This document shows, in pieces, positions 1 through 64,000 of a stretch of DNA of 64,000 nucleotides. The translations under genes were made by a program, and so were the position numbers. Under the pieces are notes generated by a model, which saw nothing but the letters and a program-made list of their open reading frames with translations, did not search any database and had not been told where the DNA came from. Each line of letters starts with the position of its first letter. Position 1 is the first letter of the stretch. The DNA comes from Alphaproteobacteria bacterium (GTDB lineage: Bacteria; Pseudomonadota; Alphaproteobacteria; Rhizobiales; GCA-2746425): positions 124,001 through 188,000 of the forward strand of contig JANSWZ010000003.1 in the NCBI GenBank assembly GCA_024743215.1. The letters are read 5' to 3'.

Positions 1-333
1 ACCGGCACGGATCAGAGAAAACAGACCAATCAGAATTCCAATGCCTATGCCAAGGGACACACCAATGCTCGCTCCAACAATCAGTCGCATGATGGAAGGG
101 AGAAGATGTTTCCACAAAAGCCCGCTTTGCCAAAGATCAACAAAGGTGGCGAAGACATCAGAGGGTATTGGTAAAGTCAGGTTTGTTATAAACCCGGTTC
201 TGGTGCCAAGTTCGATAAAGCCGATCAACACAACAAAGACAACGATACCCACCCATTTTCTGGATTGCGGCGCAAATCCGCCGCCACGAAAATCTACGGT
301 TTTGCGGGTGGAGTCTTGCCGTATTTCAGACAT
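1..333 (-). CDS. ABC transporter permease, SsuC/TauC type (partial, runs off the left edge)
   Basis: Only the N-terminal ~111 residues are in the window. The start ATG (331-333) overlaps the stop of the ATPase gene by 8 bp, which shows translational coupling. A hydrophilic head of ~25 residues is followed by a hydrophobic segment (WVGIVVFVVLIGFIELG) and then PSIMRLIVGASIGVSLGIGI, typical of the first two membrane helices of nitrate/sulfonate/taurine (BPD_transp_1) permeases. It should form the inner-membrane channel for the adjacent ATPase and binding protein. The substrate cannot be told from this fragment. Confidence 0.85.
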   Translation of the reverse strand, partial: MSEIRQDSTRKTVDFRGGGFAPQSRKWVGIVVFVVLIGFIELGTRTGFITNLTLPIPSDVFATFVDLWQSGLLWKHLLPSIMRLIVGASIGVSLGIGIGILIGLFSLIRAG

Positions 334-1093
334 TCAGCAATTCCTTATCGGCGGCAAGGGCCTCATCGCGCATCAGATTCCACAGGTGCTTTTGTTGCCG
401 TTCCAGTTCCGGGTCGCCCAATTCACGCTCGCCAAGAGGGATTGTCACATCCACTATTTCCCGTATGCGACCGGGCCTGCGTGACAACACCACAATCGAG
501 TGGCCCAATCGGACAGCTTCATTGAGATTGTGGGTGACGTAGACTGATGTGAAGGGGTCTCGTGTCCACAGGCCGACAAGATCATCCATCAACAATTCTC
601 GCGTCTGGCTGTCGAGCGCTGATAGTGGCTCATCCATCAACAGGATGGCTGGTTTCACGGCCAGTGCCCGTGCAATGGCAACCCGCTGCTTCATGCCGCC
701 CGATAATTGTTTGGGATAGGCTTTGGCAAATTCCGTCAGCTTTGTGCGGGCCAGCACATTGGCGATGATTTCTGTCACGCGGGCAGAGGGCATTCGATGA
801 TCTTCCAGTACCAGGCTGATATTGCCCTCGACCGTGCGCCACGGCAGCAGGGCAAAATCCTGGAAGACATAGGTTAGGGGATTGATGCTGTCAGTTGGCG
901 GCGTGCCGATCTGGACAATTTGGCCGGTGGTGGGCTGTTCCAAACCGCCGATGAGACGCAGAAGCGTAGACTTACCGCACCCGGACGGGCCAACAATGCA
1001 GACAATTTTTCCGGCTGGAATAGCAAGATCAATCTCGCTCAGGACCTCCAGGTCACCATAGTGATGGCCAACGGCTTCTAATCGAAGGTCCAT
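326..1093 (-). CDS. ABC transporter ATP-binding protein, SsuB/TauB/NrtD family
   Basis: A 255-residue ATPase of full family length. Walker A is GPSGCGKST (~36-44), the Q-loop is YVFQDFALLPWRT, the signature is LSGGMKQRVAIARAL, Walker B is ILLMDEPLSALD, and the switch histidine is in VTHNLNEA. The phenylalanine-aspartate after the Q-loop and the length match the SsuB/TauB/NrtD branch that powers uptake of alkanesulfonates, taurine, nitrate or thiamine-precursor-like molecules. It is the middle gene of a binding protein-ATPase-permease operon and is coupled to the permease by overlapping start and stop codons. The substrate is not determined. Confidence 0.93.
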   Translation of the reverse strand: MDLRLEAVGHHYGDLEVLSEIDLAIPAGKIVCIVGPSGCGKSTLLRLIGGLEQPTTGQIVQIGTPPTDSINPLTYVFQDFALLPWRTVEGNISLVLEDHRMPSARVTEIIANVLARTKLTEFAKAYPKQLSGGMKQRVAIARALAVKPAILLMDEPLSALDSQTRELLMDDLVGLWTRDPFTSVYVTHNLNEAVRLGHSIVVLSRRPGRIREIVDVTIPLGERELGDPELERQQKHLWNLMRDEALAADKELLNV

Positions 1094-1113
1094 ATTGCTT
1101 TCCGTGTCATTGT

Positions 1114-1148
1114 AAAAAGAAAAGGACGAGCGCTTGCTTGGCTCGCCC
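1114..1148 (-). terminator. Intrinsic terminator/attenuator between binding-protein and ATPase genes
   Basis: On the minus strand an 8-bp stem (1141-1148 with 1124-1131, one G-U pair) and a 9-nt loop are followed by a run of nine T in ten bases (1114-1123). It lies inside the operon, downstream of the binding-protein stop. Partial termination here would give more binding protein than ATPase and permease, a common arrangement in importers. Seen in sequence; the effect is inferred. Confidence 0.6.
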
Positions 1149-1179
1149 TTCTGGTGATCGTGCTCTCAGGGTCGAGACC

Positions 1180-2202
1180 CTAGTTTGCGTAGGATGAATC
1201 GACCAATGTATCTATGGTGACACTGTCCTTGACCAGCTTTTCAGATTTGAACCAGTCCAGTTGATCCTGTACGGATGCAGTGTTCAAAGCCGCATTCGGA
1301 CTGATCCGCATCGCGCCATTGCGGATGCTTGGTGCTGCTTTTTCATATGGCCGGTCTGTATAGACATATTTGTGGACAAGCTTCACCATTTCTTCAGCGG
1401 CTTCATCGCCTGCCGTTTTATCAACCAATGCAGCGTTGAAATCATCTGCGCCTTTGGAAAAAGCACGCAAAAAGGCCAGACTCGTGTCACGATCATTGGC
1501 GGCCTTGTCAGCCGAGGTGAAGACGACTGTCACCTGATAGTCTGGAATGTAGTCCGCGACATTGCCGATAATATGCACGGCTCCCGAACCATCCAACGGT
1601 TTGGCGATGTGGGGCACAATGGACCAGGCATCCACCTGACCGGACTTCAGGGCACCGATAATCGCGCCGACTTTCTGCAATGGCTTGAAGGAGACCGCGA
1701 TGCCTTCTTTGGCCGCAATTTTTGCACCCATATAGTGAAATGAAGAGCCCGACTGGGTCATGGCAAAGCTTCGGCCATCCAGCTTGGATGGCTCGGTCAT
1801 GCCGTCTTTGAAGGCTGCATCGGACACAAGGATTTTCTGACCATCAATGGCTGGGTCTTCCATCAATGCGCCGCCAATCACTTTGGCCGCTCCTTTTTCG
1901 GCAAGGGAAATCAAGCCACCTGAAATTGCGGTCACTGCATAGTCAACATCTTTGGACGCGACTGCGACTGCCATGGGTTGGGCCGCCTGGAAGAATTTGA
2001 ACTCAACGTCCAACCCTTCATCCTTGAAGTAACCCCGTTCGAAGGCAACAAAGCTTGCCGCATGGCTGGTGAATCGCAGCGCACCAACATTGATTTTCGT
2101 GTCGGCTGCATAGCTCGTCAAAGCGGTGGGCATGGACACAATCGCTGCGCCCAACAGGCTGACCAGCCCCAGTGTTGATCTTCTGGATATGAGGTTTTTC
2201 AT
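1180..2202 (-). CDS. ABC transporter substrate-binding protein, SsuA/TauA/NMT1 family
   Basis: The start at 2202 is chosen over an upstream in-frame ATG (2244) because GGAGAAAAC precedes it and the protein then opens with a signal peptide: MKNLISRRSTLG, a hydrophobic core, and AlaX-like cleavage near SYAADTK. The twin Arg (SRRSTLG) resembles a Tat motif but lacks the full consensus. The mature protein (~310 residues) shows the NMT1/SsuA-like fold: KINVGALRFTSHAASFVAFERGYFKDEGLDVEFKFF, then VDAWSIVPHIAKPL. It is the periplasmic receptor of the importer. The ligand could be a sulfonate, nitrate-like anion or pyrimidine; I cannot decide. Confidence 0.9.
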   Translation of the reverse strand: MKNLISRRSTLGLVSLLGAAIVSMPTALTSYAADTKINVGALRFTSHAASFVAFERGYFKDEGLDVEFKFFQAAQPMAVAVASKDVDYAVTAISGGLISLAEKGAAKVIGGALMEDPAIDGQKILVSDAAFKDGMTEPSKLDGRSFAMTQSGSSFHYMGAKIAAKEGIAVSFKPLQKVGAIIGALKSGQVDAWSIVPHIAKPLDGSGAVHIIGNVADYIPDYQVTVVFTSADKAANDRDTSLAFLRAFSKGADDFNAALVDKTAGDEAAEEMVKLVHKYVYTDRPYEKAAPSIRNGAMRISPNAALNTASVQDQLDWFKSEKLVKDSVTIDTLVDSSYAN

Positions 2203-2464
2203 TGTTTTCTCCGAATTATAATTGGATTTTAGCCCACATCTCAAATTCCTCCGTGGTCGCCAAAACCTTGCGGGATTTTAAGAACCGTCCCACCCGATGA
2301 GTCAATCAATGTTTTTGGCGTCATGTTTTTAGCTGCTAAGAGTGATTTGCCGGAAATCTCGTTTGTTGTTCAGCTTGCTGTCAGGTTGGTGGTGTCTTTA
2401 AGGGCATACTTGTTAGACCCGGCAAGCTGGGCAATGAGTTGGGAGCAATGAGAGTGACGACGCG
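2203..2464. promoter_or_regulatory. Divergent intergenic region between ABC operon and two-component system
   Basis: 262 bp between the start of the importer binding-protein gene (minus) and the response-regulator gene (plus). It must hold both promoters. I see no clear operator palindrome or riboswitch. A short reading frame ATGAGAGTG... (2449) closes at TGA overlapping the GTG start of the response regulator and could be a leader, but support is weak. Confidence 0.4.
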
Positions 2465-3127
2465 GTGAGAATATTATTCGTTGAAGATGACAGAGTGCTT
2501 GGCCAGGCTGTGCGTGATCACATTCTGGCAGAAGGCCATAGTGTCGACTGGATCAAGCGCATCGATGAGGCGCGGCTTGCGCTGGACACGGTTGCTTATG
2601 AGTTGATCCTGCTGGATCTGGGCCTGCCGGACGGGCGCGGGCTGGATTTGCTGAGCGAATTGAGAAAAGCTGGCAATTCCGTACCTGTTATCATCGCCAC
2701 TGCGCAGGACCAGATTGAAATGCGCATTGAAGGCCTCAACTCCGGCGCTGATGACTATCTGGTCAAACCATTCGATCTGTTTGAATTGTCCGCACGGTTG
2801 GCAGCTGTCGCCCGTCGCTCCGCCGCCATCCCGTTGCCATCCATTCAAATTGGCGCAATAGCAATTGATCTTGGTCGCAAGACGGTTCTGCGCGGTGACA
2901 ACTCCTTGCAGCTCACCGCTCGGGAATGGGCTGTGCTTGAAAAGCTTGTGCGTCATCAGGGTGCCATCGTCGCGAAAAGTGATATTGAGGATTCTCTTTA
3001 TGAATTCGGGGCTGAAATTGAGAGCAATGCTGTGGAGGTCTATGTCAGCCGTCTGCGCAAGAAGCTTGGTGCCGAGTTTGTGCGCACTGTTCGTGGCATC
3101 GGCTATCAAATTGGTGAGCCAGCATGA
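2465..3127 (+). CDS. OmpR/PhoB-family response regulator
   Basis: 220 residues: a receiver domain with the acidic pocket at E7-D8-D9, phospho-acceptor D51 (LILLDLGLPDG), the conserved Thr/Ser region (IIATA) and K101 (LVKPFD), then a C-terminal winged-helix DNA-binding domain ending in EVYVSRLRKKLG and VRTVRGIGYQ, both diagnostic of the Trans_reg_C fold. The start is GTG (2465). The stop overlaps the kinase start (ATGA), so the pair is co-translated. The architecture resembles the QseB/TctD group, which usually controls metal stress or tricarboxylate uptake. The downstream ferric-reductase-like gene may be a target. Confidence 0.93.
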   Translation: MRILFVEDDRVLGQAVRDHILAEGHSVDWIKRIDEARLALDTVAYELILLDLGLPDGRGLDLLSELRKAGNSVPVIIATAQDQIEMRIEGLNSGADDYLVKPFDLFELSARLAAVARRSAAIPLPSIQIGAIAIDLGRKTVLRGDNSLQLTAREWAVLEKLVRHQGAIVAKSDIEDSLYEFGAEIESNAVEVYVSRLRKKLGAEFVRTVRGIGYQIGEPA

Positions 3128-4479
3128 AAGAACGCCCTACCAAACGACCCTCCATTGCCCGCAATCTGGCCGTTGGCCTGACAAGTGGACTGGTTCTTTT
3201 CTGGGTTCTGGCTGTCGCCATTGGCGGTTATCAGCTTCGTCATGAGTTGGATGAAGGGTTCGATGAAGCGTTGCGGCAGGCCGCTATCAGACTGCTGCCG
3301 CTTGCCGTTCATGATCTGACAGAAGATGACGAGGACATTGAAGAATATTCTATCGATGATGACGATGATCTGGACACGGCATTCACCTACGTCATTCTGA
3401 ATTCTGCAGGTGTTCCCGTCATTCGATCGGGCGAGACCGCGCAAAGTGTCGGTTTTGATGATTTGGGGTCCGGTTTTACAACGGTTGATGACAGGCGGCT
3501 TTTCTCAGCAGCAGACGCTGAAACCGGCTTTCGAATTGTGGTAATTGAGCGCACGGGCCACCGCGCAGAGGCCTTGCTGGAAAGTGTGTTCAGTCTTCTG
3601 TTGCCGCTGGGGGCTATGGTTCCTCTGGCTGCCATTGGGATCTGGATTGCCATTCGCCGTTCGCTCAAACCGCTTGATCATTTGCGCGGCGAAATTGAAC
3701 AGCGCGACAGCCGTGACCTGTCCCCCCTGAGCGTCAGCGAGTACCCGGAAGAGCTTTCGGCCATCAAGGACGCTATCGCTGCCTTGATGGAACGTCTGCG
3801 TCTGGCATTGGAAGCGGAACGGACCTTTGCTGCCAACAGCGCCCACGAATTGCGGACACCGCTGGCCGGCGCGTTGGCTCAGGTTCAACGGCTCTCCATT
3901 GAAATGCAGGGTGAAAAAGGCAGTGAACGCTTGCAGGAAATCGATTTTTCCCTGCGGCATCTGTCCAATTTGTCTGAACAATTGCTGCAACTCTCCCGTC
4001 TGGACGCCGGTTTTGCCCGCGCCGGTGAGATGACAGATTTGTCGGAAACGCTCGCGATCATCGTGCAGGATTTTCGGACTGACACAGCCATTCAGGATCG
4101 CCTTGTTGTGACAAACACTCATGATCAGAAACTGACGGGGAACATTACGAAAGATGCGTTTGCGATTGTGCTGCGCAATCTCATACAAAATGCTTTCAAA
4201 CATGGGGTTGCCGGTGGGACGGTTACAATTGATGTGACATCGCCGCTTAGCCTGACTGTCATGAATGAAGCTGGCATGATTTCCGAGGAGAGGCTGGAAC
4301 AATTAGGGGAGCCGTTTCAGCGCGGCACGACGACTGCGGAAGGAACCGGTCTGGGCCTGTCCATTGTGCGCTCGGTTATGAAGCAGTGTGACGGCTCGCT
4401 TAGGCTGCGCACGACAATGGTCGGCGCGCATACGACTTTCGAAGCCACAATCCGTTTTGAAGATTTATCTCAAACATAA
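3124..4479 (+). CDS. Membrane sensor histidine kinase, partner of the preceding regulator
   Basis: 451 residues. Membrane segments lie at ~12-35 and ~155-178 and flank a periplasmic domain with a very acidic stretch (LTEDDEDIEEYSIDDDDDLD, ~65-84) of the kind often seen in cation-sensing kinases. A HAMP linker leads to HisKA with the phospho-acceptor H241 in SAHELRTPL. The ATPase domain has its N box (LIQNAFKHG) and G box (GTGLGLSIV). It overlaps the regulator gene by 4 bp. The QseC/TctE-type layout plus the acidic loop suggests a divalent metal or cationic ligand; that is inference. Confidence 0.92.
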   Translation: MKERPTKRPSIARNLAVGLTSGLVLFWVLAVAIGGYQLRHELDEGFDEALRQAAIRLLPLAVHDLTEDDEDIEEYSIDDDDDLDTAFTYVILNSAGVPVIRSGETAQSVGFDDLGSGFTTVDDRRLFSAADAETGFRIVVIERTGHRAEALLESVFSLLLPLGAMVPLAAIGIWIAIRRSLKPLDHLRGEIEQRDSRDLSPLSVSEYPEELSAIKDAIAALMERLRLALEAERTFAANSAHELRTPLAGALAQVQRLSIEMQGEKGSERLQEIDFSLRHLSNLSEQLLQLSRLDAGFARAGEMTDLSETLAIIVQDFRTDTAIQDRLVVTNTHDQKLTGNITKDAFAIVLRNLIQNAFKHGVAGGTVTIDVTSPLSLTVMNEAGMISEERLEQLGEPFQRGTTTAEGTGLGLSIVRSVMKQCDGSLRLRTTMVGAHTTFEATIRFEDLSQT

Positions 4480-4498
4480 AAATTGAACTGGACCCGTT

Positions 4499-5863
4499 AT
4501 GCGAATATTCGGCCTGGCCTTGACCGCTGCTGCGCTTTTTTTGCCACTCATCTGGTTTATTCCAATGGCAGCAGAGCGCGATGCATCGGCTGTCTTCAGT
4601 CAGTACATTGGAAGTTTTGCACTCATCGCCATGGGCATAACCCAATTGTTCGCCACCCGTTTTGGTTGGTTGGAACTGGTGTTTGGCGGGTTGGATCGTA
4701 TTTATGTTCAGCACAAATGGCTTGGCATCAGCGCTCTGGTAGCGGTGTTTCTGCACGACACGATTGATCCTGAAATGCGCGGTCTTGGCCGAGAAACCGC
4801 ACTGGCGGACCTTGCGGAATCGCTGGGTGAATTCAGTTATTATGGATTGCTGATCCTCCTTGCGATCACCTTGCTTACCTTTATCCCATACCATTTGTGG
4901 CGCTGGACTCATAAGCTGATGGGCGGATTTTTCGCTCTGTCGGCATTTCACTATTTCTTTATCATGAAGCCATTTGCCAATACCGATCCTGTTGGTCTTT
5001 ATGTGCTTGGCTTTTGTGTGCTGGGTATCGCAGCCTATATCTATACGTTGCTGCCGGAGCGCTTTCAGCGCAGCAAAAGGCCCTATACAATCAGTCAGAT
5101 AGAAAGCACTGGCGATGCGATTGCCGTCACGATGACGCCTGACAAGCGAGCTGTGTCTTTTCGTCCTGGTCAGTTTGCGTTTGTCAGTTTTGACGCACCC
5201 GGTCTTGAAGAAGCTCATCCTTATACGATCAGCAAAGCGCCCGATGAAACTGGCAGTTTGCGGTTTACCATCAAACCAATGGGCGACCATACAAGCCGGC
5301 TTGCCCGCCAATTGAAAGCCGGTGCGGGCGCAAGGGTGCAAGGGGCATATGGCCATTTTGGCAATGCGGGACGCAGGGGCCTCCGTATCTGGATTGCCGG
5401 CGGGATCGGGATTACGCCATTTGTGGCGCTCAGTCAGGAACTGGCCAACAAATCAGTGGACCTTGACGCACCCGTACATCTTTTCTATTGCGTCAAAAAC
5501 CGCTCTACAGCAGCTCATCTGGATGCGTTGGAGGCGCTTTGCAAAGCACGTGGCGACTTTACCCTGCACCTTGTCGAAAGTGGGTTTGGTGCTCGTTTGA
5601 ATGCGCAAACCATCAAGACCGCGGTTGGGACCAATTTCAACAAGGCCAGAGTTTCATTTTGCGGGCCGGCATCCATGCGTGACAGCCTTAAACGTGATCT
5701 GGTGTCTCACGGTCTTGCCGCCCGGCGTTTTGCCTATGAGGAGTTTGAAATCCGCTCCGGTCTGTTTGGCCTGGAAAAGCTTGTCATGTGGCTGTCTACA
5801 CTGGTGTTCTCGGCGGTCTCTCGAAGGCTGAACCGGTCTGCCGGACGCGCGGAAAAGGGCTAG
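4499..5863 (+). CDS. Ferric-reductase-like transmembrane flavocytochrome (NADPH oxidoreductase)
   Basis: 454 residues. The N-terminal half has about six membrane helices and paired histidines (QHKWLG...VFLHD and WRWTHKLMGG...SAFHYFF) expected to bind two haems b (Ferric_reduct domain). The C-terminal half is a ferredoxin-NADP reductase module: FAD motif HPYTISKAP, NAD(P)H motif AGGIGITPF and the terminal CGP motif (SFCGPASM). It should carry electrons from cytoplasmic NAD(P)H across the inner membrane to an acceptor such as Fe(III). It lies 19 bp after the histidine kinase gene and is probably co-transcribed. Its stop overlaps that of the convergent AraC gene at CTAG. Confidence 0.85.
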   Translation: MRIFGLALTAAALFLPLIWFIPMAAERDASAVFSQYIGSFALIAMGITQLFATRFGWLELVFGGLDRIYVQHKWLGISALVAVFLHDTIDPEMRGLGRETALADLAESLGEFSYYGLLILLAITLLTFIPYHLWRWTHKLMGGFFALSAFHYFFIMKPFANTDPVGLYVLGFCVLGIAAYIYTLLPERFQRSKRPYTISQIESTGDAIAVTMTPDKRAVSFRPGQFAFVSFDAPGLEEAHPYTISKAPDETGSLRFTIKPMGDHTSRLARQLKAGAGARVQGAYGHFGNAGRRGLRIWIAGGIGITPFVALSQELANKSVDLDAPVHLFYCVKNRSTAAHLDALEALCKARGDFTLHLVESGFGARLNAQTIKTAVGTNFNKARVSFCGPASMRDSLKRDLVSHGLAARRFAYEEFEIRSGLFGLEKLVMWLSTLVFSAVSRRLNRSAGRAEKG

Positions 5864-6924
5864 TTGGTCTGGTCGGTGTCTTTCAATTGCTCCCGATAGG
5901 CCGCGGGGGTGATGCCGGTTCGTTTTGAGAATTGATTGTAAAAGTTGGATTTTGTTGCATATCCCGCGTCCAGCATGATTTCCAGGAGTGACTTTTCGGG
6001 CTGCTGCTGCATGAGCGTTTTGCTGTAGTCTATTCTGTGATCGTTCAACAAATCGGAGAAGCTGCATTTTGCAACAATGTTGATGGCTTGAGACAGTTTG
6101 CGAGTCGGAACCGCTAGCCTGCGCGCCACACGAGTGATGGTGAGGTTTTCATCCGACAGAATTTTTGGTTGTTGCAACAAAGATGTCGCCTGATCAGCCA
6201 GTGCTTGCTGGTCCGGGGTTGGGTTTGCGACTTGCCGCTGTCTGTGCGCGTTCATGTCCGATGTGTAATTGTAAACATGTTCGAACAGGGATGGGCGACC
6301 AAGAGCGCCAATAAGCGTAAAGGAAACAAGCGCCACGATTGATAATATCGAGACCAAAAGGGGTGCGGACTGTTTCAGCAAACCGCCATCGGCAAGATCG
6401 ACAAAGATGGTCAAATCCAGAATGAATGTTGCTGTCAGAAACAGAATGACAATCCGCAACCAAAGGACTGTCTGAGCGGCATTTTCTGCCAATATGGCAA
6501 ATCGTTCTTCGCGTTGGCGCAGCATGGCGAGCAGCGCCAAGGCATAAGCCAGATATGTGACCAACAAGACAAAATCCAACACCCATGGTGTGTTGCGTGT
6601 CAGAACGAGTGCCCCGGCGAGGAATGGGACGAGATGGATGATATGTCTGCGTGACAGTTTTTTGCTGTCGGCCGCAATTGCAGAGAAATAAAGATAGAGG
6701 CATGGGACGGCCAGAAGCGCCAAAAGTGCCCGGACTTGTGTAAGATCTGAAACATCATAGACAAGATGCAGGGCCAGAACAGCTGCTGAAACTGATATCA
6801 GGGCAAAAGCCATCGCCAGAAAGCTACTGGCCAGAACAAAGCGCCGCTGTCGGATCAATCCGAACAGATAGGCCGCCATTACCAGACCCAGCGTTGCCGT
6901 GCCAATCAGCAGAACAACAGTCAC
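5860..6924 (-). CDS. AraC-family regulator with membrane-embedded sensor domain
   Basis: 354 residues. The first ~210 residues are hydrophobic and can form about seven membrane helices (for example TATLGLVMAAYLFGLI, FVLLVTYLAYALALLAM). The last ~110 form the double helix-turn-helix of AraC/XylS (LAVPTRKLSQAINIV ... AGYATKSNFYNQFSKRTG). The layout matches membrane-bound AraC proteins that place a 7TM sensor before the DNA-binding domain. It converges with the ferric-reductase gene and diverges from the amidohydrolase gene (start-to-start gap ~130 bp), which is its most likely target. Confidence 0.85.
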   Translation of the reverse strand: MTVVLLIGTATLGLVMAAYLFGLIRQRRFVLASSFLAMAFALISVSAAVLALHLVYDVSDLTQVRALLALLAVPCLYLYFSAIAADSKKLSRRHIIHLVPFLAGALVLTRNTPWVLDFVLLVTYLAYALALLAMLRQREERFAILAENAAQTVLWLRIVILFLTATFILDLTIFVDLADGGLLKQSAPLLVSILSIVALVSFTLIGALGRPSLFEHVYNYTSDMNAHRQRQVANPTPDQQALADQATSLLQQPKILSDENLTITRVARRLAVPTRKLSQAINIVAKCSFSDLLNDHRIDYSKTLMQQQPEKSLLEIMLDAGYATKSNFYNQFSKRTGITPAAYREQLKDTDQTN

Positions 6925-7055
6925 AATAGGCAGCCTCTCTCACAATTCAGCATTTGGCTTGGTTTGCAGTTTCTTGCGTCCTTGATCGCGTTTCAGGACG
7001 AAAAAGGCTACAGCGCTCTCTAAGGGTTTCGGCAGAAACAATCCGGGATCCTGTT

Positions 7056-8549
7056 ATGAAAACGCTTTCTTTGTCGATATTCATCTGTCTTGTTTGGTCG
7101 GTCAAGGCGGCGACGCCTGCCGAACCGCGATTGTCTGACACAGTTCTGATTGAAGATGTCACCATACTGTCAGCTCATCTGGGTCAGCCGCAGTATCATA
7201 TGGATGTGCTGATTCAGAATGGCAGGATTGACCGCATTCTGGAAACAGGAACGAACCCGCCATCTGACAATAGAATTGATGGCAGCGGGAAGTTTTTGAT
7301 GCCTGGATTGATCGACAGTCATGTGCATCTTGCTCATAATCCGATGGTCAACCGGGAGGATGAGTCGGTCTTCGACGCGCTTGACCGTGCCTACAGGCTG
7401 CAATTGCCGCGCAGCTTGCTGTATCATGGTTTTACAACTGTCATTGACCTTGATTATGCACCCGAGAGAAATGGCTGGCTGCCGGACAGTGAGCTTGTGC
7501 CGGATGTTTACCATTGTGGGCGCGGCGTGCGGTTTGCTGGCGGCTATGGGCCAGCATTCGTGCCGCCACAATTTGTCCATCGGGTTTTTCCCAATCTGGT
7601 TTATGAGCCAAAGCACAAGGCTTTTTGGCCTGATGGAATGGATCCTGAGCTTTATACAATCGAAGCTGCGGTGGACCGGGTTGTTCGCTCTGGAGCTATC
7701 TGCCTGAAGACCTATGTGGAAACCGGGTTTGGTGGCGTTTTCAAATGGGCATCGCCAAGCGCGGAAACCCTGTCTGCGTTGGCCATGGCAGCACACGAAA
7801 ATGGCCTGGTGTTTGTGGTTCACGCCAACAGCGCGCAAGCCTGGCAAATGTCTGTCGATGCCGGGGCAGACGTAATTGCACACGGGATGTGGCATTGGGA
7901 CGGAAACCGGCGCAGGTCAGAATTGACCGACGCTGCGCTGTCGGCGATCCAGAATGCAGTTGCAGCAGGTGTGGCCGTACAGCCGACAGTGCAGGTTGTC
8001 ATTGGTGAGAAGGAAACGCTGACCGGGGAATTGCTGCAAGACCCACGGACCCTGTCGCTCTTGCCAGCCGGCCTGTCTGACTATTTGCAATCAGCCAAAG
8101 GGCGCTGGAGCCAACGTGCTCTTTTGGAGCTTTATGAAGAACACAATCCGTTTGCAGATACCAAGCCAGAAACGCTCATTGGTGCTTCGATAGATCGCGC
8201 CTTGAAAAGCATGCAGCGCTTCCACCGTTCAGGCGGTGTGTTGTTGATGGGAAGTGATACACCGGCACAGGACGGCATCGGGAATCTTCCTGGCCTGAAC
8301 GGTTATCTGGAGATGCTCGGATGGGCAAAGGCCGGTATTCCACTGGACCGCATTTTCTGGTCCGTGACACTGGGTAATGCGAAGGAGTTTCATATCGACG
8401 ACGAGGTGGGAAGTGTCGAGCCGGGAAAACAGGCAGATCTTCTGCTTCTCAATATGAATCCGCTGCAGAATGTGTCTGCCTATAATGACATCGTGGTGGT
8501 TATTGTTGATGGCAGTGTGATCAAGCGCGGTGATCTGTCTGCGCGCTAA
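7056..8549 (+). CDS. Exported metal-dependent amidohydrolase
   Basis: The start at 7056 is chosen over an upstream frame start (6954) because it opens a signal peptide (MKTLSLSIFICLVWSVKA-ATPAE). The resulting 497 residues form an amidohydrolase-superfamily TIM barrel: metal ligands in GLIDSHVHLAHNP (HxH), a likely carbamylated lysine in CLKTYVETGFGG, histidines in VVHANS and VIAHGMW, the aspartate in LLMGSDTPAQDG, and the usual C-terminal tail (GSVEPGKQADLLLLNMNP). It resembles imidazolonepropionase/prolidase-like periplasmic hydrolases. The substrate is unknown. It is divergent from the membrane AraC regulator, a plausible controller. Confidence 0.85.
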   Translation: MKTLSLSIFICLVWSVKAATPAEPRLSDTVLIEDVTILSAHLGQPQYHMDVLIQNGRIDRILETGTNPPSDNRIDGSGKFLMPGLIDSHVHLAHNPMVNREDESVFDALDRAYRLQLPRSLLYHGFTTVIDLDYAPERNGWLPDSELVPDVYHCGRGVRFAGGYGPAFVPPQFVHRVFPNLVYEPKHKAFWPDGMDPELYTIEAAVDRVVRSGAICLKTYVETGFGGVFKWASPSAETLSALAMAAHENGLVFVVHANSAQAWQMSVDAGADVIAHGMWHWDGNRRRSELTDAALSAIQNAVAAGVAVQPTVQVVIGEKETLTGELLQDPRTLSLLPAGLSDYLQSAKGRWSQRALLELYEEHNPFADTKPETLIGASIDRALKSMQRFHRSGGVLLMGSDTPAQDGIGNLPGLNGYLEMLGWAKAGIPLDRIFWSVTLGNAKEFHIDDEVGSVEPGKQADLLLLNMNPLQNVSAYNDIVVVIVDGSVIKRGDLSAR

Positions 8550-8894
8550 GGTGCCGGACCCATTATGGTTTGGAAATCTGGATCGTGGATAGGTTGAGGT
8601 GGGCTACAATGCCCGCATTTTCTTGAACGAAATATTGAGGTGTTTCTCTCCACGCGATTCAGTTCCCAATGGGTTCTGGTGAGGTAGGTCGGGGCATTTC
8701 CGTTTTAGGTGTCGATCGTGTTACAAAGTCGTGAAATTGTAAACATGATGCGTAACAATGGAAGATCGGAAAAGGCTGGCTTAGTCACCTCCTTCTCATT
8801 GAAAACCGTCGAATAAACTGCTCAGGCAGCAGTTTTGCATGATTGAGAGGTCACAATTTGCCGATCAATTCGTAGTTAAATTGAGGAGTAGGAT
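8550..8894. other. 345-bp gene-free stretch: prfC relic plus promoter of the binding-protein gene
   Basis: The left part (about 8603-8702) is a decayed copy of the 3' end of prfC (separate entry). The remaining ~190 bp leads into the glycine-betaine-type binding protein and should hold its promoter. A GTTAC...GTAAC half-palindrome (8720-8757) is visible, and TTGAGGAGTAGG gives a good ribosome-binding site just before 8895. No RNA gene recognised. Confidence 0.5.
8603..8702 (-). pseudogene. Decayed duplicate of the prfC 3' end
   Basis: Read on the minus strand this stretch gives APTYLTRTHWELNRVE, matching the C-terminus of the intact prfC in this window (APVYLARSQWELDRVVKEY). The DNA on both sides of that match, for example CTTGAACGAAAT versus CGTGAACGAAAT and CAGTTCCCAATG versus CAGTTCCCATTG, also aligns with 9870-9970. 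The frame is broken near the end. It lies 1.27 kb from the intact 3' end, in the same orientation, with only the binding-protein gene between, so that gene may have been inserted or swapped in beside prfC. Confidence 0.7.
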
Positions 8895-9851
8895 ATGAAA
8901 TCAAATAGAGTTTTGGCGCTTTGCTGCGCAGCCGCGATGTCAGCATATGGTACAACAGCCATGGCAGCAGATGTTGTCATCGGTGTCCCAAACTGGCCAT
9001 CCGTACAGGCAACAGCTCATGTTCTGAAGGTCGCCCTTGAAAACAATCTCGGGCTGGAAGTTGAACTGAAAAACGGGTCAAATGGGGTCGTCTTCGAAGC
9101 GATGGACGCGGGTACGATGCATGTGCATCCCGAGGCATGGTTGCCCAACTTGGAACATCTGAGGCGCCAATATGTATCGGGCAAGAAGTCGATCAAGATG
9201 CACCCGAGCGGCGCCATGGGCACTCAGGCGATGTGCGTTACCAAAGGAACAGCGGAGAGAACCGGAATTAAGGAACTGAAAGATCTGAAAAATCCTGAAT
9301 TCGCCAAAAAATTCGATTCCGATGGTGATGGAAAAGGTGAAGTCTGGATTGGAGCTGAAGGTTGGGGCTCGACTCCAATCGAGCAGATACGAGCTCGCTC
9401 CTATGGTTACGATACAACTATGACGCTCAAGATCATGGAAGAGAGCGAGGGACTGGCTGAATTGGATGCCGCTGTTAAACAGAAAAAAGACCACGTCTTT
9501 TTCTGCTACACACCCCATCATATATTTGCTGTGCACGATCTCGTGGTTCTAACTGAGCCTGCCTATGATTCAAAGAAGTGGGTGATTGTGCCCCCGTCTC
9601 CCGTACCTGGTTGGTTGGAGAAATCCAGCGCCGCCGTGGCGTGGGATGACGCGCGCCTTCATGTCAGCTACGCAGTTTCATTGGAAGAAGCACAGCCAGA
9701 GGCTGCTGCAATGCTGGCCAAAGTGTCGCTGAGCACCGATACTCTGACAGCAATGACTTATGCACTGACCGTAGAGAAACAGGACCCCGGAGAATTTGCT
9801 GCGATGTGGGTTGCGCAGAACAAGGCCATTGTCGACAGTTGGTTCGAGTAA
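8895..9851 (+). CDS. Glycine betaine/proline-type ABC substrate-binding protein (orphan)
   Basis: 318 residues with a signal peptide (hydrophobic core LALCCAAAMSAYGTTAMA, cleavage before ADVV). The mature part has OpuAC-domain features: VVIGVPNWPSVQATAHVL, VFEAMDAGTMHVHPEAWLPN and the late FFCYTPHHIFAVHDLV segment. Aromatic residues in such positions cage quaternary amines in ProX/OpuAC proteins. No permease or ATPase gene is beside it, so it must work with a transporter encoded elsewhere. The flanking prfC duplicate suggests recent arrival. Ligand inferred from family only. Confidence 0.85.
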   Translation: MKSNRVLALCCAAAMSAYGTTAMAADVVIGVPNWPSVQATAHVLKVALENNLGLEVELKNGSNGVVFEAMDAGTMHVHPEAWLPNLEHLRRQYVSGKKSIKMHPSGAMGTQAMCVTKGTAERTGIKELKDLKNPEFAKKFDSDGDGKGEVWIGAEGWGSTPIEQIRARSYGYDTTMTLKIMEESEGLAELDAAVKQKKDHVFFCYTPHHIFAVHDLVVLTEPAYDSKKWVIVPPSPVPGWLEKSSAAVAWDDARLHVSYAVSLEEAQPEAAAMLAKVSLSTDTLTAMTYALTVEKQDPGEFAAMWVAQNKAIVDSWFE

Positions 9852-9876
9852 ATGCTCTCGATTTAGCGGTTGCTGA

Positions 9877-11472
9877 CTACAATTCCCGAGTTTTCGTGAA
9901 CGAAATCTCGGGATATTCCTTCACCACACGGTCCAGTTCCCATTGACTTCTGGCGAGATAGACCGGTGCGCCATCGCGGTCTTCGGCGAAGGCGGTCTGG
10001 TTGATGTTGCGGAAATCTTCCAGGGCGGGTTTGTCGTCGCTGCTGACCCAACGTGCGGTGACAAAGGGTGCCGGTTCAAAGCTGATCTCAGCGCCATACT
10101 CACCACCGATACGATCAACCATGACATCCAGTTGCAGAATGCCAACGACGCCGACAATCCATTGAGACCCCAGAAAAGGGATGAAGACCTGGGCCAGGCC
10201 TTCTTCGGCCAGATCCCGCAGACCCTGACGCAATTGTTTGGTCTTGCTGCTATTTGACAGTCTGACACGGCGCAGAATTTCAGGAGCAAAGGCCGGTAGG
10301 CCGGTAAAGCGGACACCATCCTTTTCGCTGAGCGTATCACCCACGCGCAAAGTGCCGTGATTGGGAATGCCGATCACATCGCCCGGAAATGCATCATCAG
10401 CCACCTGACGGTCCTGGGCAAAGAACATCAACGGCGAGTGGATGTTGATCGCCTTGTTGGTGCGGCCGTGTTTCAGTTTCATGCCCCGTTTGAAGTGTCC
10501 GGAGACCAGCCGCAGAAAGGCAATTCGGTCACGGTGATTGGGATCCATATTGGCCTGCACCTTGAAAACAAACCCCGAAACAGCTTTGTCTTCCGGACCG
10601 ATTTCACCGCCTTCAATGGTCAGTGGTTGTGGCGGTGGCGCAAACTCGGCAATGACGTCCAGCAACTCTTCCACACCAAAACTGCGCAGGGCGCTGCCAA
10701 ATATCACGGGGCTTAAATGCCCTTCCAGAAAGCTTTCATGGTCAAATTCCGTATAACCACCAGCGGCCAACTCCACATTATCACGTGCTTCTGCCAGCAC
10801 ATTCGGGTCCACCAGAGCATCGAGCTTTTCGTCCATGATACCCGTGGTCTGAATACGCTCCGCTGGTTTTCCGGGGCCGGCATTGTGCAAAAACATTCCG
10901 GTTTTCAGGTGAATACAGCCCTGGAAGTTTGAGCCAGAGCCAAGGGGCCACATCACGGGCGAGGCGTCGAGGGCAAGTTCCTCCTGCACTTCATCAATCA
11001 GTTCAAAAGGATCGCGGGCTTCGCGGTCGATCTTGTTCATGAATGTCAGAATGGGAATGTCGCGCAGGCGACAGACTTCGAACAATTTACGGGTTTGTGG
11101 CTCGATACCCTTGGCCGTGTCGATCACCATGACAGCGGCGTCCACTGCGGTCAGTGTGCGATAGGTATCTTCCGAGAAATCTTCGTGGCCCGGTGTATCA
11201 AGCAGATTGAAGGTCATATCGCCGCGTTCAAAGGTCATGACAGTAGAGGAAACCGAAATGCCGCGATCCTGCTCGATTTTCATCCAGTCAGACCGTGTCC
11301 GTCGCCGTTCGCCGCGCGCACGCACCTGACCGGCCATACGGATAGCGCCGCCACACAGCAGCAGTTTTTCCGTCAGCGTCGTTTTACCGGCATCCGGGTG
11401 CGAGATGATGGCAAAGGTTCTGCGGCGCAGATATTCAGGGCCGGTTGCGGCAGATGTTTCAGCGAGGCTCAT
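9877..11472 (-). CDS. prfC: Peptide chain release factor 3 (RF3)
   Basis: 531 residues, the normal RF3 length. GTPase motifs: G1 SHPDAGKTTLTE, G2 in DRGISVSSTVMTF, G3 DTPGHEDFSEDTYRTL, G4 FMNKIDRE. Domains II/III follow (GSALRSFGVEELLD, VQANMDPNHRDRIAFLR). RF3 is the GTPase that releases RF1/RF2 from the ribosome after peptide release. Transcribed alone on the minus strand, divergent from ygfZ, and convergent with the binding-protein gene, with a 25-bp gap between stop codons. The 3' end exists a second time as a relic at ~8.6 kb. Confidence 0.97.
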   Translation of the reverse strand: MSLAETSAATGPEYLRRRTFAIISHPDAGKTTLTEKLLLCGGAIRMAGQVRARGERRRTRSDWMKIEQDRGISVSSTVMTFERGDMTFNLLDTPGHEDFSEDTYRTLTAVDAAVMVIDTAKGIEPQTRKLFEVCRLRDIPILTFMNKIDREARDPFELIDEVQEELALDASPVMWPLGSGSNFQGCIHLKTGMFLHNAGPGKPAERIQTTGIMDEKLDALVDPNVLAEARDNVELAAGGYTEFDHESFLEGHLSPVIFGSALRSFGVEELLDVIAEFAPPPQPLTIEGGEIGPEDKAVSGFVFKVQANMDPNHRDRIAFLRLVSGHFKRGMKLKHGRTNKAINIHSPLMFFAQDRQVADDAFPGDVIGIPNHGTLRVGDTLSEKDGVRFTGLPAFAPEILRRVRLSNSSKTKQLRQGLRDLAEEGLAQVFIPFLGSQWIVGVVGILQLDVMVDRIGGEYGAEISFEPAPFVTARWVSSDDKPALEDFRNINQTAFAEDRDGAPVYLARSQWELDRVVKEYPEISFTKTREL

Positions 11473-11604
11473 AATTTTCTAATCTTTATTTTAGACCGTG
11501 CAGGTTTGTGCGCTTGCCCAATATGCAAGTTGTGCTTACCTAGTCCGCAAGCTCATGGCATGGCAAGTGTTGCGCCTGCAATCCTTATAAAGTGGTTCGT
11601 TATT

Positions 11605-12480
11605 ATGTCTGTTTCTGCGATACGCCTTAAAAACCGGGCTCTTTTGCATATTGGTGGATCTGATGCGGAGACGTTTCTGCAGGGCCTCATCACTTTCGAT
11701 ATGGACCGGCTGAAAGACCGCGAGAGCGGGTTTGGCGCCTTGCTGACACCACAAGGAAAGCTGCTTTTCGACTTTTTTGTGATCCCCATGAATGATGGCT
11801 ATCTGCTGGATACGCTGGCCGCTGCCAGGGCAGATCTGATGAAACGGCTTTCCATGTATAAATTGCGGGCGAATGTTTCCGTTTCTGACATATCTGAAGA
11901 TGTCAGCGTGCTCGCATTGCTGCCTTCCTCCGATGGGACCGAAACGCTGCCATTGCCAGGTACCGTGGTGGCGGACCCGCGTCATATCGGGCTTGGCTAT
12001 CGCGCCTATATATCCGAGACCGTCATTGGAGCTGCCTTGGCAGATGCGACATTGGTAATTGATGAGACGGATTCCTATGTGGCGAAGCGCATTGAACTTG
12101 GTGTTCCCGAAGCCCCGCTTGATTATGCCTATGGCGATGTGTTTCCCCATGACATCAATCTGGACCAGATGAATGCAATCGGGTTTGAAAAAGGGTGTTT
12201 TGTCGGCCAGGAAGTTGTGTCGCGCATGAAGCACAGAGGTACCGCAAGACGGCGGATAGTGCTGGTCTCCTCGACAGAGGAACTGCCTGAATCTGGTACC
12301 GAGATCACAGTGGAGAAAAAAACCATCGGGACACTTGGCAGTGTCGGCACGCATGTTGGGTTGGCAGCCGTACGGATTGACCGTGTCAATGATGCGATGG
12401 AAGAGGGGCATTTCATAAAAGCCGGTCCTGCGCAACTGACGATGGCTCTACCGGACTGGGTATCGTTCCGGTGGGTGTAG
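11605..12480 (+). CDS. ygfZ: Folate-binding YgfZ-type protein (iron-sulfur cluster repair)
   Basis: The frame is open far upstream (to 11095) only because it shadows prfC. The true start is ATG 11605, giving 291 residues beginning MSVSAIRLKNRALLHIGG. The family hallmark K-G-C-[FY]-x-G-Q-E is present as EKGCFVGQEVVSRMKHRG. YgfZ is a tetrahydrofolate-binding GcvT-like protein that helps maintain certain Fe-S enzymes. It is the first gene of an operon continuing 2 bp later with an HD hydrolase. Quinolinate synthase NadA, an Fe-S enzyme, lies downstream, which fits the function. Confidence 0.92.
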   Translation: MSVSAIRLKNRALLHIGGSDAETFLQGLITFDMDRLKDRESGFGALLTPQGKLLFDFFVIPMNDGYLLDTLAAARADLMKRLSMYKLRANVSVSDISEDVSVLALLPSSDGTETLPLPGTVVADPRHIGLGYRAYISETVIGAALADATLVIDETDSYVAKRIELGVPEAPLDYAYGDVFPHDINLDQMNAIGFEKGCFVGQEVVSRMKHRGTARRRIVLVSSTEELPESGTEITVEKKTIGTLGSVGTHVGLAAVRIDRVNDAMEEGHFIKAGPAQLTMALPDWVSFRWV

Positions 12481-12482
12481 GT

Positions 12483-13106
12483 ATGGCGCAGAAGACGGCT
12501 AAACCGGCACGCGCATGGCAACGCATGCTGTCCGGGCGCCGGTTGGATCTGCTCGATCCATCTCCGCTTGATATTGAAATTGAGGACATTGCTCACGGAT
12601 TGGCCCGGGTGGCGCGCTGGAATGGTCAGACGGTCGGCGAACACGCATTTTCGGTCGCGCAGCATTCCTTGTTGGTGGCGCGGATTGGTGAGAAGCTGTT
12701 TTCAGAGGCCAAGCCCTATTGGTACCTGGCCTTGCTGCTGCATGATGCGCCGGAATATGTGGTGGGAGATATGATTTCGCCCTTCAAGGCCGTTATGGGT
12801 GGAGACTACAAGAGCGTAGAAAATCGGTTGCAGACAGCCATTCATCTACGTTTTTCGTTGCCGCCAGACCTTTCCAAGACCGAGTTGCGAGCGATCAAAT
12901 CCTGTGATCGGATGGCTGCATATTTTGAAGCAACGCGGCTTGCGGGCTTTGCAAGTGAGGAAGCAGATCGTTTTTTCAGCCGTCCGCGTGGCGTTACCGG
13001 AGATGATGTGTCAGATTTGCTGGACCCATTGCCTGCACATCAGGCGCAAAAAACCTTTCTGGAAGCGTTTCAGCAACTGACACGTCGTTTGAACACAAAG
13101 GCATAG
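12483..13106 (+). CDS. HD-domain phosphohydrolase (YfbR-like)
   Basis: 207 residues from ATG 12483; a GTG four codons upstream is a possible alternative. The HD-type metal ligands are visible: GEHAFSVAQHSLLV (first His), LLLHDAPEYVVGDM (the HD pair and following residues) and the later Asp in IKSCDRMAAYFEATR. YfbR-type members are 5'-nucleotidases acting on deoxyribonucleotides, so a nucleotide-salvage or housecleaning role is likely. It sits 2 bp after ygfZ and 8 bp before the phosphatase-like gene, in the run that ends with nrtR. Confidence 0.85.
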   Translation: MAQKTAKPARAWQRMLSGRRLDLLDPSPLDIEIEDIAHGLARVARWNGQTVGEHAFSVAQHSLLVARIGEKLFSEAKPYWYLALLLHDAPEYVVGDMISPFKAVMGGDYKSVENRLQTAIHLRFSLPPDLSKTELRAIKSCDRMAAYFEATRLAGFASEEADRFFSRPRGVTGDDVSDLLDPLPAHQAQKTFLEAFQQLTRRLNTKA

Positions 13107-13114
13107 GAATTTGG

Positions 13115-13648
13115 ATGAGCGCAATTTACGTTTGCTCCCTCGACAGGCTTGAAAAGACTGCCAGCGACAGTCAGGCCAGCCATATGGCAACGCTGATCAA
13201 TGCAGATACACTTGTCGTGCGCCCACCCACTGTCGAGCCGGATAATCATTTGTTTCTTGGCTTTAATGACATCAATGAGCCGCTGGAAGGCATGCTGTTG
13301 CCCGGCGAACAGCATGTAAGAGAGTTTGTCCGCTTCGTTGAAAACTGGGACCAGGCAGCGCCCCTGATTGTGCATTGCTGGGCCGGGGTCAGCCGATCCA
13401 CGGCCGGAGCGATGATCGCCACCTGTCTGTTGCGCCCCGACCTTGATGAAAAACTGGTGGCTGCAACCATTCGCGAACGTTCACCGGAGGCAACACCTAA
13501 CAAGCGGCTTGTGGCTTTGGCTGATTATGTTTTGGGCCGGGATGGGCGCATGCTGGCAGCGGTCGATGACATTGGCCGCGGCATAGACTGTTTTGAAGGC
13601 AGTGTTTTTCATCTGAGCATATCCGGTGTTGACGATGGAACGCTTTGA
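13115..13648 (+). CDS. Tyrosine-phosphatase-like protein
   Basis: 177 residues with the cysteine-phosphatase P-loop HCWAGVSRSTAGA (pattern HCx2GxxRS), catalytic Cys near residue 88, and an upstream NDINEPLEGMLLPGEQHV segment that may supply the general acid. Alphaproteobacterial members of this type often sit by NAD or nucleotide genes; here the gene overlaps nrtR by 14 bp and follows the HD hydrolase. Phosphatase chemistry is supported by the motif, but the substrate (protein phosphotyrosine or a small phosphate) is unknown. Confidence 0.8.
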   Translation: MSAIYVCSLDRLEKTASDSQASHMATLINADTLVVRPPTVEPDNHLFLGFNDINEPLEGMLLPGEQHVREFVRFVENWDQAAPLIVHCWAGVSRSTAGAMIATCLLRPDLDEKLVAATIRERSPEATPNKRLVALADYVLGRDGRMLAAVDDIGRGIDCFEGSVFHLSISGVDDGTL

Positions 13649-14603
13649 CGGAAAAAATATTGCTATTGGTCTCAGCGCAGCTGTTGTTGGCCTGAAAGAC
13701 CAGACGCCTTTGATCCTGACAATTTGTGCTGAGGACCAAGGTGATGGGCAGGATATGCTGCCTTTTGGCCCATTTGACCCCTTGCGGCATCGCACTTTTG
13801 AGTTGGGGCTGCGGGCATTTGTGGAAGCACAGGCCGGTCTTCAGATTGGCCACGTGGAGCAGCTTTATACATTTGGCGACAGAGGCCGCCATGCCCAGCC
13901 TGGAGACAAGGCCTATCATGTTGTTTCAGTTGGCTATCTGGCACTGAGCCGTGGGGCTGCACCGGAGGATGCTGTCAGCGCCGAGGCGTTGAAACTGTCT
14001 GGGGCTTCGTTTCAGCCCTGGTATGTCTATTTCCCTTGGGAAGATTGGCGCGCAGGGCGTCCGGATGTTCTGGACCAGCATTTGCTGCCAACACTGTCTG
14101 ACTGGGCCTCAAAGGGTGATGCCAGCAAAGCTGAACGATTGAAGCTGGCCTTTGCGCTCGATGGTCTTGTTTGGGATGATGAACGGGTGCTGGACCGCTA
14201 CGAATTGCTCTACGAGGCCGGCCTGGTCAGGGAGGTGGCGGTGGACGGGCGCGACACGACGCTTGTCAGCGAGATGTTTGTCCATACAGGCCGTCCGATG
14301 AGGTATGATCACCGCCGCATTCTTGCAACCGCAATCTCACGGTTGCGTGCCAAGCTGAAATACCGTCCGCTGGTTTTTGAGTTGATGGGAGATGAATTCA
14401 CCCTGACCGAACTGCAGAAAACCGTTGAGGCACTGGCAGGACGCCATCTTCATAAACAGAATTTCCGCCGTCTGGTAGAAGCCAATGCTTTGGTGGAACC
14501 AACAGGAACAAGCAGTGTTCAAACCGGTGGCCGACCCGCGCAATTGTTTCGTTTTCGCCGGGAGGTGCTGTTGGAACGTCCAGCGCCTGGATTGCGGGTC
14601 TAA
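13635..14603 (+). CDS. nrtR: NrtR-type Nudix-related transcriptional regulator of NAD metabolism
   Basis: 322 residues from ATG 13635; a GTG at 13626 is the alternative. The N-terminal Nudix-like domain contains LPFGPFDPLRHRTFELGLR and VEQLYTFGDRGR, the pattern of the COG4111/NrtR group, with a degenerate Nudix box that suggests ligand binding rather than hydrolysis. The C-terminal ~90 residues form a winged helix (ELQKTVEALAGRHLHKQNFR). NrtR proteins repress NAD synthesis genes and respond to ADP-ribose. It lies directly upstream of nadABC, with a perfect palindrome between, as expected for a local regulator. Confidence 0.88.
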   Translation: MERFDGKNIAIGLSAAVVGLKDQTPLILTICAEDQGDGQDMLPFGPFDPLRHRTFELGLRAFVEAQAGLQIGHVEQLYTFGDRGRHAQPGDKAYHVVSVGYLALSRGAAPEDAVSAEALKLSGASFQPWYVYFPWEDWRAGRPDVLDQHLLPTLSDWASKGDASKAERLKLAFALDGLVWDDERVLDRYELLYEAGLVREVAVDGRDTTLVSEMFVHTGRPMRYDHRRILATAISRLRAKLKYRPLVFELMGDEFTLTELQKTVEALAGRHLHKQNFRRLVEANALVEPTGTSSVQTGGRPAQLFRFRREVLLERPAPGLRV

Positions 14604-14669
14604 ACCACCACAGGTGGAATCTGAGGCTGTGCGGCTTTGAGACTTGCAAACTGCACCCATCTTCATATA

Positions 14670-14688
14670 TATACTCAGATTGAGTATA
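14670..14688. promoter_or_regulatory. Probable NrtR operator
   Basis: A perfect palindrome, TATACTCA-GAT-TGAGTATA, 19 bp with 8-bp arms, lies in the 160-bp gap between nrtR and nadA, 75 bp before the nadA start codon. It is AT-rich at both ends and overlaps the likely promoter. Position and symmetry suit a dimeric repressor site; its assignment to NrtR rests on the adjacent gene. Confidence 0.75.
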
Positions 14689-14763
14689 AGTAGGATTGAA
14701 GATTATCCGCGCAAGGCAGGTATTCTGCTGCGGTTTTGACGCAAGAGAACAGTGGAGGGCGAT

Positions 14764-15876
14764 ATGTCCACAACATCAACAATTGCCACGGATAACAGTG
14801 CTGCAGGCCACACGGCCGCTTTGCCTGGTTCTGGACTTGCGCACGAAAGTGCAGCCTCTCGATTTGGCACCTTGCCAATGCCGGACCTGACCTACACAGA
14901 CGAGATCGCGGCTGCGACTGCGCCCATCTATGATAAGGTCAAAGATCAGATTCCTGCCATTGAATGGCCGGTTTTTGCGCCATTGATCTACCATATCAAC
15001 AAAATCAAGAAACAACGCAATGCCGTGATTTTGGCGCATAATTACCAGACGCCGGAAATCTTTCATGGTGTTGCGGATTTTGTTGGTGACAGCCTGCAAC
15101 TCGCTATTGAGGCGAGCAATCTTGATGAGGACATTATTGTCCAATGTGGTGTGCATTTCATGGCGGAAACGTCCAAAATGCTGAGCCCGCAAAAAACCGT
15201 TTTGATACCTGACAGCCGGGCGGGATGTTCGCTGGCCGCTTCGATCAATGGTGCTGATGTGCGTTTGTTGCGCGAGGCCTATCCGGGTGTGCCTGTGGTG
15301 GCCTATGTCAACACAACAGCTGATGTGAAAGCCGAGGTTGATATCTGCTGCACGTCATCCAATGCCGTGCAGATTGTTGAAAGTCTGGGTGTGCCAAAAG
15401 TCATATTCCTGCCCGATCAGTATCTTGCGAGTTTCGTGGCCAGCCAGACAGATGTGGAAATCATCTCCTGGAAGGGCGCTTGCGAAGTGCATGAGCGTTT
15501 CACGGGCGAGGAATTGCGGCGTTACCGCGAAGATGATCCATCCATCAAGATCATAGCGCATCCCGAATGCCCACCTGATGTGGTTGCCGAGGCTGACTTC
15601 ACGGGCTCAACGGCCCATATGATTAATTGGGTGAAAGACCACCGTCCCGACAAGGTTGTGATGGTGACGGAATGCTCGATGGCCAGCAATGTTGCGGCTG
15701 AAGTGCCAGAGGTGAATTTTGTAAAACCCTGTAATCTTTGCCCGCACATGAAACGCATTACGCTTGCCAATATTCTTGATTGCCTGCTGACCATGGAAGA
15801 AGAAGTTCTGATTGATCCTTCTGTGGCAGAACGGGCGCGCAATTCCGTTGAGCGCATGATCAACTGGAAGAATTGA
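14764..15876 (+). CDS. nadA: Quinolinate synthase
   Basis: 370 residues from ATG 14764, preceded by GGAGGGCGAT; the frame's upstream GTG (14752) is not needed. It condenses iminoaspartate with dihydroxyacetone phosphate to quinolinate, using a [4Fe-4S] cluster. The cysteines are in [27 protein letters not shown] and [14 protein letters not shown]; the first core motif is [11 protein letters not shown]. The N-terminal ~35 residues are an extension with no obvious fold. First gene of nadABC; nadB starts 7 bp after its stop. Confidence 0.97.
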
Positions 15877-15883
15877 TTGCATC

Positions 15884-17476
15884 ATGGTTGAGGTTCTGAC
15901 GCCCCAGTCAAATGGGGGTATTGATGACGTGGTCATTGTTGGTGGTGGGCTTGCAGGCCTGTTCTGCGCCCTGAAGCTGGCACCAAGACCCGTTACCGTG
16001 CTGACTTCTGCGCCGATTGGCGAAGGGGCCTCTTCAGCATGGGCACAGGGTGGCATCGCTGCGGCCATGTCTCCTGGCGACAGTGCCGAGTCTCATGTAG
16101 CCGACACGGTTGCGGCCGGGGCCGGGCTGGTGGATGAGAAAATTGCCCGCGTCATGGCCTCGGAAGCCTCCGACCGTATTCATGATCTGTTGGCTTATGG
16201 CGTGCCTTTTGACAAGGATCTGGAAGGTCATTTGAAATTGTCGCGTGAGGCTGCACATTCGGAACGCCGGATTGTGCGGGTGCGTGGTGATATGGCCGGT
16301 GCAGCTATTATGAGCGCACTGGTTGCCGCAGTTCGGAAAACACCCTCCATTCGCGTTCTGGAAGGGTTTGTCGGCGAACAATTGCGTATGAACGGCAAAC
16401 AGATCAGCGGCATCATTGCGCAGGATCTGCGTGGTGGTCTGACCAATCGTATTTTGCTGCCCGCACGCGCCATAGTCATGTGTTCCGGCGGTGTGGGTGG
16501 CCTTTATGCCGTGACCACAAATCCGCAACAGGCCCGTGGTGGTGGTATCGCCATGGCTGCGCAGGCTGGCGCCATCCTGTCCGATCTGGAGTTTGTTCAG
16601 TTTCATCCCACAGCCATCAATATCGGACGTGACCCGGCGCCACTGGCTACAGAAGCTCTGCGTGGCGAGGGGGCTCATCTGATTGACAATGATGGCCATC
16701 GTTTCATGCTGGACATTCATGAAGATGCAGAACTGGCACCACGTGATATTGTCGCCCGCGCCATTCATACACAGGTGCAAAGCGGTAAAGGGGCTTTTCT
16801 GGATTGCCGGAAAAGCGTCGGCGAAAAATTCCCGGAGAACTTCCCAACGGTTTATGCGTCCTGCATGTCTGCTGGCATTGACCCGGTGACAGACCCAATT
16901 CCGGTGGTTCCGGCAGAGCATTATCATATGGGCGGCATTCATGTGGATGTGCGGGGCCGCACATCTGTTGATGGGCTTTGGGCCTGCGGTGAGGCCGCTG
17001 CCACGGGCGCACATGGCGCGAACCGGCTGGCCTCCAACTCTCTGTTGGAAGCTGTGGTCTTTGCCACACGTATTGCGCAGGATATTCAGGGTACATTGCC
17101 CTCGCCATTGCGCCATCGCTGGCCGGATGAAGGCATGCCGGAGGTCACAGATCGCTCTGACATGGATGAAGATCTTGTTGCTCTGATTCGCAACACCATG
17201 TCGGAGCATGTGGGCGTGGCCAGAAATGGTGAAGGCCTCAAGATTGCGCTTCAGGTTTTTGATGATCTGTACAGAAAGCCGCTGATGCCGCGTATCGCCA
17301 ATATGGCGTCTGTGGCTCGCTGCATCGCAGCTGCCGCTTACGCCCGGGAAGAGAGCCGGGGTGGACATATGCGCCTTGATTTTCCCGAAACGGAAGGCGC
17401 CTGGCATCACCGCACATTTCTAACCCTTGAAGATGTTGACCAGATTGTCGCATCTGCGCTGCCACAGGCGGCCTGA
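15884..17476 (+). CDS. nadB: L-aspartate oxidase
   Basis: 530 residues, the usual length. N-terminal FAD-binding [16 protein letters not shown], then [18 protein letters not shown] and the active-site regions [11 protein letters not shown] and FVQFHPTAI. The later [10 protein letters not shown] and [21 protein letters not shown] are signature blocks of the succinate dehydrogenase/fumarate reductase flavoprotein superfamily. It oxidises L-aspartate to iminoaspartate, which NadA consumes. Tightly packed between nadA (7 bp) and nadC (9 bp), so a single operon. Confidence 0.97.
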
Positions 17477-17485
17477 CGGAGCGTT

Positions 17486-18364
17486 ATGACCGAATTGCAT
17501 TCCTACAAGCCTGAATTGCCAAGCGTCATGGTTGACGATGCCGTGCGTGCCGCGCTGCGGGAAGATCTTGGCCGGGCAGGTGACATCACGACACTGGCCA
17601 CGATTCCGCCTGACGCAATAGCTGATGTCGTCATTGCCTCGCGTGAAGAGGGGGTGCTGTCTGGCATGCCTTTGGCCCGTGCGGCTTTTCGCGCCATCAA
17701 CCCTGACATAGAATTAGAAACCCTGATTGATGATGGCGAAGCGCTTGCACCCGGTGATGTTGTCGCCAGGATCAAAGGCCGGGCACGAGATGTGCTGTCA
17801 GCTGAGCGTGTTGCGCTGAATTATCTTGGCCATATGAGCGGCATCGCAACAGCTACGGCCCAATTTGCCAGAAAAATTGCCCATACCAAGGCCAGAGTTG
17901 TTTGCACCCGCAAAACCACACCCGGCCTGCGCGCCTTTGAAAAATACGCTGTCCGCTGCGGCGGCGGAGCCAACCATCGCTTCGGCCTCGATGATGCGAT
18001 CTTGATCAAAGACAACCACATTGGAGTGGTCGGCAGCGTTGCCGCCACCATTGAGGCGGCGCGGGCTTATATTGGCCATCTGGTGAAAATTGAGGTTGAA
18101 GTCGATACGCTTGAACAATTGGCTGAGGCTCTGCCTGCCAACCCTGATGTGGTTTTGCTCGATAATATGAGTGCCGCTATGCTGGAAAAGGCGGTCGCGA
18201 TGGTAAAAGAGTTAAACCCCGCGACCCGGACTGAGGCTTCCGGTGGGATCAAGCTGGACACGATAGCTGAGAAGGCAGAAGCCGGAGTGGACTACATCTC
18301 CACAGGATGGATCACACATTCCGCACCTGTGTTGGATTTAGGGCTTGATGTAACAATTAAATAA
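17486..18364 (+). CDS. nadC: Nicotinate-nucleotide pyrophosphorylase (carboxylating)
   Basis: 292 residues. Quinolinate phosphoribosyltransferase, which converts quinolinate and PRPP to nicotinate mononucleotide. Core motifs: [15 protein letters not shown] near the start, [36 protein letters not shown] and the C-terminal [20 protein letters not shown] with [10 protein letters not shown]. Last gene of nadABC. An IS5 element begins 31 bp after its stop, so the native downstream boundary of the operon is lost. Confidence 0.97.
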
Positions 18365-18394
18365 AAAGGGTCGGCCTTAAATTCGCTTTATTTA

Positions 18395-19287
18395 TTAGGT
18401 CATGTAGACAAACTGGATTCCCAAATCGGCTAAAATCTGATTCAAGATAGCTTTTGCGGAGGCTATTGTGGCTCGATTGTTGATGGAAGATGCCGAATGG
18501 GCGTTCTTTGAACCGTTTCTTTTGGCCATTCGTGGCCGTGGTGGTCGCCCCGCATCCGATCACCGCGCTGTTTCGGATGCTGCCTTCTGGATTGCTCGAA
18601 CTGGGTCGCCTTGGCTCGACCTGCCTGATGAATTTGGCAAATGGTCGAGTGTCTATCGCCAGTTTCGACGCTGGACGTTGGCCGGTCTGTGGGAGATGAT
18701 CCTGGAGACGCTCAATGAAAGTGGCGTGATGCCCGATTAGGTTCAGATGATCGATAGCACTGTGATCCGAGCGCGCCATCTTGCCGCTGGCGCAAAAGGG
18801 GGACTCAAAAAGAAGGTTTTGGCTACTCAAAAGGTGGCTTTACCATTGCCCGGCAGTCGCAGGCTTGACTGCGACGAGAGGGGACCAAGATCCACCTCAT
18901 TGCCAACGCTCACGGATTGCCTGTCAGGGCGGAAATAACAAGAGGCGAAGTCTCTGACTTCAAAGGCTTCGATGTGTTGGTCGATAACGACCTTCCCGCC
19001 GCCAAAGTGTTTCTAGCTGACCGTGGCTACGACAGCGACCATATCCGCAACACGATAAAGCAGCGCGGTGGAACGCCGGTCATTCCTGGCAAGGTCAATC
19101 GCAAGGTGCCAATCCCGCTCGATAACATAACCTATGCTTTGAGAAACCAAGTCGAGCGGTGTTTCAACAAACTCAAATGCTCACGCCGTTTGGCAACACG
19201 CTATGATAAAACAGCCGCAAGCTATCTTGGCTTCATTCAACTCATCGCAGCTCGAATCTGGGTTAGGAGTTTGTCAACATCACCTAA
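18395..19287 (+). mobile_element. IS5-family insertion sequence (IS427-like), inactivated
   Basis: An 893-bp element bounded by 20-bp imperfect inverted repeats, TTAGGTCATGTAGACAAACT at 18395-18414 and its complement at 19268-19287 (18 of 20 matching). It carries one transposase reading frame broken by a stop codon, a frame change and a 39-bp hairpin insert. The size, two-frame transposase and terminal T-N-A-like flanks fit the IS427 group. It opens the IS-rich island directly after nadC. Flanks do not give a clear target duplication. Confidence 0.8.
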
Positions 19288-19300
19288 CATGTTTGAGTAG
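18468..19300 (+). pseudogene. IS5-family transposase, broken
   Basis: GTG start with GGAGG upstream. Frame 1 (18468 on) gives an N-terminal DUF4096-like part (DEFGKWSSVYRQFRRW) and, after an in-frame TAG at 18738-18740, the first catalytic Asp region MIDSTVIRARHLAAGAKGG. The reading then moves to the -1 frame around 18795-18805 (A4G5 tract, possibly the programmed site of this group) as GFGYSKGGFT. A 39-bp insert containing TGA (18866-18868) follows, then TKIHLIANAHGLPVRAE, the second Asp in FLADRGYDSDHIR and a normal C-terminus (NQVERCFNKLK). At least the TAG and the insert are inactivating. Confidence 0.85.
18845..18883 (+). repeat. Hairpin insert, copy 1 (39 bp) inside IS5 transposase
   Basis: Begins ATTGCCCGGCAG and ends CGAGAGGGG. 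Between them is a perfect 7-bp stem, GTCGCAG (18856-18862) with CTGCGAC (18869-18875), and a 6-nt loop. It splits two adjacent Thr codons of the family motif GGFT-TKIHL; taking out exactly these 39 bases restores that motif. It brings an in-frame TGA. Same ends as copies 2 and 3, but in the opposite orientation relative to the transposase. Confidence 0.8.
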
Positions 19301-19719
19301 ATTTTACTGATTATTTTAAATAATATATTTGATGCTATTCCGACAAATTTATATCTTTATTTTGATTTTTATATTTTTTACGATTTTTTAAAATATTTTA
19401 TTATTTAAATTATGATATTTTCAATTTTAATTAATATAGCTTATGGACATTATTATTATAATGTCAAAATGTATTGAAGTGATTCTTAATCTATTTTTCT
19501 CTTCAATATCCATACTTTTGCAATCCCATCTTACCTGGAGATAAATTTGGTCGTCGAAAATGGCTTATTCTACCTTGGCAGAGCGCTAATGAATTTCGAC
19601 AAATATGCCCACAGTCCAGAAATTTGCATACGCGCATGGCAAGCCCGTTAGCAACCGAAAACCTGCAGGCGGCCAAATTTTCCAAGCGAATATGTTCGTT
19701 CTTGGTCATCTTGCCACTT
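19301..19719. other. AT-rich gene-free stretch with a palindrome
   Basis: No credible gene. From about 19300 to 19500 the DNA is extremely AT-rich, with long T and A runs, far from the composition of the flanking core. It contains a perfect palindrome, GACATTAT-TATT-ATAATGTC (19446-19465). The right part (19500-19719) has more ordinary composition and probably belongs to the decayed IS3 beside it. Confidence 0.5.
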
Positions 19720-20455
19720 CAGGATCGCATTACTTGTAAGCTCGGTCCCGTTGTCCGAGACGGCCATGCAGGGGTAGCCTCGCATCTCAGCAATCCGGTT
19801 CTCAGTTCGAGGGCTACACGGATGCCAGACAGCGACGTATCGACGACGGCCGCAAAGTACTCACGACTGAAGTCGTCGATCACATTCAGAATGTGGAACC
19901 GTCGACCGCACGACAGGCTGTCAGATACAAAGTCGAGGCTCCAACGTTGGCTCGCCTCTGGTGAATGGCCATCGGGTTTCTTGTGCCCAAGGTACGCTTC
20001 CTGCCGCCACGTTTGCGCACAGTCGGACCCTCCTCTTTGTCGATGCGATACGGCCTTTTCCAATTTGCAGACCAATCTTCGCGCTGCAGTAGAATATGCA
20101 GGCGTCGGTGTCCGAACTGCCGTCGCTCCGACGACAAGTCCTTCAGTCGTGCCCGCAAGTCAGTATCTTCCGATCGGGCTGCCGGCCGTCGAGACATACG
20201 AGGATTGATCCCCGCCAAAGCGCAGGCCCGCCGCTGCCGGTATCCTTTCTGCATCATGCCCGAGCCCACGGCGCGACGCCGCGCTCTCGGGTTCAGGGAT
20301 TTTTTTTCAGCATCTCCATCAGTGTGGACACATCCATCATCCGCTCAGCCAGCAGTTTCTTGACCTTGGCATTCTCTGCCTCCAGAGCCTTGAGCTTCTT
20401 CGCAGCCGACACTTCCATTCCGCCAAACTTGGCTCGCCATTTACAAAGGTAGCGT
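19720..20455 (-). pseudogene. Decayed IS3-family transposase (orfA and orfB fragments)
   Basis: Minus strand. OrfA lacks its N-terminus and reads KWRAKFGGMEVSAAKKLKAL then a leucine-zipper-like tail ending at TGA (~20300). OrfB follows in pieces: RQRRACALAGINPRMSRR and RRQFGHRRLHILLQREDW in one frame, then [19 protein letters not shown] and IDDFSREYFAAVVDTSLSG (first catalytic Asp) in a second. A third frame carries GYPCMAVSDNGTELTSNAIL (second Asp). The glutamate region is missing. Several frameshifts make it non-functional. It is related to, but different from, the intact IS3 at 25.4-26.5 kb. Confidence 0.8.
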
Positions 20456-20547
20456 CGCTATTGCCGTTGCTCTGTCACTAGATTTCTCCTCCATTTGGAT
20501 TTGAGTTTTGCCCTTTATCCTGAGGCTGGGAGTAGGGAGCGAAAACG

Positions 20548-20757
20548 ATGAAAGCATCGAGGTTCACGTACGCGCAAAAGGCGTTCATCATTAGTCAGGG
20601 CAACGGGAGAAACCGATTGCCGAGGTCTGTGGGGAAGCTGGTATCAGCCAGGCTTCGTATTTCAACTGGCGCAGGAAGTATGCAGGCTTGATGCCGTCAG
20701 AGATGAAGCGCTTGCGTGAATCAGAAGACGAGAACGGGCGACTGAAGAGGATCGTTG
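20548..20757 (+). pseudogene. IS3-family (IS407-like) orfA remnant
   Basis: Starts MKASRFTYAQKAFIISQG, shifts frame after ~18 codons, and continues as AEVCGEAGISQASYFNWRRK and YAGLMPSEMKRLRESEDENG, the classic helix-turn-helix plus coiled-coil layout of an IS407-group orfA. It ends abruptly near 20757, where FkbM methyltransferase sequence begins, so the element has lost its orfB and right end. A second relic of the same kind, with the same MKAS start and a similar upstream GGCTGGGAG stretch, lies at 24.995-25.056 kb. Confidence 0.7.
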
Positions 20758-20759
20758 CT

Positions 20760-21009
20760 GATGAGTGGTGGGGCAGAAAACCGTGGCGCAGTGTATTTTG
20801 CAACAGGTAACGATGAGCAATCCGAGAGCGTTGAAATCCAAACACTTGATAAAATCGTAACGCTGCAATTATTGGATCACACAGATGCAATGAAAATAGA
20901 CGGTGAAGGTTGGTATATGTTAGTTTTACAGCGTTTTATTGATTTTGCAGATAAAATAATTTGGCCAAAATTTCTCATTGTGAAATCCAAAGGACTTCAA
21001 TATTCATAA
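20760..21009 (+). pseudogene. FkbM-type methyltransferase fragment
   Basis: About 83 codons in one frame: EIQTLDKIV, then DAMKIDGEGWYMLVLQ, which match the FkbM methyltransferase block TLDxIV...D-hhKIDxEG-x-E-hxVL. The N-terminal part, including the SAM-binding glycine loop, is missing, cut by the IS3 relic on its left, and it stops soon after the conserved block. FkbM enzymes O-methylate sugars in surface glycans, consistent with the other genes of this island. Broken and probably inactive. The Gly where many relatives have Val (KIDGEG) may be a further lesion. Confidence 0.65.
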
Positions 21010-21068
21010 ATATCAGAAACAATAACTAAAAATGGTTGAAAATTCATGCAATTTGAATAAATAAATTC

Positions 21069-21848
21069 CTATATATTTAATTTCTTGCAGGCCATTCCAA
21101 GAAAACTGGAGGCTGGAGGTCTGTCATCTAAAAGTCCACTGCGTTTTAGCTTTCCCTGCCAAGCATGTGCTATTATCGTATTTTCGGTAATTCGTGAGTT
21201 GGCCTCAGTGTTATTTGAAGATACCAATATTGATGCTAGTTTTGATGGGATAGGAAAAAACACTTCCGGTGAGCTGGCCTCGCTGATCACGTTATGTTTT
21301 TGTGCATAGTAGGTAAGTGCGCGGGGCCCGATATTTGAACGCACTGAAATATGTGGAATATCCCTGCCCAGCAAAACTTCTATATCACGCCTTGTTCTCC
21401 TGCGCCATGTGGACCAGGGTGTCCTGAGCGGAATGGCTGATATACCTTTGAGGTAATCTTCTGTCATATCTGCTTTTGATGGCAGTCCCAGAACAGCATT
21501 GTTCAACTTTCTATGGCTAACCCAACCAAAGGTATACAATGAGTTTTTCAAGGGTTGAATTTGAAAACAATCCAAATCAACCCAAATACCTTTTTCTTGA
21601 GTCTGCAGTTCGACACGAAAGATGTTAGCAAATAAATTATAACGTTTCGACTTGATGTACCTGTATGAAATATGGTCTTCATCCATAATTTCGCGAGCAT
21701 CACGGACGTTATCGTGCAGACGGGTACTGCGGAGATCATCGGGTCTGTAGCTGTAAATGGTTAACTTATGGCCGACCTCTAGCATGGAGGCAACACAAAG
21801 GCGTTCTAGCCAGGATACTGGGCCTTCCCATAGAGAAACTAAGTGCAT
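21069..21848 (-). CDS. Glycosyltransferase with DXD motif (GT32-like)
   Basis: 259 residues. The short start MHLVSLWEGPVSWLERLCVASMLE, then LTIYSYRP, and the DxD metal/nucleotide-sugar motif in GIWVDLDCFQIQPL (~91-104) match the sugar-binding glycosyltransferase family with DXD motif (OCH1/capsular type). NIGPRALTYYA corresponds to the acceptor-side block of the family. No membrane segment; likely a cytoplasmic enzyme that adds a sugar to LPS or exopolysaccharide. AT-richer than the core genes and flanked by IS debris, so probably acquired. Donor and acceptor unknown. Confidence 0.75.
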   Translation of the reverse strand: MHLVSLWEGPVSWLERLCVASMLEVGHKLTIYSYRPDDLRSTRLHDNVRDAREIMDEDHISYRYIKSKRYNLFANIFRVELQTQEKGIWVDLDCFQIQPLKNSLYTFGWVSHRKLNNAVLGLPSKADMTEDYLKGISAIPLRTPWSTWRRRTRRDIEVLLGRDIPHISVRSNIGPRALTYYAQKHNVISEASSPEVFFPIPSKLASILVSSNNTEANSRITENTIIAHAWQGKLKRSGLLDDRPPASSFLGMACKKLNI

Positions 21849-22159
21849 GATATTTCCATAAGTTTACTGTCCAGCGAGTGACTGTCAAATCACAGAAAGA
21901 ACGCTTATGAGCTATTCTATCTTTAGACGCAAATTTGTTTTTGTTTTGGCCCGTCGACGATTGATGCGGCCAGGTACGTTGGAATAACTCATCAAAGTTC
22001 GTCGGAAAGAATGGGCATATGGCCTGCAATCAAATCCGCATCATTCACAAATTGCGTAGTTACTGAAATCGCTGCAAACCCCAGATAGCTAAAGCGTATG
22101 TGGCGCGACATTAATATGAAAGTACTATTAGGTCGGTTGGAACCAAAACTGCCAATAAC
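21849..22159. other. Gap between glycosyltransferase and IS3, with a truncated reading frame
   Basis: The 311 bp hold no complete gene. On the minus strand, 21992-22159 reads as the C-terminal end of a protein (SRHIRFSYLGFAAISVTTQF and VNDADLIAGHMPILSDEL then TGA), open to the IS3 left end, so the rest of that gene has been displaced or lost. I do not recognise the family. The remainder (21849-21990) should contain the promoter of the glycosyltransferase gene. Confidence 0.4.
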
Positions 22160-22209
22160 TGAACCGCCCCGGGATTGTCGGAGGCTCAAACTCCTGAGAG
22201 GATTGAGCA

Positions 22210-22539
22210 ATGACAAACAAAACAACGAACAAGTTTTCTGCTGAAGTTCGCGCCCGTGCGGTGCGGATGGTTCTGGAGCATGAAGGCGAACACACGTCCC
22301 GCTGGGCTGCGATTGTCTCGATATCGGAGAAGATCGGTTGTGTGCCCCAAACTCTCAATGAATGGGTTAAGAAGGTGGAAGTGGACAGTGGTCAACGCGC
22401 CGGTGTTCCCTCCGAGATGAGTGAGAAGATGAAGGCTCTGGAACGGGAGAACCGTGAGCTTCGCCAAGCCAATGAGATATTGCGCAAGGCGTCCGCATAT
22501 TTTGCTCAGGCGGAGCTCGACCGCCCATTCAAGAGATGA
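22210..22539 (+). CDS. IS3-family transposase orfA (IS51-like)
   Basis: 109 residues: an N-terminal helix-turn-helix ([37 protein letters not shown]) and a C-terminal leucine zipper ([20 protein letters not shown]) used for multimerisation and for joining to orfB. It has a good ribosome-binding site (GAGAGGATTGAGC) and ends 4 bp into orfB (ATGA overlap), where -1 frameshifting gives the OrfAB transposase. The family is clear from the zipper and the downstream partner. Confidence 0.93.
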
Positions 22540-23441
22540 TCGCGTTCATCGACGATCACCGGGAGGACCACGGGGTCGAGCCAATTTGCAGGGTTCTGCC
22601 GATTGCCCCCTCCACCTATCGTCTTCATGCAGCCAAGCGAGTTGATCCAGCAAAATTGTCCTTGCGGGCAAAGCGGGATCTGGCGTTGAAGCCGGAGATG
22701 GCGCGTGTGTTTGCAGATAATTTTGGTGTTTATGGCGTACGGAAAGTCTGGCGGCAAATGCAACGGGAAGGCTTTGATGTCGCCCGTTGTACGGTCGTAC
22801 GGCTGATGAGAAGCATGGGACTGCATGGGGTTATCCGAGGCAAACCCGTGCGAACCACGGTCAGCAACAAGGCTGCACCGTGTCCGCTTGATCACGTCAA
22901 TCGGCAATTCCATGCACCTGCGCCCAACAGGCTTTGGGTGTCTGATTTTACGTATGTGGCCACTTGGAAAGGCTTCGTCTATGTCGCCTTCGTGATCGAC
23001 GTTTACGCTCGATACATCGTGGGTTGGCGTGTCTCACGCACAGCGCATGCAGGCTTCGTTCTGGATGCTCTCGAACAGGCTTTGCATGACCGTGGCCCAA
23101 TTCACCGCAGCGGGCTCATCCACCACAGCGACAGAGGAAGTCAATATGTATCAATAACGTACACCGAACGCCTGGCACAAGCGGGTATTGAAGCATCGGT
23201 CGGGAGTGTTGGAGATTCCTACGACAATGCTCTGGCAGAAACCATCAACGGACTTTACGAGGCTGAAGTGATCCACCGACGCGGCCCATGGCGCAGCTTC
23301 GAAGCTGTCGAATTCGCCACGCTTGAATGGGTCGACTGGTTCAACAACCGCCGCCTACTGGAACCTATCGGCAATATCCCGCCAATTGAAGCCGAACAAC
23401 GCTACTACTCCATGCTGGACGAACCAGCTATCGCAGCATAA
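22536..23441 (+). CDS. IS3-family transposase orfB (IS51-like), DDE integrase
   Basis: 301 residues with an HTH_21 region ([20 protein letters not shown]) and a complete rve-type DDE core: Asp in [13 protein letters not shown], Asp in [12 protein letters not shown], Glu in [15 protein letters not shown]. It is made as a frameshift fusion with OrfA and cuts and joins the 27-bp ends of the element. No frame damage and no hairpin insert, in contrast to three other transposases in this island. Confidence 0.94.
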
Positions 23442-23480
23442 CTTAAGCAAAACAGCCTCCGACAATCCCGGGGCGGTTCA

Positions 23481-23507
23481 AACCTTGTTGGAAACCACAC
23501 CTAAGGC
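23481..23507. repeat. Relic of an IS481-type terminal repeat
   Basis: AACCTTGTTGGAAACCACAC matches the right end of the IS481 element in this window (31185-31207: AACCTTCTTGGAAATCACAC) with two differences, and the following CTAAG also matches. Only the terminal segment is present, right at the border of the IS3 element, so an IS481 copy once lay here and was lost or displaced. Confidence 0.6.
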
Positions 23508-24162
23508 GACTGCACTTAAATTTGATGAAGTCCTTCGGTAGTTCTGACTTGCTGGCGTTAATGTTTCTTGATAATGCTGCATAATGCTGCGCCAATCAGG
23601 AAACAAAGCGACGGTGGAATGCTTTTCATGTGGTTGACAATGATTGATCTTAGGTCCAAGGCATTATAAATGCAATTTCTAATCCTGAGGTGGATGTGTG
23701 AGTCAACTCGATGGAGAGATCAGATTCGAGGATTCATACAATGGACGGTCGGGTGTTGTCGATTGGATAACTCGATTTATGACTGTATTAGCTGAATTGG
23801 AAATTCTAATGACAGATATGGGTATGCATCGGTCAAGGTGGCTGTCAGAAGCAGAAAAGGCCTCATTCGTGATAAGGCTTCGTCCAAAAACCTAAGTGGA
23901 TATTTATGTTTCTGAAAAACGGACAGTTTGTTCGTCTTTTTTGTTAGAAGGATACAGATAAGTTTGGCTATTGTTTTTTTCGGGGATATATTAAATGTTT
24001 GGTGAGTGTGCATTTTTAACACGATATCGACTGAATTAATCGGTAATTTAAGATTTGTCTTTTGTGTTCGGCGATGAAATCCGTTTACCTCAAAACAAAT
24101 ACCGTTTTCATTAATTAAATATAATAAAAAATTAAATTGCCATCATATCAGAGCATTGCATT
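23508..24162. other. AT-rich intergenic stretch, 655 bp
   Basis: Apart from one weak 65-codon frame (23698-23895, separate entry) I see no gene. It contains a short tandem TAATGCTGCATAATGCTGC (23572-23590), long A/T runs and, near 24060-24160, the likely promoter of the P-loop gene. Composition is much more AT-rich than the core and like the rest of the glycan island. Confidence 0.4.
23698..23895 (+). CDS. Short hypothetical protein, doubtful
   Basis: A 65-residue frame from GTG 23698 with GAGGTGGAT just upstream as a fair ribosome-binding site. It contains a predicted amphipathic helix (VVDWITRFMTVLAELEILM) and no recognised motif. It could be a remnant of a larger island gene. Low confidence because the length is near what chance gives in this AT-rich DNA. 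Confidence 0.25.
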   Translation: MSQLDGEIRFEDSYNGRSGVVDWITRFMTVLAELEILMTDMGMHRSRWLSEAEKASFVIRLRPKT

Positions 24163-24864
24163 TTGAATTATTTATTTATTGTGTCTGGGCCCTCCGGTTG
24201 TGGGAAAACTTCGTTTGTGCGCTTGCTGTACCGACGAAAATTAAATAAAGATATTTCAGAACTTCTTCCAGAATGCGTGACGATGGCTTTGAGCATTGAC
24301 GCAAAATATCCTGATCGCGCATTGAAAGGCAGTATGTGTGATCGAAACGGTTGCCCAATTGTGCCCGTTGATGTCATTGATGCAGACCCTGCGAGCTATG
24401 AATGCATCATGTTTCACAATGCTCTTAACAGGTTGGCGAAAAATGGGATAATGCGGTTGTCGCAAGATGCTGCCTTGCTGCGGTTTCTGGCTAGGAATCC
24501 AAGAAAAATTGTTTTGATAAATATTAACACAAGTAGAGAGCAGCTTGTAAAATTCTATACGCATCGTTCGTTTGGGCGAGAAGGGATTGGTCTTTTCAGT
24601 GTTTTGTTGGCTGTTGTAAGCATGCGTCTTGGAAAAGTGCGGACAGCAATCAAATATGGCTATTCAGGATTTACTGAGCAGCTTGAGTCGAGATGGATAC
24701 AGATTCAAAAAGATGTGTTTTTTCATGTTTGGAAACGCAGTCCGGAAACGCAGTTCGTATTGTTGGATATAAGTCCGGTTACAGACAAGAATGGCGTTGA
24801 TGGATTTAGTCTTGATTCCGTCAAAACATTTGACGGAATCAACCCTTGTGTTTTTGATGATTAG
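24163..24864 (+). CDS. P-loop NTPase/kinase-like protein of unknown function
   Basis: 233 residues from TTG 24163. The N-terminal P-loop FIVSGPSGCGKTSFVRLLY (Walker A GPSGCGKT) resembles guanylate-kinase/adenylate-kinase-type nucleotide-binding domains; a hydrophobic strand before KIVLININTSREQLVKFY (~110-130) may form the core sheet, and SFGREG could be a phosphate-contact loop. I do not recognise a named family. It stands alone on the plus strand between IS relics and surface-glycan genes, so it may modify a sugar or act on a glycosyl carrier, but that is only context. Confidence 0.6.
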   Translation: MNYLFIVSGPSGCGKTSFVRLLYRRKLNKDISELLPECVTMALSIDAKYPDRALKGSMCDRNGCPIVPVDVIDADPASYECIMFHNALNRLAKNGIMRLSQDAALLRFLARNPRKIVLININTSREQLVKFYTHRSFGREGIGLFSVLLAVVSMRLGKVRTAIKYGYSGFTEQLESRWIQIQKDVFFHVWKRSPETQFVLLDISPVTDKNGVDGFSLDSVKTFDGINPCVFDD

Positions 24865-24994
24865 ATTTTTTATCGTAAAGATGAATTTGCCACGTAAAAT
24901 GTCTCTAGGAGGTGGCGCGTTTGAAAGCCGAACTTAGGTGATGTGCCTCTTAAAAACGTCCTCAATTTTGGTTAGAGTTTTCCGTTAGTTTTTC

Positions 24995-25056
24995 TTGGCT
25001 GGGAGAGGGGCGGGAACGCATGAAAGCATCAAAGTTCACAGACGCGCAAGTGATTG
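24995..25056 (+). pseudogene. IS3 (IS407-like) orfA start, cut by another IS
   Basis: MKASKFTDAQVI is the first dozen codons of an IS407-type orfA (start 25020), with the same GGCTGGGAG-type leader as the relic at 20.55 kb. The frame is cut at about 25056 by the TGACCTGCTCCCC end of the next IS3 element. Nothing of the remainder is recognisable beyond 26615. Confidence 0.6.
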
Positions 25057-25085
25057 TGACCTGCTCCCCAGATTGTACCCGTTTT

Positions 25086-25349
25086 TCAGCTATCTCTGTT
25101 CCAGTTTTGGTCTTGTGACCGGGTTACAAATTCATTGGGTGTGAGCCCGTTGAGGCTCGTATGTGGTCTTTGAGTGTTGTAGTCAATTCTCCATTCTTGG
25201 ATCATATTTCGGGCTGTTGGCAAGTTTGAGAACACGTGTTCGTTCAGGCATTCATCTCTCAACCGCCCATTGAACCTTTCGACGAAGCTGTTCTGCATCA
25301 TTGCCCGGCAGGCAAGCGAAGCGCCGCCGAGAGGTGGGGTTTTCCCGGT
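25086..25349 (-). pseudogene. IS3-family orfB C-terminal fragment of element A
   Basis: Minus strand. Reading starts in PGKP next to the inner IS3 end, is broken by a 38-bp hairpin insert, and continues MQNSFVERFNGRLRDECLNE with the catalytic Glu (FVERFNG), then NTQRPHTSLNGLTPNEFV, the usual OrfB C-terminus. Compared with the intact element B ([15 protein letters not shown]), only the insert separates P from M. The N-terminal two thirds of OrfB are absent. Confidence 0.8.
25300..25337 (-). repeat. Hairpin insert, copy 2 (38 bp) inside IS3 orfB
   Basis: On the plus strand it begins ATTGCCCGGCAGGCAA and ends CCGAGAGGTGG. In transposase-sense RNA the centre folds as GGCGGCG-CUU-CGCUUGCC, with one bulge and a G-U pair that exists only on that strand. 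It sits between the Pro and Met codons of PGKP-MQN, six codons before the catalytic Glu. Removing 38 bases restores frame and motif exactly (AAA CC|G ATG CAG). Confidence 0.8.
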
Positions 25350-25415
25350 TTGACCTGAGACCCGTTTCTTCATCCATTTTTGAGTAGAATTCGTCCTTTA
25401 TAAGGAGACGAATAA

Positions 25416-25682
25416 ATGAGATCATCACGGTTCAGCGACGAGCAGATCATTGGCATGATAAAGGAGCAGGAAGCTGGGATGCCGACTGCTGAGGTTTGCC
25501 GGAAGCACGGCATCAGCACTGCGTCGTTCTACAAATACAAAGCGAAGTTTGGCGGCTTGGAGGTTTCTGATACCCGCAAGCTCAAAGCACTTGAAGACGA
25601 GAATGCCAAGCTGAAGAAGTTGCTAGCAGAGCAAATGCTCGACAACGCTATGCTGAAGGATGTGAACTCAAAAAAGTGGTAA
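25416..25682 (+). CDS. IS3-family transposase orfA (element B)
   Basis: 88 residues: Transposase_8 helix-turn-helix ([38 protein letters not shown]) and a leucine zipper ([20 protein letters not shown]). It overlaps orfB by 7 bp across an A6G tract (AAAAAAGTGG, near 25671-25680), the expected -1 frameshift site giving OrfAB. Start ATG 25416 with AAGGAGACG upstream. Confidence 0.93.
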
Positions 25683-26515
25683 CACCCGCCGCCAGGAGGC
25701 AAGCCGTGGTTCACTTGTGCCAAGAGCACAGAGTGAGCCAGCGACGGGCGTGTAACGTGCTTCAGATTGATCGCTCTAGTGTCCGCTATAAAAGCGTTCG
25801 CCCTGATGATACGCATTTGCGCGAAGCGATGAAGAAGGTCGCTGCAGAGCGTCGTCGCTTTGGCTACAGGCGTATTCACGTGATGCTGGAGCGTCAGGGT
25901 ATCTTCATGAACCAAAAGAAGCTTCGACGGCTTTATCGAGAAGAGAAGCTGCAAGTGCGTAAGCGTGGTGGTCGTAAACGGGCTTTGGGTACACGCAGAC
26001 CTATGGTTCTACCAAGCAGAGTCAATGAACGGTGGAGCCTCGACTTCGTGTCGGACGCGTTCACCGATGGTCGCCGGTTCCGCGTTCTGGCTGTTGTCGA
26101 TGACTTCAACAGAGAATGCTTGGCACTCGTAGCGGATACATCATTGTCAGGTTTGCGCATGACACGGGAATTGGATGACATCATCAAACAACGTGGGCGG
26201 CCACATACAATTGTCAGCGATAACGGCACCGAGATGACGAGCATAGCTGTGTTGAGGTGGTGTCAGGAAACGGGTATCGAATGGCATTACATAGCTCCCG
26301 GCAAGCCGATGCAGAATGGCTTTGTCGAAAGCTTCAACGGCAGCTTCAGGGACGAATGTTTGAACGAGACGCTCTTCTCGTCATTACCTCACGCACGACA
26401 ACAGATCACCGAATGGAAGGAGGACTACAACATCGAAAGGCCACACTCATCATTGGGCAATATCACGCCCAATGAATTCGCCATGAAAATGGTATTGCAA
26501 AAACTGGCCGCCTAA
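25676..26515 (+). CDS. IS3-family transposase orfB (element B)
   Basis: 279 residues, full length, no breaks. HTH_21 region [17 protein letters not shown], then the DDE integrase core: Asp in [11 protein letters not shown], Asp in [13 protein letters not shown], Glu in [16 protein letters not shown]. Translated as a fusion with OrfA. It is the uninterrupted reference that shows exactly where copy 2 of the hairpin insert sits in element A. Confidence 0.95.
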
Positions 26516-26711
26516 GGTCAAAAACATACCGACGAATTCTCCAAAAGACCGGAGGAGAGTTGGGTCTCAGGTCAAGACTAACTTCAAATCAGGGAGTTTT
26601 CAGGGGAGCAGGTCAATCGGCATGGTTTCTGTTTATGATCAGCTGGAAACATACGGTAAGATCTGCGTCATTTCCATGATCGATACTTTTTCACATTATC
26701 GTTTCACGATT

Positions 26712-27788
26712 TTACTTAGTTAAGATATATAGCCCTCTGCACTTTTCAGGTCTGTCGTAAGAATAATTTAGATTTCCTAAAAAATCACATGATCTAAATT
26801 TTTTTGAATCAAATAATTCTGGATAATCCTCAATTTTTGTGTGGGGGTGAGTTTCAAATATGACGTATTTTTTAATGCATTTTTCTATTATTTCGAATAG
26901 GTTTTTTTTGTTTTTTAGATGTGAATAAATCGAAAATGCAAAAGCAGTGTCGTAGAAACCTGAAATTGGTTTTTCTGGATGATCAATGTCATGTTGTAAA
27001 AAATGAACAGATTTCTCTCGTGCATGTAGAATAGACATCTTATTAGAGAAATTGACTAACTCTTTGGATCTTTCAATTCCGGTGCATTTTTTTGCGCCGT
27101 TGATATTTGCCATTATGCTAGACATCCCGAAATTACTTGCAATGTCTAGAATTTCCATTCCATTTATTGCTTCAGTCGGGATAAGATTGAGGCGTTCAAT
27201 CAAATCAACGCGTCGCCCGGTTACAACCATTCTCTTATTAAAATATATGCTTTGATATGGTTTTCCCTTGTTGCCTTGCCCATAGTACTCTTTCATAGGA
27301 TTGAATATTTTGAGGGCTTTGTTAAATGGCGCGATTTTTACCTCCAAATTCCTATTTGTTGCTAGTGAAAACGCAAGCCGATGATTTCCATCGACGGCAT
27401 ACAAATCATTGTCCCCCAAAAAGGTAGTGAGAAGTGGAGCGCTAGTTGATCGAGAAGAAACAAATAAATTGAGGTGGTCCGCGAATTTATTGATTCTGTC
27501 TTCAATATCCCCATTTTTGCCAGCCCAACTTGCTTGCAGATAATTCCTATATAATTCCTCTTCACTTGATGAGGCCTGTCTTCCGTTTTCCAGGATTGAG
27601 CGAGCGAATTTATAGTGGGGGGTGTCAGCAACGGAGGGTACACCACTAATCCCGATATCCCGAAAAAAAGTTAATGTTTCAGGTTTTATTTGATAAAATA
27701 GAACCTTTTCTATTTCTGACGTTACAATAGTCCGAGTTGGAATTTCCTTCATTGTTTGCATACGATCAAGTTTACGAAAAATACCCAT
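26712..27788 (-). CDS. SAM-dependent methyltransferase with ParB-like N-terminal region
   Basis: 358 residues from ATG 27788, preceded by AGGTGAAAA. The N-terminal half contains DLYAVDGNHRLAFSLATNR (~130-148), the ParB/sulfiredoxin-type motif for binding a nucleotide or phosphate, and the C-terminal half is a class I methyltransferase: GMEILDIASNFGMSSIM (SAM loop), CTGIERSKELVNFSN (acidic ribose ligand) and FYDTAFAFSIYSHLKNK. A fused ParB-like/methyltransferase arrangement occurs in surface-glycan islands. AT-rich, divergent from the pyruvyl transferase gene. Substrate unknown. Confidence 0.65.
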   Translation of the reverse strand: MGIFRKLDRMQTMKEIPTRTIVTSEIEKVLFYQIKPETLTFFRDIGISGVPSVADTPHYKFARSILENGRQASSSEEELYRNYLQASWAGKNGDIEDRINKFADHLNLFVSSRSTSAPLLTTFLGDNDLYAVDGNHRLAFSLATNRNLEVKIAPFNKALKIFNPMKEYYGQGNKGKPYQSIYFNKRMVVTGRRVDLIERLNLIPTEAINGMEILDIASNFGMSSIMANINGAKKCTGIERSKELVNFSNKMSILHAREKSVHFLQHDIDHPEKPISGFYDTAFAFSIYSHLKNKKNLFEIIEKCIKKYVIFETHPHTKIEDYPELFDSKKFRSCDFLGNLNYSYDRPEKCRGLYILTK

Positions 27789-27961
27789 TTTTCACCTCAT
27801 TATTGCCGCTAGTATCAGCCCGCGGGTTTTCATTCGCGGAAATTATTTTAACTCTCAAGCTTGGTAAATTCTATTTCGGCTGTTCGCTTTCATTGCCCCA
27901 CAAATTTGCTTACAGTTGCAAACTCGCAAATCTGTGTCCAACCCCGTCAGCAACGGGAAAT

Positions 27962-28792
27962 ATGTGGATGGCTAACTTTATGAAGCCAATACGTCTGTTT
28001 TGGTCTGGTGGCAATAACAGCATGATCAATTATGGTGATGAACTTTCTGCGGTTATTGTTGCCGCGTTAGGGCAGCGTCAGGTTGTTTACACGAATGCAG
28101 CATCTGCGGATTTGGCAGCCATAGGCAGTATTCTGCACGGTGTATGTCGAAGGCAATGGCGGAGGGCTTTCTATATGCGAAGGCAGCCTATTGTTCTTTG
28201 GGGAACGGGTTCCATCAGATCCGAACCGATGATACGAAATTGTGCTCTTGAAGTTCGGGCCGTCAGAGGACCTAAGACGCTCCGGCTTTTCACGTCTGGT
28301 GGCTTGAAGCCTTTTGGGGATCCGGGCCTTCTGGCTCCTATGCTTCTCGATGGTGCAGCACCAGTCAAAAAATCGGTTCGATGGGGAATTATTCCCCATG
28401 TTGTTGATTTGGAAAACCCTCTTGTGCGAAGGCTTGCCGACGAAAACATGCATTCTAGGGTTATTGATTTACGCAACCCGGATTTGATTTCAACGACGCG
28501 TCAGATTGCCGAATGTGATTTTGTAGTTTCCAGCAGCTTGCATGGGCTTGTGGTCGCTGATGCATTCTCAGTCCCTAACATACGCGCGCGCTTTAGTGAT
28601 CAAATTGCTGGGGGCGATTGGAAATTTGATGATTACGCAGAGAGCATAGGTCGATTAGATATCATGCCAGCGGATTTATATAAGAATTGTAATTTGCAAA
28701 ACTTTGAGGATAAAATCGACATAAAGCACTTTCAAAATATTCCAGCTTTATGCGCTGCTCTTGAAGCTTGCTTTCCGGATGATGTGTTTTAA
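27962..28792 (+). CDS. Polysaccharide pyruvyl transferase family protein
   Basis: About 276 residues from ATG 27962; ATG 27980 (MKPIRLFW) is equally possible, and the longer frame from 27737 overlaps the neighbour and looks spurious. Family blocks: SMINYGDELSAVIVAALGQR near the N-terminus, PIVLWGTGSI, VRAVRGPKTLRLF, and the late FVVSSSLHGLVVADAFSVP, the hallmark SxxHG motif of PS_pyruv_trans. Such enzymes put ketal-pyruvate groups on sugars of exopolysaccharide or cell-wall polymers. It fits the glycosyltransferase and methyltransferase neighbours. Confidence 0.85.
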   Translation: MWMANFMKPIRLFWSGGNNSMINYGDELSAVIVAALGQRQVVYTNAASADLAAIGSILHGVCRRQWRRAFYMRRQPIVLWGTGSIRSEPMIRNCALEVRAVRGPKTLRLFTSGGLKPFGDPGLLAPMLLDGAAPVKKSVRWGIIPHVVDLENPLVRRLADENMHSRVIDLRNPDLISTTRQIAECDFVVSSSLHGLVVADAFSVPNIRARFSDQIAGGDWKFDDYAESIGRLDIMPADLYKNCNLQNFEDKIDIKHFQNIPALCAALEACFPDDVF

Positions 28793-29108
28793 CTCGGCTT
28801 ATTCTCCAAAAAAAGGCACCTATCAAGATGTGCGACCTCTGGAAATCTGTCTGACTTAATAAGTGGCAAAACAGATTGCCGCAGTGCAATCAGACCGAGT
28901 CTGCAAAGGGACCATTATCGACATGGTTTGCAAACGTCTCTCAATCCAAATTTCTCCCTATGTGTGGTTTCTAATGAGGTTGTTCACGATTTTGATTTCA
29001 ACCGACTGATTGGTGTTTTCATATTAATACCAACGGCGCGATTTTCTGACTCTTTTAGGATTCCCAAATCGGTTGTGATCTGATTCCTTATGGCAAAGGA
29101 GATTTGCC

Positions 29109-29630
29109 ATGGGATCATCAGTTCCGCTTCGATCAGATTTTTGCGCCTCCGATCTTCGCCGGATTGCCAAGCGATGCGGCGACAACCGTCAGATACGCAG
29201 ACTGCTTGCGTTGGCAGCCGTATATGAAGGAATGAACCGCATGAATGCTGCACGGATCGGTGGCATGGACCGCCAGACGCTGCGCGACTGGGTGCATCGC
29301 TTCAATGAACAATGGCCGGACGGGTTGACCAATGCCAAGGGTGCCGGACGGCCACGCCTGCTAAACGATGAGCAGATGCAGGAACTGTCGCAGATTGTCG
29401 AAACCGGTCCTGATCTGGAAGTGGGCGGCGTGGTTCGTTGGCGACGCATTGATCTTGTGCGGGTGATTGAAGAGCGTTTCGGTGTGGCGTGTTCCGAGCG
29501 GGCTATCACGGATTATCTGGCAGAACTGGGTTTCTCCAACATGTCTGGCCGCCCACAACATCCAGCGCAAGATGCACGTGTGATTGAAGCTTTCAAAAAA
29601 ACTTCGCAAACACGCTTTCAGCCCACGTAG
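29109..29630 (+). CDS. IS630-family transposase, upstream frame
   Basis: 173 residues: a paired helix-turn-helix region (RRIAKRCGDNRQIRRLLALA, AARIGGMDRQTLRDWVHRFN and the winged helix RVIEERFGVACSERAITDYL). After AAAAAAA at 29595-29601 the zero frame ends soon (TRFQPT then stop), while a -1 shift continues into the catalytic domain. An A7 site in this position is typical of programmed frameshifting in IS630 elements, so this is likely a working gene in two parts, not a pseudogene. Confidence 0.85.
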   Translation: MGSSVPLRSDFCASDLRRIAKRCGDNRQIRRLLALAAVYEGMNRMNAARIGGMDRQTLRDWVHRFNEQWPDGLTNAKGAGRPRLLNDEQMQELSQIVETGPDLEVGGVVRWRRIDLVRVIEERFGVACSERAITDYLAELGFSNMSGRPQHPAQDARVIEAFKKTSQTRFQPT

Positions 29631-30166
29631 CCGATCTGCCCAAGGGAACGCCCGTTGAGATTTGGTTTCAAGATGAAGCCCGGATTGGGCAAAAGAACGG
29701 GCAGGTTCGTATCTGGGCACGTAAAGGAACCCGTCCGCGCCTTCCCGCTGATCAGCGGTATGGCAACACCTATCTATTCGGGGCCATCTGCCCGAAGCGC
29801 GGTACCGGAGCAGCCCTCGTCCTACCCAAGGCTAATACGCAAGCGATGCAATTGCATCTCGACGAGATAAGCAAATACGTTGCCCGGAAAGCCCACGCAG
29901 TGGTCCTGATGGATCGGGCAGGATGGCACAGCACTAGAAAGCTGATCGTGCCCAAAAACCTGACCATCATTCTGCTGCCGTCGAAATCACCCGAACTGAA
30001 CCCTGTCGAGAACGTCTGGCAGTATCTGCGGTCCAACCATCTCTCGAACCGAGTGTTCAAAGATTACACAGCCATCGTCGATGCAGCTTGCGAAGCATGG
30101 AACGCGCTCATCGACAAGCCAAACGTCATCAAATCAATTGGAATGAGAGACTGGGCGCATGTGTAA
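29600..30166 (+). CDS. IS630-family transposase, catalytic frame (DDE_3)
   Basis: Entered by -1 frameshifting at the A7 tract and open to 30166. DDE_3 motifs: first Asp in EIWFQDEARIGQKNG, second Asp in AVVLMDRAGWHST, and the Asp/Glu-Asn block LPSKSPELNPVENVWQYLR. The fused protein would be ~350 residues, the family norm. No internal start is needed. It is one of the transposases in this island that shows no hairpin insert. Confidence 0.85.
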   Translation, partial: NFANTLSAHVADLPKGTPVEIWFQDEARIGQKNGQVRIWARKGTRPRLPADQRYGNTYLFGAICPKRGTGAALVLPKANTQAMQLHLDEISKYVARKAHAVVLMDRAGWHSTRKLIVPKNLTIILLPSKSPELNPVENVWQYLRSNHLSNRVFKDYTAIVDAACEAWNALIDKPNVIKSIGMRDWAHV

Positions 30167-30194
30167 AAGGTCAGAAAATATCGCCGCTGGCATA

Positions 30195-31156
30195 ATGCCT
30201 CCATTGGGTTTTCGCAATTGTAGATGTGTATCCATTTTGGCAACCATGCGTTTCGTGAATGATGCGATTTGAATGGCATGCCGTATGCCCACTCTTCCTG
30301 GAGAGTTTTGATGAACCGTTCCATTGACCGGCAGGCAATCGCGAAGCGAATGCCGAGAGGGGGACTTTCCGTTGGTCTTTGGCGTATATGGTTTTGTGCG
30401 GATATGACGCTGGCCCAATGCAATGGCCGTGTCTCGAAAGACATGAGAGATATAACCAACGCCATTGTCAGTCATCACACGATTGACTTTGACACCCTTT
30501 GAGCCAAACCACTGTGTTGCTCTTTCCAGAAAGCGCGCGCAGGTTTCCCCTTTCTCATCCTCAAGCACTTCCACATAGGCCACACGGGAGTGATCATCGA
30601 TGGCCACATGAACATAATCATATCCAAGGCCTTTGGACCGTTGCCTACCCACCCAACCGGTTACACGGTGTCCCGGCTTGAGGAAACGACCGAGCTTCTT
30701 GATATCCAGATGGATCAAATCACCCGGATGCTCGCGCTCATAGCGACGTACCGGCTCTGGTGGTGTCAGGCGATCAAGCCGGTTCAGACCATATCGCACC
30801 AAGGCAAGTGAGATGGTGGAGCGGGGCAGTTTCAAAGTGCCTGCAATCTCCAGAGCTGTCATGCAAAGGCCCCGCAGTTTGACAATCATCTCCTTCCAGC
30901 CATCCACATAGGCATGCGCATTGTGGTGTGGTTTGCTGGACCGATCCGTCAGGCCTGCAGCTCCCTCATTGCGAAACCGTTGCAGCCATTTGAAGACAGT
31001 GCGCAGGGAAATACCAAAAGACCGTGCAATCTCGACTGCTGACTGGCCGTTGTGATAGCTAACTATAATCTGTTCTCGACTGTAGACGCAAGTGCGGACA
31101 TTCTTATGGGGGTTGTTCATTCCAAGGGCTCCTGAAACCGGTGTGGGTAGCACCAA
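30195..31156 (-). pseudogene. IS481-family transposase, interrupted
   Basis: Minus strand from ATG 31156. HTH regions (SYHNGQSAVEIARSFGISLR, LKLPRSTISLALVRYG), then the integrase core: Asp in PGDLIHLDIKKLGRF, Asp in VMTDNGVGY, followed by TKPYTPKTNGK, where copy 3 of the hairpin insert breaks the frame. The expected (M)ERFIKTLQEEWAYGMPFKS (catalytic Glu) continues in another frame, and a 1-nt loss near TTGCGA returns it to frame at KPNGGI. The last codons (MKTPISRLKSKS) lie beyond the IS630 at 28.99-29.02 kb. Not functional as it stands. Confidence 0.85.
30323..30363 (-). repeat. Hairpin insert, copy 3 (41 bp) inside IS481 transposase
   Basis: On the plus strand it begins ATTGACCGGCAGGCAA and ends CCGAGAGGGGG. 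The sense-strand centre folds as GGCA-U-UCGC-UUC-GCGA-U-UGCC: two 4-bp stems around a U-U mismatch and a 3-nt loop. It lies between NGK and the catalytic ERF motif, one codon before the Glu. The family motif is restored on removal except for about one missing base on the left flank. Confidence 0.78.
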
Positions 31157-31350
31157 CCAGTCTCAAGAATTCAAAGCGAATGAACAACCTTCTTGGAAAT
31201 CACACCTAAGCCTCACTTTTTCCGGATATTGGAATTTTCCTTGTTGCGCTGCAGCAATCTGCGCGGTAGGGCTAGGCACCGTTTGGGAATGCCGGGATTG
31301 AATTCCACATATCCGATGTGGGAATCCAAGTGCATTTGGAGGAGTGCGTT

Positions 31351-34017
31351 GTGGACAAGTGGGTCTATGAATTTGGTGATGGTCGGGCTGAAGGTTCGGC
31401 TGAAATGCGCAATTTGCTGGGTGGCAAAGGTGCAAATCTGGCGGAGATGTCGTCGCTGGGATTGCCTGTGCCACCGGGCTTTACTGTTACCACGGACGTC
31501 TGCACCTATTATTATGACAATGAAAAATCCTTCCCGTCTCTGCTGACCGAGCAGGTTGAAACTGCCCTGGCAACGATTGCCCAATTAAGCGGGCGTCGGT
31601 TTGGGGATGATGACAATCCACTTTTGATGTCTGTGCGTTCCGGCGCCCGCAGCTCCATGCCGGGCATGATGGATACGGTTCTCAATCTGGGTCTGAATGA
31701 CAAATCGGTTGAGACCATAGCGGCGCAATCGGGTGATGCGCGGTTTGCCTATGACAGCTACCGGCGCTTTATCCAGATGTATAGCGATGTGGTGATGGGG
31801 CTCGATCATCATGCTTTTGAAGACATTCTGGAATCCTTCAAACACCGTGCCGGCTACGTTCTGGATACCGACCTGACAGCGGATGACTGGAAGAACATTG
31901 TTGTCGAGTACAAGAAACTGGTTGAAAACGAGCTGGAAACACCGTTTCCGCAAGATCCGCAAGATCAGCTCTGGGGTGGAATTGGCGCTGTTTTCCAGTC
32001 ATGGATGGCGCCACGGGCCATCACGTATCGCGCGATCAATAACATTCCTTCGAATTGGGGCACTGCGGTTAATGTGCAGTCCATGGTGTTCGGCAATATG
32101 GGCGCAGATTCAGCAACAGGCGTCGCCTTTACGCGCAATCCCTCCACTGGTGAAAAAGCGCTTTACGGCGAGTTTTTGATCAATGCGCAGGGTGAAGATG
32201 TCGTTGCGGGCATCCGCACGCCGCAGAATTTGACGGAAGCCGCGCGCATAGAAGCTGGCAGTACAGAGCCGTCTCTGGAAGATAAGATGCCGGAAGCCTT
32301 TGCCGAGTTTTCCAGGATTTGCGAGCAGTTGGAAGCGCATTACAGCGATATGCAGGACCTGGAATTCACCATCCAGGAAGGCAAGCTGTGGATGTTGCAG
32401 ACGCGCTCCGGCAAGCGCACCACAAAGGCCGCGCTGAAGATTGCGACGGATTTGGCTGCGGAAGGATTGATCAGCAAGGAAGAGGCGGTGTTGCGCATTG
32501 ACCCGGCCGCGCTTGATCAGTTGCTGCACCCGACCATTGACCCTGCAGCCAAGCGGAACGTCATTGCCAAGGGATTGCCAGCATCTCCAGGTGCCGCCAG
32601 TGGTGAGATCGTCTTTACATCTGATGAGGCGCAGGACGCCAAGGCGCAAGGCCGGAGTGTCATTCTGGTCCGGGTCGAGACGAGCCCGGAAGACATTCAC
32701 GGCATGCATGCCGCTGAGGGTATTTTAACGGCGCGCGGTGGCATGACCAGCCATGCAGCGGTTGTGGCGCGGGGCATGGGCAAGCCTTGCGTTTCCGGTG
32801 CCAGCGGAATTCGGATCGATTTGCGCAATGAAACGCTCAGTGTTGGCGACAAGGTCTATCAGCGCGGCGATATCATAACGGTCGATGGTACCAGTGGTCA
32901 GGTGCTTGAAGGCGAGATTGCCATGTTGCAGCCGGAATTGTCGGATGATTTTGCAACTCTGATGCAATGGGCGGATACTGCCCGGACGATGGCTGTGCGG
33001 ACGAATGCGGAAACGCCGGCAGATGCGCGTATGGCGTTGAGTTTTGGTGCAGAAGGCATCGGGCTATGCCGGACAGAGCACATGTTCTTTGATGGCGACC
33101 GCATCATGGCGATGCGTGAAATGATCCTGGCTGAGGACGCGGCGGGAAGGCGTGCCGCTTTGGATAAGCTGCTGCCCATGCAGACAGCAGACTTTACAGA
33201 TTTGTTTGACATCATGCGCGGAAAGCCGGTGACCATTCGGCTGCTTGATCCACCACTTCATGAATTCCTGCCCCAATCCGAATCAGATATGGAGGATGTG
33301 GCAAAAGCGCTCAACCTTTCGGTTGACAAGGTGCGTCAACGCACCCGCGCGTTGCATGAGTTCAATCCGATGCTTGGACATCGGGGATGCCGGTTGGCCG
33401 TTTCCTATCCGGAAATTGCCGACATGCAGGCACGTGCCATTTTTGAGGCCGCTGTTGAAGCCGCGCAGAAAACCGGAGCGCCGGTAACACCAGAAATCAT
33501 GGTGCCACTGGTATCGGTCAAACCGGAATTTGATCTCATCAAGGGCCGTATTGATGCGGTTGCCGAGATGGTTATGAAAGAGCGCGATGTTGAGATCAAG
33601 TATCAGGTTGGCACGATGGTTGAACTGCCACGTGCTGCGTTGCAAGCTCATAAAATTGCCGAGACGGCCGAATTTTTCTCATTTGGAACCAATGATTTAA
33701 CGCAAACGACCTATGGTATCAGCCGTGACGATGCCGCGTCGTTTTTGGGGCCATATGCGGCACAGGGACTGATTGAGCAGGACCCATTTGTGAGCCTTGA
33801 TCAGGACGGAGTGGGAGAGTTGGTTCGCATGGGCGCAGAGCGCGGCAGAGCTACACGTGCGGACATAAAACTTGGTATCTGTGGTGAGCATGGCGGTGAT
33901 CCAGCCTCCATCAATTTTTGTCAATCTGTTGGCCTGAACTATGTATCGTGCTCGCCATATCGGGTTCCTATTGCCAGGCTGGCTGCTGCGCAGGCTGCAT
34001 TGACGGATAAAAAGTGA
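31351..34017 (+). CDS. ppdK: Pyruvate, phosphate dikinase
   Basis: 888 residues from GTG 31351, chosen because GGAGGAG lies 8 nt upstream; the frame is open to 31318. It interconverts ATP + pyruvate + Pi with PEP + AMP + PPi. N-terminal ATP-grasp: LLGGKGANLAEMSSLGLPVP and RNPSTGEKALYGEFL. Central swivelling domain with catalytic His468 in GGMTSHAAVVARGMGKPC. C-terminal PEP/pyruvate barrel with FGTNDLTQTTYGISRDD and the catalytic Cys in GICGEHGGDPAS. Gluconeogenic or PEP-cycling role. The IS481 border is ~145 bp upstream, so its promoter may be altered or supplied by the IS. Confidence 0.97.
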   Translation: MDKWVYEFGDGRAEGSAEMRNLLGGKGANLAEMSSLGLPVPPGFTVTTDVCTYYYDNEKSFPSLLTEQVETALATIAQLSGRRFGDDDNPLLMSVRSGARSSMPGMMDTVLNLGLNDKSVETIAAQSGDARFAYDSYRRFIQMYSDVVMGLDHHAFEDILESFKHRAGYVLDTDLTADDWKNIVVEYKKLVENELETPFPQDPQDQLWGGIGAVFQSWMAPRAITYRAINNIPSNWGTAVNVQSMVFGNMGADSATGVAFTRNPSTGEKALYGEFLINAQGEDVVAGIRTPQNLTEAARIEAGSTEPSLEDKMPEAFAEFSRICEQLEAHYSDMQDLEFTIQEGKLWMLQTRSGKRTTKAALKIATDLAAEGLISKEEAVLRIDPAALDQLLHPTIDPAAKRNVIAKGLPASPGAASGEIVFTSDEAQDAKAQGRSVILVRVETSPEDIHGMHAAEGILTARGGMTSHAAVVARGMGKPCVSGASGIRIDLRNETLSVGDKVYQRGDIITVDGTSGQVLEGEIAMLQPELSDDFATLMQWADTARTMAVRTNAETPADARMALSFGAEGIGLCRTEHMFFDGDRIMAMREMILAEDAAGRRAALDKLLPMQTADFTDLFDIMRGKPVTIRLLDPPLHEFLPQSESDMEDVAKALNLSVDKVRQRTRALHEFNPMLGHRGCRLAVSYPEIADMQARAIFEAAVEAAQKTGAPVTPEIMVPLVSVKPEFDLIKGRIDAVAEMVMKERDVEIKYQVGTMVELPRAALQAHKIAETAEFFSFGTNDLTQTTYGISRDDAASFLGPYAAQGLIEQDPFVSLDQDGVGELVRMGAERGRATRADIKLGICGEHGGDPASINFCQSVGLNYVSCSPYRVPIARLAAAQAALTDKK

Positions 34018-34474
34018 GCCATAAAAGCCCTGTGGTCCGTCTGTAACACCATGAAACAAAGGCTTATTTTGAGGGTTGCGACAGGGCGGAAACTCTGATT
34101 AAACTCAGGCCCATTACGGGTATGGTTGATCATGCATATTTTTTCTGGGGCAAGTCTTTTCATAGCCACATTTTGAATGTTTATCAGCGCGAGTTCGAGA
34201 CTGATCATAACTCGCGCCGAAGCTGACATTTGAACTTGATATGTGAGGCGGTTCTGAATTCTGGTGACACAGTGCATTCTGTTGAAACAGTGCATTCTAG
34301 TGACACTGGGTCTGTCAGAAAATCTGGGCTGACCGCAAATGTCAAAGAAGGTGGGTCTGACGAAATTGTTTAAGGACGATTTTTCAGAAAAAATATTATG
34401 GTTAACCAATTACAAACAAATTACTGCAACATTTTCGCGAAACGTTAACCGAAACTCAAGGTTAATCAGTCCAA
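34018..34474. other. 457-bp gene-free stretch with small repeats and palindromes
   Basis: No protein gene recognised. It holds a perfect 9-bp-arm inverted repeat, GCGCGAGTT (34187-34195) with AACTCGCGC (34209-34217), three 18-bp tandem units (34259-34312), and near the cell-wall-hydrolase start several GGTTAA/TTAACC half sites (34399, 34444, 34460), the sequence recognised by CtrA in alphaproteobacteria. The right part must include the promoter of the downstream gene. Confidence 0.5.
34259..34312 (+). repeat. Three tandem 18-bp units
   Basis: Units TTCTGGTGACACAGTGCA, TTCTGTTGAAACAGTGCA and TTCTAGTGACACTGGGTC follow each other without spacers (34259-34276, 34277-34294, 34295-34312). The first two differ at 2 of 18 bases. 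GTGACAC recurs 36 bp apart. Possible direct-repeat protein-binding sites or a simple duplication. Confidence 0.6.
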
Positions 34475-36187
34475 ATGGTCAATGATCGGTCCTTGTGGCC
34501 AAAAAGTTTGCATCAGGTATCGGTCCTGTCTTCTGGCGATGAGCCGGATGACGCGCTCGAACCATCAGATTTTCTAATCGATGGTAAGGACGCTGAAAAG
34601 CAGGATCATGATGCAACAGGGCTCGCGTCGCGTTGGAGTACCCTTTGGATGGTTGTGTCACGTAAAGCTGCGCATGTTGCTGACGGGTTACCCGTGCCGG
34701 CACTGCGTATGGAAGAAGGCAGTTTATCGCCGTCTGCAAAGAAGCGTGCCAACAGGCAGCGTAGCGCAATGATCTTGGCGCGCGCCCGTGCCGAAGAGCG
34801 TGCATTGGCAGCCCGGCGTCAGGCCCGGATGGCCGGTCTGGCCGTTTCCACTGCATTGGGTGCGTTGTTGCTGTGTGCAACACCTTCTTCGTCAAGCCTT
34901 CCAGAATTCACTGAACTGGCCGATGCGGATTCCTATATTCTGCTCACGCCTATGGAGCGGACATCTGTCCATTCGGCCAGCGTGCCTTATGTCGATCCGG
35001 TTGAATCTTCCGGTGTTCTGACGGCAAGCGTTGCGCCCGGGTCAGAGCCGAAAGCTTCTGCAAAGAGTGATACAGCCAAGCTGAAGGAAACGGTCAACCG
35101 GGTGGTCAAGGAAGACCTGCAGATAACCCGCAGTCGCCCGGCAGTGGCTGAGCCAAATCCTGATTTGCCGCATTCAGGCAATCTTTTTGAATTGCGTGAT
35201 CTGTTCTCATCTGTTGATGAAGATATTTTGCCGCGTACAGTGCTGGCAGCGCCTGGTTGGCCCAGCAAAGACCAGATTGCTCTGGCGACCAGCCACTTTA
35301 ATGCACCGGGCATTCTTCGTGAGCGGTCCCGTACTATGGTCGCTGATGCGCATAAAGCTTCACCGCCTGTGATTGATCGGGAAGCTGGTGAAGACACCGT
35401 ACGTGTTGCCCTGGCTTATGCCCCGGTTGACAGTATGGAAGAGTTTAAATCTCCTTTCGCTGCGGTTTTGAATATGCCGCAAAAATCTCAAGCGGCTGCA
35501 AAAGTTGATGAGCCAGTTGCTACTGCCGCTGCCGTGCCGGTTTTGAAAACAACAGGTGCTGTACAATCGGCCTCTTTGGTATCACTGGCCATGCCAAAGC
35601 CCCGCGTGACACCTGCCAAACCGAAAATAACGATCGCCGGACGCATTCCGATGATCAAACCAGATATTTCAGCCATCCCAAAAAGCAGCGGTATTGCAAA
35701 AGTTGCTGTTGTGCGGCCGAAAGTTGGCGGTAAAGATCACTGGTGGTCGAAGAATAAAGTCCCGCGTGCAGCGTTCTCGCGCCGTGAACAGCGTTGTCTT
35801 GCTGCTGCTGTATATTTTGAAGCGCGCGGTGAGCCTGTTTCAGGACAGGCAGCTGTTGCTCAAGTCGTGCTGAACCGGGTTAAGGCTCCTGCCTATCCAT
35901 CCACGGTTTGCGGTGTGGTTTATCAGAACAAGAAATGGCGTAATCGCTGCCAGTTCTCATTTGCCTGTGACGGCATTCGTGACAAGGTGACTGACAAGAA
36001 ATCCTATGCGCAAGCACAGAAAGTCGCAAAAAATGTGACTTCGGGCAAATCCTGGTCCCGTAAAATCGGTTCCTCCACCCATTATCATGCGACTTATGTC
36101 AGCCCGAAATGGGCCAAGAAAATGAAGCGCATTACCAAAATCGGCCGTCATATTTTCTATAAAACCCACAATGGTGGCTGGAGCTAG
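34475..36187 (+). CDS. Cell-wall hydrolase, SleB-type (Hydrolase_2), membrane-anchored
   Basis: 570 residues. An N-terminal cytoplasmic part (~1-110, rich in Arg/Ala before the membrane) leads to one membrane segment (MAGLAVSTALGALLLCAT), a long low-complexity Pro/Ala/Lys linker (~150-420), and a C-terminal SleB domain: RCLAAAVYFEARGEPVSGQA with the catalytic Glu in YFEARGE, VAQVVLNRVK, CQFSFACDG and THYHATYVSPKW. The domain is a lytic transglycosylase-like peptidoglycan hydrolase. Periplasmic action at growth or division sites is likely. Upstream CtrA-like half sites suit cell-cycle control, as inference. Confidence 0.88.
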   Translation: MVNDRSLWPKSLHQVSVLSSGDEPDDALEPSDFLIDGKDAEKQDHDATGLASRWSTLWMVVSRKAAHVADGLPVPALRMEEGSLSPSAKKRANRQRSAMILARARAEERALAARRQARMAGLAVSTALGALLLCATPSSSSLPEFTELADADSYILLTPMERTSVHSASVPYVDPVESSGVLTASVAPGSEPKASAKSDTAKLKETVNRVVKEDLQITRSRPAVAEPNPDLPHSGNLFELRDLFSSVDEDILPRTVLAAPGWPSKDQIALATSHFNAPGILRERSRTMVADAHKASPPVIDREAGEDTVRVALAYAPVDSMEEFKSPFAAVLNMPQKSQAAAKVDEPVATAAAVPVLKTTGAVQSASLVSLAMPKPRVTPAKPKITIAGRIPMIKPDISAIPKSSGIAKVAVVRPKVGGKDHWWSKNKVPRAAFSRREQRCLAAAVYFEARGEPVSGQAAVAQVVLNRVKAPAYPSTVCGVVYQNKKWRNRCQFSFACDGIRDKVTDKKSYAQAQKVAKNVTSGKSWSRKIGSSTHYHATYVSPKWAKKMKRITKIGRHIFYKTHNGGWS

Positions 36188-36242
36188 AAGCATCCCTGCT
36201 TCACTTCAACAGGCTGATCCATTCAACAGGTGATGTGTTATT

Positions 36243-37163
36243 TTGGCGCGCGCCCGAATTTTGTTCCTGTTTCCCGCGCTTTTTGTGCTCATCTGGTCTA
36301 CCGGCTGGATTGTCGCTAAATATGCCAGCCCGTTTGTCGAGCCCCTCAGTTTTCTGACAGTGCGTTACGCGCTGGCCGGTTTGTTGCTCGCGGCGTTCTG
36401 CTTTGCTTTCAAGGCCAGCTGGCCGGGGCGCCAATTGATGCTCCATGCTGTGTTTTCCGGTGTGTTCCTGCATGCAATCTATTTGGGTGGAATCTGGTGG
36501 GTTCTGGATCGTCAGATGCCATCGACCCTTTCAGGGATGATGGCAGCACTGCAACCGTTGATGACTGCATTTCTGGCCGGGACAATTGTTGGAGAACAGA
36601 TATCGCGCAGACAATGGCTGGGTTTTGCGATTGGTTTTGGCGGATTGATGATAGCGTTGACCCCCAGACTGGCTGCGGATTTGGCTGACACTGTGGGTGC
36701 CGAGGCCAGTTGGACGCTTCTCATCGGGATCAACTTCATCTCCATGATTTCGGTTGTCATCGGTACGTTTTACCAAAAGAAGTATCTGCAGACCGGAGAT
36801 TTGCGAACCATAACGACCCTGCAATATCTGGGTGCGTTTCTGGCCACATTACCCGCAGCGCTGCTGCTGGAAAACTTCGAGTTTTCCTGGACGCCGCAAC
36901 TCTTCGGAGCTCTAGCCTGGTCAGTTTTGGGCCTGTCGCTTGGTGCCATTGGTCTTCTCGTCATATTGATCCGGGAGGGGGAAGTGTCTCGTGCAGCCGT
37001 CCTGATCTATCTCATTCCTCCAACAATTGCAGTGCAGGCCTATTTTCTGTTCGGGGAACGTTTAAGCATGTCGGAACTGGCAGGTATGCTTCTGACTGTA
37101 TACGGGGTTTATCTGGTTTCCGTAAAACGCCGGACAAAATCTACTGAAGGGCTGAGTGGGTAG
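36243..37163 (+). CDS. EamA/DMT-family transporter
   Basis: 306 residues from TTG 36243 (AGGTGAT nearby). About ten hydrophobic segments in two EamA repeats: ILFLFPALFVLIWSTGWIVA, FLTVRYALAGLLLAAF and WVLDRQMPSTLSGMMAALQP in the first, VYLVSVKRR at the end. The pattern is that of RhaT/YdcZ-like exporters of metabolites or amino acids. Substrate not predictable. It ends 5 bp before the SDR gene, forming a run with SDR, TspO and HIG1 genes. Confidence 0.88.
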   Translation: MARARILFLFPALFVLIWSTGWIVAKYASPFVEPLSFLTVRYALAGLLLAAFCFAFKASWPGRQLMLHAVFSGVFLHAIYLGGIWWVLDRQMPSTLSGMMAALQPLMTAFLAGTIVGEQISRRQWLGFAIGFGGLMIALTPRLAADLADTVGAEASWTLLIGINFISMISVVIGTFYQKKYLQTGDLRTITTLQYLGAFLATLPAALLLENFEFSWTPQLFGALAWSVLGLSLGAIGLLVILIREGEVSRAAVLIYLIPPTIAVQAYFLFGERLSMSELAGMLLTVYGVYLVSVKRRTKSTEGLSG

Positions 37164-37168
37164 CGAGC

Positions 37169-38014
37169 ATGGGCGAGAGACAAAAGACGATCCTCATGAC
37201 AGGATGTTCCTCCGGGATTGGCTATCATTGTGCGCATGCCATGAAGAAACGTGGTTGGCGTGTCTATGCAACAGTACGCAGTGAAAGCGATCTGCAACGT
37301 TTGCAATCCGAGGGGTTGTCAGTGCTGCTGTTGGACTACACCGACCAGAATAGCATCATCAAATGTGCAAATGATGTCCTGGTACAAACCGATGACAGAC
37401 TGGACGCTCTTTTTAACAATGGTGCCTATGGACAGGCGGGTGCGCTTGAAGATTTGTCTGTTGATGCGCTGCGCGCCCAGTTTGAAGCAAATGTGTTTGG
37501 CTGGCATGAACTGACGCGCCTGCTGATCCCGTCAATGCGCCGCAATGGGGCTGGCCGCATTGTGCAGTGTTCTTCGGTGCTGGGATTCATTTCGATGAAG
37601 TATCGCGGCGCCTATTCCGCTTCAAAACATGCTGTTGAAGCTCTGTCTGATACACTGGGGATGGAGCTGATGGGCAGTGGCATTCATGTCAGTCTGATTG
37701 AACCTGGTCCCATCGAAAGCCGATTTGTTGAACATTCCCTGGAAGCCTTTCATCGGGAAATTGACGTTGAGACGTCTCCCCACAAGGACATTTATGCCAA
37801 ACGCCTTGCTCGGATGAAACGAGGCGGTGCTTCAAGGTTTAAACTTGGCCCTGATGCAGTGCAAAAACGTCTGGTCCATGCACTGGAAAGTCCGCGCCCG
37901 CGCCCCAGATACTATGTGACAACCCCGACTTATGTGATGGGTTTTTTGAAACGTGTTCTGAGCCACCGCGCTCTCAGCCGTTTTCTGGCAAGGCGAGCGG
38001 ATCAAGAAACCTGA
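37169..38014 (+). CDS. Short-chain dehydrogenase/reductase
   Basis: 281 residues. Rossmann nucleotide motif TGCSSGIGYHCA, the NNG block (ALFNNGAYGQAG), catalytic Ser in VQCSSVLGF and YxxxK as YSASKHAVEAL. Classical SDR with a longer C-terminal tail (FKLGPDAVQKRLVHAL ... TPTYVMGFLKRVL), as in retinol-dehydrogenase/17-beta-HSD-like enzymes. NADP or NAD preference unclear. Its TGA is followed at once by the tspO-like start codon, so the two are co-translated. Confidence 0.88.
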   Translation: MGERQKTILMTGCSSGIGYHCAHAMKKRGWRVYATVRSESDLQRLQSEGLSVLLLDYTDQNSIIKCANDVLVQTDDRLDALFNNGAYGQAGALEDLSVDALRAQFEANVFGWHELTRLLIPSMRRNGAGRIVQCSSVLGFISMKYRGAYSASKHAVEALSDTLGMELMGSGIHVSLIEPGPIESRFVEHSLEAFHREIDVETSPHKDIYAKRLARMKRGGASRFKLGPDAVQKRLVHALESPRPRPRYYVTTPTYVMGFLKRVLSHRALSRFLARRADQET

Positions 38015-38518
38015 ATGACGACACATACAATATCTCTCTTTCCACGATCCGCTAAATCTGCGCTGGCTTTGGCTGGCTTTGTCGCTTTGTGTCTGGTTGT
38101 GGGCGGGTTGGGTGCGCTTTTGACAGCGCCGGGTCTTGCGCCCTGGTATGCGGGGCTTCAAAAACCCAGTTTCAATCCGCCAGGTTGGATTTTTGGTCCC
38201 GTCTGGTCCACGCTATATTTTCTGATGGCCTATGCCGTGTGGCGCATCTGGTCGCTGGAGCCGCATCTGTCGCGACCGAAAGCCTATAGGGCATTTGCGG
38301 TTCAGCTTGTGCTGAACCTTTGCTGGTCCGGAGCATTCTTTTTTCTGCAAAGCCCCGGTTTTGCCCTGATTGTGATTGTCTGCCTGCTGGCAGCTATCGT
38401 GACCACCATTGTCCTGTTCTTCAGATTGGACAAACTGTCGGGCGCATTGTTCGTGCCATATGTGCTATGGGTCTGTTTTGCGACAGTTCTCAATTTTTCG
38501 ATTTTCTTACTGAACTAG
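38015..38518 (+). CDS. tspO: TspO/MBR-family tryptophan-rich sensory protein
   Basis: 167 residues, five predicted membrane helices. Family hallmarks: WYAGLQKPSFNPPGWIFGPV, VWSTLYFLMAYAVWRIW, LNLCWSGAFFF and the Trp/Pro-rich loops. TspO binds tetrapyrroles and cholesterol-like ligands, and in alphaproteobacteria it modulates pigment and porphyrin responses. The start codon directly abuts the SDR stop. Confidence 0.92.
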   Translation: MTTHTISLFPRSAKSALALAGFVALCLVVGGLGALLTAPGLAPWYAGLQKPSFNPPGWIFGPVWSTLYFLMAYAVWRIWSLEPHLSRPKAYRAFAVQLVLNLCWSGAFFFLQSPGFALIVIVCLLAAIVTTIVLFFRLDKLSGALFVPYVLWVCFATVLNFSIFLLN

Positions 38519-38525
38519 GTGTACA

Positions 38526-38717
38526 ATGGAATTCTTGTCCAAAGGGCTCATTGGTGTGGCTCTGGCTGCCGTTGCAATTGTTCTGTTGCTCGGTCTTATT
38601 AATATGATGCGTGGTGGCGACTCCAATTTGTCCCAGAAGCTTATGCGTTGGCGGGTTATCCTTCAATTCGTGGCTGTTGTGGTCATGATGACGCTGCTTT
38701 ATTTCACGTCGCGTTAG
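38526..38717 (+). CDS. HIG1-domain twin-transmembrane small protein
   Basis: 63 residues with two membrane helices (IGVALAAVAIVLLLGLINMM and ILQFVAVVVMMTLLYF) separated by the conserved loop SNLSQKLMRWRV. This is the bacterial HIG1-domain protein, related to mitochondrial respirasome factors (Rcf1/HIGD1) that associate with cytochrome oxidase. Starts 7 bp after tspO and ends 12 bp before the adenosyltransferase gene. Confidence 0.9.
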   Translation: MEFLSKGLIGVALAAVAIVLLLGLINMMRGGDSNLSQKLMRWRVILQFVAVVVMMTLLYFTSR

Positions 38718-38729
38718 GCAGGATTTGTC

Positions 38730-39311
38730 ATGGTTATCTTGAACAAGATTTATACGAAAACCGGAGACAAGGGCACAACCGCGCTTGGTAACGGCGAGCG
38801 GCGTGCGAAATTTGATCTGCGTGTCACATCCTACGGAACAGTTGATGAGGCAAATGCCGCAATTGGGGTGGCACGGTTGCATACGCAGCAAGAATTTCCA
38901 GACCTGGATGAAATGCTGAACCGCATTCAGAACGATTGCTTTGATCTGGGAGCTGATCTGGCAACGCCGGATAAGGGCGAGGATCTGGGCTATGAGCCAT
39001 TGCGGGTTATTGAAACCCAGGTTCAACGCCTTGAGGGCGACATTGATACGCTGAATGCAGATCTCCAGCCTCTGCGGTCATTTGTTCTTCCGGCTGGGTG
39101 TCCTGCATCTGCACATCTTCATGTGGCGCGTACTGTTGCCAGACGGGCCGAGCGGTTGACGGTGGAGCTGGACAGCGACGCGGCAGAGCCAGTCAACCCG
39201 TATTGCATTCAATATCTCAATCGTCTGTCAGACTTTCTGTTTGTCGCCGCCCGATGGGTGAACGACAAGGGAGAAGCTGATGTCCTTTGGGTACCGGGCA
39301 AAAACCGTTAG
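38730..39311 (+). CDS. Cob(I)alamin adenosyltransferase, PduO type
   Basis: 193 residues. N-terminal ATP-binding motif IYTKTGDKGTTALGNGERR, the VTSYGTVDEANAAIG helix, LRSFVLPAGCPASAHLHVARTVARRAER and the tail YLNRLSDFLFVAARWVN are all PduO/MMAB signatures. It transfers the adenosyl group of ATP to Co(I) corrinoid to make coenzyme B12. Gene order HIG1-adenosyltransferase-rhomboid-etfBA suggests shared expression with fatty-acid/ETF metabolism (for example methylmalonyl-CoA mutase elsewhere). Confidence 0.92.
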   Translation: MVILNKIYTKTGDKGTTALGNGERRAKFDLRVTSYGTVDEANAAIGVARLHTQQEFPDLDEMLNRIQNDCFDLGADLATPDKGEDLGYEPLRVIETQVQRLEGDIDTLNADLQPLRSFVLPAGCPASAHLHVARTVARRAERLTVELDSDAAEPVNPYCIQYLNRLSDFLFVAARWVNDKGEADVLWVPGKNR

Positions 39312-39356
39312 AGCCTGTTTCTCTAAAGAAAAATATGCTCCAGGGCCTGAATCGCT

Positions 39357-40055
39357 ATGTTTCTTCCACTTCATGACAGCAATCCACTTAATCATGTCAA
39401 ACGTCCCTATGTGAACTGGGCTCTGATTGCCATTACGATTGCCGTATTTGTGTTTTTTCAAACACCGGTTGCGCCAGGTTACTCGGAGATTTTTCCCGCT
39501 TCATTTGGGGTCATTCCATCGGTTCTGTTTGAAACCCGGGCGCTGCCACCTGATCTTAGGTTCATACCTGCGGACTGGACTTTGGTATCTTACGCGTTTT
39601 TTCACGGCGGTTGGATGCATTTGCTGGGAAACATGCTGTTCCTGTGGGTGTTCGGAGACAATATTGAAGATGCGCTGGGCCATGTAAAATACCTGTTATT
39701 CTATCTCTTATGCGCCGCTGGCGGGGGCTATGCACATGCCCTTTTTTACCCGACTTCCGATGCGCCTCTGATCGGTGCTTCCGGAGCTGTTGCCGGGGTG
39801 GTTGCTGCCTATCTGATACTTCATCCGCGTGTGAAGGTCTGGGTTCTGGCGCTTGGGCGCATCCCGCTTCGGCTTTCTGCCATGTGGGTTCTGGGGGCCT
39901 GGGTTTTGATGCAGTTTTATAATGTGTTTGCAGCTGCAGACAGTGAAGTTGCCTGGATAGCCCATATAGGTGGACTCATCTGCGGTGCCGCTTTGGTGCT
40001 TCTCCTGAAGCGGCGCGAGGTGGCTTTATTCGACCGGGACCTGACCATTCCCTGA
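39357..40055 (+). CDS. Rhomboid-family intramembrane serine protease
   Basis: 232 residues with about six membrane helices. Catalytic Ser in LIGASGAVAGVVAAY (GxSG) and catalytic His in EVAWIAHIGGLICGAAL; the L1 loop and FFHGGWMHLLGNMLFLWVFG helix are conserved. It cleaves transmembrane substrates in the inner membrane. Start ATG 39357. The 110-bp gap to etfB suggests a separate promoter for that operon. Confidence 0.9.
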   Translation: MFLPLHDSNPLNHVKRPYVNWALIAITIAVFVFFQTPVAPGYSEIFPASFGVIPSVLFETRALPPDLRFIPADWTLVSYAFFHGGWMHLLGNMLFLWVFGDNIEDALGHVKYLLFYLLCAAGGGYAHALFYPTSDAPLIGASGAVAGVVAAYLILHPRVKVWVLALGRIPLRLSAMWVLGAWVLMQFYNVFAAADSEVAWIAHIGGLICGAALVLLLKRREVALFDRDLTIP

Positions 40056-40165
40056 CGTCCGAATACATGACGAATTTCTGTTGTTTGGTGTCGTTGACAG
40101 GGTAGGGGGGCACCGATAGGTTCGCTACAAATTCCGCACATGTTGCGCGCATTCTGGAGACAATC

Positions 40166-40915
40166 ATGAAAATACTGGTGCCTGTAAAACGGGTGGTGGA
40201 CTATAATGTGAAAATCCGCGTCAGAGCGGATGGGTCGGGTGTTGAACTGGCTAATGTCAAAATGGCCATGAACCCGTTTGACGAGATTTCTGTTGAGGAG
40301 GCTTTGCGCCTGCGTGAAGCTGGCGCGGCCAGTGAAGTCATTGTTGTTTCAGTTGGTCCGCAACAGGCGCAGGAAACCATTCGCACAGGTCTCGCCATGG
40401 GTGCAGATCGGGGTATTCTGGTTCAATATGATGAATTGGCCGAGCCGCTAGCTGTTGCCAAAATTCTGCAGAAAATTGTTGATGAAGAAAAACCTGATCT
40501 GGTGATTGCCGGAAAACAGGCCATTGATGATGACTGCAATCAGACCGGCCAGATGCTGGCTGCCTTGCTTGGTTGGTCTCAGGGCACATTCGCCTCTGTA
40601 TTGTCAGTCGGCGAAGGTGAAATGGATGTCACACGGGAAGTGGATGGTGGATTGCAGACCGTAAAGCTTAAATTGCCAGCTGTTGTGACAACAGATTTGC
40701 GGCTTAACGAGCCGCGCTACGCCTCGTTGCCCAACATCATGAAGGCAAAGAAGAAACCTATTGAGATGAAAACACCGGCGGATTTTGGTGTTGATATGAC
40801 TCCACGGCTTACGGTTCTGAAAACCGTTGAGCCTGAAAAGCGCGAAGCCGGTGTCAAAGTGGCAAATGTTGCTGAACTGGTGGACAAGCTGCGCAACGAA
40901 GCCAGCGTTCTTTAA
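40166..40915 (+). CDS. etfB: Electron transfer flavoprotein, beta subunit
   Basis: 249 residues, standard length. [58 protein letters not shown] and the AMP-binding/recognition loop ([20 protein letters not shown]) are typical. With EtfA it carries electrons from acyl-CoA dehydrogenases to ETF:ubiquinone oxidoreductase. It is followed 14 bp later by etfA. Confidence 0.97.
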
Positions 40916-40929
40916 GGAAGGGATAAGCG

Positions 40930-41871
40930 ATGACGACTTTATTGATAGCAGATCACGATAATCTTGCTCTGAACGACCCGACCTTACGTGCCATCAGTGC
41001 CGCAACTGGTCTTGGTGCTGCAGTGCATGTTCTTGTTGCGGGCAGTGGCACTGCAGATGTGGCTGCACACGCAGCAAAGATTACTGGCGTTGAAAAGGTT
41101 CTGCATGCAGATGCTGCTGCCTATGACCATCTTCTTGCAGAGCCGATGGCCGCGCTGATTGTCTCACTTGCCAGTGATTATACTGCGCTGGTGGCGCCCA
41201 ATACGACCAATGGCAAAAACATCATGCCACGTGTGGCAGCCTTGCTGGACGTCATGCAGGTATCAGACATCACGGCCATCATCAGCGCTGATACATTTGA
41301 GCGTCCGATCTATGCCGGCAATGCCATTCAGACGGTTCAGTCGAATGATGCGACCAAGGTCATCACCATCCGTACAGCGGCCTTTGCTGTTGCTGAAGAA
41401 GGTGGGGCTGCTGTCGTGGAAACTGTATCCGGTGACGAAGGGCCCTCTCTTTCCTCTTATGTCGGGGAAGATGTTTCCAAATCCGAACGCCCTGAACTGA
41501 CTTCGGCCAAGATCATCATTTCAGGTGGCCGTGCGCTTGGCTCGTCGGAAAAATTCCAGGAGGTCATCATGCCGGTCGCTGACAAGCTTGGTGCGGCCGT
41601 TGGTGCTTCACGTGCAGCTGTTGATGCCGGATATGCACCAAATGACTGGCAGGTTGGTCAGACCGGAAAGGTGGTCGCGCCGGAGCTGTATATTGCATGC
41701 GGCATTTCCGGAGCTATTCAGCATCTGGCGGGCATGAAGGACAGCAAGGTCATTGTTGCCATCAACAAGGATGATGAGGCACCGATTTTTCAGGTTGCTG
41801 ATTACGGTCTTGTGGCCGACTTGTTCGAGGTTCTTCCCCAGTTGGAGGCCGAACTCGACAAGGCGCCCTGA
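40930..41871 (+). CDS. etfA: Electron transfer flavoprotein, alpha subunit
   Basis: 313 residues. The C-terminal FAD domain is recognisable: SGGRALGSSEKFQEV, GAAVGASRAAVDAGY, WQVGQTGKVVAPELYIACG and INKDDEAPIFQVADYG. The N-terminal domain shows LVAPNTTNGKNIMPRVAALL. It forms a heterodimer with EtfB. The next gene, hbd, is separated by a structured 159-bp gap and may have its own control. Confidence 0.97.
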   Translation: MTTLLIADHDNLALNDPTLRAISAATGLGAAVHVLVAGSGTADVAAHAAKITGVEKVLHADAAAYDHLLAEPMAALIVSLASDYTALVAPNTTNGKNIMPRVAALLDVMQVSDITAIISADTFERPIYAGNAIQTVQSNDATKVITIRTAAFAVAEEGGAAVVETVSGDEGPSLSSYVGEDVSKSERPELTSAKIIISGGRALGSSEKFQEVIMPVADKLGAAVGASRAAVDAGYAPNDWQVGQTGKVVAPELYIACGISGAIQHLAGMKDSKVIVAINKDDEAPIFQVADYGLVADLFEVLPQLEAELDKAP

Positions 41872-41900
41872 ATTCGGGTCAAAAAATTGAGGCAGAGATT

Positions 41901-41957
41901 ATTGTGCGGGACTTTAGCCTGATGAAAAATTAGGCTAACATTCCTCAGGTGCACAAT
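41901..41957. promoter_or_regulatory. Nested inverted repeats upstream of hbd
   Basis: Two perfect 7-bp inverted repeats, one inside the other: outer ATTGTGC (41901-41907) with GCACAAT (41951-41957), inner TTAGCCT (41914-41920) with AGGCTAA (41932-41938). The inner hairpin could end etfA transcription, but no T run follows. The whole could be a paired operator or an RNA fold in the hbd leader, 73 bp before its start. Confidence 0.5.
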
Positions 41958-42030
41958 ATAAAAACAGATTGCAAATTCTGTTGCGGTGCAACACAGTCCG
42001 ACTCCCTCAAGATTTTGACCGGAATGTACA

Positions 42031-42909
42031 ATGACCGAAATTAAATCCGTAGGCGTCATCGGCGCAGGCCAGATGGGCTCAGGAATTGCTCATGTGAGCG
42101 CGCTGTCCGGCTATGATGTGTATCTCTACGATGTTTCCGAAGACCGGATAGAAGAGGGTCTCGCCACCATTACCGGTAATCTTGGTCGGCAGATGAGCAA
42201 AGGCCAGATCACCGAGGCTGAGCGTGATGCAGCGGTGTCAAAACTGCACGCAGCAAATGGCATTGAGGCGCTGGCAGACGTGGATCTTGCAATCGAGGCG
42301 GCAACGGAAGACGAAACCGTCAAGCGCAAGATTTTTGCAGCTTTGTGTCCGGTTCTGAAGCCCGAAGCCATGATTGCTTCCAACACATCTTCCATTTCGA
42401 TAACGCGATTGGCAGCGACCACAGATCGCCCGGAACGCTTTATGGGCATCCATTTCATGAATCCTGTTCCGATCATGAAGCTGGTGGAACTGGTGCGCGG
42501 CATTGCCACGGAAGATGAAACGTTTGATGCGGCAAAAGTCTATGTTCAGAAGATGGATAAAACCATCACTGTGGCAGAAGATTTCCCGGCCTTCATCGTG
42601 AACCGTATTTTGATGCCAATGATCAATGAGGCGATTTATACGCTTTATGAAGGTGTTGGTTCGGTTGAAGCAATTGATACGGCTTTGAAGCTTGGCGCGA
42701 ATCACCCTATGGGCCCGCTGCAACTGGCGGATTTCATTGGTCTTGATACCTGCCTGTCAATTATGCAGGTGCTCTATGAAGGTCTGGCTGACAGTAAATA
42801 CCGTCCTTGTCCGCTTCTGGTGAAATATGTTGAAGCGGGTTGGCTGGGCCGAAAATCCAACCGCGGCTTTTATGATTATCGCGGAGACGAGCCGGTTCCC
42901 ACCCGCTAG
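42031..42909 (+). CDS. 3-hydroxybutyryl-CoA dehydrogenase
   Basis: 292 residues. NAD-binding GVIGAGQMGSGIAHVSALSG and acidic end VYLYDVSEDR; active-site region SSISITRLAATTDRPERFMG with the HFMNPVPIMKLVELV catalytic His block; C-terminal PAFIVNRILMPMINEAIY and NHPMGPLQLADFIGLDTCL. Oxidises (S)-3-hydroxybutyryl-CoA in fatty-acid or butanoate metabolism. Neighbour to etfBA and an acyl-CoA synthetase, as commonly found in alphaproteobacteria. Confidence 0.95.
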   Translation: MTEIKSVGVIGAGQMGSGIAHVSALSGYDVYLYDVSEDRIEEGLATITGNLGRQMSKGQITEAERDAAVSKLHAANGIEALADVDLAIEAATEDETVKRKIFAALCPVLKPEAMIASNTSSISITRLAATTDRPERFMGIHFMNPVPIMKLVELVRGIATEDETFDAAKVYVQKMDKTITVAEDFPAFIVNRILMPMINEAIYTLYEGVGSVEAIDTALKLGANHPMGPLQLADFIGLDTCLSIMQVLYEGLADSKYRPCPLLVKYVEAGWLGRKSNRGFYDYRGDEPVPTR

Positions 42910-42962
42910 GTTTCCAGTCCCGGCTTGACATCAGTGCACTGGCCCGGCTTGTTGTTCCGGCA

Positions 42963-44549
42963 TTGGTGCATCATGAAGCGCCGTTGAGTGTTTTGGAGCG
43001 TTTCTTGGAGCCAACTGACGAAACTCCCGAACGGTTTAATATAGCTGCCTATGCGCTTGGCCGTATGGCGGCTAGCAAACCGGACAATGTTGCGCTGATG
43101 GTGTTTGATGGCACCACGCATGAGCCATCCGATGTGTGGACCTATGCAGCGTTGGAAGACGCTGTCTTGCGCACCAGGAATGGGCTGCAATCTCTTGGTA
43201 TCAAAATGGGCGATCGCGTGCTGCTGCGCATGGGCAACAGTGTTTGGTTTCCAATCATGTATTTTGCCTGTCTGGCAGGCGGGTTTGTTCCCGTTGCAAC
43301 GTCTGACCGGATCAGCCAGCGCGACCTTGATCATATTGCGACGGACTGCAAGCCGGTGATTATCGCCCATGATGGTGCAACGTCGCTGCCTTCCGAACAG
43401 ACCGATGCAAAGATATTTGGTCCGGATGATCTGCATTTTTTGTCGCAAAGTCCGCTTGGGTTATACGCCCGCACATTTTCTTATGATCCTGCCTATCTGA
43501 TTTACACCGATGGCACGACCGGTCCGCCTCGCGGGGTGTTACATGCACATCGTGCCCTTTGGGGCCGCTTGCGCCATCATAAGTCATGGCTTGGTCTGAC
43601 GCAGAAGGACAGGATGTTGCATACCGGTGCCGACAACTGGGCGCGTAGTATCGGGTATGGGCTTATGGATCCCTTGTGCTGCGGCGCTGCGGTTGTTCTG
43701 TTGTCGCCGCCGGATTTGCGCGGCGTCTTTGACAAAGCGTTGCCGCTTCTGGTGGAGTTGAGCGGTGCCACCATCGTTGTGGCGATGCCAGGGCAATACA
43801 ACACGGCGCTCAAAAGTGGCACGGTCACCGAAACGGCGATGCCCACGCTCACCAGAGCTATTTCAACCGGCGCAATTTTGCCTGCCCATATTGCTGAAGA
43901 GTGGCAGGCGGTGACGGGCCATCCGATCTATGATGGCTATGAACTGGCCGAGATTGCCTGTCCGGTTTTCAGCGGACCGGACTGCCCGGTAAAACCTGGT
44001 AAAATTGGCAAGCCTGCCCCTGGCAGCAAACTGGCAATTTTGGCACCGGATGCAGGTTTGAAAAATGTTGGCGTCAATCAGATCGGCGTCATCGCAACCC
44101 ACCGGTCCGATCCAGCCCTGATGCTTGGATACTGGAACGATGCCGAGACCACCAAGGCCTCTGTTCGCGGGGCGTGGTTCATGACGGGGGATCTGGGACT
44201 GCGGGATCAAGATGGCTATATACAGTATGAAGGACGGCTTGATTATCTCGTCAATGTCGAAGGATACCGGGCCAATCCCGAGGAAATTGAAACCATTATT
44301 CTGGCGCTTCCGGATATCAAGGAAGTTGCTGTTGCCGAAGGCGTGGTGCCCGGACGCGGAACAGGGCTCGTGGCTTATGTTGTGCCACAACCCGGCGCGC
44401 AGCTTGCGCCGAACGAGTTGAATCGAAATCTGGCACCGCTGCTGGTTGACTACAAGCGACCAAAGAAATGGGTCGAAGTCGATGGGCTGCCAAAGACCGC
44501 CAGTGGCAAGCTGGCGCGTTTCGCTTTGGCACAGGCGATTACCCCGTAA
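42963..44549 (+). CDS. AMP-forming acyl-CoA synthetase (benzoate-CoA ligase-like)
   Basis: 528 residues in the longest frame. The start is uncertain: TTG 42963 or GTG 42966, with no clear ribosome-binding site. Adenylation motifs: YTDGTTGPPRGVLHAHRALW (Lys replaced by Arg), YELAE, WFMTGDLGLRDQDG, RLDYLVNVEGYRANPEEIE and the catalytic Lys in PKTASGKLARFA. It activates a carboxylate to its CoA thioester. Its place after 3-hydroxybutyryl-CoA dehydrogenase suggests a short or aromatic acid. Substrate not determined. Confidence 0.88.
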   Translation: MVHHEAPLSVLERFLEPTDETPERFNIAAYALGRMAASKPDNVALMVFDGTTHEPSDVWTYAALEDAVLRTRNGLQSLGIKMGDRVLLRMGNSVWFPIMYFACLAGGFVPVATSDRISQRDLDHIATDCKPVIIAHDGATSLPSEQTDAKIFGPDDLHFLSQSPLGLYARTFSYDPAYLIYTDGTTGPPRGVLHAHRALWGRLRHHKSWLGLTQKDRMLHTGADNWARSIGYGLMDPLCCGAAVVLLSPPDLRGVFDKALPLLVELSGATIVVAMPGQYNTALKSGTVTETAMPTLTRAISTGAILPAHIAEEWQAVTGHPIYDGYELAEIACPVFSGPDCPVKPGKIGKPAPGSKLAILAPDAGLKNVGVNQIGVIATHRSDPALMLGYWNDAETTKASVRGAWFMTGDLGLRDQDGYIQYEGRLDYLVNVEGYRANPEEIETIILALPDIKEVAVAEGVVPGRGTGLVAYVVPQPGAQLAPNELNRNLAPLLVDYKRPKKWVEVDGLPKTASGKLARFALAQAITP

Positions 44550-44584
44550 ACGATTTGTAAAGGTTTCAATTCTAGGTTTATACC

Positions 44585-44788
44585 ATGGAACCAACAGTCG
44601 CAGCAGCATTGATGACGGCCTCCACGCAAGCAAAAATTACTGGCGCGGTAGCCGCACGCATGATTCAGATGGACCAGGATGCCGCGCAAACGCTGATCAC
44701 GGCCATGCAGGAAAGCAGCGAAAACTTGCAGACCATCACAGCTAATCTGGCAAGTGGTGTGGGAAACAATCTGGATTTTTCAGCTTAA
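44585..44788 (+). CDS. Small helical protein, possibly YjfB-like
   Basis: 67 residues, MEPTVAAALMTASTQAKITG to GVGNNLDFSA, with no Cys or Trp and strong helix-forming composition. The start and Ala/Gln-rich pattern resemble the short YjfB putative motility-protein family, but the match is weak. ATG is 35 bp after the acyl-CoA synthetase stop; the tail of that transcript may include it. Function unknown. Confidence 0.5.
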   Translation: MEPTVAAALMTASTQAKITGAVAARMIQMDQDAAQTLITAMQESSENLQTITANLASGVGNNLDFSA

Positions 44789-44851
44789 CTCCGGACGCAT
44801 CCACTCTTCCAAGCTAATACAACTTATAGAACGATTTGAATGGCGCTTTGT

Positions 44852-45478
44852 TCAGGCACTCAGGCCATGCAGAATGATGTCGATATGTGCGGTCAGGTAT
44901 TCTTCGATATCGATGGGGTCCTGAGCCTTGAACGTCAGATCCCAGAGTATGGCCATGATTGTTGGGGCCATAATCAACCTTGGCTCTCGTGCTGCCGGCC
45001 CATCCCGAATTTCACCCCGTTCAATGCCGCGCTTGATGATGTGTGTTAATATGGTAACGCCCTTGGAGGTGACTTCCTTGTGGTAGATGTCCACAAGGCC
45101 TGGGAATCGTGGACCTTCGGAGATCAATATCCGGATAACCCCTGAAATGTCGCTGCCAACGAATTGCTTGTAGATGCCGGTCAGCACCTGCCTTAGCAAG
45201 GCATCGGTTGGTCCTGGATAGTTTGTGACCATTTCTTCAAACTGATCCAACGAAAGAACCAGACGTGACCGGACCACGGCCATGAACAGGTCTTCCTTGC
45301 TGTCAAAGTAGCGGTAGATCGTGCCTTTTGCGATCCCGGCGCGTTGCGCAATATCCTCAAGGCGCGTTGCCGCCAATCCGCTGATTGCGAACTCCTCAAG
45401 TCCTGCCTGCAAAATTTCGCCAGGACGCGCGGCCTTTCTGCGTTTTGGTTTTTGAGGGCCAGTTTCAATTTTGGTCAT
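44852..45478 (-). CDS. TetR-family transcriptional regulator
   Basis: 208 residues. N-terminal helix-turn-helix: ILQAGLEEFAISGLAATRLE, DIAQRAGIAKGTIYRYFDSK then EDLFMAVVRSRL; C-terminal ligand domain of the TetR_C type (DISGVIRILISEGPRFPGLVD). Divergent from a DevBCA-like exporter, with a perfect palindrome in the intergenic space, the standard arrangement for a local repressor induced by the exported compound. Confidence 0.9.
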   Translation of the reverse strand: MTKIETGPQKPKRRKAARPGEILQAGLEEFAISGLAATRLEDIAQRAGIAKGTIYRYFDSKEDLFMAVVRSRLVLSLDQFEEMVTNYPGPTDALLRQVLTGIYKQFVGSDISGVIRILISEGPRFPGLVDIYHKEVTSKGVTILTHIIKRGIERGEIRDGPAAREPRLIMAPTIMAILWDLTFKAQDPIDIEEYLTAHIDIILHGLSA

Positions 45479-45506
45479 AGCAGGATCATTGACAGGGTTG
45501 GAATTT

Positions 45507-45526
45507 TAATGACTTTTGAGTCATTA
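45507..45526. promoter_or_regulatory. TetR operator palindrome
   Basis: TAATGACT-TTTG-AGTCATTA, perfect 8-bp arms and a 4-bp spacer, 29 bp upstream of the TetR start and 68 bp upstream of the exporter's first gene. One site could control both divergent promoters. TGACT-type arms are common for this regulator class. Confidence 0.8.
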
Positions 45527-45593
45527 TCTGTTTTAACGTGTGCAACCTGATTGCCTTTGTCTTCCAGTTTTGGACGGGGTGTCAAAGAAAACC

Positions 45594-46853
45594 ATGATTT
45601 TTATTAGGAATGCAGGTTTGCAACAGCCCTCAGATCGCTCAGAAGACCTGCCTGTATTGGTGATGGATCATGATGATGTATCTCCGGTGGCATTTTCAGG
45701 ACCGGTGCGTGGATCGCGTTTTCGATTGCCCTCGCGCCTCGTATGCATACCGCTTTTTCTGGTTACATTATTTGCGGGTGGCATTGTGGGGCTGTATTTT
45801 CAGCCGCCGGGCCTGAAAGCCTTTTTCCAACTGGTTGGTTTGCAGCCCGGAGGTGGCAGCAATACGCCGATTGCAGTACCGGTCCCACAAGCTGAAACAG
45901 CCGGATCTGATGCGGTAAGACCACTCATTATTGCCGGGTTGGGGCGCTTGATTCCGAATGGGGATGTGGTGACCGTTGCACTGCCCTTTGGGGCAGGAGA
46001 TGCGCGGATCAGCGACGTTCTGGTGCGTGCCGGAGACAAGGTCATGAAGGGCGACACGATTGCTGTTCTGGACAGTCTTGGCCAGTTGGAAGCACTGGTT
46101 GAAACGGCAGAAGCGAATGTTGCTGTGCGTGAGGCGACGCTTGAGCAAACGCGTGACATGGTGCGTGCCAGTATTGCCGAGGCGGAAGCGTCATTACAGA
46201 GAAGTCAGGCAGCATCGGATGTTGCCCGACAGGACTTTGATCGCACTAAATCACTGTCGGATCGTGGTGTTGCTTCACAGGCGGCATTGGATCAGGCGCT
46301 GTCGGTGATGGTGCAGGCCGAGCGGGAGGTGGAGCGCGATTCTGCGACGCTGTCACGCTTTACCAGCGATGGTCTGGACGCACAGGTGGATGTGGTTGTG
46401 GCAGCTCGTAATCTGGATTCAGCAAAAGCTGAATTGCGCCGATCCAAAAGCGATCTGGCAAAGGCGATGGTCATTGCGCCCATGGATGGCACCGTTCTGG
46501 ATGTTCATGTGCGCGCGGGCGAGAAATCCGGTGAAGATGGTGTCGCTGATATTGGTGATGTTGAAAACATGATGGCAGAGGTTGAGATCTTCCAGAACCA
46601 GATCGGGCTGATTCAGGTGGGGCAGAGTGTCCAGATCGTGGCTGACGCTTTTCAGCAAAGCCTGACGGGTGTGGTTTCGGAGATTGGACTTGAAGTGGAA
46701 CGCCAGACCGTGACCGCTGATGACCCGGCAGCCAATACGGATGCCCGCGTTGTTGAAATCATTGTCGAACTGGATCCGGCTTCGTCGGATATCGCGGCCC
46801 GGTTCACCAATCTGGAAGTCGTGGCCCGCATTGTGGTGGGGTCGGAGACTTGA
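45594..46853 (+). CDS. HlyD/DevB-type membrane fusion protein of an ABC exporter
   Basis: About 419 residues from ATG 45594; upstream start 45540 would add 18 unlikely residues. One membrane helix near 55-75 (SRLVCIPLFLVTLFAGGIVG), then a periplasmic part: barrel-sandwich half DISDVLVRAGDKVMKGDTIA-like, a long coiled-coil (about 130-260, ANVAVREATLEQTRDMVRAS on), and the returning lipoyl half MVIAPMDGTVLDVHVRAGE. It links the inner-membrane ABC pair to the outer membrane. First gene of the exporter operon; the following gene overlaps by 4 bp. Confidence 0.88.
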   Translation: MIFIRNAGLQQPSDRSEDLPVLVMDHDDVSPVAFSGPVRGSRFRLPSRLVCIPLFLVTLFAGGIVGLYFQPPGLKAFFQLVGLQPGGGSNTPIAVPVPQAETAGSDAVRPLIIAGLGRLIPNGDVVTVALPFGAGDARISDVLVRAGDKVMKGDTIAVLDSLGQLEALVETAEANVAVREATLEQTRDMVRASIAEAEASLQRSQAASDVARQDFDRTKSLSDRGVASQAALDQALSVMVQAEREVERDSATLSRFTSDGLDAQVDVVVAARNLDSAKAELRRSKSDLAKAMVIAPMDGTVLDVHVRAGEKSGEDGVADIGDVENMMAEVEIFQNQIGLIQVGQSVQIVADAFQQSLTGVVSEIGLEVERQTVTADDPAANTDARVVEIIVELDPASSDIAARFTNLEVVARIVVGSET

Positions 46854-48025
46854 CCGCAATTTTGGCGCGGCTGCTTGGGCGATTGCCGATTGGATGGCTG
46901 CAGCTTTTGCACAATAAAACCCGTTTGGCCGCGGCGGTGGCTGGTATTGCTTTTGCAAACATTCTTGTGTTCGTCCAATTGGGTGTGATGTTTGCTCTCA
47001 ATACGACGATCTTGCTGCCATATACGTTGTTTGATGCCGACATCATCATTTCCGCGGCAGATGCAAATACGTTGACAGATGGCAGTAATGTGCCACGTCA
47101 GCGCAGTTTTGAGGCCATGTCAGTTCCCGGGGTTGCAAGTGCATTGCCGCTGTTCGTTGGCAATGTGGACTGGACACGGGATGATGGGAATGTGACCAAT
47201 CTACAGGTTTTGGCGCTCGATCCCTCTCAGGGTGCCTATGTCATTCCCGAAATCCGCAACAAGATTGCCAATTTGCTTTTGATCGATACTGCCCTGATTG
47301 ATCGTATGACACGCGGGGCGGACACAGACCGGTTGGCTCTGATATCGCCGGACAATCCGTTGACTTTCGAAACGCGCGGCCGCACGCTCACGGTGCCAGG
47401 AACCATCAGCATTGGCGGTGGTTTTAGCTCCGATGGTTACATGGTGACCTCTGACCAGACGTTTCTGCGTCTGTTCAGCAGCCGCATCGCCGGTGCGCCC
47501 AATCACATTCTGCTCAAAACCGAACCTGGATTTAACGTGGATGCTGTCATTGAGGAATTGCGCCTATTGCTGCCGGACGACAAGGTTAAGGTGCGCACTC
47601 TGGCCGAAGCTGCAAAGGCGGATCAGATTTATCAGACAACCGAACGACCAACAGGCCTGATTTTCGGATTTGGTGTGGTGATGGGGGTGATTGTCGGTCT
47701 GGTGATTGTGTATCAGCTTCTGTCGACAGATGTCGCAGACCATCTGAAAGAATACGCGACCTTCAAGGCGATGGGCTACGGCCAGTCCTTCTTTATGGGG
47801 ATCATTTTTGAAGAAGCTCTGATCTTGGCAATTTTCGGATTTGTGCCAGGATTGATCATTTCCAGCATCCTGTATCAGCTTCTGAATTCTGCAACCGGTC
47901 TTCCGGTGATGATGGATATGGCCCGTCCGATTGCCGTGTTCTTGGGTACCATTGCAAGCTGTTCCATTTCCGGCGCCATAGCCACGCGCAGGCTGGCCAG
48001 TGCAGATCCTGCAGATTTGTTTTAA
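46850..48025 (+). CDS. DevC-type ABC exporter permease (FtsX-like)
   Basis: 391 residues from TTG 46850. One N-terminal membrane segment (RLAAAVAGIAFANILVFVQL) and three C-terminal (LIFGFGVVMGVIVGLVIVYQ, FMGIIFEEALILAIFGFVPG, IAVFLGTIASCSISGAIATR) around a large periplasmic domain, the MacB/FtsX permease plan. The family DevC works with DevB and DevA to export glycolipids or toxins. Coupled by overlap to the fusion protein gene and 9 bp before the ATPase. Confidence 0.88.
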   Translation: MTAILARLLGRLPIGWLQLLHNKTRLAAAVAGIAFANILVFVQLGVMFALNTTILLPYTLFDADIIISAADANTLTDGSNVPRQRSFEAMSVPGVASALPLFVGNVDWTRDDGNVTNLQVLALDPSQGAYVIPEIRNKIANLLLIDTALIDRMTRGADTDRLALISPDNPLTFETRGRTLTVPGTISIGGGFSSDGYMVTSDQTFLRLFSSRIAGAPNHILLKTEPGFNVDAVIEELRLLLPDDKVKVRTLAEAAKADQIYQTTERPTGLIFGFGVVMGVIVGLVIVYQLLSTDVADHLKEYATFKAMGYGQSFFMGIIFEEALILAIFGFVPGLIISSILYQLLNSATGLPVMMDMARPIAVFLGTIASCSISGAIATRRLASADPADLF

Positions 48026-48034
48026 GGCGCGGAT

Positions 48035-48745
48035 ATGACCGGTGCAGCTTTCCCGATTGTGACACAGGGCCTGAACCATTGGTTCGGAGTTGGGGAGGCC
48101 CGCAAACAGGCGATTTTTGATGTAAACTTGTCGATTGAGGCTGGAAAACTGACTGTCCTGATGGGGCCGTCCGGATCTGGAAAAACAACATTGCTGACGC
48201 TCATTGGTTGCTTGCGGGATGTTCAGGATGGCAGCGTTCACCTGCTGGGGCAGGAACTGTATGGCGCGTCTGAAGCTGATCTGGTTTTAGCGCGCAGGAA
48301 GCTCGGGTTCATTTTTCAGGCACATAATTTACATGAAAGTCTGACAGCTCTGCAAAATGTGCGTGTGGGCCTTGAAGTGCATGGCGCGTCTTTGTCTGGC
48401 AAGCGAAGCCAGTTTGAAGCAGCATCTGCGCATTTGCTTGGGCTTCTGGGGTTGAAGGACAGGATACATTACCTGCCAGGCAACTTGTCTGGTGGCCAAA
48501 AACAGCGTGTTGCCATTGCACGTGCTCTTGTTGGTAATCCGCGTATCATCTTTGCTGACGAGCCGACAGCTGCGCTGGATAAGGAATCTGGCACTCATGT
48601 TGTGCGCCTGCTCAAGCAGCTGGGCGAGCAACGCGGTACGACCACAGTGATGGTGACGCATGATAATCGGATATTGGAAATGGCTGACCGGATCATCACG
48701 TTGGAAGAAGGGCGGATTGTCGATGATATACCTGTTGCCAGTTAA
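48035..48745 (+). CDS. DevA-type ABC exporter ATPase
   Basis: 236 residues. Walker A GPSGSGKTTLLTLIG, Q-loop FIFQAHNLHE, signature NLSGGQKQRVAIARAL, Walker B IIFADEPTAALD and switch His VMVTHDNRILE, all of the LolD/MacB-like class that drives FtsX-type permeases. It completes the TetR-controlled DevBCA-like exporter. Confidence 0.93.
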   Translation: MTGAAFPIVTQGLNHWFGVGEARKQAIFDVNLSIEAGKLTVLMGPSGSGKTTLLTLIGCLRDVQDGSVHLLGQELYGASEADLVLARRKLGFIFQAHNLHESLTALQNVRVGLEVHGASLSGKRSQFEAASAHLLGLLGLKDRIHYLPGNLSGGQKQRVAIARALVGNPRIIFADEPTAALDKESGTHVVRLLKQLGEQRGTTTVMVTHDNRILEMADRIITLEEGRIVDDIPVAS

Positions 48746-48751
48746 CAGGCA

Positions 48752-48784
48752 GGTTTGGCGCTGATCACCTGATTTCGCCAAACC
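48752..48784. terminator. Hairpin between convergent exporter and PAS genes
   Basis: Perfect 9-bp stem GGTTTGGCG (48752-48760) with CGCCAAACC (48776-48784) and a 15-nt loop, seven bases after the DevA stop. It overlaps the last codons of the convergent PAS gene. Only a weak T run follows on either strand, so a bidirectional terminator is likely but not proven. Confidence 0.5.
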
Positions 48785-49676
48785 GTTGTGGTTTATGGTC
48801 CGCCTGCTCCATAAGCCGCGCAATCTGGGCAGCGGTCTTGTTCTGCTTCGTCTCCGAATTCCCTGGTGGGGTCACCATAATAATAAGGCCGCCAATTTCG
48901 CCCAGCGCTGTGTGCCAGGGAAATATGGACGCGCCAGACGCGGAAGTTGCCACCCGCGTTTCGCCATTCTCGAGCGCCTGAGAGCGATGAACAGTTTCAC
49001 CGTTCAAAACGCGTTGGTGTTGTGAACGCCATTCCTTTGGAATCTCCGGCAGAGCTTCGTAGTGGGATTTGCCCACATAGGAATCGGGATCTTGCAAACC
49101 GTGAAATTCCGCCCAGGCAGGGCTGATCTGCAAATAGCACATATTGCGATCCAGAATAGCGATCGGAGAGGGAGAATTGGCAATGATTGAACTGACCAAT
49201 TGCGCGCGGGTTTTCGAGATGTTCTTGTCAGAGATGCTCTGTGTGACATCTCGGAAAATACCATAAACCGCTTTGACGCTTTTATTCGCATCCAGCTCGA
49301 CGGATGCCATGGACTGCACAAAGCGCATTTTGCCATCTATCCGCTTCAGCCTGAGAACAAAGTCAAATCCGTTTTTGTTGGAAATGGCATCGCCGATCAG
49401 AAACTCGACTGTTTTGGCATCTTCAGGATGATAAAGCGCGACCGCCTTACTGACATTGACCGTGCCTTTGCGTGGTTGCATGCCATGAATGCGGTATACA
49501 TTTTCCGACCACCATGCATTGCCGGTGCTGACATCGATGCGCCAAAATCCGAAAGCCTCAGCCTGAAGCATCAGTTGGACCAACAGTTCCGGTTTTACTT
49601 CCATCGATTCGGTTGGCAGACTTCCCGGGTCGAATTGATCATATCTCACAGGGTTTTTCAAAAGATGCACCAGCAT
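48765..49676 (-). CDS. PAS-domain protein without output domain
   Basis: 303 residues. Two PAS-like repeats: the first around EAFGFWRIDVSTGNAWWSEN to KSVKAVYGIFRDVTQS (PAS_3/PAC, ~37-143), the second from ILDRNMCYLQISPAWAEFHG to GGLIIMVTP (PAS fold, ~170-270). No kinase, GGDEF or helix-turn-helix domain follows; the protein ends in a charged tail. It may sense a ligand or redox state for a partner. The neighbouring genes give no clue. Confidence 0.75.
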   Translation of the reverse strand: MLVHLLKNPVRYDQFDPGSLPTESMEVKPELLVQLMLQAEAFGFWRIDVSTGNAWWSENVYRIHGMQPRKGTVNVSKAVALYHPEDAKTVEFLIGDAISNKNGFDFVLRLKRIDGKMRFVQSMASVELDANKSVKAVYGIFRDVTQSISDKNISKTRAQLVSSIIANSPSPIAILDRNMCYLQISPAWAEFHGLQDPDSYVGKSHYEALPEIPKEWRSQHQRVLNGETVHRSQALENGETRVATSASGASIFPWHTALGEIGGLIIMVTPPGNSETKQNKTAAQIARLMEQADHKPQRFGEIR

Positions 49677-49872
49677 TAACTAATCAGAAAATTTATAGTG
49701 ATCAGGGCACGTTAAGATCATGTGAATGTAGTAGTGATTCTGCACCGTTGCGCCTTTAAGTGTAGCGACGGTTACGGGTTTCCTAAGAACAATGAATCAA
49801 AACGCAAAAAGCTTCTGGTTCTGGCAATTAGAAGCTGATTGGGATTTCAAACGATCTCTAGTGGGGCTCGTT

Positions 49873-50532
49873 CTAACTGGACCTATCGTTAGTTTCCCTA
49901 CCGATAATGGCACTGACCAGCGCTTTTGCGTCTTCACTATCCCAATGTGCAGGACCGGACAAATGCGCAACCCGGCAGCCATTCTTGTCGACAATGATCG
50001 TAGTCGGCATGCCGAACGCAAGGCCCTTCTTCTTCAGATTGTTGAATATATCGGTGGTCTGGTCTGCGTAGAGTGGCAGATTGGAGACATTTATCTCGTC
50101 CAGAAAGGCGAGGGGGCGTTCTGCGCCCTTGGTGTCGATATTCACGGCAACGACTTCAAATTCTTCGCCGCTTAATGCTGTTTGCAGATTGGACAATGCC
50201 GGCATTTCTGCGCGACACGGGGCGCACCAGGTTGCCCAGAGGTTGAAGACAACTGCCTTGCCTTTCCAGTCGGCCAAAGTGATGTCGTCACCTTCGGGTG
50301 ATTTGAACTGGAGATCGCCCAGATAGTCCGGCGTGTCTGCCAATTGTACCGCTGCCATTTCCCCCTGGATGAACGGATCAAGTGATGAGGCAACGTTAGA
50401 TCCTGCGGAACAGGCTGCGCCGGTATTTGCCACAACTGCCGCACTATCATGGACATCGCTACCCAGTTTCCCGTATAGGAGCAGCGATCCTGCAATCACG
50501 CCTGCAATGGCGGCCAGTAGCAGCACTTTCAT
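49873..50532 (-). CDS. tlpA: TlpA/CcmG-type thiol-disulfide oxidoreductase
   Basis: 219 residues. N-terminal membrane anchor ([19 protein letters not shown]) and a periplasmic thioredoxin fold with [17 protein letters not shown], active-site WCxxC, and cis-Pro in [16 protein letters not shown]. It reduces cysteines, for example of cytochrome c or cytochrome oxidase factors. Divergent from argH with a 78-bp gap, an arrangement found across Rhizobiales. Confidence 0.92.
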
Positions 50533-50610
50533 GACAACATCCTGTTGTTTGTTCGCATAAGCCCGTGCAGCCCTGAATTGGGACTTGCTCAGAATTCACG
50601 AAGGTCATTT

Positions 50611-52059
50611 ATGTCCAAAGGTTCAAATAAGCCGCAAGGCGCATCGGAACAAGTTGACGGCACATCAAACACCACTTCGTCCAATACGATGTGGGGTGGT
50701 CGTTTTTCCTCGGCACCTGATGCCATCATGGAAGAAATTAATGCCTCGATCGATTTCGACAAGGCCATGTTTCGCCAGGATATTGCAGGTTCCAAGGCTC
50801 ACGCTGCGATGCTTGAGGCCCAAGGCATTCTGTCTCATGAAGATGTGGCAAAAATCGTTCACGGTCTAGACACGATTTTGCGAGAAATCGAAACCGGCCA
50901 GTTTACGTTCTCCCGGCAGCTGGAAGATATCCATATGAATGTGGAAGCCCGGCTGCGGGAACTGATCGGCGATGCGGCCGGTCGACTGCATACCGGGCGG
51001 TCACGTAACGATCAGGTTGCGACCGATTTCAAACTCTGGGTGCGCGACACAATTGATGCGCTGGATGGCGCACTTGCCGGGCTGCAAAAGACGCTTGCAG
51101 AAAAGGCTTTGGAGCATGCTGCTGTGTTCATGCCCGGTTTTACGCATCTGCAATCCGCGCAGCCTGTGACATTTGGTCACCATCTCATGGCCTATGTTGA
51201 AATGCTGGGGCGGGACAGGAGCCGCTTTGCCGATGCCCGCAAGCGCCTCAATGAAAGCCCATTGGGGGCAGCGGCCCTGGCTGGGACGTCATTTCCCATT
51301 GATCGGGAGATGACCGCCAAGAGCCTTGGCTTTGACCGGCCTACTGCCAATTCTCTGGACAGTGTTTCAGATCGTGACTTCGTCCTGGAGGCCCTGTCCG
51401 CTGCAACGATCAGCGCCATGCATTTGTCGCGCTTTGCTGAGGAGTTGGTGATCTGGTCATCGGCACAGTTCCAGTTTGTTCATCTGTCTGACAAATTTAC
51501 CACTGGTTCGTCCATCATGCCGCAGAAGCGCAATCCGGATGCCGCTGAATTGGTACGCGCTAAAATCGGACGTATTGCCGGGGCTTATCAGGCGCTCATC
51601 ATTGTCATGAAAGGCCTGCCATTGGCCTATTCCAAGGACATGCAGGAAGACAAGGAGCAGGCTTTTGATGCGTTCAACGCCTTTTCGCTTGTGATTGCAG
51701 CGACCGCCGGAATGGTGGCTGATCTGGAACCCAATGAAAAAAATCTGGCGAAGGCTGCCGGTAGCGGATTTGCAACAGCAACAGATTTGGCTGACTGGCT
51801 GGTTCGCGTGCTCGACCTGCCGTTCCGCGATGCGCACCATGTGACAGGACGCATCGTTGCTCTTGCTGAGGAGCTGAACTGTGATCTGCATCGGGTGCCG
51901 CTGGCAGACATGCAGGCGATTGAACCTAAGATCACAAAGGATGTGCTGGGTGTTCTGAGCGTGCGCAAATCAGTCATGAGCCGGGTCAGTTATGGCGGTA
52001 CCGCACCTGCCAATGTACGCAAACAGGCCAAGCGCTGGATTCGTGCATTGGAGCGGTAG
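50611..52059 (+). CDS. argH: Argininosuccinate lyase
   Basis: 482 residues from ATG 50611; the frame's upstream ATG (50545) overlaps tlpA's promoter region. Signature [15 protein letters not shown], catalytic block [13 protein letters not shown] and [11 protein letters not shown]. It cleaves argininosuccinate to arginine and fumarate. The ~30-residue Ser/Asn-rich N-terminal extension before [11 protein letters not shown] is longer than in many homologues, so an internal start cannot be ruled out. Followed by lptM and lysA. Confidence 0.96.
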
Positions 52060-52194
52060 ACTCGAGCTGAAGAGCAGCTTGGAAAGATGGCCTGTGAATT
52101 CGGCCCCTTGAAATCTGGGTCGACTTGCGACAAAAGACTGTTAATTGTATTTGTGTAAATTGAAAAACCATGATTTCCGCAAAAGGAGCCTTCC

Positions 52195-52398
52195 GTGACA
52201 CGTAAAAAGATGACCGCTGCCAGTTTGATTGGCGTATTGACCTTGACTCTTGCGCTTGGTGCATGTGGCCGTCGTGGTGCTTTGGAAGATCCAGATCCCA
52301 CCTATCGCGGTGGCGGTAGCGGATCTCTGGAAGATGCCGTAATCGGATATGATGCAGAGAAGCCCGACCGGAAATTCATTCTCGACGGCCTTATCTAA
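52195..52398 (+). CDS. lptM: LptM-type small lipoprotein
   Basis: 67 residues with a lipoprotein signal: LIGVLTLTLALGACGRRGAL, lipobox LGAC with acylated Cys near 24, followed by GRRGALEDP, which matches the LptM (YifL) N-terminal motif. LptM helps assemble the LptD/LptE outer-membrane translocon. Its position between argH and lysA is conserved in alphaproteobacteria. GTG start with AAAGGAGCC upstream. Confidence 0.88.
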   Translation: MTRKKMTAASLIGVLTLTLALGACGRRGALEDPDPTYRGGGSGSLEDAVIGYDAEKPDRKFILDGLI

Positions 52399-52413
52399 GC
52401 TTCAAAACGCTAT

Positions 52414-52433
52414 GCCTGCCGCTTAGCGCAGGC
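52414..52433 (+). terminator. Hairpin between lptM and lysA
   Basis: A 6-bp stem, GCCTGC (52414-52419) with GCAGGC (52428-52433), directly after the lptM stop and before the lysA ribosome-binding site. Only TTT follows, so it may act as a weak terminator or an mRNA processing/translation control element of the operon. Confidence 0.35.
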
Positions 52434-52449
52434 TTTGGGAGAGCCGGTC

Positions 52450-53718
52450 TTGCATCATTTTGCCTATAAGGGCGGCGTTCTCCACGCTGAAGATGTGTCT
52501 GTGGCGGACATTGCTGCTGCCATTGGGACACCTTTTTATGTTTATTCTACAGCGACTTTGACGCGGCATTTGAAGGTGTTCAGCGACGCATTTGGTGCGC
52601 TGGATCCTTTGGTGTGTTACGCGACGAAAGCCAATTCCAATCAGGCTGTGCTGGCGACCCTTGCCAAGGCAGGGTCGGGCGCTGATGTGGTATCTGAAGG
52701 TGAGCTACGCCGGGCTTTGGCTGCCGGTATTCCGGCTCAAAAAATCATGTTTTCCGGGGTTGGAAAGACGGCTGGCGAAATGCGCTTTGCTCTGGAAGCC
52801 GGTATTTTATGCTTCAATGTGGAAAGTGAGCCAGAGCTGGAGCGGCTCAACGAGGTTGCGCTATCTCTTGGCGCGATTGCGCCTGTCTCGCTGCGCATCA
52901 ATCCCGATGTAGATGCCGGTACCCATGCCAAGATATCCACTGGCAAGGCTGAAAACAAATTTGGAATCGCCTGGCAGCGCGCGCGGGAGGTCTACCGCAT
53001 AGCTGGGGCAATGCCGGGTATAAAAGCGACTGGCATCGATATGCATATCGGGTCTCAGATTACTGATTTGGCTCCGTTTGATGCAGCATTTGCGCGGCTT
53101 TCGGAGTTGATTGGCACCTTGCGCGAAGATGGTCACATCATCGAGCATATCGATCTTGGTGGTGGCCTTGGTATTCCCTATCGCAATGATAACAACCCAC
53201 CACCTTTGCCCGATGCTTATGCGGAAGTGGTCAAGAAACATGTCAGTGGGCTGGATTGTCAGATCATTTTTGAGCCCGGCCGTCTGATAGCCGGCAATGC
53301 CGGAATTCTGGTCACTGAAGTGATTTATGTGAAAGAAGGCGACGCCAAGAATTTCATTATCGCTGATGCGGCGATGAATGATCTGATCCGTCCCACGCTG
53401 TATGAAGCCTATCATGATATCTGGCCCGTGGTAAAAATGGCTGATGATGCCGTTGAAATTATCGCCGATGTGGTTGGGCCTGTCTGCGAAACTGGTGATT
53501 ATCTGGGCCTGGACAGAAAACTGCCGAAGCCGAATCCGGGGGATTTGCTGGCACTTTTGTCAGCCGGTGCCTATGGCGCCGTTCAGGCCGGAACCTATAA
53601 TTCAAGGCTTCTTGTACCGGAAGTCCTGGTTCACGGTGACAAGTTCCATGTTATCCGGCCACGGCTTGACTACGATGCTTTGCTGGCGCTGGACAGCGTA
53701 CCCGACTGGTTGGCCTGA
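52450..53718 (+). CDS. lysA: Diaminopimelate decarboxylase
   Basis: 422 residues from TTG 52450, preferred because GGGAGAG lies 8-14 nt upstream and the protein then starts (M)HHFAYKGGVLHAED; TTG 52435 is the alternative. PLP lysine in LVCYATKANSNQAVLATLAK, HIGSQITDLAPF, glycine-rich phosphate site IDLGGGLGIPY and EPGRLIAGNAG with catalytic CETGDYLG region. It converts meso-diaminopimelate to lysine, the last step. Conserved neighbour of argH/lptM and TIGR02302. Confidence 0.95.
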   Translation: MHHFAYKGGVLHAEDVSVADIAAAIGTPFYVYSTATLTRHLKVFSDAFGALDPLVCYATKANSNQAVLATLAKAGSGADVVSEGELRRALAAGIPAQKIMFSGVGKTAGEMRFALEAGILCFNVESEPELERLNEVALSLGAIAPVSLRINPDVDAGTHAKISTGKAENKFGIAWQRAREVYRIAGAMPGIKATGIDMHIGSQITDLAPFDAAFARLSELIGTLREDGHIIEHIDLGGGLGIPYRNDNNPPPLPDAYAEVVKKHVSGLDCQIIFEPGRLIAGNAGILVTEVIYVKEGDAKNFIIADAAMNDLIRPTLYEAYHDIWPVVKMADDAVEIIADVVGPVCETGDYLGLDRKLPKPNPGDLLALLSAGAYGAVQAGTYNSRLLVPEVLVHGDKFHVIRPRLDYDALLALDSVPDWLA

Positions 53719-53964
53719 AACGCACTGATCGACGGCCTCATTGGGATGCCTGTACGCTGCCCAACGCGTTGACATGCGACAGAATGACCTTTCCAAATTG
53801 TCATGCAGTGTGATCGCCTCAGCACTGGTCAACGGTGTGCGCTGTGCTAAACTTTGATAAGCAAGGTGTGGTTCGATCAGTTCCTGCATTCAATTTTAGG
53901 AAATATTTTCGAATTTTCAAAGGCTTATGTCCGCCTTGCTCGTTCTTGAAAGGGTTGTGGATCC

Positions 53965-56559
53965 ATGCCGGACGAGCGTAATCAGAAACTGAGCAGCGCA
54001 GCAGACCTGTCGTCGGGCGGTTTGGCGCGGCAGATCGCTTCTCTGGTGACCCGGGGACGGGCCGTTCTATTCTGGGAAGATTTCTGGCCAGCAGTTCTGC
54101 CGCTTCTTGGCGTCATTTCACTTTTTCTCATTCTGTCCTGGTTTGGTGTCTGGCTTATTGTGCCGCCTATCTGGCGCATAATCGGCATGGTCTTGTTTGC
54201 ACTTGCCGCACTGGTTTCGCTGTGGCCGCTTTTACGCCTGTCCCTTCCAGGTAAGGATGCGGCTCTGAAACGGATCGAGCAGGTATCTGGAACCCGTCAC
54301 CGGCCTCTTTCAAGTTTTGATGATCAGCCGGCGGCGCTGGCCGCCGATGATGCGCAAGGCCAGCGTCTGTGGCAGACGCATCAGGCCAGAAACATAGCTG
54401 CCCTGAAATCCTTACGCACCGGATTGCCGCGCCCTGCCACTGAACAGGTGGACCCGTTTCAATTGCGGGCGCTTGTGGCGCTGCTTCTGGTCGTTGCCTT
54501 TGCCTATGCCGGTTCTGACAAAACGCGCCGTCTGGCTGCACTGACAGATCCTTCAATAGAAGCCACGCCCGCATTGGCCCGAATTGACGCTTGGATCACA
54601 CCTCCAGACTACACGCGGCGTGCGCCGATTTTCCTGACACGCGCTGCTGAGCTGGTGATCGCCGACAGGGTGCAAGTGCCTACGGGCAGTGTGTTTTCAC
54701 TGCAAAGCGATTCTGCCGAAGCGCTGGAAGTTACGCTTGTTCAAAATGGCGTTGCGGTGCCATTGATCGCTGGAGAAGATGAATCCATCGCCGAAATAGG
54801 TGGCCCGGCCCTTGCCCTGAACCAGTTTCAGGCAACACTGGATGCTGACGCTGAGATCTCGGTTTCCAGTGGATTTGGAGAAACGCGAAGCTGGCAGTTC
54901 TCGATTATCCCGGATGAAGTTCCCGAGATTGCACTGAATGGGCAGCCGGAAGTGGCACGCAGCGGCGCTCTGGAACTAAGCTATACATTGAAAGACGATT
55001 ACGGAATTGTCTCGGCAAAAGCTGACATCACACCAGCGAAGGAACAGCCCGCTGATGCGGAGCCGCTTTATGAAGCGCCTGAGATGGGCCTGTCACTGCC
55101 ACGGTCGCGTGTGCGCGAGGGCGTTGGCAGCACGATCAAGAATTTGACCGATCATCCCTGGGCCGGAATAGAAGTGACGATGCTGCTGACCGCCATTGAT
55201 GAAGCAGAGCAAACGGGCGTTTCTCCATCTTTGGATATGGTTTTGCCTATTCGTCCGTTCCGCGAACCCTTGTCTCGTGCGCTGGTGGAACAGCGCCAGA
55301 ATCTGGCATTGGACGCAAATCAGGCGCACAAGGTAAGCGTAGCGCTGGATGCATTGTTGTTTGCGCCCGAGACCTTCATCGATGATGTGTCCGTGTATCT
55401 TGCCATGAACACCGCCCGTCGGCGCCTTCTGGCTGCCGCAGATCATGATGCGCTGAGGGATGTCGCTGATCTTTTATGGGAGATTGCGCTGGCGATTGAA
55501 GATGGCGACCTTTCTGATGTTGAGCGGGATTTGAGGGCAGCGCAGGAGGCGCTGCGTGATGCGTTGGAAAACGGTGCCTCAGATGAGGAAATTGCTCGTT
55601 TGACGGAAGAATTGCGTGCAGCAATGAATGAGTATCTGCAAGCCCTAGCCCGAGAGATGCAACGAAACCCAACAGCTCAGCAGCAAATGCCATTCGACCA
55701 GAATACACAAATGGTAACGCCGCAGGATCTGGACCAGATGCTGGACCAGATAGAAAATCTGGCGCGCAGCGGCTCGCGCGATGCTGCACGCGAGATGTTG
55801 TCACAGATGCAGCAAATGCTGGAAAGTCTGCAAAATGGCCAGCCGCAAATGTCGCAGCAACAGCAGCAAATGCAGCAGATGATGCGTGATCTTGGCGAGA
55901 TGATCGAGCGGCAGCAAAGCCTCATGGATCAGACGTTCCAGCAACAACAGGAGCAGCAGCGCCAACAGCAGTTGGAAGGCCAACAGGGCGCCCCTTCTGA
56001 GGCGGACCGGCAACGTGCTCTGGAAGAGTTGCAGCAGGGCCAGGCGGATTTGCAGGCGCAATTGCAGGAACTCATGGACCAGATGCAACAAAATGGTATG
56101 CAGCCCGGTGGTCAGATGGGTGAAGCCGATGGCGCTATGGGAGACGCTGAACAGTCTCTGGGGCAGGGAGAGAGCGGGCAGGCTCTTGGATCTCAGTCAC
56201 AGGCATTGCAGGCCCTGCGTGATGGCGCACAGGAGATGATGCAGCAATTCGCCCAACAGGGTCAGCAAGGCCAGCCCGGGCAACAGGGCCAGCAACCTGG
56301 CCAATCTGGCGGTCCTCCCTTCGGCCCCGGACAACAAGGCCAGCAAATGGGACGCCCTGGTGGAACACAGAATGGGATGGATCCGTTGGGACGGCCGCAG
56401 CGCAGCCAGGGAGCTGATGATGGCAACAGTGTCAAAGTCCCCGGAGAGATCGACATTCAGCGCGCCCGGGAAATCCTGGATGCGATTCGCAAGCGGCTAG
56501 GGGACATGGAACGCCCCGATCTGGAGCTGGATTATCTGGAGCGTCTGTTGCCACGATAG
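53965..56559 (+). CDS. TIGR02302-family large membrane protein
   Basis: 864 residues. Two N-terminal membrane segments (LPLLGVISLFLILSWFGVWLI, WRIIGMVLFALAALVSLWPL) and a third near 165-180 (LRALVALLLVVAFAYAG), then a long periplasmic or cytoplasmic part with repeated ADxxEI-type modules. A C-terminal Gln/Met/Gly-rich low-complexity zone (~560-820: QQQQ runs, GQQGQPGQQGQQ) ends in a conserved acidic tail (RPDLELDYLERLLPR). Alphaproteobacterial family of unknown function, usually beside lysA. The Gln-rich stretch may form coiled coils. Confidence 0.85.
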   Translation: MPDERNQKLSSAADLSSGGLARQIASLVTRGRAVLFWEDFWPAVLPLLGVISLFLILSWFGVWLIVPPIWRIIGMVLFALAALVSLWPLLRLSLPGKDAALKRIEQVSGTRHRPLSSFDDQPAALAADDAQGQRLWQTHQARNIAALKSLRTGLPRPATEQVDPFQLRALVALLLVVAFAYAGSDKTRRLAALTDPSIEATPALARIDAWITPPDYTRRAPIFLTRAAELVIADRVQVPTGSVFSLQSDSAEALEVTLVQNGVAVPLIAGEDESIAEIGGPALALNQFQATLDADAEISVSSGFGETRSWQFSIIPDEVPEIALNGQPEVARSGALELSYTLKDDYGIVSAKADITPAKEQPADAEPLYEAPEMGLSLPRSRVREGVGSTIKNLTDHPWAGIEVTMLLTAIDEAEQTGVSPSLDMVLPIRPFREPLSRALVEQRQNLALDANQAHKVSVALDALLFAPETFIDDVSVYLAMNTARRRLLAAADHDALRDVADLLWEIALAIEDGDLSDVERDLRAAQEALRDALENGASDEEIARLTEELRAAMNEYLQALAREMQRNPTAQQQMPFDQNTQMVTPQDLDQMLDQIENLARSGSRDAAREMLSQMQQMLESLQNGQPQMSQQQQQMQQMMRDLGEMIERQQSLMDQTFQQQQEQQRQQQLEGQQGAPSEADRQRALEELQQGQADLQAQLQELMDQMQQNGMQPGGQMGEADGAMGDAEQSLGQGESGQALGSQSQALQALRDGAQEMMQQFAQQGQQGQPGQQGQQPGQSGGPPFGPGQQGQQMGRPGGTQNGMDPLGRPQRSQGADDGNSVKVPGEIDIQRAREILDAIRKRLGDMERPDLELDYLERLLPR

Positions 56560-56589
56560 GCTGGTGTAACCTGCCCGGTTTGAAAGACT

Positions 56590-56967
56590 CTAGGCCGCGA
56601 TCTGATCAGACAAAGCGCCGTTCACAGCGGTGCGGATGTCTGCCAGAGAGAATGGTTTTGTCACAACGTTACGCACGATTTTTTCAAGACCTTTGGCCCG
56701 TTCGCGCTGATCTGCATATCCCGTCATGATCAAAATCGGCAGAGTGGGCCAGTCACGCGAGGCATGGTGGGTCAGTGCAATACCGTCCATGATCGGCATT
56801 TTCACATCTGTTAACAAGAGGTCAAAACCGCCATCCTCATCTTTCAGAGTGAGCAAGGCCTCTTCGCCATCTTCAGCCGTTACAATTTCATGGCCGTCCA
56901 ATTGCAGGGCACGGCTGACAAAGGTGCGCACGGCTGCGTCATCTTCAGTGATTAGTATTCTGGCCAT
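56590..56967 (-). CDS. cpdR: CpdR-type single-domain response regulator
   Basis: 125 residues from ATG 56967 (GGAGAAGCAACC upstream; the longer frame to 57132 has no support). Only a receiver domain: acidic residues E8-D9-D10, phospho-acceptor D54 in LLLTDVKMPIMDG, Thr82 region ILIMTGYA and K104 in VVTKPFSLAD. In Caulobacter and Rhizobia, unphosphorylated CpdR brings ClpXP to CtrA and other substrates in the cell cycle. The position beside hpt and TIGR02302 is conserved. Confidence 0.9.
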   Translation of the reverse strand: MARILITEDDAAVRTFVSRALQLDGHEIVTAEDGEEALLTLKDEDGGFDLLLTDVKMPIMDGIALTHHASRDWPTLPILIMTGYADQRERAKGLEKIVRNVVTKPFSLADIRTAVNGALSDQIAA

Positions 56968-57002
56968 GGTTGCTTCTCCAAACGCAATACATAAGAAACA
57001 TA

Positions 57003-57026
57003 AAACTACCGGGCACTCAGGCCCGG
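57003..57026 (-). terminator. Intrinsic terminator after hpt
   Basis: On the minus strand CCGGGC (57026-57021) pairs with GCCCGG (57014-57009), a 6-bp GC stem with a 6-nt loop, followed by TAGTTTTATGTTTC. It lies 12 bp past the hpt stop, so it probably ends hpt transcription before cpdR. Confidence 0.65.
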
Positions 57027-57037
57027 CTATTAGGCAG

Positions 57038-57580
57038 TCAATCTTCGGCAACAACACCGACAAAAGGCAATTCACGAAAGGCATGGGCGACATCCATGCC
57101 ATAGCCCACGACGAAATAATCAGGGCATTCAAAGCCTACATATTCAGCAGTGATGTCGGCAACGCGTTTGCCGGTCTTGTCCAGAAGAATCGCAATCTCT
57201 GCGCTGGCTGCACCACGCTCCAACATCAGGTTTTTGGCGAATGAAATGGTTCGCCCGGATTCCAGAATGTCATCAATAAGCAGAACGTTCCGACCTGCGA
57301 CATCTGTCTCAATGTCACGCACAACACGTACAGTGCCGCTGGAAGTTGTGTCAGCACCATAGCTGGATAGGGTGATAAATTCGATTTCGGGGGACATGCC
57401 GGCCTTGTGCATGGAACGCACCAGGTCGGCGGCGAAAATAAAGCTTCCCTTCAACACCGCAATAACCAGCAGATTGTCGTGGCCGTTCTTCGCTATGTCG
57501 ATGGCTAATGCGTCATTGCGCGCTGCCAGCGTTTCCGCGTCAAACAAAACATCAATATTTCGGTCTCGGATCAGGGCCAC
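57038..57580 (-). CDS. hpt: Hypoxanthine phosphoribosyltransferase
   Basis: 180 residues. PRPP-binding motif NVLLIDDILESGRTIS, early LVIAVLKGSFIFAADLV (PPi loop) and C-terminal VADITAEYVGFECPDYFVVG with purine-contact residues. It salvages hypoxanthine and guanine to nucleotides. Starts 11 bp after the stop of the zinc-ribbon gene, the two probably in one operon. Confidence 0.95.
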   Translation of the reverse strand: MALIRDRNIDVLFDAETLAARNDALAIDIAKNGHDNLLVIAVLKGSFIFAADLVRSMHKAGMSPEIEFITLSSYGADTTSSGTVRVVRDIETDVAGRNVLLIDDILESGRTISFAKNLMLERGAASAEIAILLDKTGKRVADITAEYVGFECPDYFVVGYGMDVAHAFRELPFVGVVAED

Positions 57581-57591
57581 ATTTTATCTTT

Positions 57592-58572
57592 CTAAAGTCG
57601 GTTCAATCGGGTGTCGTTGCTCAGGAAGCGAACGTGTAGTTCATCAGCCACATCCGGTGGTGAGGCAAGCACAGTGCGAAACTGGACGGTTTCGCCTGCC
57701 GGTAGTGGATGAGATGACGCATCATCCTGCCAGGCGTACACTTCCCGGTTTCGACCGCTGAGAATGAAGTGAAGTCGCGGAATTGTTTTGGCACTGTTCG
57801 TGATGTTACGGACACTGCCTTCAACAATCAGTACGGCCATGCCGTCTTCAGGACGTCTTACCGTGCGTACGTTTTCAAATTCCAGACCATACAGATTCAC
57901 CTCGATACCAAACGCGGCATAGAAACTTGCCAGATCAGGAAATTGACGGACCATGACCTGGCGACCGGCAAAAAGACCAAATATCAAGATAGCCGGCATT
58001 ACCAAGGCAATCAGGACAGCAATTTGATGCGCAAGGCTGAGACCCAGAGCCCATTTGAAGAAGTGAATAACGTGTTGCCAACCGCTTTTTGCGGCTGATT
58101 GCAAGCCAGAAACGATACTGCGCAGTCTGCCATGTCTGTGTGAATTGCTTCTCTTCGACAAGGTTTGAAAGGTTTCGTCTGATGCTGGCTGTCTGGGAGT
58201 GCGGGCTTCTTCAGCTGCGCGTTCTTCTTTCAAATCTTGGTGCCAACGATCTTCATCATTGGTTTTGGCGGCGTTTGTTTCTACATTCGGCAAAGTTTCA
58301 GCCGCGGCGTCAACCGCCGCATCCTGTGAATGCTCTGGAAACCCGCTGACCGTATCTGTACCAACCTGGTTTTCGGTAACCTGGTCAGATGTATCTTCGA
58401 CAAGCTGATTTGCTTCGTTTAATGGGGTTTCAAAAGCCACTTCGCTTGCATCAACTGGTTGGGCAATCCAGACATGTGCACATTTTGCACATTTCATTTT
58501 GCGCCCATGGGTTCCCAAGGCGTCTGCATTGAGCGCATATTTGGTATCACAATTGGGGCAAGCGATTTTCAT
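57592..58572 (-). CDS. Zinc-ribbon (MJ0042) protein with DUF3426-like C-terminus
   Basis: 326 residues. N-terminal zinc ribbon KIACPNCDTKYALNADALG with second CxxC in MKCAKCAHVWIAQP; a long acidic disordered linker (~45-150); one membrane segment (LIALVMPAILIFGLFAGRQV, ~188-208); a C-terminal domain of ~100 residues with VRNITNSAKTIPRLHFILS, typical of DUF3426. Widespread in alphaproteobacteria next to ftsE. Function unknown, possibly zinc-dependent signalling at the membrane. Confidence 0.85.
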   Translation of the reverse strand: MKIACPNCDTKYALNADALGTHGRKMKCAKCAHVWIAQPVDASEVAFETPLNEANQLVEDTSDQVTENQVGTDTVSGFPEHSQDAAVDAAAETLPNVETNAAKTNDEDRWHQDLKEERAAEEARTPRQPASDETFQTLSKRSNSHRHGRLRSIVSGLQSAAKSGWQHVIHFFKWALGLSLAHQIAVLIALVMPAILIFGLFAGRQVMVRQFPDLASFYAAFGIEVNLYGLEFENVRTVRRPEDGMAVLIVEGSVRNITNSAKTIPRLHFILSGRNREVYAWQDDASSHPLPAGETVQFRTVLASPPDVADELHVRFLSNDTRLNRL

Positions 58573-58784
58573 GTTGGCTTAATGGGTCCTGACCCAAATA
58601 TGTTCAGTTGTATCTATTCCTTTTTGCGCCAAGGATGTTAACGGTGTGACAATGTGGTCTTAATTCAGGCCCGTCTTGAATGAATTTTTGCGCTCAATCG
58701 CAAACAACGTTAATGAAGTGAAAAAGCCAGGTCTGAGATGCTGAGATCGTAACAGGCAGACCCAAGAAGTGATGAGGCGCTCAA

Positions 58785-59444
58785 TTGATCCGGTTTGAAA
58801 ATGTTGGCTTGCGCTATGGAATGGGGCCTGAAGTGCTGCGCGACATCAGTTTCCAGATCGCGCCGCGTTCGTTTCAGTTTCTGACCGGACCTTCGGGTGC
58901 TGGCAAGACATCCTTGCTGCGGCTCCTGTTTCTGTCCATGCGCCCGTCACGTGGCCTGATATCGATTTTCGGCAAGGATGCTGTCAAGATCGGCAATGAT
59001 GAATTGCCGGAAATCCGGAGACGTATCGGTATCGTATTTCAAGATTTTCGTTTGTTGGATCATATGACCACCTATGAAAATGTTGCTCTTCCGCTTCGGG
59101 TTCAGGGAATGGACGAGACCCGTTACCGGTCTGATGTTGTTGAATTGCTGGATTGGGTTGGGCTTGGCGAGCGCATGCACGTGCTTCCGCCGATTCTCTC
59201 TGGGGGTGAAAAACAAAGAGCGGCGATTGCTCGGGCACTCATCGGACGTCCGGATATCTTGCTGGCTGATGAGCCAACCGGTAATGTGGACCCGCCGTTG
59301 GCGCGCAGGCTCTTGCGATTGTTTATTGAATTGAACAAACTTGGCACCACTGTGGTCATTGCCACACATGATCTGGCACTGATCGACCAGTTTGATACTA
59401 GGCGCTTTGTTTTGAAGGATGGGCGGCTGCAGATTTATGACTGA
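58785..59444 (+). CDS. ftsE: Cell-division ATP-binding protein FtsE
   Basis: 219 residues from TTG 58785. Walker A GPSGAGKTSLLRLLF, Q-loop VFQDFRLLDHMTTYENVALP (the FtsE-specific form), signature LSGGEKQRAAIARAL, Walker B ILLADEPTGNVD. With FtsX it activates peptidoglycan hydrolysis at the septum. It overlaps ftsX by 8 bp. Confidence 0.95.
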   Translation: MIRFENVGLRYGMGPEVLRDISFQIAPRSFQFLTGPSGAGKTSLLRLLFLSMRPSRGLISIFGKDAVKIGNDELPEIRRRIGIVFQDFRLLDHMTTYENVALPLRVQGMDETRYRSDVVELLDWVGLGERMHVLPPILSGGEKQRAAIARALIGRPDILLADEPTGNVDPPLARRLLRLFIELNKLGTTVVIATHDLALIDQFDTRRFVLKDGRLQIYD

Positions 59445-60462
59445 TCAGAATTCCTATCCGCAATTCAGGACTGAGAGTGGGGCAAAAGGCACCGCTCGCA
59501 CTGGTTTGCGTGTTGCGTTTGCGCCGGTTCGCTATGCCGCCCGTTGGTTGGCAGGTCATCGGGATGTCCGACAAACGCCCATTGTTCCTCCGCAATCTGT
59601 CGCCGGCACTGCGCTGGTCGCAGTCATTGCAATCATGAGCTTTCTTGCCTGTCTGACATTGGCTGCTGTGACCATGGTGTTTGAGCAGGCGCAATTGTGG
59701 GAAAGCGATGTCAGCAGTGAACTGACCGTTCAGATACGTCCCACTGACGGCGTGGATATTGACTTTGAAATTGAGCGGGCGATTCGTATTACAGAGCGCG
59801 AGCCTGGCATTGGCCGGGTGAGGGCTATGGACGAAACTGACGGTGCGGCGTTACTGGAGCCTTGGCTTGGTGCCGGTCTTGACCTGTCGGAACTTCCGGT
59901 TCCAAGGCTGATCATTGTCGATATCGACAATCCTGCCACGCTGGATGTTGGGCGTCTGCGTGCCAATTTGTCTGACAGCATTACGGGTGTCAGCGTCGAT
60001 GATCACGGTATCTGGATTGATCAGCTTAAGCGCATTGCCAATGTCACCATAGCAACGGGCATAGGTATCTTTCTGCTGGTTCTCGCAGCCACCTGCCTTA
60101 GCGTGGTGTTTGCCACGCGCGGTGCCATGGCGGGCAACCAGGTAGTCATCTCTGTGCTGCATTTTGTCGGCGCGCTTAATCGTTACATTGCCAGAGAGTT
60201 TCAGGGACGCTTCCTGTTTATCGGCCTGAAAGGCGGGCTGATTGGCTGTATCGCTGCCGCAACCTTCTTTGTTGTTGGCGGGGGGCTTTTGGGGTTTCTT
60301 GAAGGGCCATCCGGTGGCAGTCCGTTTCAGGCCCTGTTTGGCGGATTTTCACTTACACCTTTGGTCTTTACGGGCTTTGTGCTTGTGCTGATCCTCGTCA
60401 GTGCCTTGACGGCTGCGACCACGCGGATGACCGTGGAACGTTATCTGGCGACAGTGCAGTAG
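59437..60462 (+). CDS. ftsX: Cell-division protein FtsX
   Basis: 341 residues from ATG 59437, overlapping ftsE. Membrane segment at ~58-83 (GTALVAVIAIMSFLACLTLA), a periplasmic domain (~85-200), and three C-terminal helices (IGIFLLVLAATCLSVVFATR, FIGLKGGLIGCIAAATFFVV, LVFTGFVLVLILVSALTAAT), the FtsX topology. Long hydrophilic N-terminus as in other alphaproteobacteria. Followed 18 bp later by plsC. Confidence 0.93.
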   Translation: MTDQNSYPQFRTESGAKGTARTGLRVAFAPVRYAARWLAGHRDVRQTPIVPPQSVAGTALVAVIAIMSFLACLTLAAVTMVFEQAQLWESDVSSELTVQIRPTDGVDIDFEIERAIRITEREPGIGRVRAMDETDGAALLEPWLGAGLDLSELPVPRLIIVDIDNPATLDVGRLRANLSDSITGVSVDDHGIWIDQLKRIANVTIATGIGIFLLVLAATCLSVVFATRGAMAGNQVVISVLHFVGALNRYIAREFQGRFLFIGLKGGLIGCIAAATFFVVGGGLLGFLEGPSGGSPFQALFGGFSLTPLVFTGFVLVLILVSALTAATTRMTVERYLATVQ

Positions 60463-60480
60463 ACCTGCGAAGGATTTTCC

Positions 60481-61224
60481 GTGATCTACATTCGATCTGT
60501 GATTTTTAATCTGGCCTTCTACACATTTCTGTTTTTACTGATGCTTTTCGCCCTGCCGATATTTCTGCTGCCTTGGAAATGGGTTTGGTGGATGCCAACC
60601 ACGTGGGCGCGCTCGTCGCTGTGGATGCTTCGCGTTCTTGCAGGTGTCAAGTTTGAGTTGAGAGGCATCGAGAACAAGCCGGAAGGTGGTGTTTTGATTG
60701 CTTCCAAGCACCAGTCAACTTGGGAAACCTTTGTGCTGTTGTTTGTGGCAGAACGCCCTGCCTATCTGGCAAAGCGGGAATTGTTCATGATCCCGTTCTT
60801 TGGTTGGTACTTGTCCCGGTTCCGGCAAATATCAGTCAACAGGGCGCGCGGCTCCAGTGCGTTGAAATCCATGATTCCGCAGGCCAAGGCTGCGGTGAAA
60901 GACGGGCGCGATGTGGTCATCTTTCCCGAAGGCACACGCCGGGCACCAGGTGATCCGCCTTCCTACAAATTTGGTGTGACGGCGCTTTATCGCATTCTGA
61001 AAGTGCCTGTGGTGCCGGTGGCCCTGAATGCCGGCGTGTTTTGGCCGCGGCGCACGTTTTTGCGTTATCCTGGCACAATTGTAATGGAAATCCTGCCGCC
61101 CATTGAGCCTGGATTGAGTGATGATGTGTTCAAGGAAACGCTGATTGAGCGGATTGAAACAGCTTCAGATAAATTGCTGGAAGAGGCCAAAGCATCGCAA
61201 AAAGCGAATGATTCCAGCATGTGA
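60481..61224 (+). CDS. plsC: 1-acyl-sn-glycerol-3-phosphate acyltransferase
   Basis: 247 residues from GTG 60481. One N-terminal hydrophobic segment (IFNLAFYTFLFLLMLFALPI), acyltransferase block I IASKHQSTWETF (H-x4-E variant), block II AYLAKRELFMIPFFGWYL and block III VVIFPEGTRRAPG with VPVVPVALNAGVFW. It adds the second acyl chain to lysophosphatidate. Downstream of ftsEX, probably the same transcript. Confidence 0.94.
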   Translation: MIYIRSVIFNLAFYTFLFLLMLFALPIFLLPWKWVWWMPTTWARSSLWMLRVLAGVKFELRGIENKPEGGVLIASKHQSTWETFVLLFVAERPAYLAKRELFMIPFFGWYLSRFRQISVNRARGSSALKSMIPQAKAAVKDGRDVVIFPEGTRRAPGDPPSYKFGVTALYRILKVPVVPVALNAGVFWPRRTFLRYPGTIVMEILPPIEPGLSDDVFKETLIERIETASDKLLEEAKASQKANDSSM

Positions 61225-61225
61225 G

Positions 61226-61258
61226 TTGACAAATTCGTATTTTGTTCTATTTTTGTTC
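61226..61258 (+). promoter_or_regulatory. Promoter with a LexA (SOS) box
   Basis: TTGACA (-35, 61226-61231), 16-bp spacer, TATTTT (-10, 61248-61253), and across the -10 a perfect alphaproteobacterial SOS box GTTC-N7-GTTC (61244-61247, 61255-61258). The next start codon follows within 2-5 bp. Repression by LexA and DNA-damage induction are inferred from the motif. Confidence 0.75.
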
Positions 61259-61260
61259 TC

Positions 61261-61668
61261 ATGATGATACAAGATACGACACCACGATTTGTAAGTCTCA
61301 GAAGCGGTGGCATCAGTTCGCGCTTTGCAAAGGTGTGTGGCCGGTCCGGGCGCAGTTATATTGTGACTGAAGTTTCAGCGTCTCTTTTGAGTTCCTACCA
61401 TGATTGTATAGCTATTGCGGTGGTCCGGGAGCGCATTGCCGGTGTGTGGCTTGCCTGCGATGGTTGGCAACCGGATGCCGAGTTCATTGGGCCACAAGCG
61501 AGGGCTTTTGAGAATCAGCAGTTTGGTTCGGCTGGAAAGCCTGTGCGCTGGTTTCTGCATTTTCTGTCGGGGTCTGATCCACAAGCGGTTGAGGATTTGC
61601 GGCCAGCTATGTCTGTCGGCAGGTTTACCGGTGTATCAGCGTCTTATGATGAGCGATGTGCCGCCTGA
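61261..61668 (+). CDS. SOS-box-controlled small protein of unknown function
   Basis: 135 residues (start ATG 61261 or 61264). I recognise no family: a basic N-terminal third (SRFAKVCGRSGRSYIVTEVS), a hydrophobic strand/helix (CIAIAVVRERIAGVWLACDG), then ARAFENQQFGSAGKPVRWFL. No signal or membrane segment. The start codon is only a few bases past the -10 box, so the transcript may be leaderless. The LexA box suggests a DNA-damage role, perhaps in cell-division arrest or repair. It overlaps a terminator at its 3' end. Confidence 0.7.
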   Translation: MMIQDTTPRFVSLRSGGISSRFAKVCGRSGRSYIVTEVSASLLSSYHDCIAIAVVRERIAGVWLACDGWQPDAEFIGPQARAFENQQFGSAGKPVRWFLHFLSGSDPQAVEDLRPAMSVGRFTGVSASYDERCAA

Positions 61669-61690
61669 TCGCTGAATCAGGTGGCGTTTT
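61660..61690 (+). terminator. Intrinsic terminator of the SOS-box gene
   Basis: A 10-bp stem with one G-U pair (61660-61669 with 61676-61685), a 6-nt loop and GTTTTCTC after it. The stop codon of the gene is inside the left arm. The convergent ChaC gene ends at 61706, so it may also insulate that gene. Confidence 0.75.
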
Positions 61691-61705
61691 CTCAAATATT
61701 GTTTC

Positions 61706-62230
61706 TCAGGCATCATTTTCCAATTGTCTGGTCAGCCAGGCAAGTGCGGGGTCGCTGGCATCTGTTTCGGCCAGATGGGTCTGGGTGTTGATGACATAGT
61801 CGGCATTTGGGCCAGATTTTCCATGGCTGGATTTGACGAAGGACAATTGGTCATCCAGGGCCAGTTTGCCCGCATATTGCTGGTGATCGCGGTCAACCAT
61901 ATAGCTTACGGCAGGAACTGATTCGCCGCTGGCCAGGCGGATAGTCCGTGTCACTTCCTTATACACCATGGTGACCTGCTCCCGTTCGCGCAGATAATCC
62001 AGCGTCGACTGCCAATGTTCCGGTTCGACCGCGAAGGCGATGCCTTTGCACGTGCCGCCACGATCGAGCCCCAAAACAAGCCCTGGTTTTTCGGGAGTGC
62101 CGCGATGAACGTGGGAATACACGCACAAGCTGCGATGGGCGCCATACAACAACGCAGTTTCGCGCCGTACGTATGAAAAACCGGGCCGCCACATCAATGA
62201 ACCGTAGCCAAACACCCAAAAATGACGCAT
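61706..62230 (-). CDS. Gamma-glutamylcyclotransferase, ChaC-like
   Basis: 174 residues from ATG 62230, chosen at the conserved start HFWVFGYGSLMWRPGF. The YGSL motif binds the gamma-glutamyl group. The catalytic Glu is likely in YLREREQVTMVYKE. ChaC enzymes cleave glutathione to 5-oxoproline and Cys-Gly. The frame extends upstream (to 62524) but that part overlaps the DUF2125 gene and is not coding. Confidence 0.9.
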   Translation of the reverse strand: MRHFWVFGYGSLMWRPGFSYVRRETALLYGAHRSLCVYSHVHRGTPEKPGLVLGLDRGGTCKGIAFAVEPEHWQSTLDYLREREQVTMVYKEVTRTIRLASGESVPAVSYMVDRDHQQYAGKLALDDQLSFVKSSHGKSGPNADYVINTQTHLAETDASDPALAWLTRQLENDA

Positions 62231-62372
62231 ATGCACTCCGCGTTTCCTGATACCCGATGGAACAGCTTGATGATGCAATATGGACATTGCGGCTGACACT
62301 GGCGAACATCTTTTGGGGCAGACGGTACAGGATGGACGCAACCGGATGCAAGTGTTCCAAATGGAAGGTTCT

Positions 62373-63386
62373 ATGGCTCGTAAAGTTAAGTGGCTGATGA
62401 GTGTAATCGTCGGTCTGGTGCTTCTGTGGTCGGCGCTTTGGTATGGCGCGAGTGTGGCCACAGGAAAGGTAATCGACCGGGTCGAGCAACAAAGCGTTCG
62501 GATGGGACGCGATGTCAGTTGCACTGAGCGAACTGTGTCCGGCTATCCGTTTCATCTTGCAGTGTCCTGTGGGCAAGCCGGACTGGATGCTCAGGATCGC
62601 GGTATAGAAGCTGACATCAATTCCGTGCGCAGCGTTGCGTTGCTCTACAAGCCCGGCCATGTGATTGCAGAGGCAGATGGTCCGCTGACCGTAACATTGT
62701 CGCCCGCTGCCGGATTGAGTGGTGAATTGGTCGGGCACTGGAAGAGCGCGCGCTCCAGCGTCTCTGCAGGCCTATCCGGTCTCAAACGGGCATCTTTGGT
62801 GGCTGAGGAAATTGACGTCATTGCCAATGCATTGTCCGGCCTTGGCGGCCTTGAGCAGATGACCATGCAAGGGGCACAATTACATGTTCGGCCCAATCCC
62901 GATTCGCAAACGGATTTCGACGTTGCCCTGACATTGAGTGACATTCTGACAATTCGTTCTGGCAAGGCATTGCCGGAAATGGATTTGGGTCTTTTGGCGA
63001 CTGCCAAAAATGTCGGAGAAGCTCTGGGCTTTGATCCAGACCTCTTGCTTGCCAACTGGCTCAGCAGTGGGGGTGCACTTGATTTGGAAAAGCTGAGTTT
63101 CAACAGTTTGGGTTTTGTTGCAAATGCGTCTGGCCCTGTGAGCATTTCACAAGACGGGCTGGTATCCGGTCAGGTGAAACTGGAAATCATCGGTATGGAC
63201 AAGCTTCCTGATCTTGTTGAAATCATTGCGCCCCGGTTTCGTCAGAACGCGGAACAGATTGCGGCTACCTTCTCCGGGCTTGCCGGAAACAATTCGGATG
63301 GAAAGGTCACCATTCCTCTGACGTTGCGGAATGGTATCGTCAGCGCAGGCATACTGCCCATTGGCAGGATACCAAATCTATTTTGA
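62373..63386 (+). CDS. DUF2125-family protein
   Basis: 337 residues from ATG 62373 (GGAAGGTTCT upstream). N-terminal membrane anchor/signal (KWLMSVIVGLVLLWSALWYG), then conserved family segment DVSCTERTVSGYPFHLAVSC with three cysteines, two probably forming a disulfide in the periplasm, and a long beta-rich region. Alphaproteobacterial family of unknown function, sometimes likened to AsmA-like lipid-handling proteins. It converges with the tyrA-like gene (9-bp overlap). Confidence 0.85.
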   Translation: MARKVKWLMSVIVGLVLLWSALWYGASVATGKVIDRVEQQSVRMGRDVSCTERTVSGYPFHLAVSCGQAGLDAQDRGIEADINSVRSVALLYKPGHVIAEADGPLTVTLSPAAGLSGELVGHWKSARSSVSAGLSGLKRASLVAEEIDVIANALSGLGGLEQMTMQGAQLHVRPNPDSQTDFDVALTLSDILTIRSGKALPEMDLGLLATAKNVGEALGFDPDLLLANWLSSGGALDLEKLSFNSLGFVANASGPVSISQDGLVSGQVKLEIIGMDKLPDLVEIIAPRFRQNAEQIAATFSGLAGNNSDGKVTIPLTLRNGIVSAGILPIGRIPNLF

Positions 63387-64000
63387 TGAATTGCCGTCGT
63401 CGCTTTGCTGCAAACCCGCCTGGCGTCCGAAATCCGGTAGGTCGACTTCCTGACCTGCATCGATAATGGCCCGCCGAATGCCGCGCGTGTGGGTGAACAG
63501 GTCAAACAATTCGTCACCCTTGCTCCAGCGAATGGAGCGTTGCAGGGCAGATAAATCCTCTGAAAACCGCGCAAGCATCTCAAGAAGGGCGTCCTTGTTG
63601 TGCAGGCAGACGTCGCGCCACATGGTGGGATCAGATGCGGCAAGTCGTGTAAAGTCACGGAAACCACCAGCAGAGTACTTCATCACTTCCGATTGGGTCA
63701 CAATTTCCATGTCATTCGCTGTGCCCACAATATTGTAGGCGATCAGATGCGGCAGATGGCTGGTAATGGCCAGAACCAGATCGTGGTGATCTGCATCCAT
63801 CTGTTCCATATTGGCGCCACAAGCTGCCCAGAAGCGATTAAGTCTATCAAGCGCGTCTTGGTCTGTGTCTGGCAGCGGTGTCAGGATGCACCAGCGATTG
63901 TCAAACAGGGTTTCAAATCCGGAAGCAGGGCCTGATTTTTCCGTACCAGCGACGGGATGGGCAGGGATAAAATGCACATTTGACGGCAGATGCGGTTGCA
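63378..64000 (-). CDS. tyrC: Prephenate/arogenate dehydrogenase (partial, runs off the right edge)
   Basis: 207 C-terminal residues are in the window. The catalytic region HFIPAHPVAGTEKSGPASGF with His in HPVAG, then DADHHDLVLAITSHLPHLIA with the second His pair, and the helical dimer domain FRDFTRLAASDPTMWRDVCL. It oxidises prephenate or arogenate in tyrosine synthesis. Alphaproteobacterial copies are usually the TyrC (cyclohexadienyl dehydrogenase) type. The NAD-binding N-terminus lies outside the window. Confidence 0.92.
   Translation of the reverse strand, partial: QPHLPSNVHFIPAHPVAGTEKSGPASGFETLFDNRWCILTPLPDTDQDALDRLNRFWAACGANMEQMDADHHDLVLAITSHLPHLIAYNIVGTANDMEIVTQSEVMKYSAGGFRDFTRLAASDPTMWRDVCLHNKDALLEMLARFSEDLSALQRSIRWSKGDELFDLFTHTRGIRRAIIDAGQEVDLPDFGRQAGLQQSDDGNSSK

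Follow-up and report, generated by a model that had tools for sequence, protein, structure and literature searches.

A hairpin element of about 37–45 nt is inserted into transposase genes at three places in the 64 kb stretch of DNA analysed here (the window), and pattern and covariance-model searches gave at least 175 copies with different flanks, mostly in Rhodobacterales. The copies occupy 135 different target sites, and the great majority of those with readable context lie inside insertion sequences (IS) or other mobile or repeated DNA. Many separate insertions into jumping genes of marine bacteria, to which the hairpin itself is unrelated, and rarely elsewhere, give the appearance of a tiny mobile element living on mobile elements. 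The inserts are probably copies of a small non-autonomous mobile hairpin element, which may, with less certainty, target mobile DNA.

The hairpin inserts of the window

All three window inserts lie on the + strand, with ATTG starts at 18845, 25300 and 30323, and the base before ATTG is C in each case. Insert 1 (C + ATTGCCCGGCAG-stem-CGAGAGG + 1 base; 18844..18882, +), previously placed at 18845-18883, is in sense orientation inside an IS5-type transposase gene (18465..19300, +, approximate limits; Pfam DDE_Tnp_1 and DDE_Tnp_1_2). It is identified by the covariance model, the fold and the motif GFT|TKIH, restored by reading. Insert 2 (core + 3 bases; 25300..25337, +) is antisense in an IS3 transposase gene and adjoins a C-terminal fragment of it (25089..25298, −; Pfam rve_3, E 1.7e-25). 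Its removal gives PGKP|MQN by reading, and the homologous site in locus L080 likewise holds core + 3 bases in total. A neighbouring IS3 copy contains the uninterrupted homologous site (26297..26329, −). Insert 3 (C + core + 1 base; 30322..30361, +) is antisense in part of an IS481-type transposase gene (30290..30862, −, approximate limits; Pfam rve, E 6.8e-14 for 30365-30859), the IS481 assignment being our own reading. Removal of insert 3 would give NGK|ERF, as read from the interrupted sequence itself.

The preliminary description, of three copies following a C in IS5, IS3 and IS481 genes and restoring protein motifs on removal, is borne out for the copies and, by reading, for the motifs; its inserted unit is amended below by the preceding C and one following base. 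It had also called the host genes unrelated in sequence at the insertion points. The inserts do lie in different IS types, but the IS3 and IS481 hosts both match rve-type domains and are therefore distantly related to each other. The covariance model finds the three inserts at E ≤ 2.4e-7 and its next-best match in the window has E 4.5. An Rfam scan of 18000-31500, with E values up to 5 allowed, had no hit at any of the three inserts. The source genome has five copies in total: the fourth is the same core in a second IS5 copy, 91% identical to the window IS5 gene, on contig C5, and the fifth lies in an IS30-like gene (Pfam rve, below cut-off) on contig C9.

Ends and fold

The element consists of constant ends, C-ATTGNCCGGCAG at the 5′ side and CGAGAGG-N at the 3′ side, around a variable stem-loop. 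In the aligned copies the 5′ end is mostly ATTG, ACTG or GTTG, followed by CCGGCAG. Conservation of the ends is built into the pattern searches, which require both. The covariance-model search, which does not demand them, finds both kept with some variation, so the shared ends noted for the three window copies hold among the wider hits.

Stem covariation is strong, with 97.7% of cells paired and 51 cells changed on both sides; the score was reached by 0 of 500 shuffles, and slid controls were 46.5–60.0% paired. Folded singly with their flanks, the three window copies were matched by 7, 16 and 11 of 200 shuffles, and the best single fold of the IS3 copy is a different structure. The conserved hairpin of the preliminary description is therefore claimed on covariation and not on the single folds, which are only moderately stable. 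G-U pairs in the inner hairpin favour the + strand (52 versus 22), and neither strand is more stable for the whole core (56 versus 56). Pairing between the two ends of the element is confined to CC/GG at the hairpin base. Guide-like pairing of the variable stem with the target gave no signal (131 sites against 60 permutations).

Distribution beyond the window

A strict pattern gave 21 sites in 13 genomes among 397 genomes of the order, and the reversed-pattern control gave one match in the same 397. As judged by eye, 18 of the 21 sites (10 genomes) have the preceding C and the hairpin; the other three (L011, L017 and L018) were counted as chance after inspection. The wider set comprises 186 matches, the best 67 of 84 from one search set and 119 from another, which became 175 after identical 30-base flanks were merged. 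The covariance model was run on the 80 listed of at least 119 loci, and the other 39 served as a pool for empty homologues only. The hairpin observation is confirmed and reaches far beyond the window.

Matches were found on many plasmids. Phage records gave no match to the 44-nt consensus. Of 13 pattern matches in viral contigs, only L039, at a transposase gene, has a clear hairpin after C by eye; the other 12 were treated as chance. Copy number is low: no genome gave more than 16 matches, even with the threshold relaxed to E ≤ 1 (12 in G285 at E ≤ 1; 8 in G640 at E ≤ 0.001). This is unlike an actively multiplying element and counts against the best explanation.

Inserted unit and target site

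An empty homologue was present among the fetched loci for 47 sites, and related IS3 copies hold from 0 to 3 inserts, so the insert is not carried by all homologues of these IS. Relative to the empty homologue the insert measures core + 2 at 33 of the 47 sites, core + 1 at 8, core + 3 at 4 and core + 6 at 2. The best reading of the inserted unit takes in the preceding C, the core and one base after it. Removal of core + 2 (mod 3) restores the frame at 25 of 38 distinct sites (binomial p 4e-5). A six-frame count of open frames (80 codons) was also best for core + C + 1 base (37 of 124 distinct sites versus 19–24 for other lengths), a result set aside for its high background.

The 135 distinct target sites give a weak, degenerate YCRTC on the 5′ side, from a logo run that took in 174 of the 175 sites, and insertion is in one orientation relative to it. 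Target-site duplication is absent from clean filled/empty pairs, and direct repeats in the flanks are not in excess. One target base at each of IS3 sites B and C separates every filled copy from every empty one, which indicates that insertion is not always clean.

Host context

A transposase-like ORF lies within 350 bases of 148 of the 175 copies, the hosts resembling 11 seed families (IS3, IS5, IS21, IS66, IS1182, IS630, IS6, IS30, IS110, IS481 and ISAs1; Pfam on representatives); IS91-type hosts were also found by Pfam. The control comparison used the 89 of 175 copies in loci of 7 kb or more, of which 71 adjoin transposase-like ORFs. In the same loci the figure is only 3 of 175 for random positions and 6 of 175 for positions matched to YCRTCG (Fisher p 5e-43 and 1e-39, respectively). 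Relative to the host gene, 88 inserts are opposite and 60 are in the same orientation.

The 27 copies outside the transposase-like label include three at contig ends (L113, L178, L184). By eye, flank similarity or Pfam, seven lie in transposase regions (L014, L088, L095, L104, L134, L139, L164), three are IS91-type (L081, L160, L165) and three lie in the 3′ region of IS110-type elements (L186, and L166 twice). One is in an IS256-like stretch by eye (L159), six are in intergenic repeats (L124, L135 twice, L146, L176, L181), one is beside prophage-like genes (L116), and L179, L188 and L189 are without a context call. L133 was labelled through an ORF 160 bases away, yet it is also an intergenic repeat. 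Among the copies with readable context, none was recognised in unique intergenic DNA or in an ordinary chromosomal gene.

The interpretation first offered, of a miniature element that has spread into transposases, is supported, and neither of the two findings that would have refuted it was made. Its spread into transposases extends to hosts resembling the IS types named above and has to be widened to intergenic repeats and one site beside prophage-like genes. ‘Miniature element’ holds in a loose sense only, as without terminal inverted repeats and target duplication the insert is not a MITE.

Repeated filling and clustering

Homologous IS have been filled more than once at the same nucleotide in the two sets examined closely. 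In the IS3 set, four insertion positions are filled or empty in different combinations among seven copies that are 78.9–94.2% identical; L125 also belongs to this set and aligns poorly outside the site. In the IS21 set at least two clades, separated by empty copies, have filled copies at one and the same nucleotide. Sites B and C of the IS3 set each show a recurrent stem variant among related copies. Within about 30 bases of site C the flanking sequence agrees with the lineage of the copy itself, L305 resembling the empty L311 and L312 the empty L309. Several of the listed groups of sites with flanks alike on both sides also have like stems. Thirty of 135 clusters hold 2–4 copies with neighbours less than 1.2 kb apart, the densest having up to four copies within 600 bases. 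Filled IS copies at two places in one genome were 99.1–99.8% identical in 5 of the 20 pairs that were compared.

Effect on the host gene

The insert probably inactivates its host gene, although numbers are small. The commonest core lengths, 39 and 35 nt, break the frame when 2 is added, and only cores such as 37 nt keep it. The filled L312 has five private changes, none at third positions. In the filled L313 a stop is present and the Asp of DQGSQ is changed; a stop also occurs in the empty L311, where the frame read begins. Apart from its three inserts, the L305 frame is open throughout the aligned part. The difference in decay between filled and empty copies, compared with L125 left out, is statistically weak (p 0.03 without and p 0.22 with the outgroup copy L313).

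Search for a mobilizing enzyme

Y1_Tnp (PF01797, E 1e-5) was found in 6 of 24 carrier genomes versus 1 of 21 genomes used as non-carriers, and was not found at this threshold in the other 18 carriers, including G285 and G640. The corresponding figures for RVT_1 are 13 of 24 and 6 of 21. Neither a Y1/RAYT enzyme nor a reverse transcriptase is required, though both are somewhat commoner in carriers. The non-carriers were G004 (best model match E 0.85) and 20 genomes negative for the strict pattern only, and some may for that reason hold divergent copies. No convincing half element, as a possible end of an autonomous copy, was seen in the fetched loci.

Origin of the insertions

We propose that an enzyme supplied in trans recognizes the folded + strand, in the form of either single-stranded DNA or RNA, and would join the hairpin after YCRTC. 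An insert that interrupts the transposase would leave the carrier IS dead by itself, but intact relatives could copy the dead IS in trans, and it could be carried between genomes. The concentration in IS may, with less certainty, mean that mobile DNA, or some state through which IS DNA passes, is genuinely targeted, beyond the mere survival of harmless insertions. Several points count against this explanation, namely that no enzyme was found in the searches, the missing autonomous half element, the target-base change at IS3 sites B and C, the weak decay statistics and the equal stability of the two strands of the whole core. A bolder form of the proposal is rather unlikely: the hairpin would home selectively into mobile DNA of unrelated families through a shared state or property of IS, disabling transposases, either as a transposon parasite or as a host-run silencing device acting by programmed insertion.

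Targeting is favoured over survivorship alone, which is a serious contender at clearly short of even chances. On the latter account the hairpin inserts anywhere after YCRTC and genic insertions are purged, whereas insertions in IS survive and increase in number, IS being dispensable, multicopy and horizontally transferred. The near-identical filled copies at two places in a genome, the many plasmid matches and the apparent dispensability of the interrupted copies all agree with this, and mobile DNA is likewise a frequent location of bacterial group II introns. IS DNA should, however, be exceeded several-fold by intergenic and dispensable accessory DNA, yet, where the context is readable, unique intergenic stretches and ordinary chromosomal genes yielded no recognized copy. 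The excess beside transposase-like ORFs over random positions (71/89 against 3/175), the clusters of 2–4 copies despite low copy number and the repeated filling of one nucleotide also argue against survivorship. Homologous exchange between IS copies could instead have passed on a few original insertions, as the recurring stem variants at sites B and C and the groups of sites with similar flanks and like stems would suggest. This is improbable, since the site C flanks follow their own lineages, and new positions and new IS families (135 distinct target sites) are left unexplained.

A REP-like system is a little less probable again. In such a system the same cell would contain a Y1 (HUH) tyrosine transposase, of IS200/IS605 or RAYT type, that moves the hairpin in single-stranded DNA form. 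The conserved-foot hairpin, the one-sided 5′ target motif and the missing duplication resemble IS200/IS605 and REP chemistry, as partly outlined in PMC8266576, and Y1_Tnp is somewhat commoner in carriers. With 18 of 24 carriers negative for it (G285 and G640 among them), no GTAG tag and copies that are not extragenic, such a system with a resident enzyme is largely refuted. It is very improbable that the inserts are silent, removed at the RNA level or bypassed by the ribosome as in mitochondrial byps or an intron, with functional host transposases. Several inserts do accumulate in one stretch, and the triple-insert L305 frame is otherwise open; against this stand the two orientations relative to the gene and the decay in the filled L312 and L313, tempered by p 0.22 with L313 counted and by the stop in the empty L311. 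The idea that these IS genes normally contain the hairpin, or that the likeness arose by chance, found no supporting point and is refuted, to practical certainty, by the empty homologues (including the window IS3 site), the single match to the backward pattern in 397 genomes and the stem covariation.

If targeting is true, something in these bacteria tells mobile DNA from the rest without a shared sequence, which would represent a novel way of controlling or parasitizing transposons. On the survivorship account, too, there is a small mobile hairpin family that probably inactivates transposases in many marine Rhodobacterales. The element could be used in annotation to recognize interrupted transposase pseudogenes, and it provides a clean system for the question of how a 40-nt element without coding capacity moves.

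Relation to known systems

A description of this small mobile hairpin family was not found in a literature search, and the insert lacks defining features, among those tested, of REP, MITE, attC, RPE and byps elements. The REP sequences of the REP/RAYT (TnpA-REP) system are similar in being imperfect palindromes of 20–40 nt with a conserved foot, probably recognized as a folded single strand. They differ in being extragenic, whereas the insert lies inside IS genes, in a foot tag of GTAG or CGTC in place of ATTG, and in the Y1 transposase of the genome, although a visiting enzyme may since have been lost; the low copy number of the insert is a further difference. MITEs are also short, non-coding, non-autonomous and dispersed with empty sites, but have the terminal inverted repeats and target duplication that the hairpin lacks. 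IS200/IS605 elements insert 3′ of a fixed short target without duplication; the hairpin prefers YCRTC on its 5′ side in degenerate form, shows no duplication and has one target base altered at two of four IS3 sites. They have a Y1 transposase and two distinct end hairpins, in contrast to a single hairpin with no autonomous copy in the fetched loci.

Rickettsia palindromic elements (RPE) similarly lie within protein-coding genes of alphaproteobacteria and are reported to be placed in-frame within ORFs likely to encode functional proteins (PMC3733652). The hairpin inserts differ in that they mostly break the frame and sit in transposases. The R′ and R″ boxes of integron attC sites (RYYYAAC and GTTRRRY) pair with each other, and no such boxes were seen in the aligned copies. 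Mitochondrial byps are hairpins of similar size inserted in coding sequence; a silent insert of byps or intron type would be expected in a single orientation, whereas both occur here, and signs of decay are seen in some interrupted copies. Bacterial group II introns, which are retroelements, are likewise often located in mobile DNA and have a short target motif upstream, but the insert is far too short for a ribozyme and only 13 of 24 carriers gave a reverse transcriptase match. A preference for other mobile or repeated DNA is also known from Tn5053-type ‘res site hunters’ and from IS that target REPs. These are complete transposons or IS that encode a transposase of their own, whereas the present element is a 40-nt hairpin found in many unrelated IS families.

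Copies in the window and in the source genome

The window contains three copies of a hairpin element of the form C-ATTG-N-CCGGCAG-[stem-loop]-CGAGAGG, all on the + strand. These lie at 18845 in an IS5-type transposase gene (sense), at 25300 in an IS3 transposase gene (antisense) and at 30323 in an IS481-type transposase gene (antisense), the hosts being named by Pfam and partly by reading. Common ends, and interruption of a separate type of transposase gene by each copy, are as given in the preliminary description. The corresponding site is uninterrupted in a second IS3 of the window. A fourth copy, on another contig of the genome, lies in an IS5 that is 91% identical to that of the window and has the same hairpin core; a fifth is in an IS30-like gene. 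In its first reading frame the window IS5 carries a TAG stop at 18738-18740; the 91% identical IS5 has Gln at this place. An ALIL pseudoknot (RF01497, 118 bits) is found at 22494-22610 (+); this pseudoknot is a frameshift signal of IS3-type transposase genes.

Fold and junctions of the element

Inside the outer CC/GG pairs lies an internal loop of 4 x 4 nt that is conserved (GGCA/GAGA), followed by a variable stem capped by a small loop. Pairing is present in 97.7% of cells over 108 distinct rows (slid controls, 46.5-60.0%), both-side changes occur at all six pairs and the covariation score was reached by 0 of 500 shuffles, in an alignment that was fitted to the structure and is therefore biased toward pairing. 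The CC/GG pairs are changed jointly to CT/AG in a few copies (L070-L073, L088, L098, L142 and L307) and on one side only in others (L080 and L087). Single folds including the flanks are of moderate stability only, and in the IS3 window copy a different structure folds best. In the inner hairpin, G-U pairs are more frequent on the + strand (52) than on the complement (22), and the + strand has the greater stability in 51 of 115 cores, the complement in 21; over the whole core neither strand is favoured (56 vs 56). This points weakly to the + strand as the molecule that folds.

At 47 sites in the fetched loci for which an empty homologue (an IS copy lacking the insert) exists, the insert is the core (the ATTG end through CGAGAGG) plus 2 nt at 33 sites, plus 1 at 8, plus 3 at 4 and plus 6 at 2. 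Of 38 distinct sites in an independent test, restoration of the transposase frame, 25 favour core+2 (mod 3), and 7 and 6 the other two lengths. Across 135 distinct targets the bases 5' of the element's own C read Y-C-R-T-C, and the 3' side is mostly GG, partly belonging to the insert. No target duplication was seen in the filled/empty comparisons, flank repeats are not in excess and no complementarity between stem and target was found. No convincing left half without a right half occurs in 1.35 Mb of fetched loci. L204:1241 is a right half (GCAATCTGCCGAGAGGGGC) that lacks its left half; it may mark the junction of a deletion or recombination.

Filled and empty sites and the probable effect on the host gene

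Insertion is seen most clearly in a set of IS3 copies from Leisingera and Phaeobacter replicons with four insertion positions, A-D. L305 is filled at A, B and C, L312 at C, L313 at C and D, and L147 and L125 at B; L309, L310 and L311 are empty at all four, and IS3 transposase genes are annotated in L309 and L311. Sites A and D are clean C-core-G insertions following CATC. At B, and again at C, a single target base separates every filled copy from every empty one, and the junction chemistry may therefore replace a base. At site C an identical 37-nt core occurs in two lineages, L305 and L312. Within ~30 bases of the insert each matches its own empty relatives, which speaks for independent filling. 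In an IS21 set one nucleotide is filled in L151, L155, L173 and L182 (the last poorly aligned), with three different stem types; the filled copies belong to two clades or more, between which empty copies lie, and L151 and L173, which group together, may share one insertion event.

In the IS3 set, private changes at codon positions 1/2/3 number 0/1/2, 3/2/0, 10/8/13 and 13/6/36 in the filled L305, L312, L147 and L313, and 1/1/0, 0/0/1 and 3/1/14 in the empty L309, L310 and L311. Without L313, an outgroup on a long branch, positions 1+2 vs 3 are 24:15 in filled and 6:15 in empty copies (p 0.03); with L313 counted, p is 0.22. L313 has a stop and a changed Asp in its DQGSQ motif; the empty L311 has one stop at the beginning of the frame read. 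The codon-position changes and the L313 lesions indicate, on small numbers, that the insert probably inactivates the host transposase, and they make an intron-like or bypassed element unlikely. The element is opposite to the gene in 88 cases and in the same orientation in 60 (p 0.03, on counts that are not independent); for distinct sites flanked on both sides by homology the ratio is 25 to 13 (p 0.07). In 5 of 20 compared pairs (L023/L026, L070/L071, L096/L097, L230/L236 and L247/L255) a filled IS at two places in one genome is 99.1-99.8% identical over 852 to 1589 bases; interrupted IS have thus been copied, presumably in trans.

Concentration in mobile DNA and its possible cause

Under a strict rule of homology, a transposase-like ORF lies within 350 bases of 148 of the 175 copies. 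Applied to loci of at least 7 kb, this rule gives a label to 71 of 89 copies; among control positions it labels 3 of 175 chosen at random and 6 of 175 that match YCRTCG at a distance from elements. Its seeds were drawn from loci bearing the element, an advantage to the copies, and control positions lay >1.5 kb from every listed copy; even so, the gap is very large. Of the 27 copies without a label several are in transposase regions (by eye, flank likeness and later Pfam), six are in intergenic repeats, one is beside prophage-like genes and three are at contig ends. No ordinary chromosomal gene was recognised as host among the 175, the context of three being unreadable. Thirty of 135 clusters contain two to four copies, with neighbours <1.2 kb apart and in both orientations.

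Targeting of mobile DNA would explain the excess in IS, the clustering and the repeated filling of a single nucleotide, and we rate it somewhat better than even as the cause of the concentration in IS. Alternatively, the element may insert anywhere and persist in IS since it is harmless there. This accounts for the harmlessness and for the shared hosts, but on general expectation unique intergenic insertions should then outnumber those in IS, and their near-complete vanishing has to be supposed.

Intergenic repeats with the hairpin occur in Rhodobacteraceae (L124, L133, L135, L146, L176, L181 and L220), one of them, 135 bases long, being present at two places in L135; these sequences resemble small repeats in their own right. 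At L116:1344-1387 a hairpin outside any IS adjoins an HTH (antitoxin-like) gene and, judged by eye, a terminase-like gene.

Possible mechanism and relation to known elements

On the best reading, an enzyme provided in trans, perhaps from a rare donor replicon, would join a folded single strand after YCRTC. A search for Y1_Tnp and RVT_1 in 24 carrier genomes and 21 others found no resident enzyme that is required: Y1_Tnp is present in 6 of 24 and 1 of 21, and RVT_1 in 13 of 24 and 6 of 21. Reverse transcriptase is present in G120, G285, G003, G272 and G640 (7 to 16 hairpin matches each) and absent from G000, G002 and G315 (5 each); it is expected anyway in genomes rich in mobile DNA.

The hairpin, one-sided target and lack of duplication resemble REP or IS200-type ends (PMC8266576). 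However, tag and location differ, and a Y1 gene was not found in 18 of 24 carriers, and the element is therefore not classed with them. By the features tested it is not a MITE, an attC site or an RPE (as characterized in PMC3733652), and a bypassing element is unlikely. Literature searches by subject and by sequence, mostly outside subscription journals, found no description of the hairpin.

Distribution

Among 397 genomes of the order, a strict-pattern search for both ends, as proposed in the preliminary description, matched 21 sites in 13 genomes (a backward control pattern, one match); 18 of these sites, in 10 genomes, are convincing by eye. Transposase stretches were read in the flanking frames of these 18 loci, L014 being assigned through flank likeness to L015 (L093 in the flank-similarity list). 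With a covariance model built on 12 copies, 13 genomes of the order each gave between 1 and 16 matches at E <= 1, part of those near E 1 being chance (the sole G004 match has E 0.85). A stricter pattern found at least 119 stretches in a species-level collection, with titles mostly from Rhodobacterales and also from Roseibium/Labrenzia, Cohaesibacter, Rhizobium, Neomegalonema and one Hellea record. Of 290 genomes sampled evenly across the class, 6 match at E 0.001 with stricter filters, the window's own genome among them, and 10 of 100 genomes of the family of G640 have the canonical form. Phage records gave no match to a 44-nt consensus; 79 of 72,556 plasmid records match it at E 0.01, 43 of them from Pseudosulfitobacter. 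Six matches to the hairpin consensus lie on the 86 kb plasmid pDSHI04 (NC_009958.1) of Dinoroseobacter shibae, a well-studied strain that makes this plasmid a convenient model.
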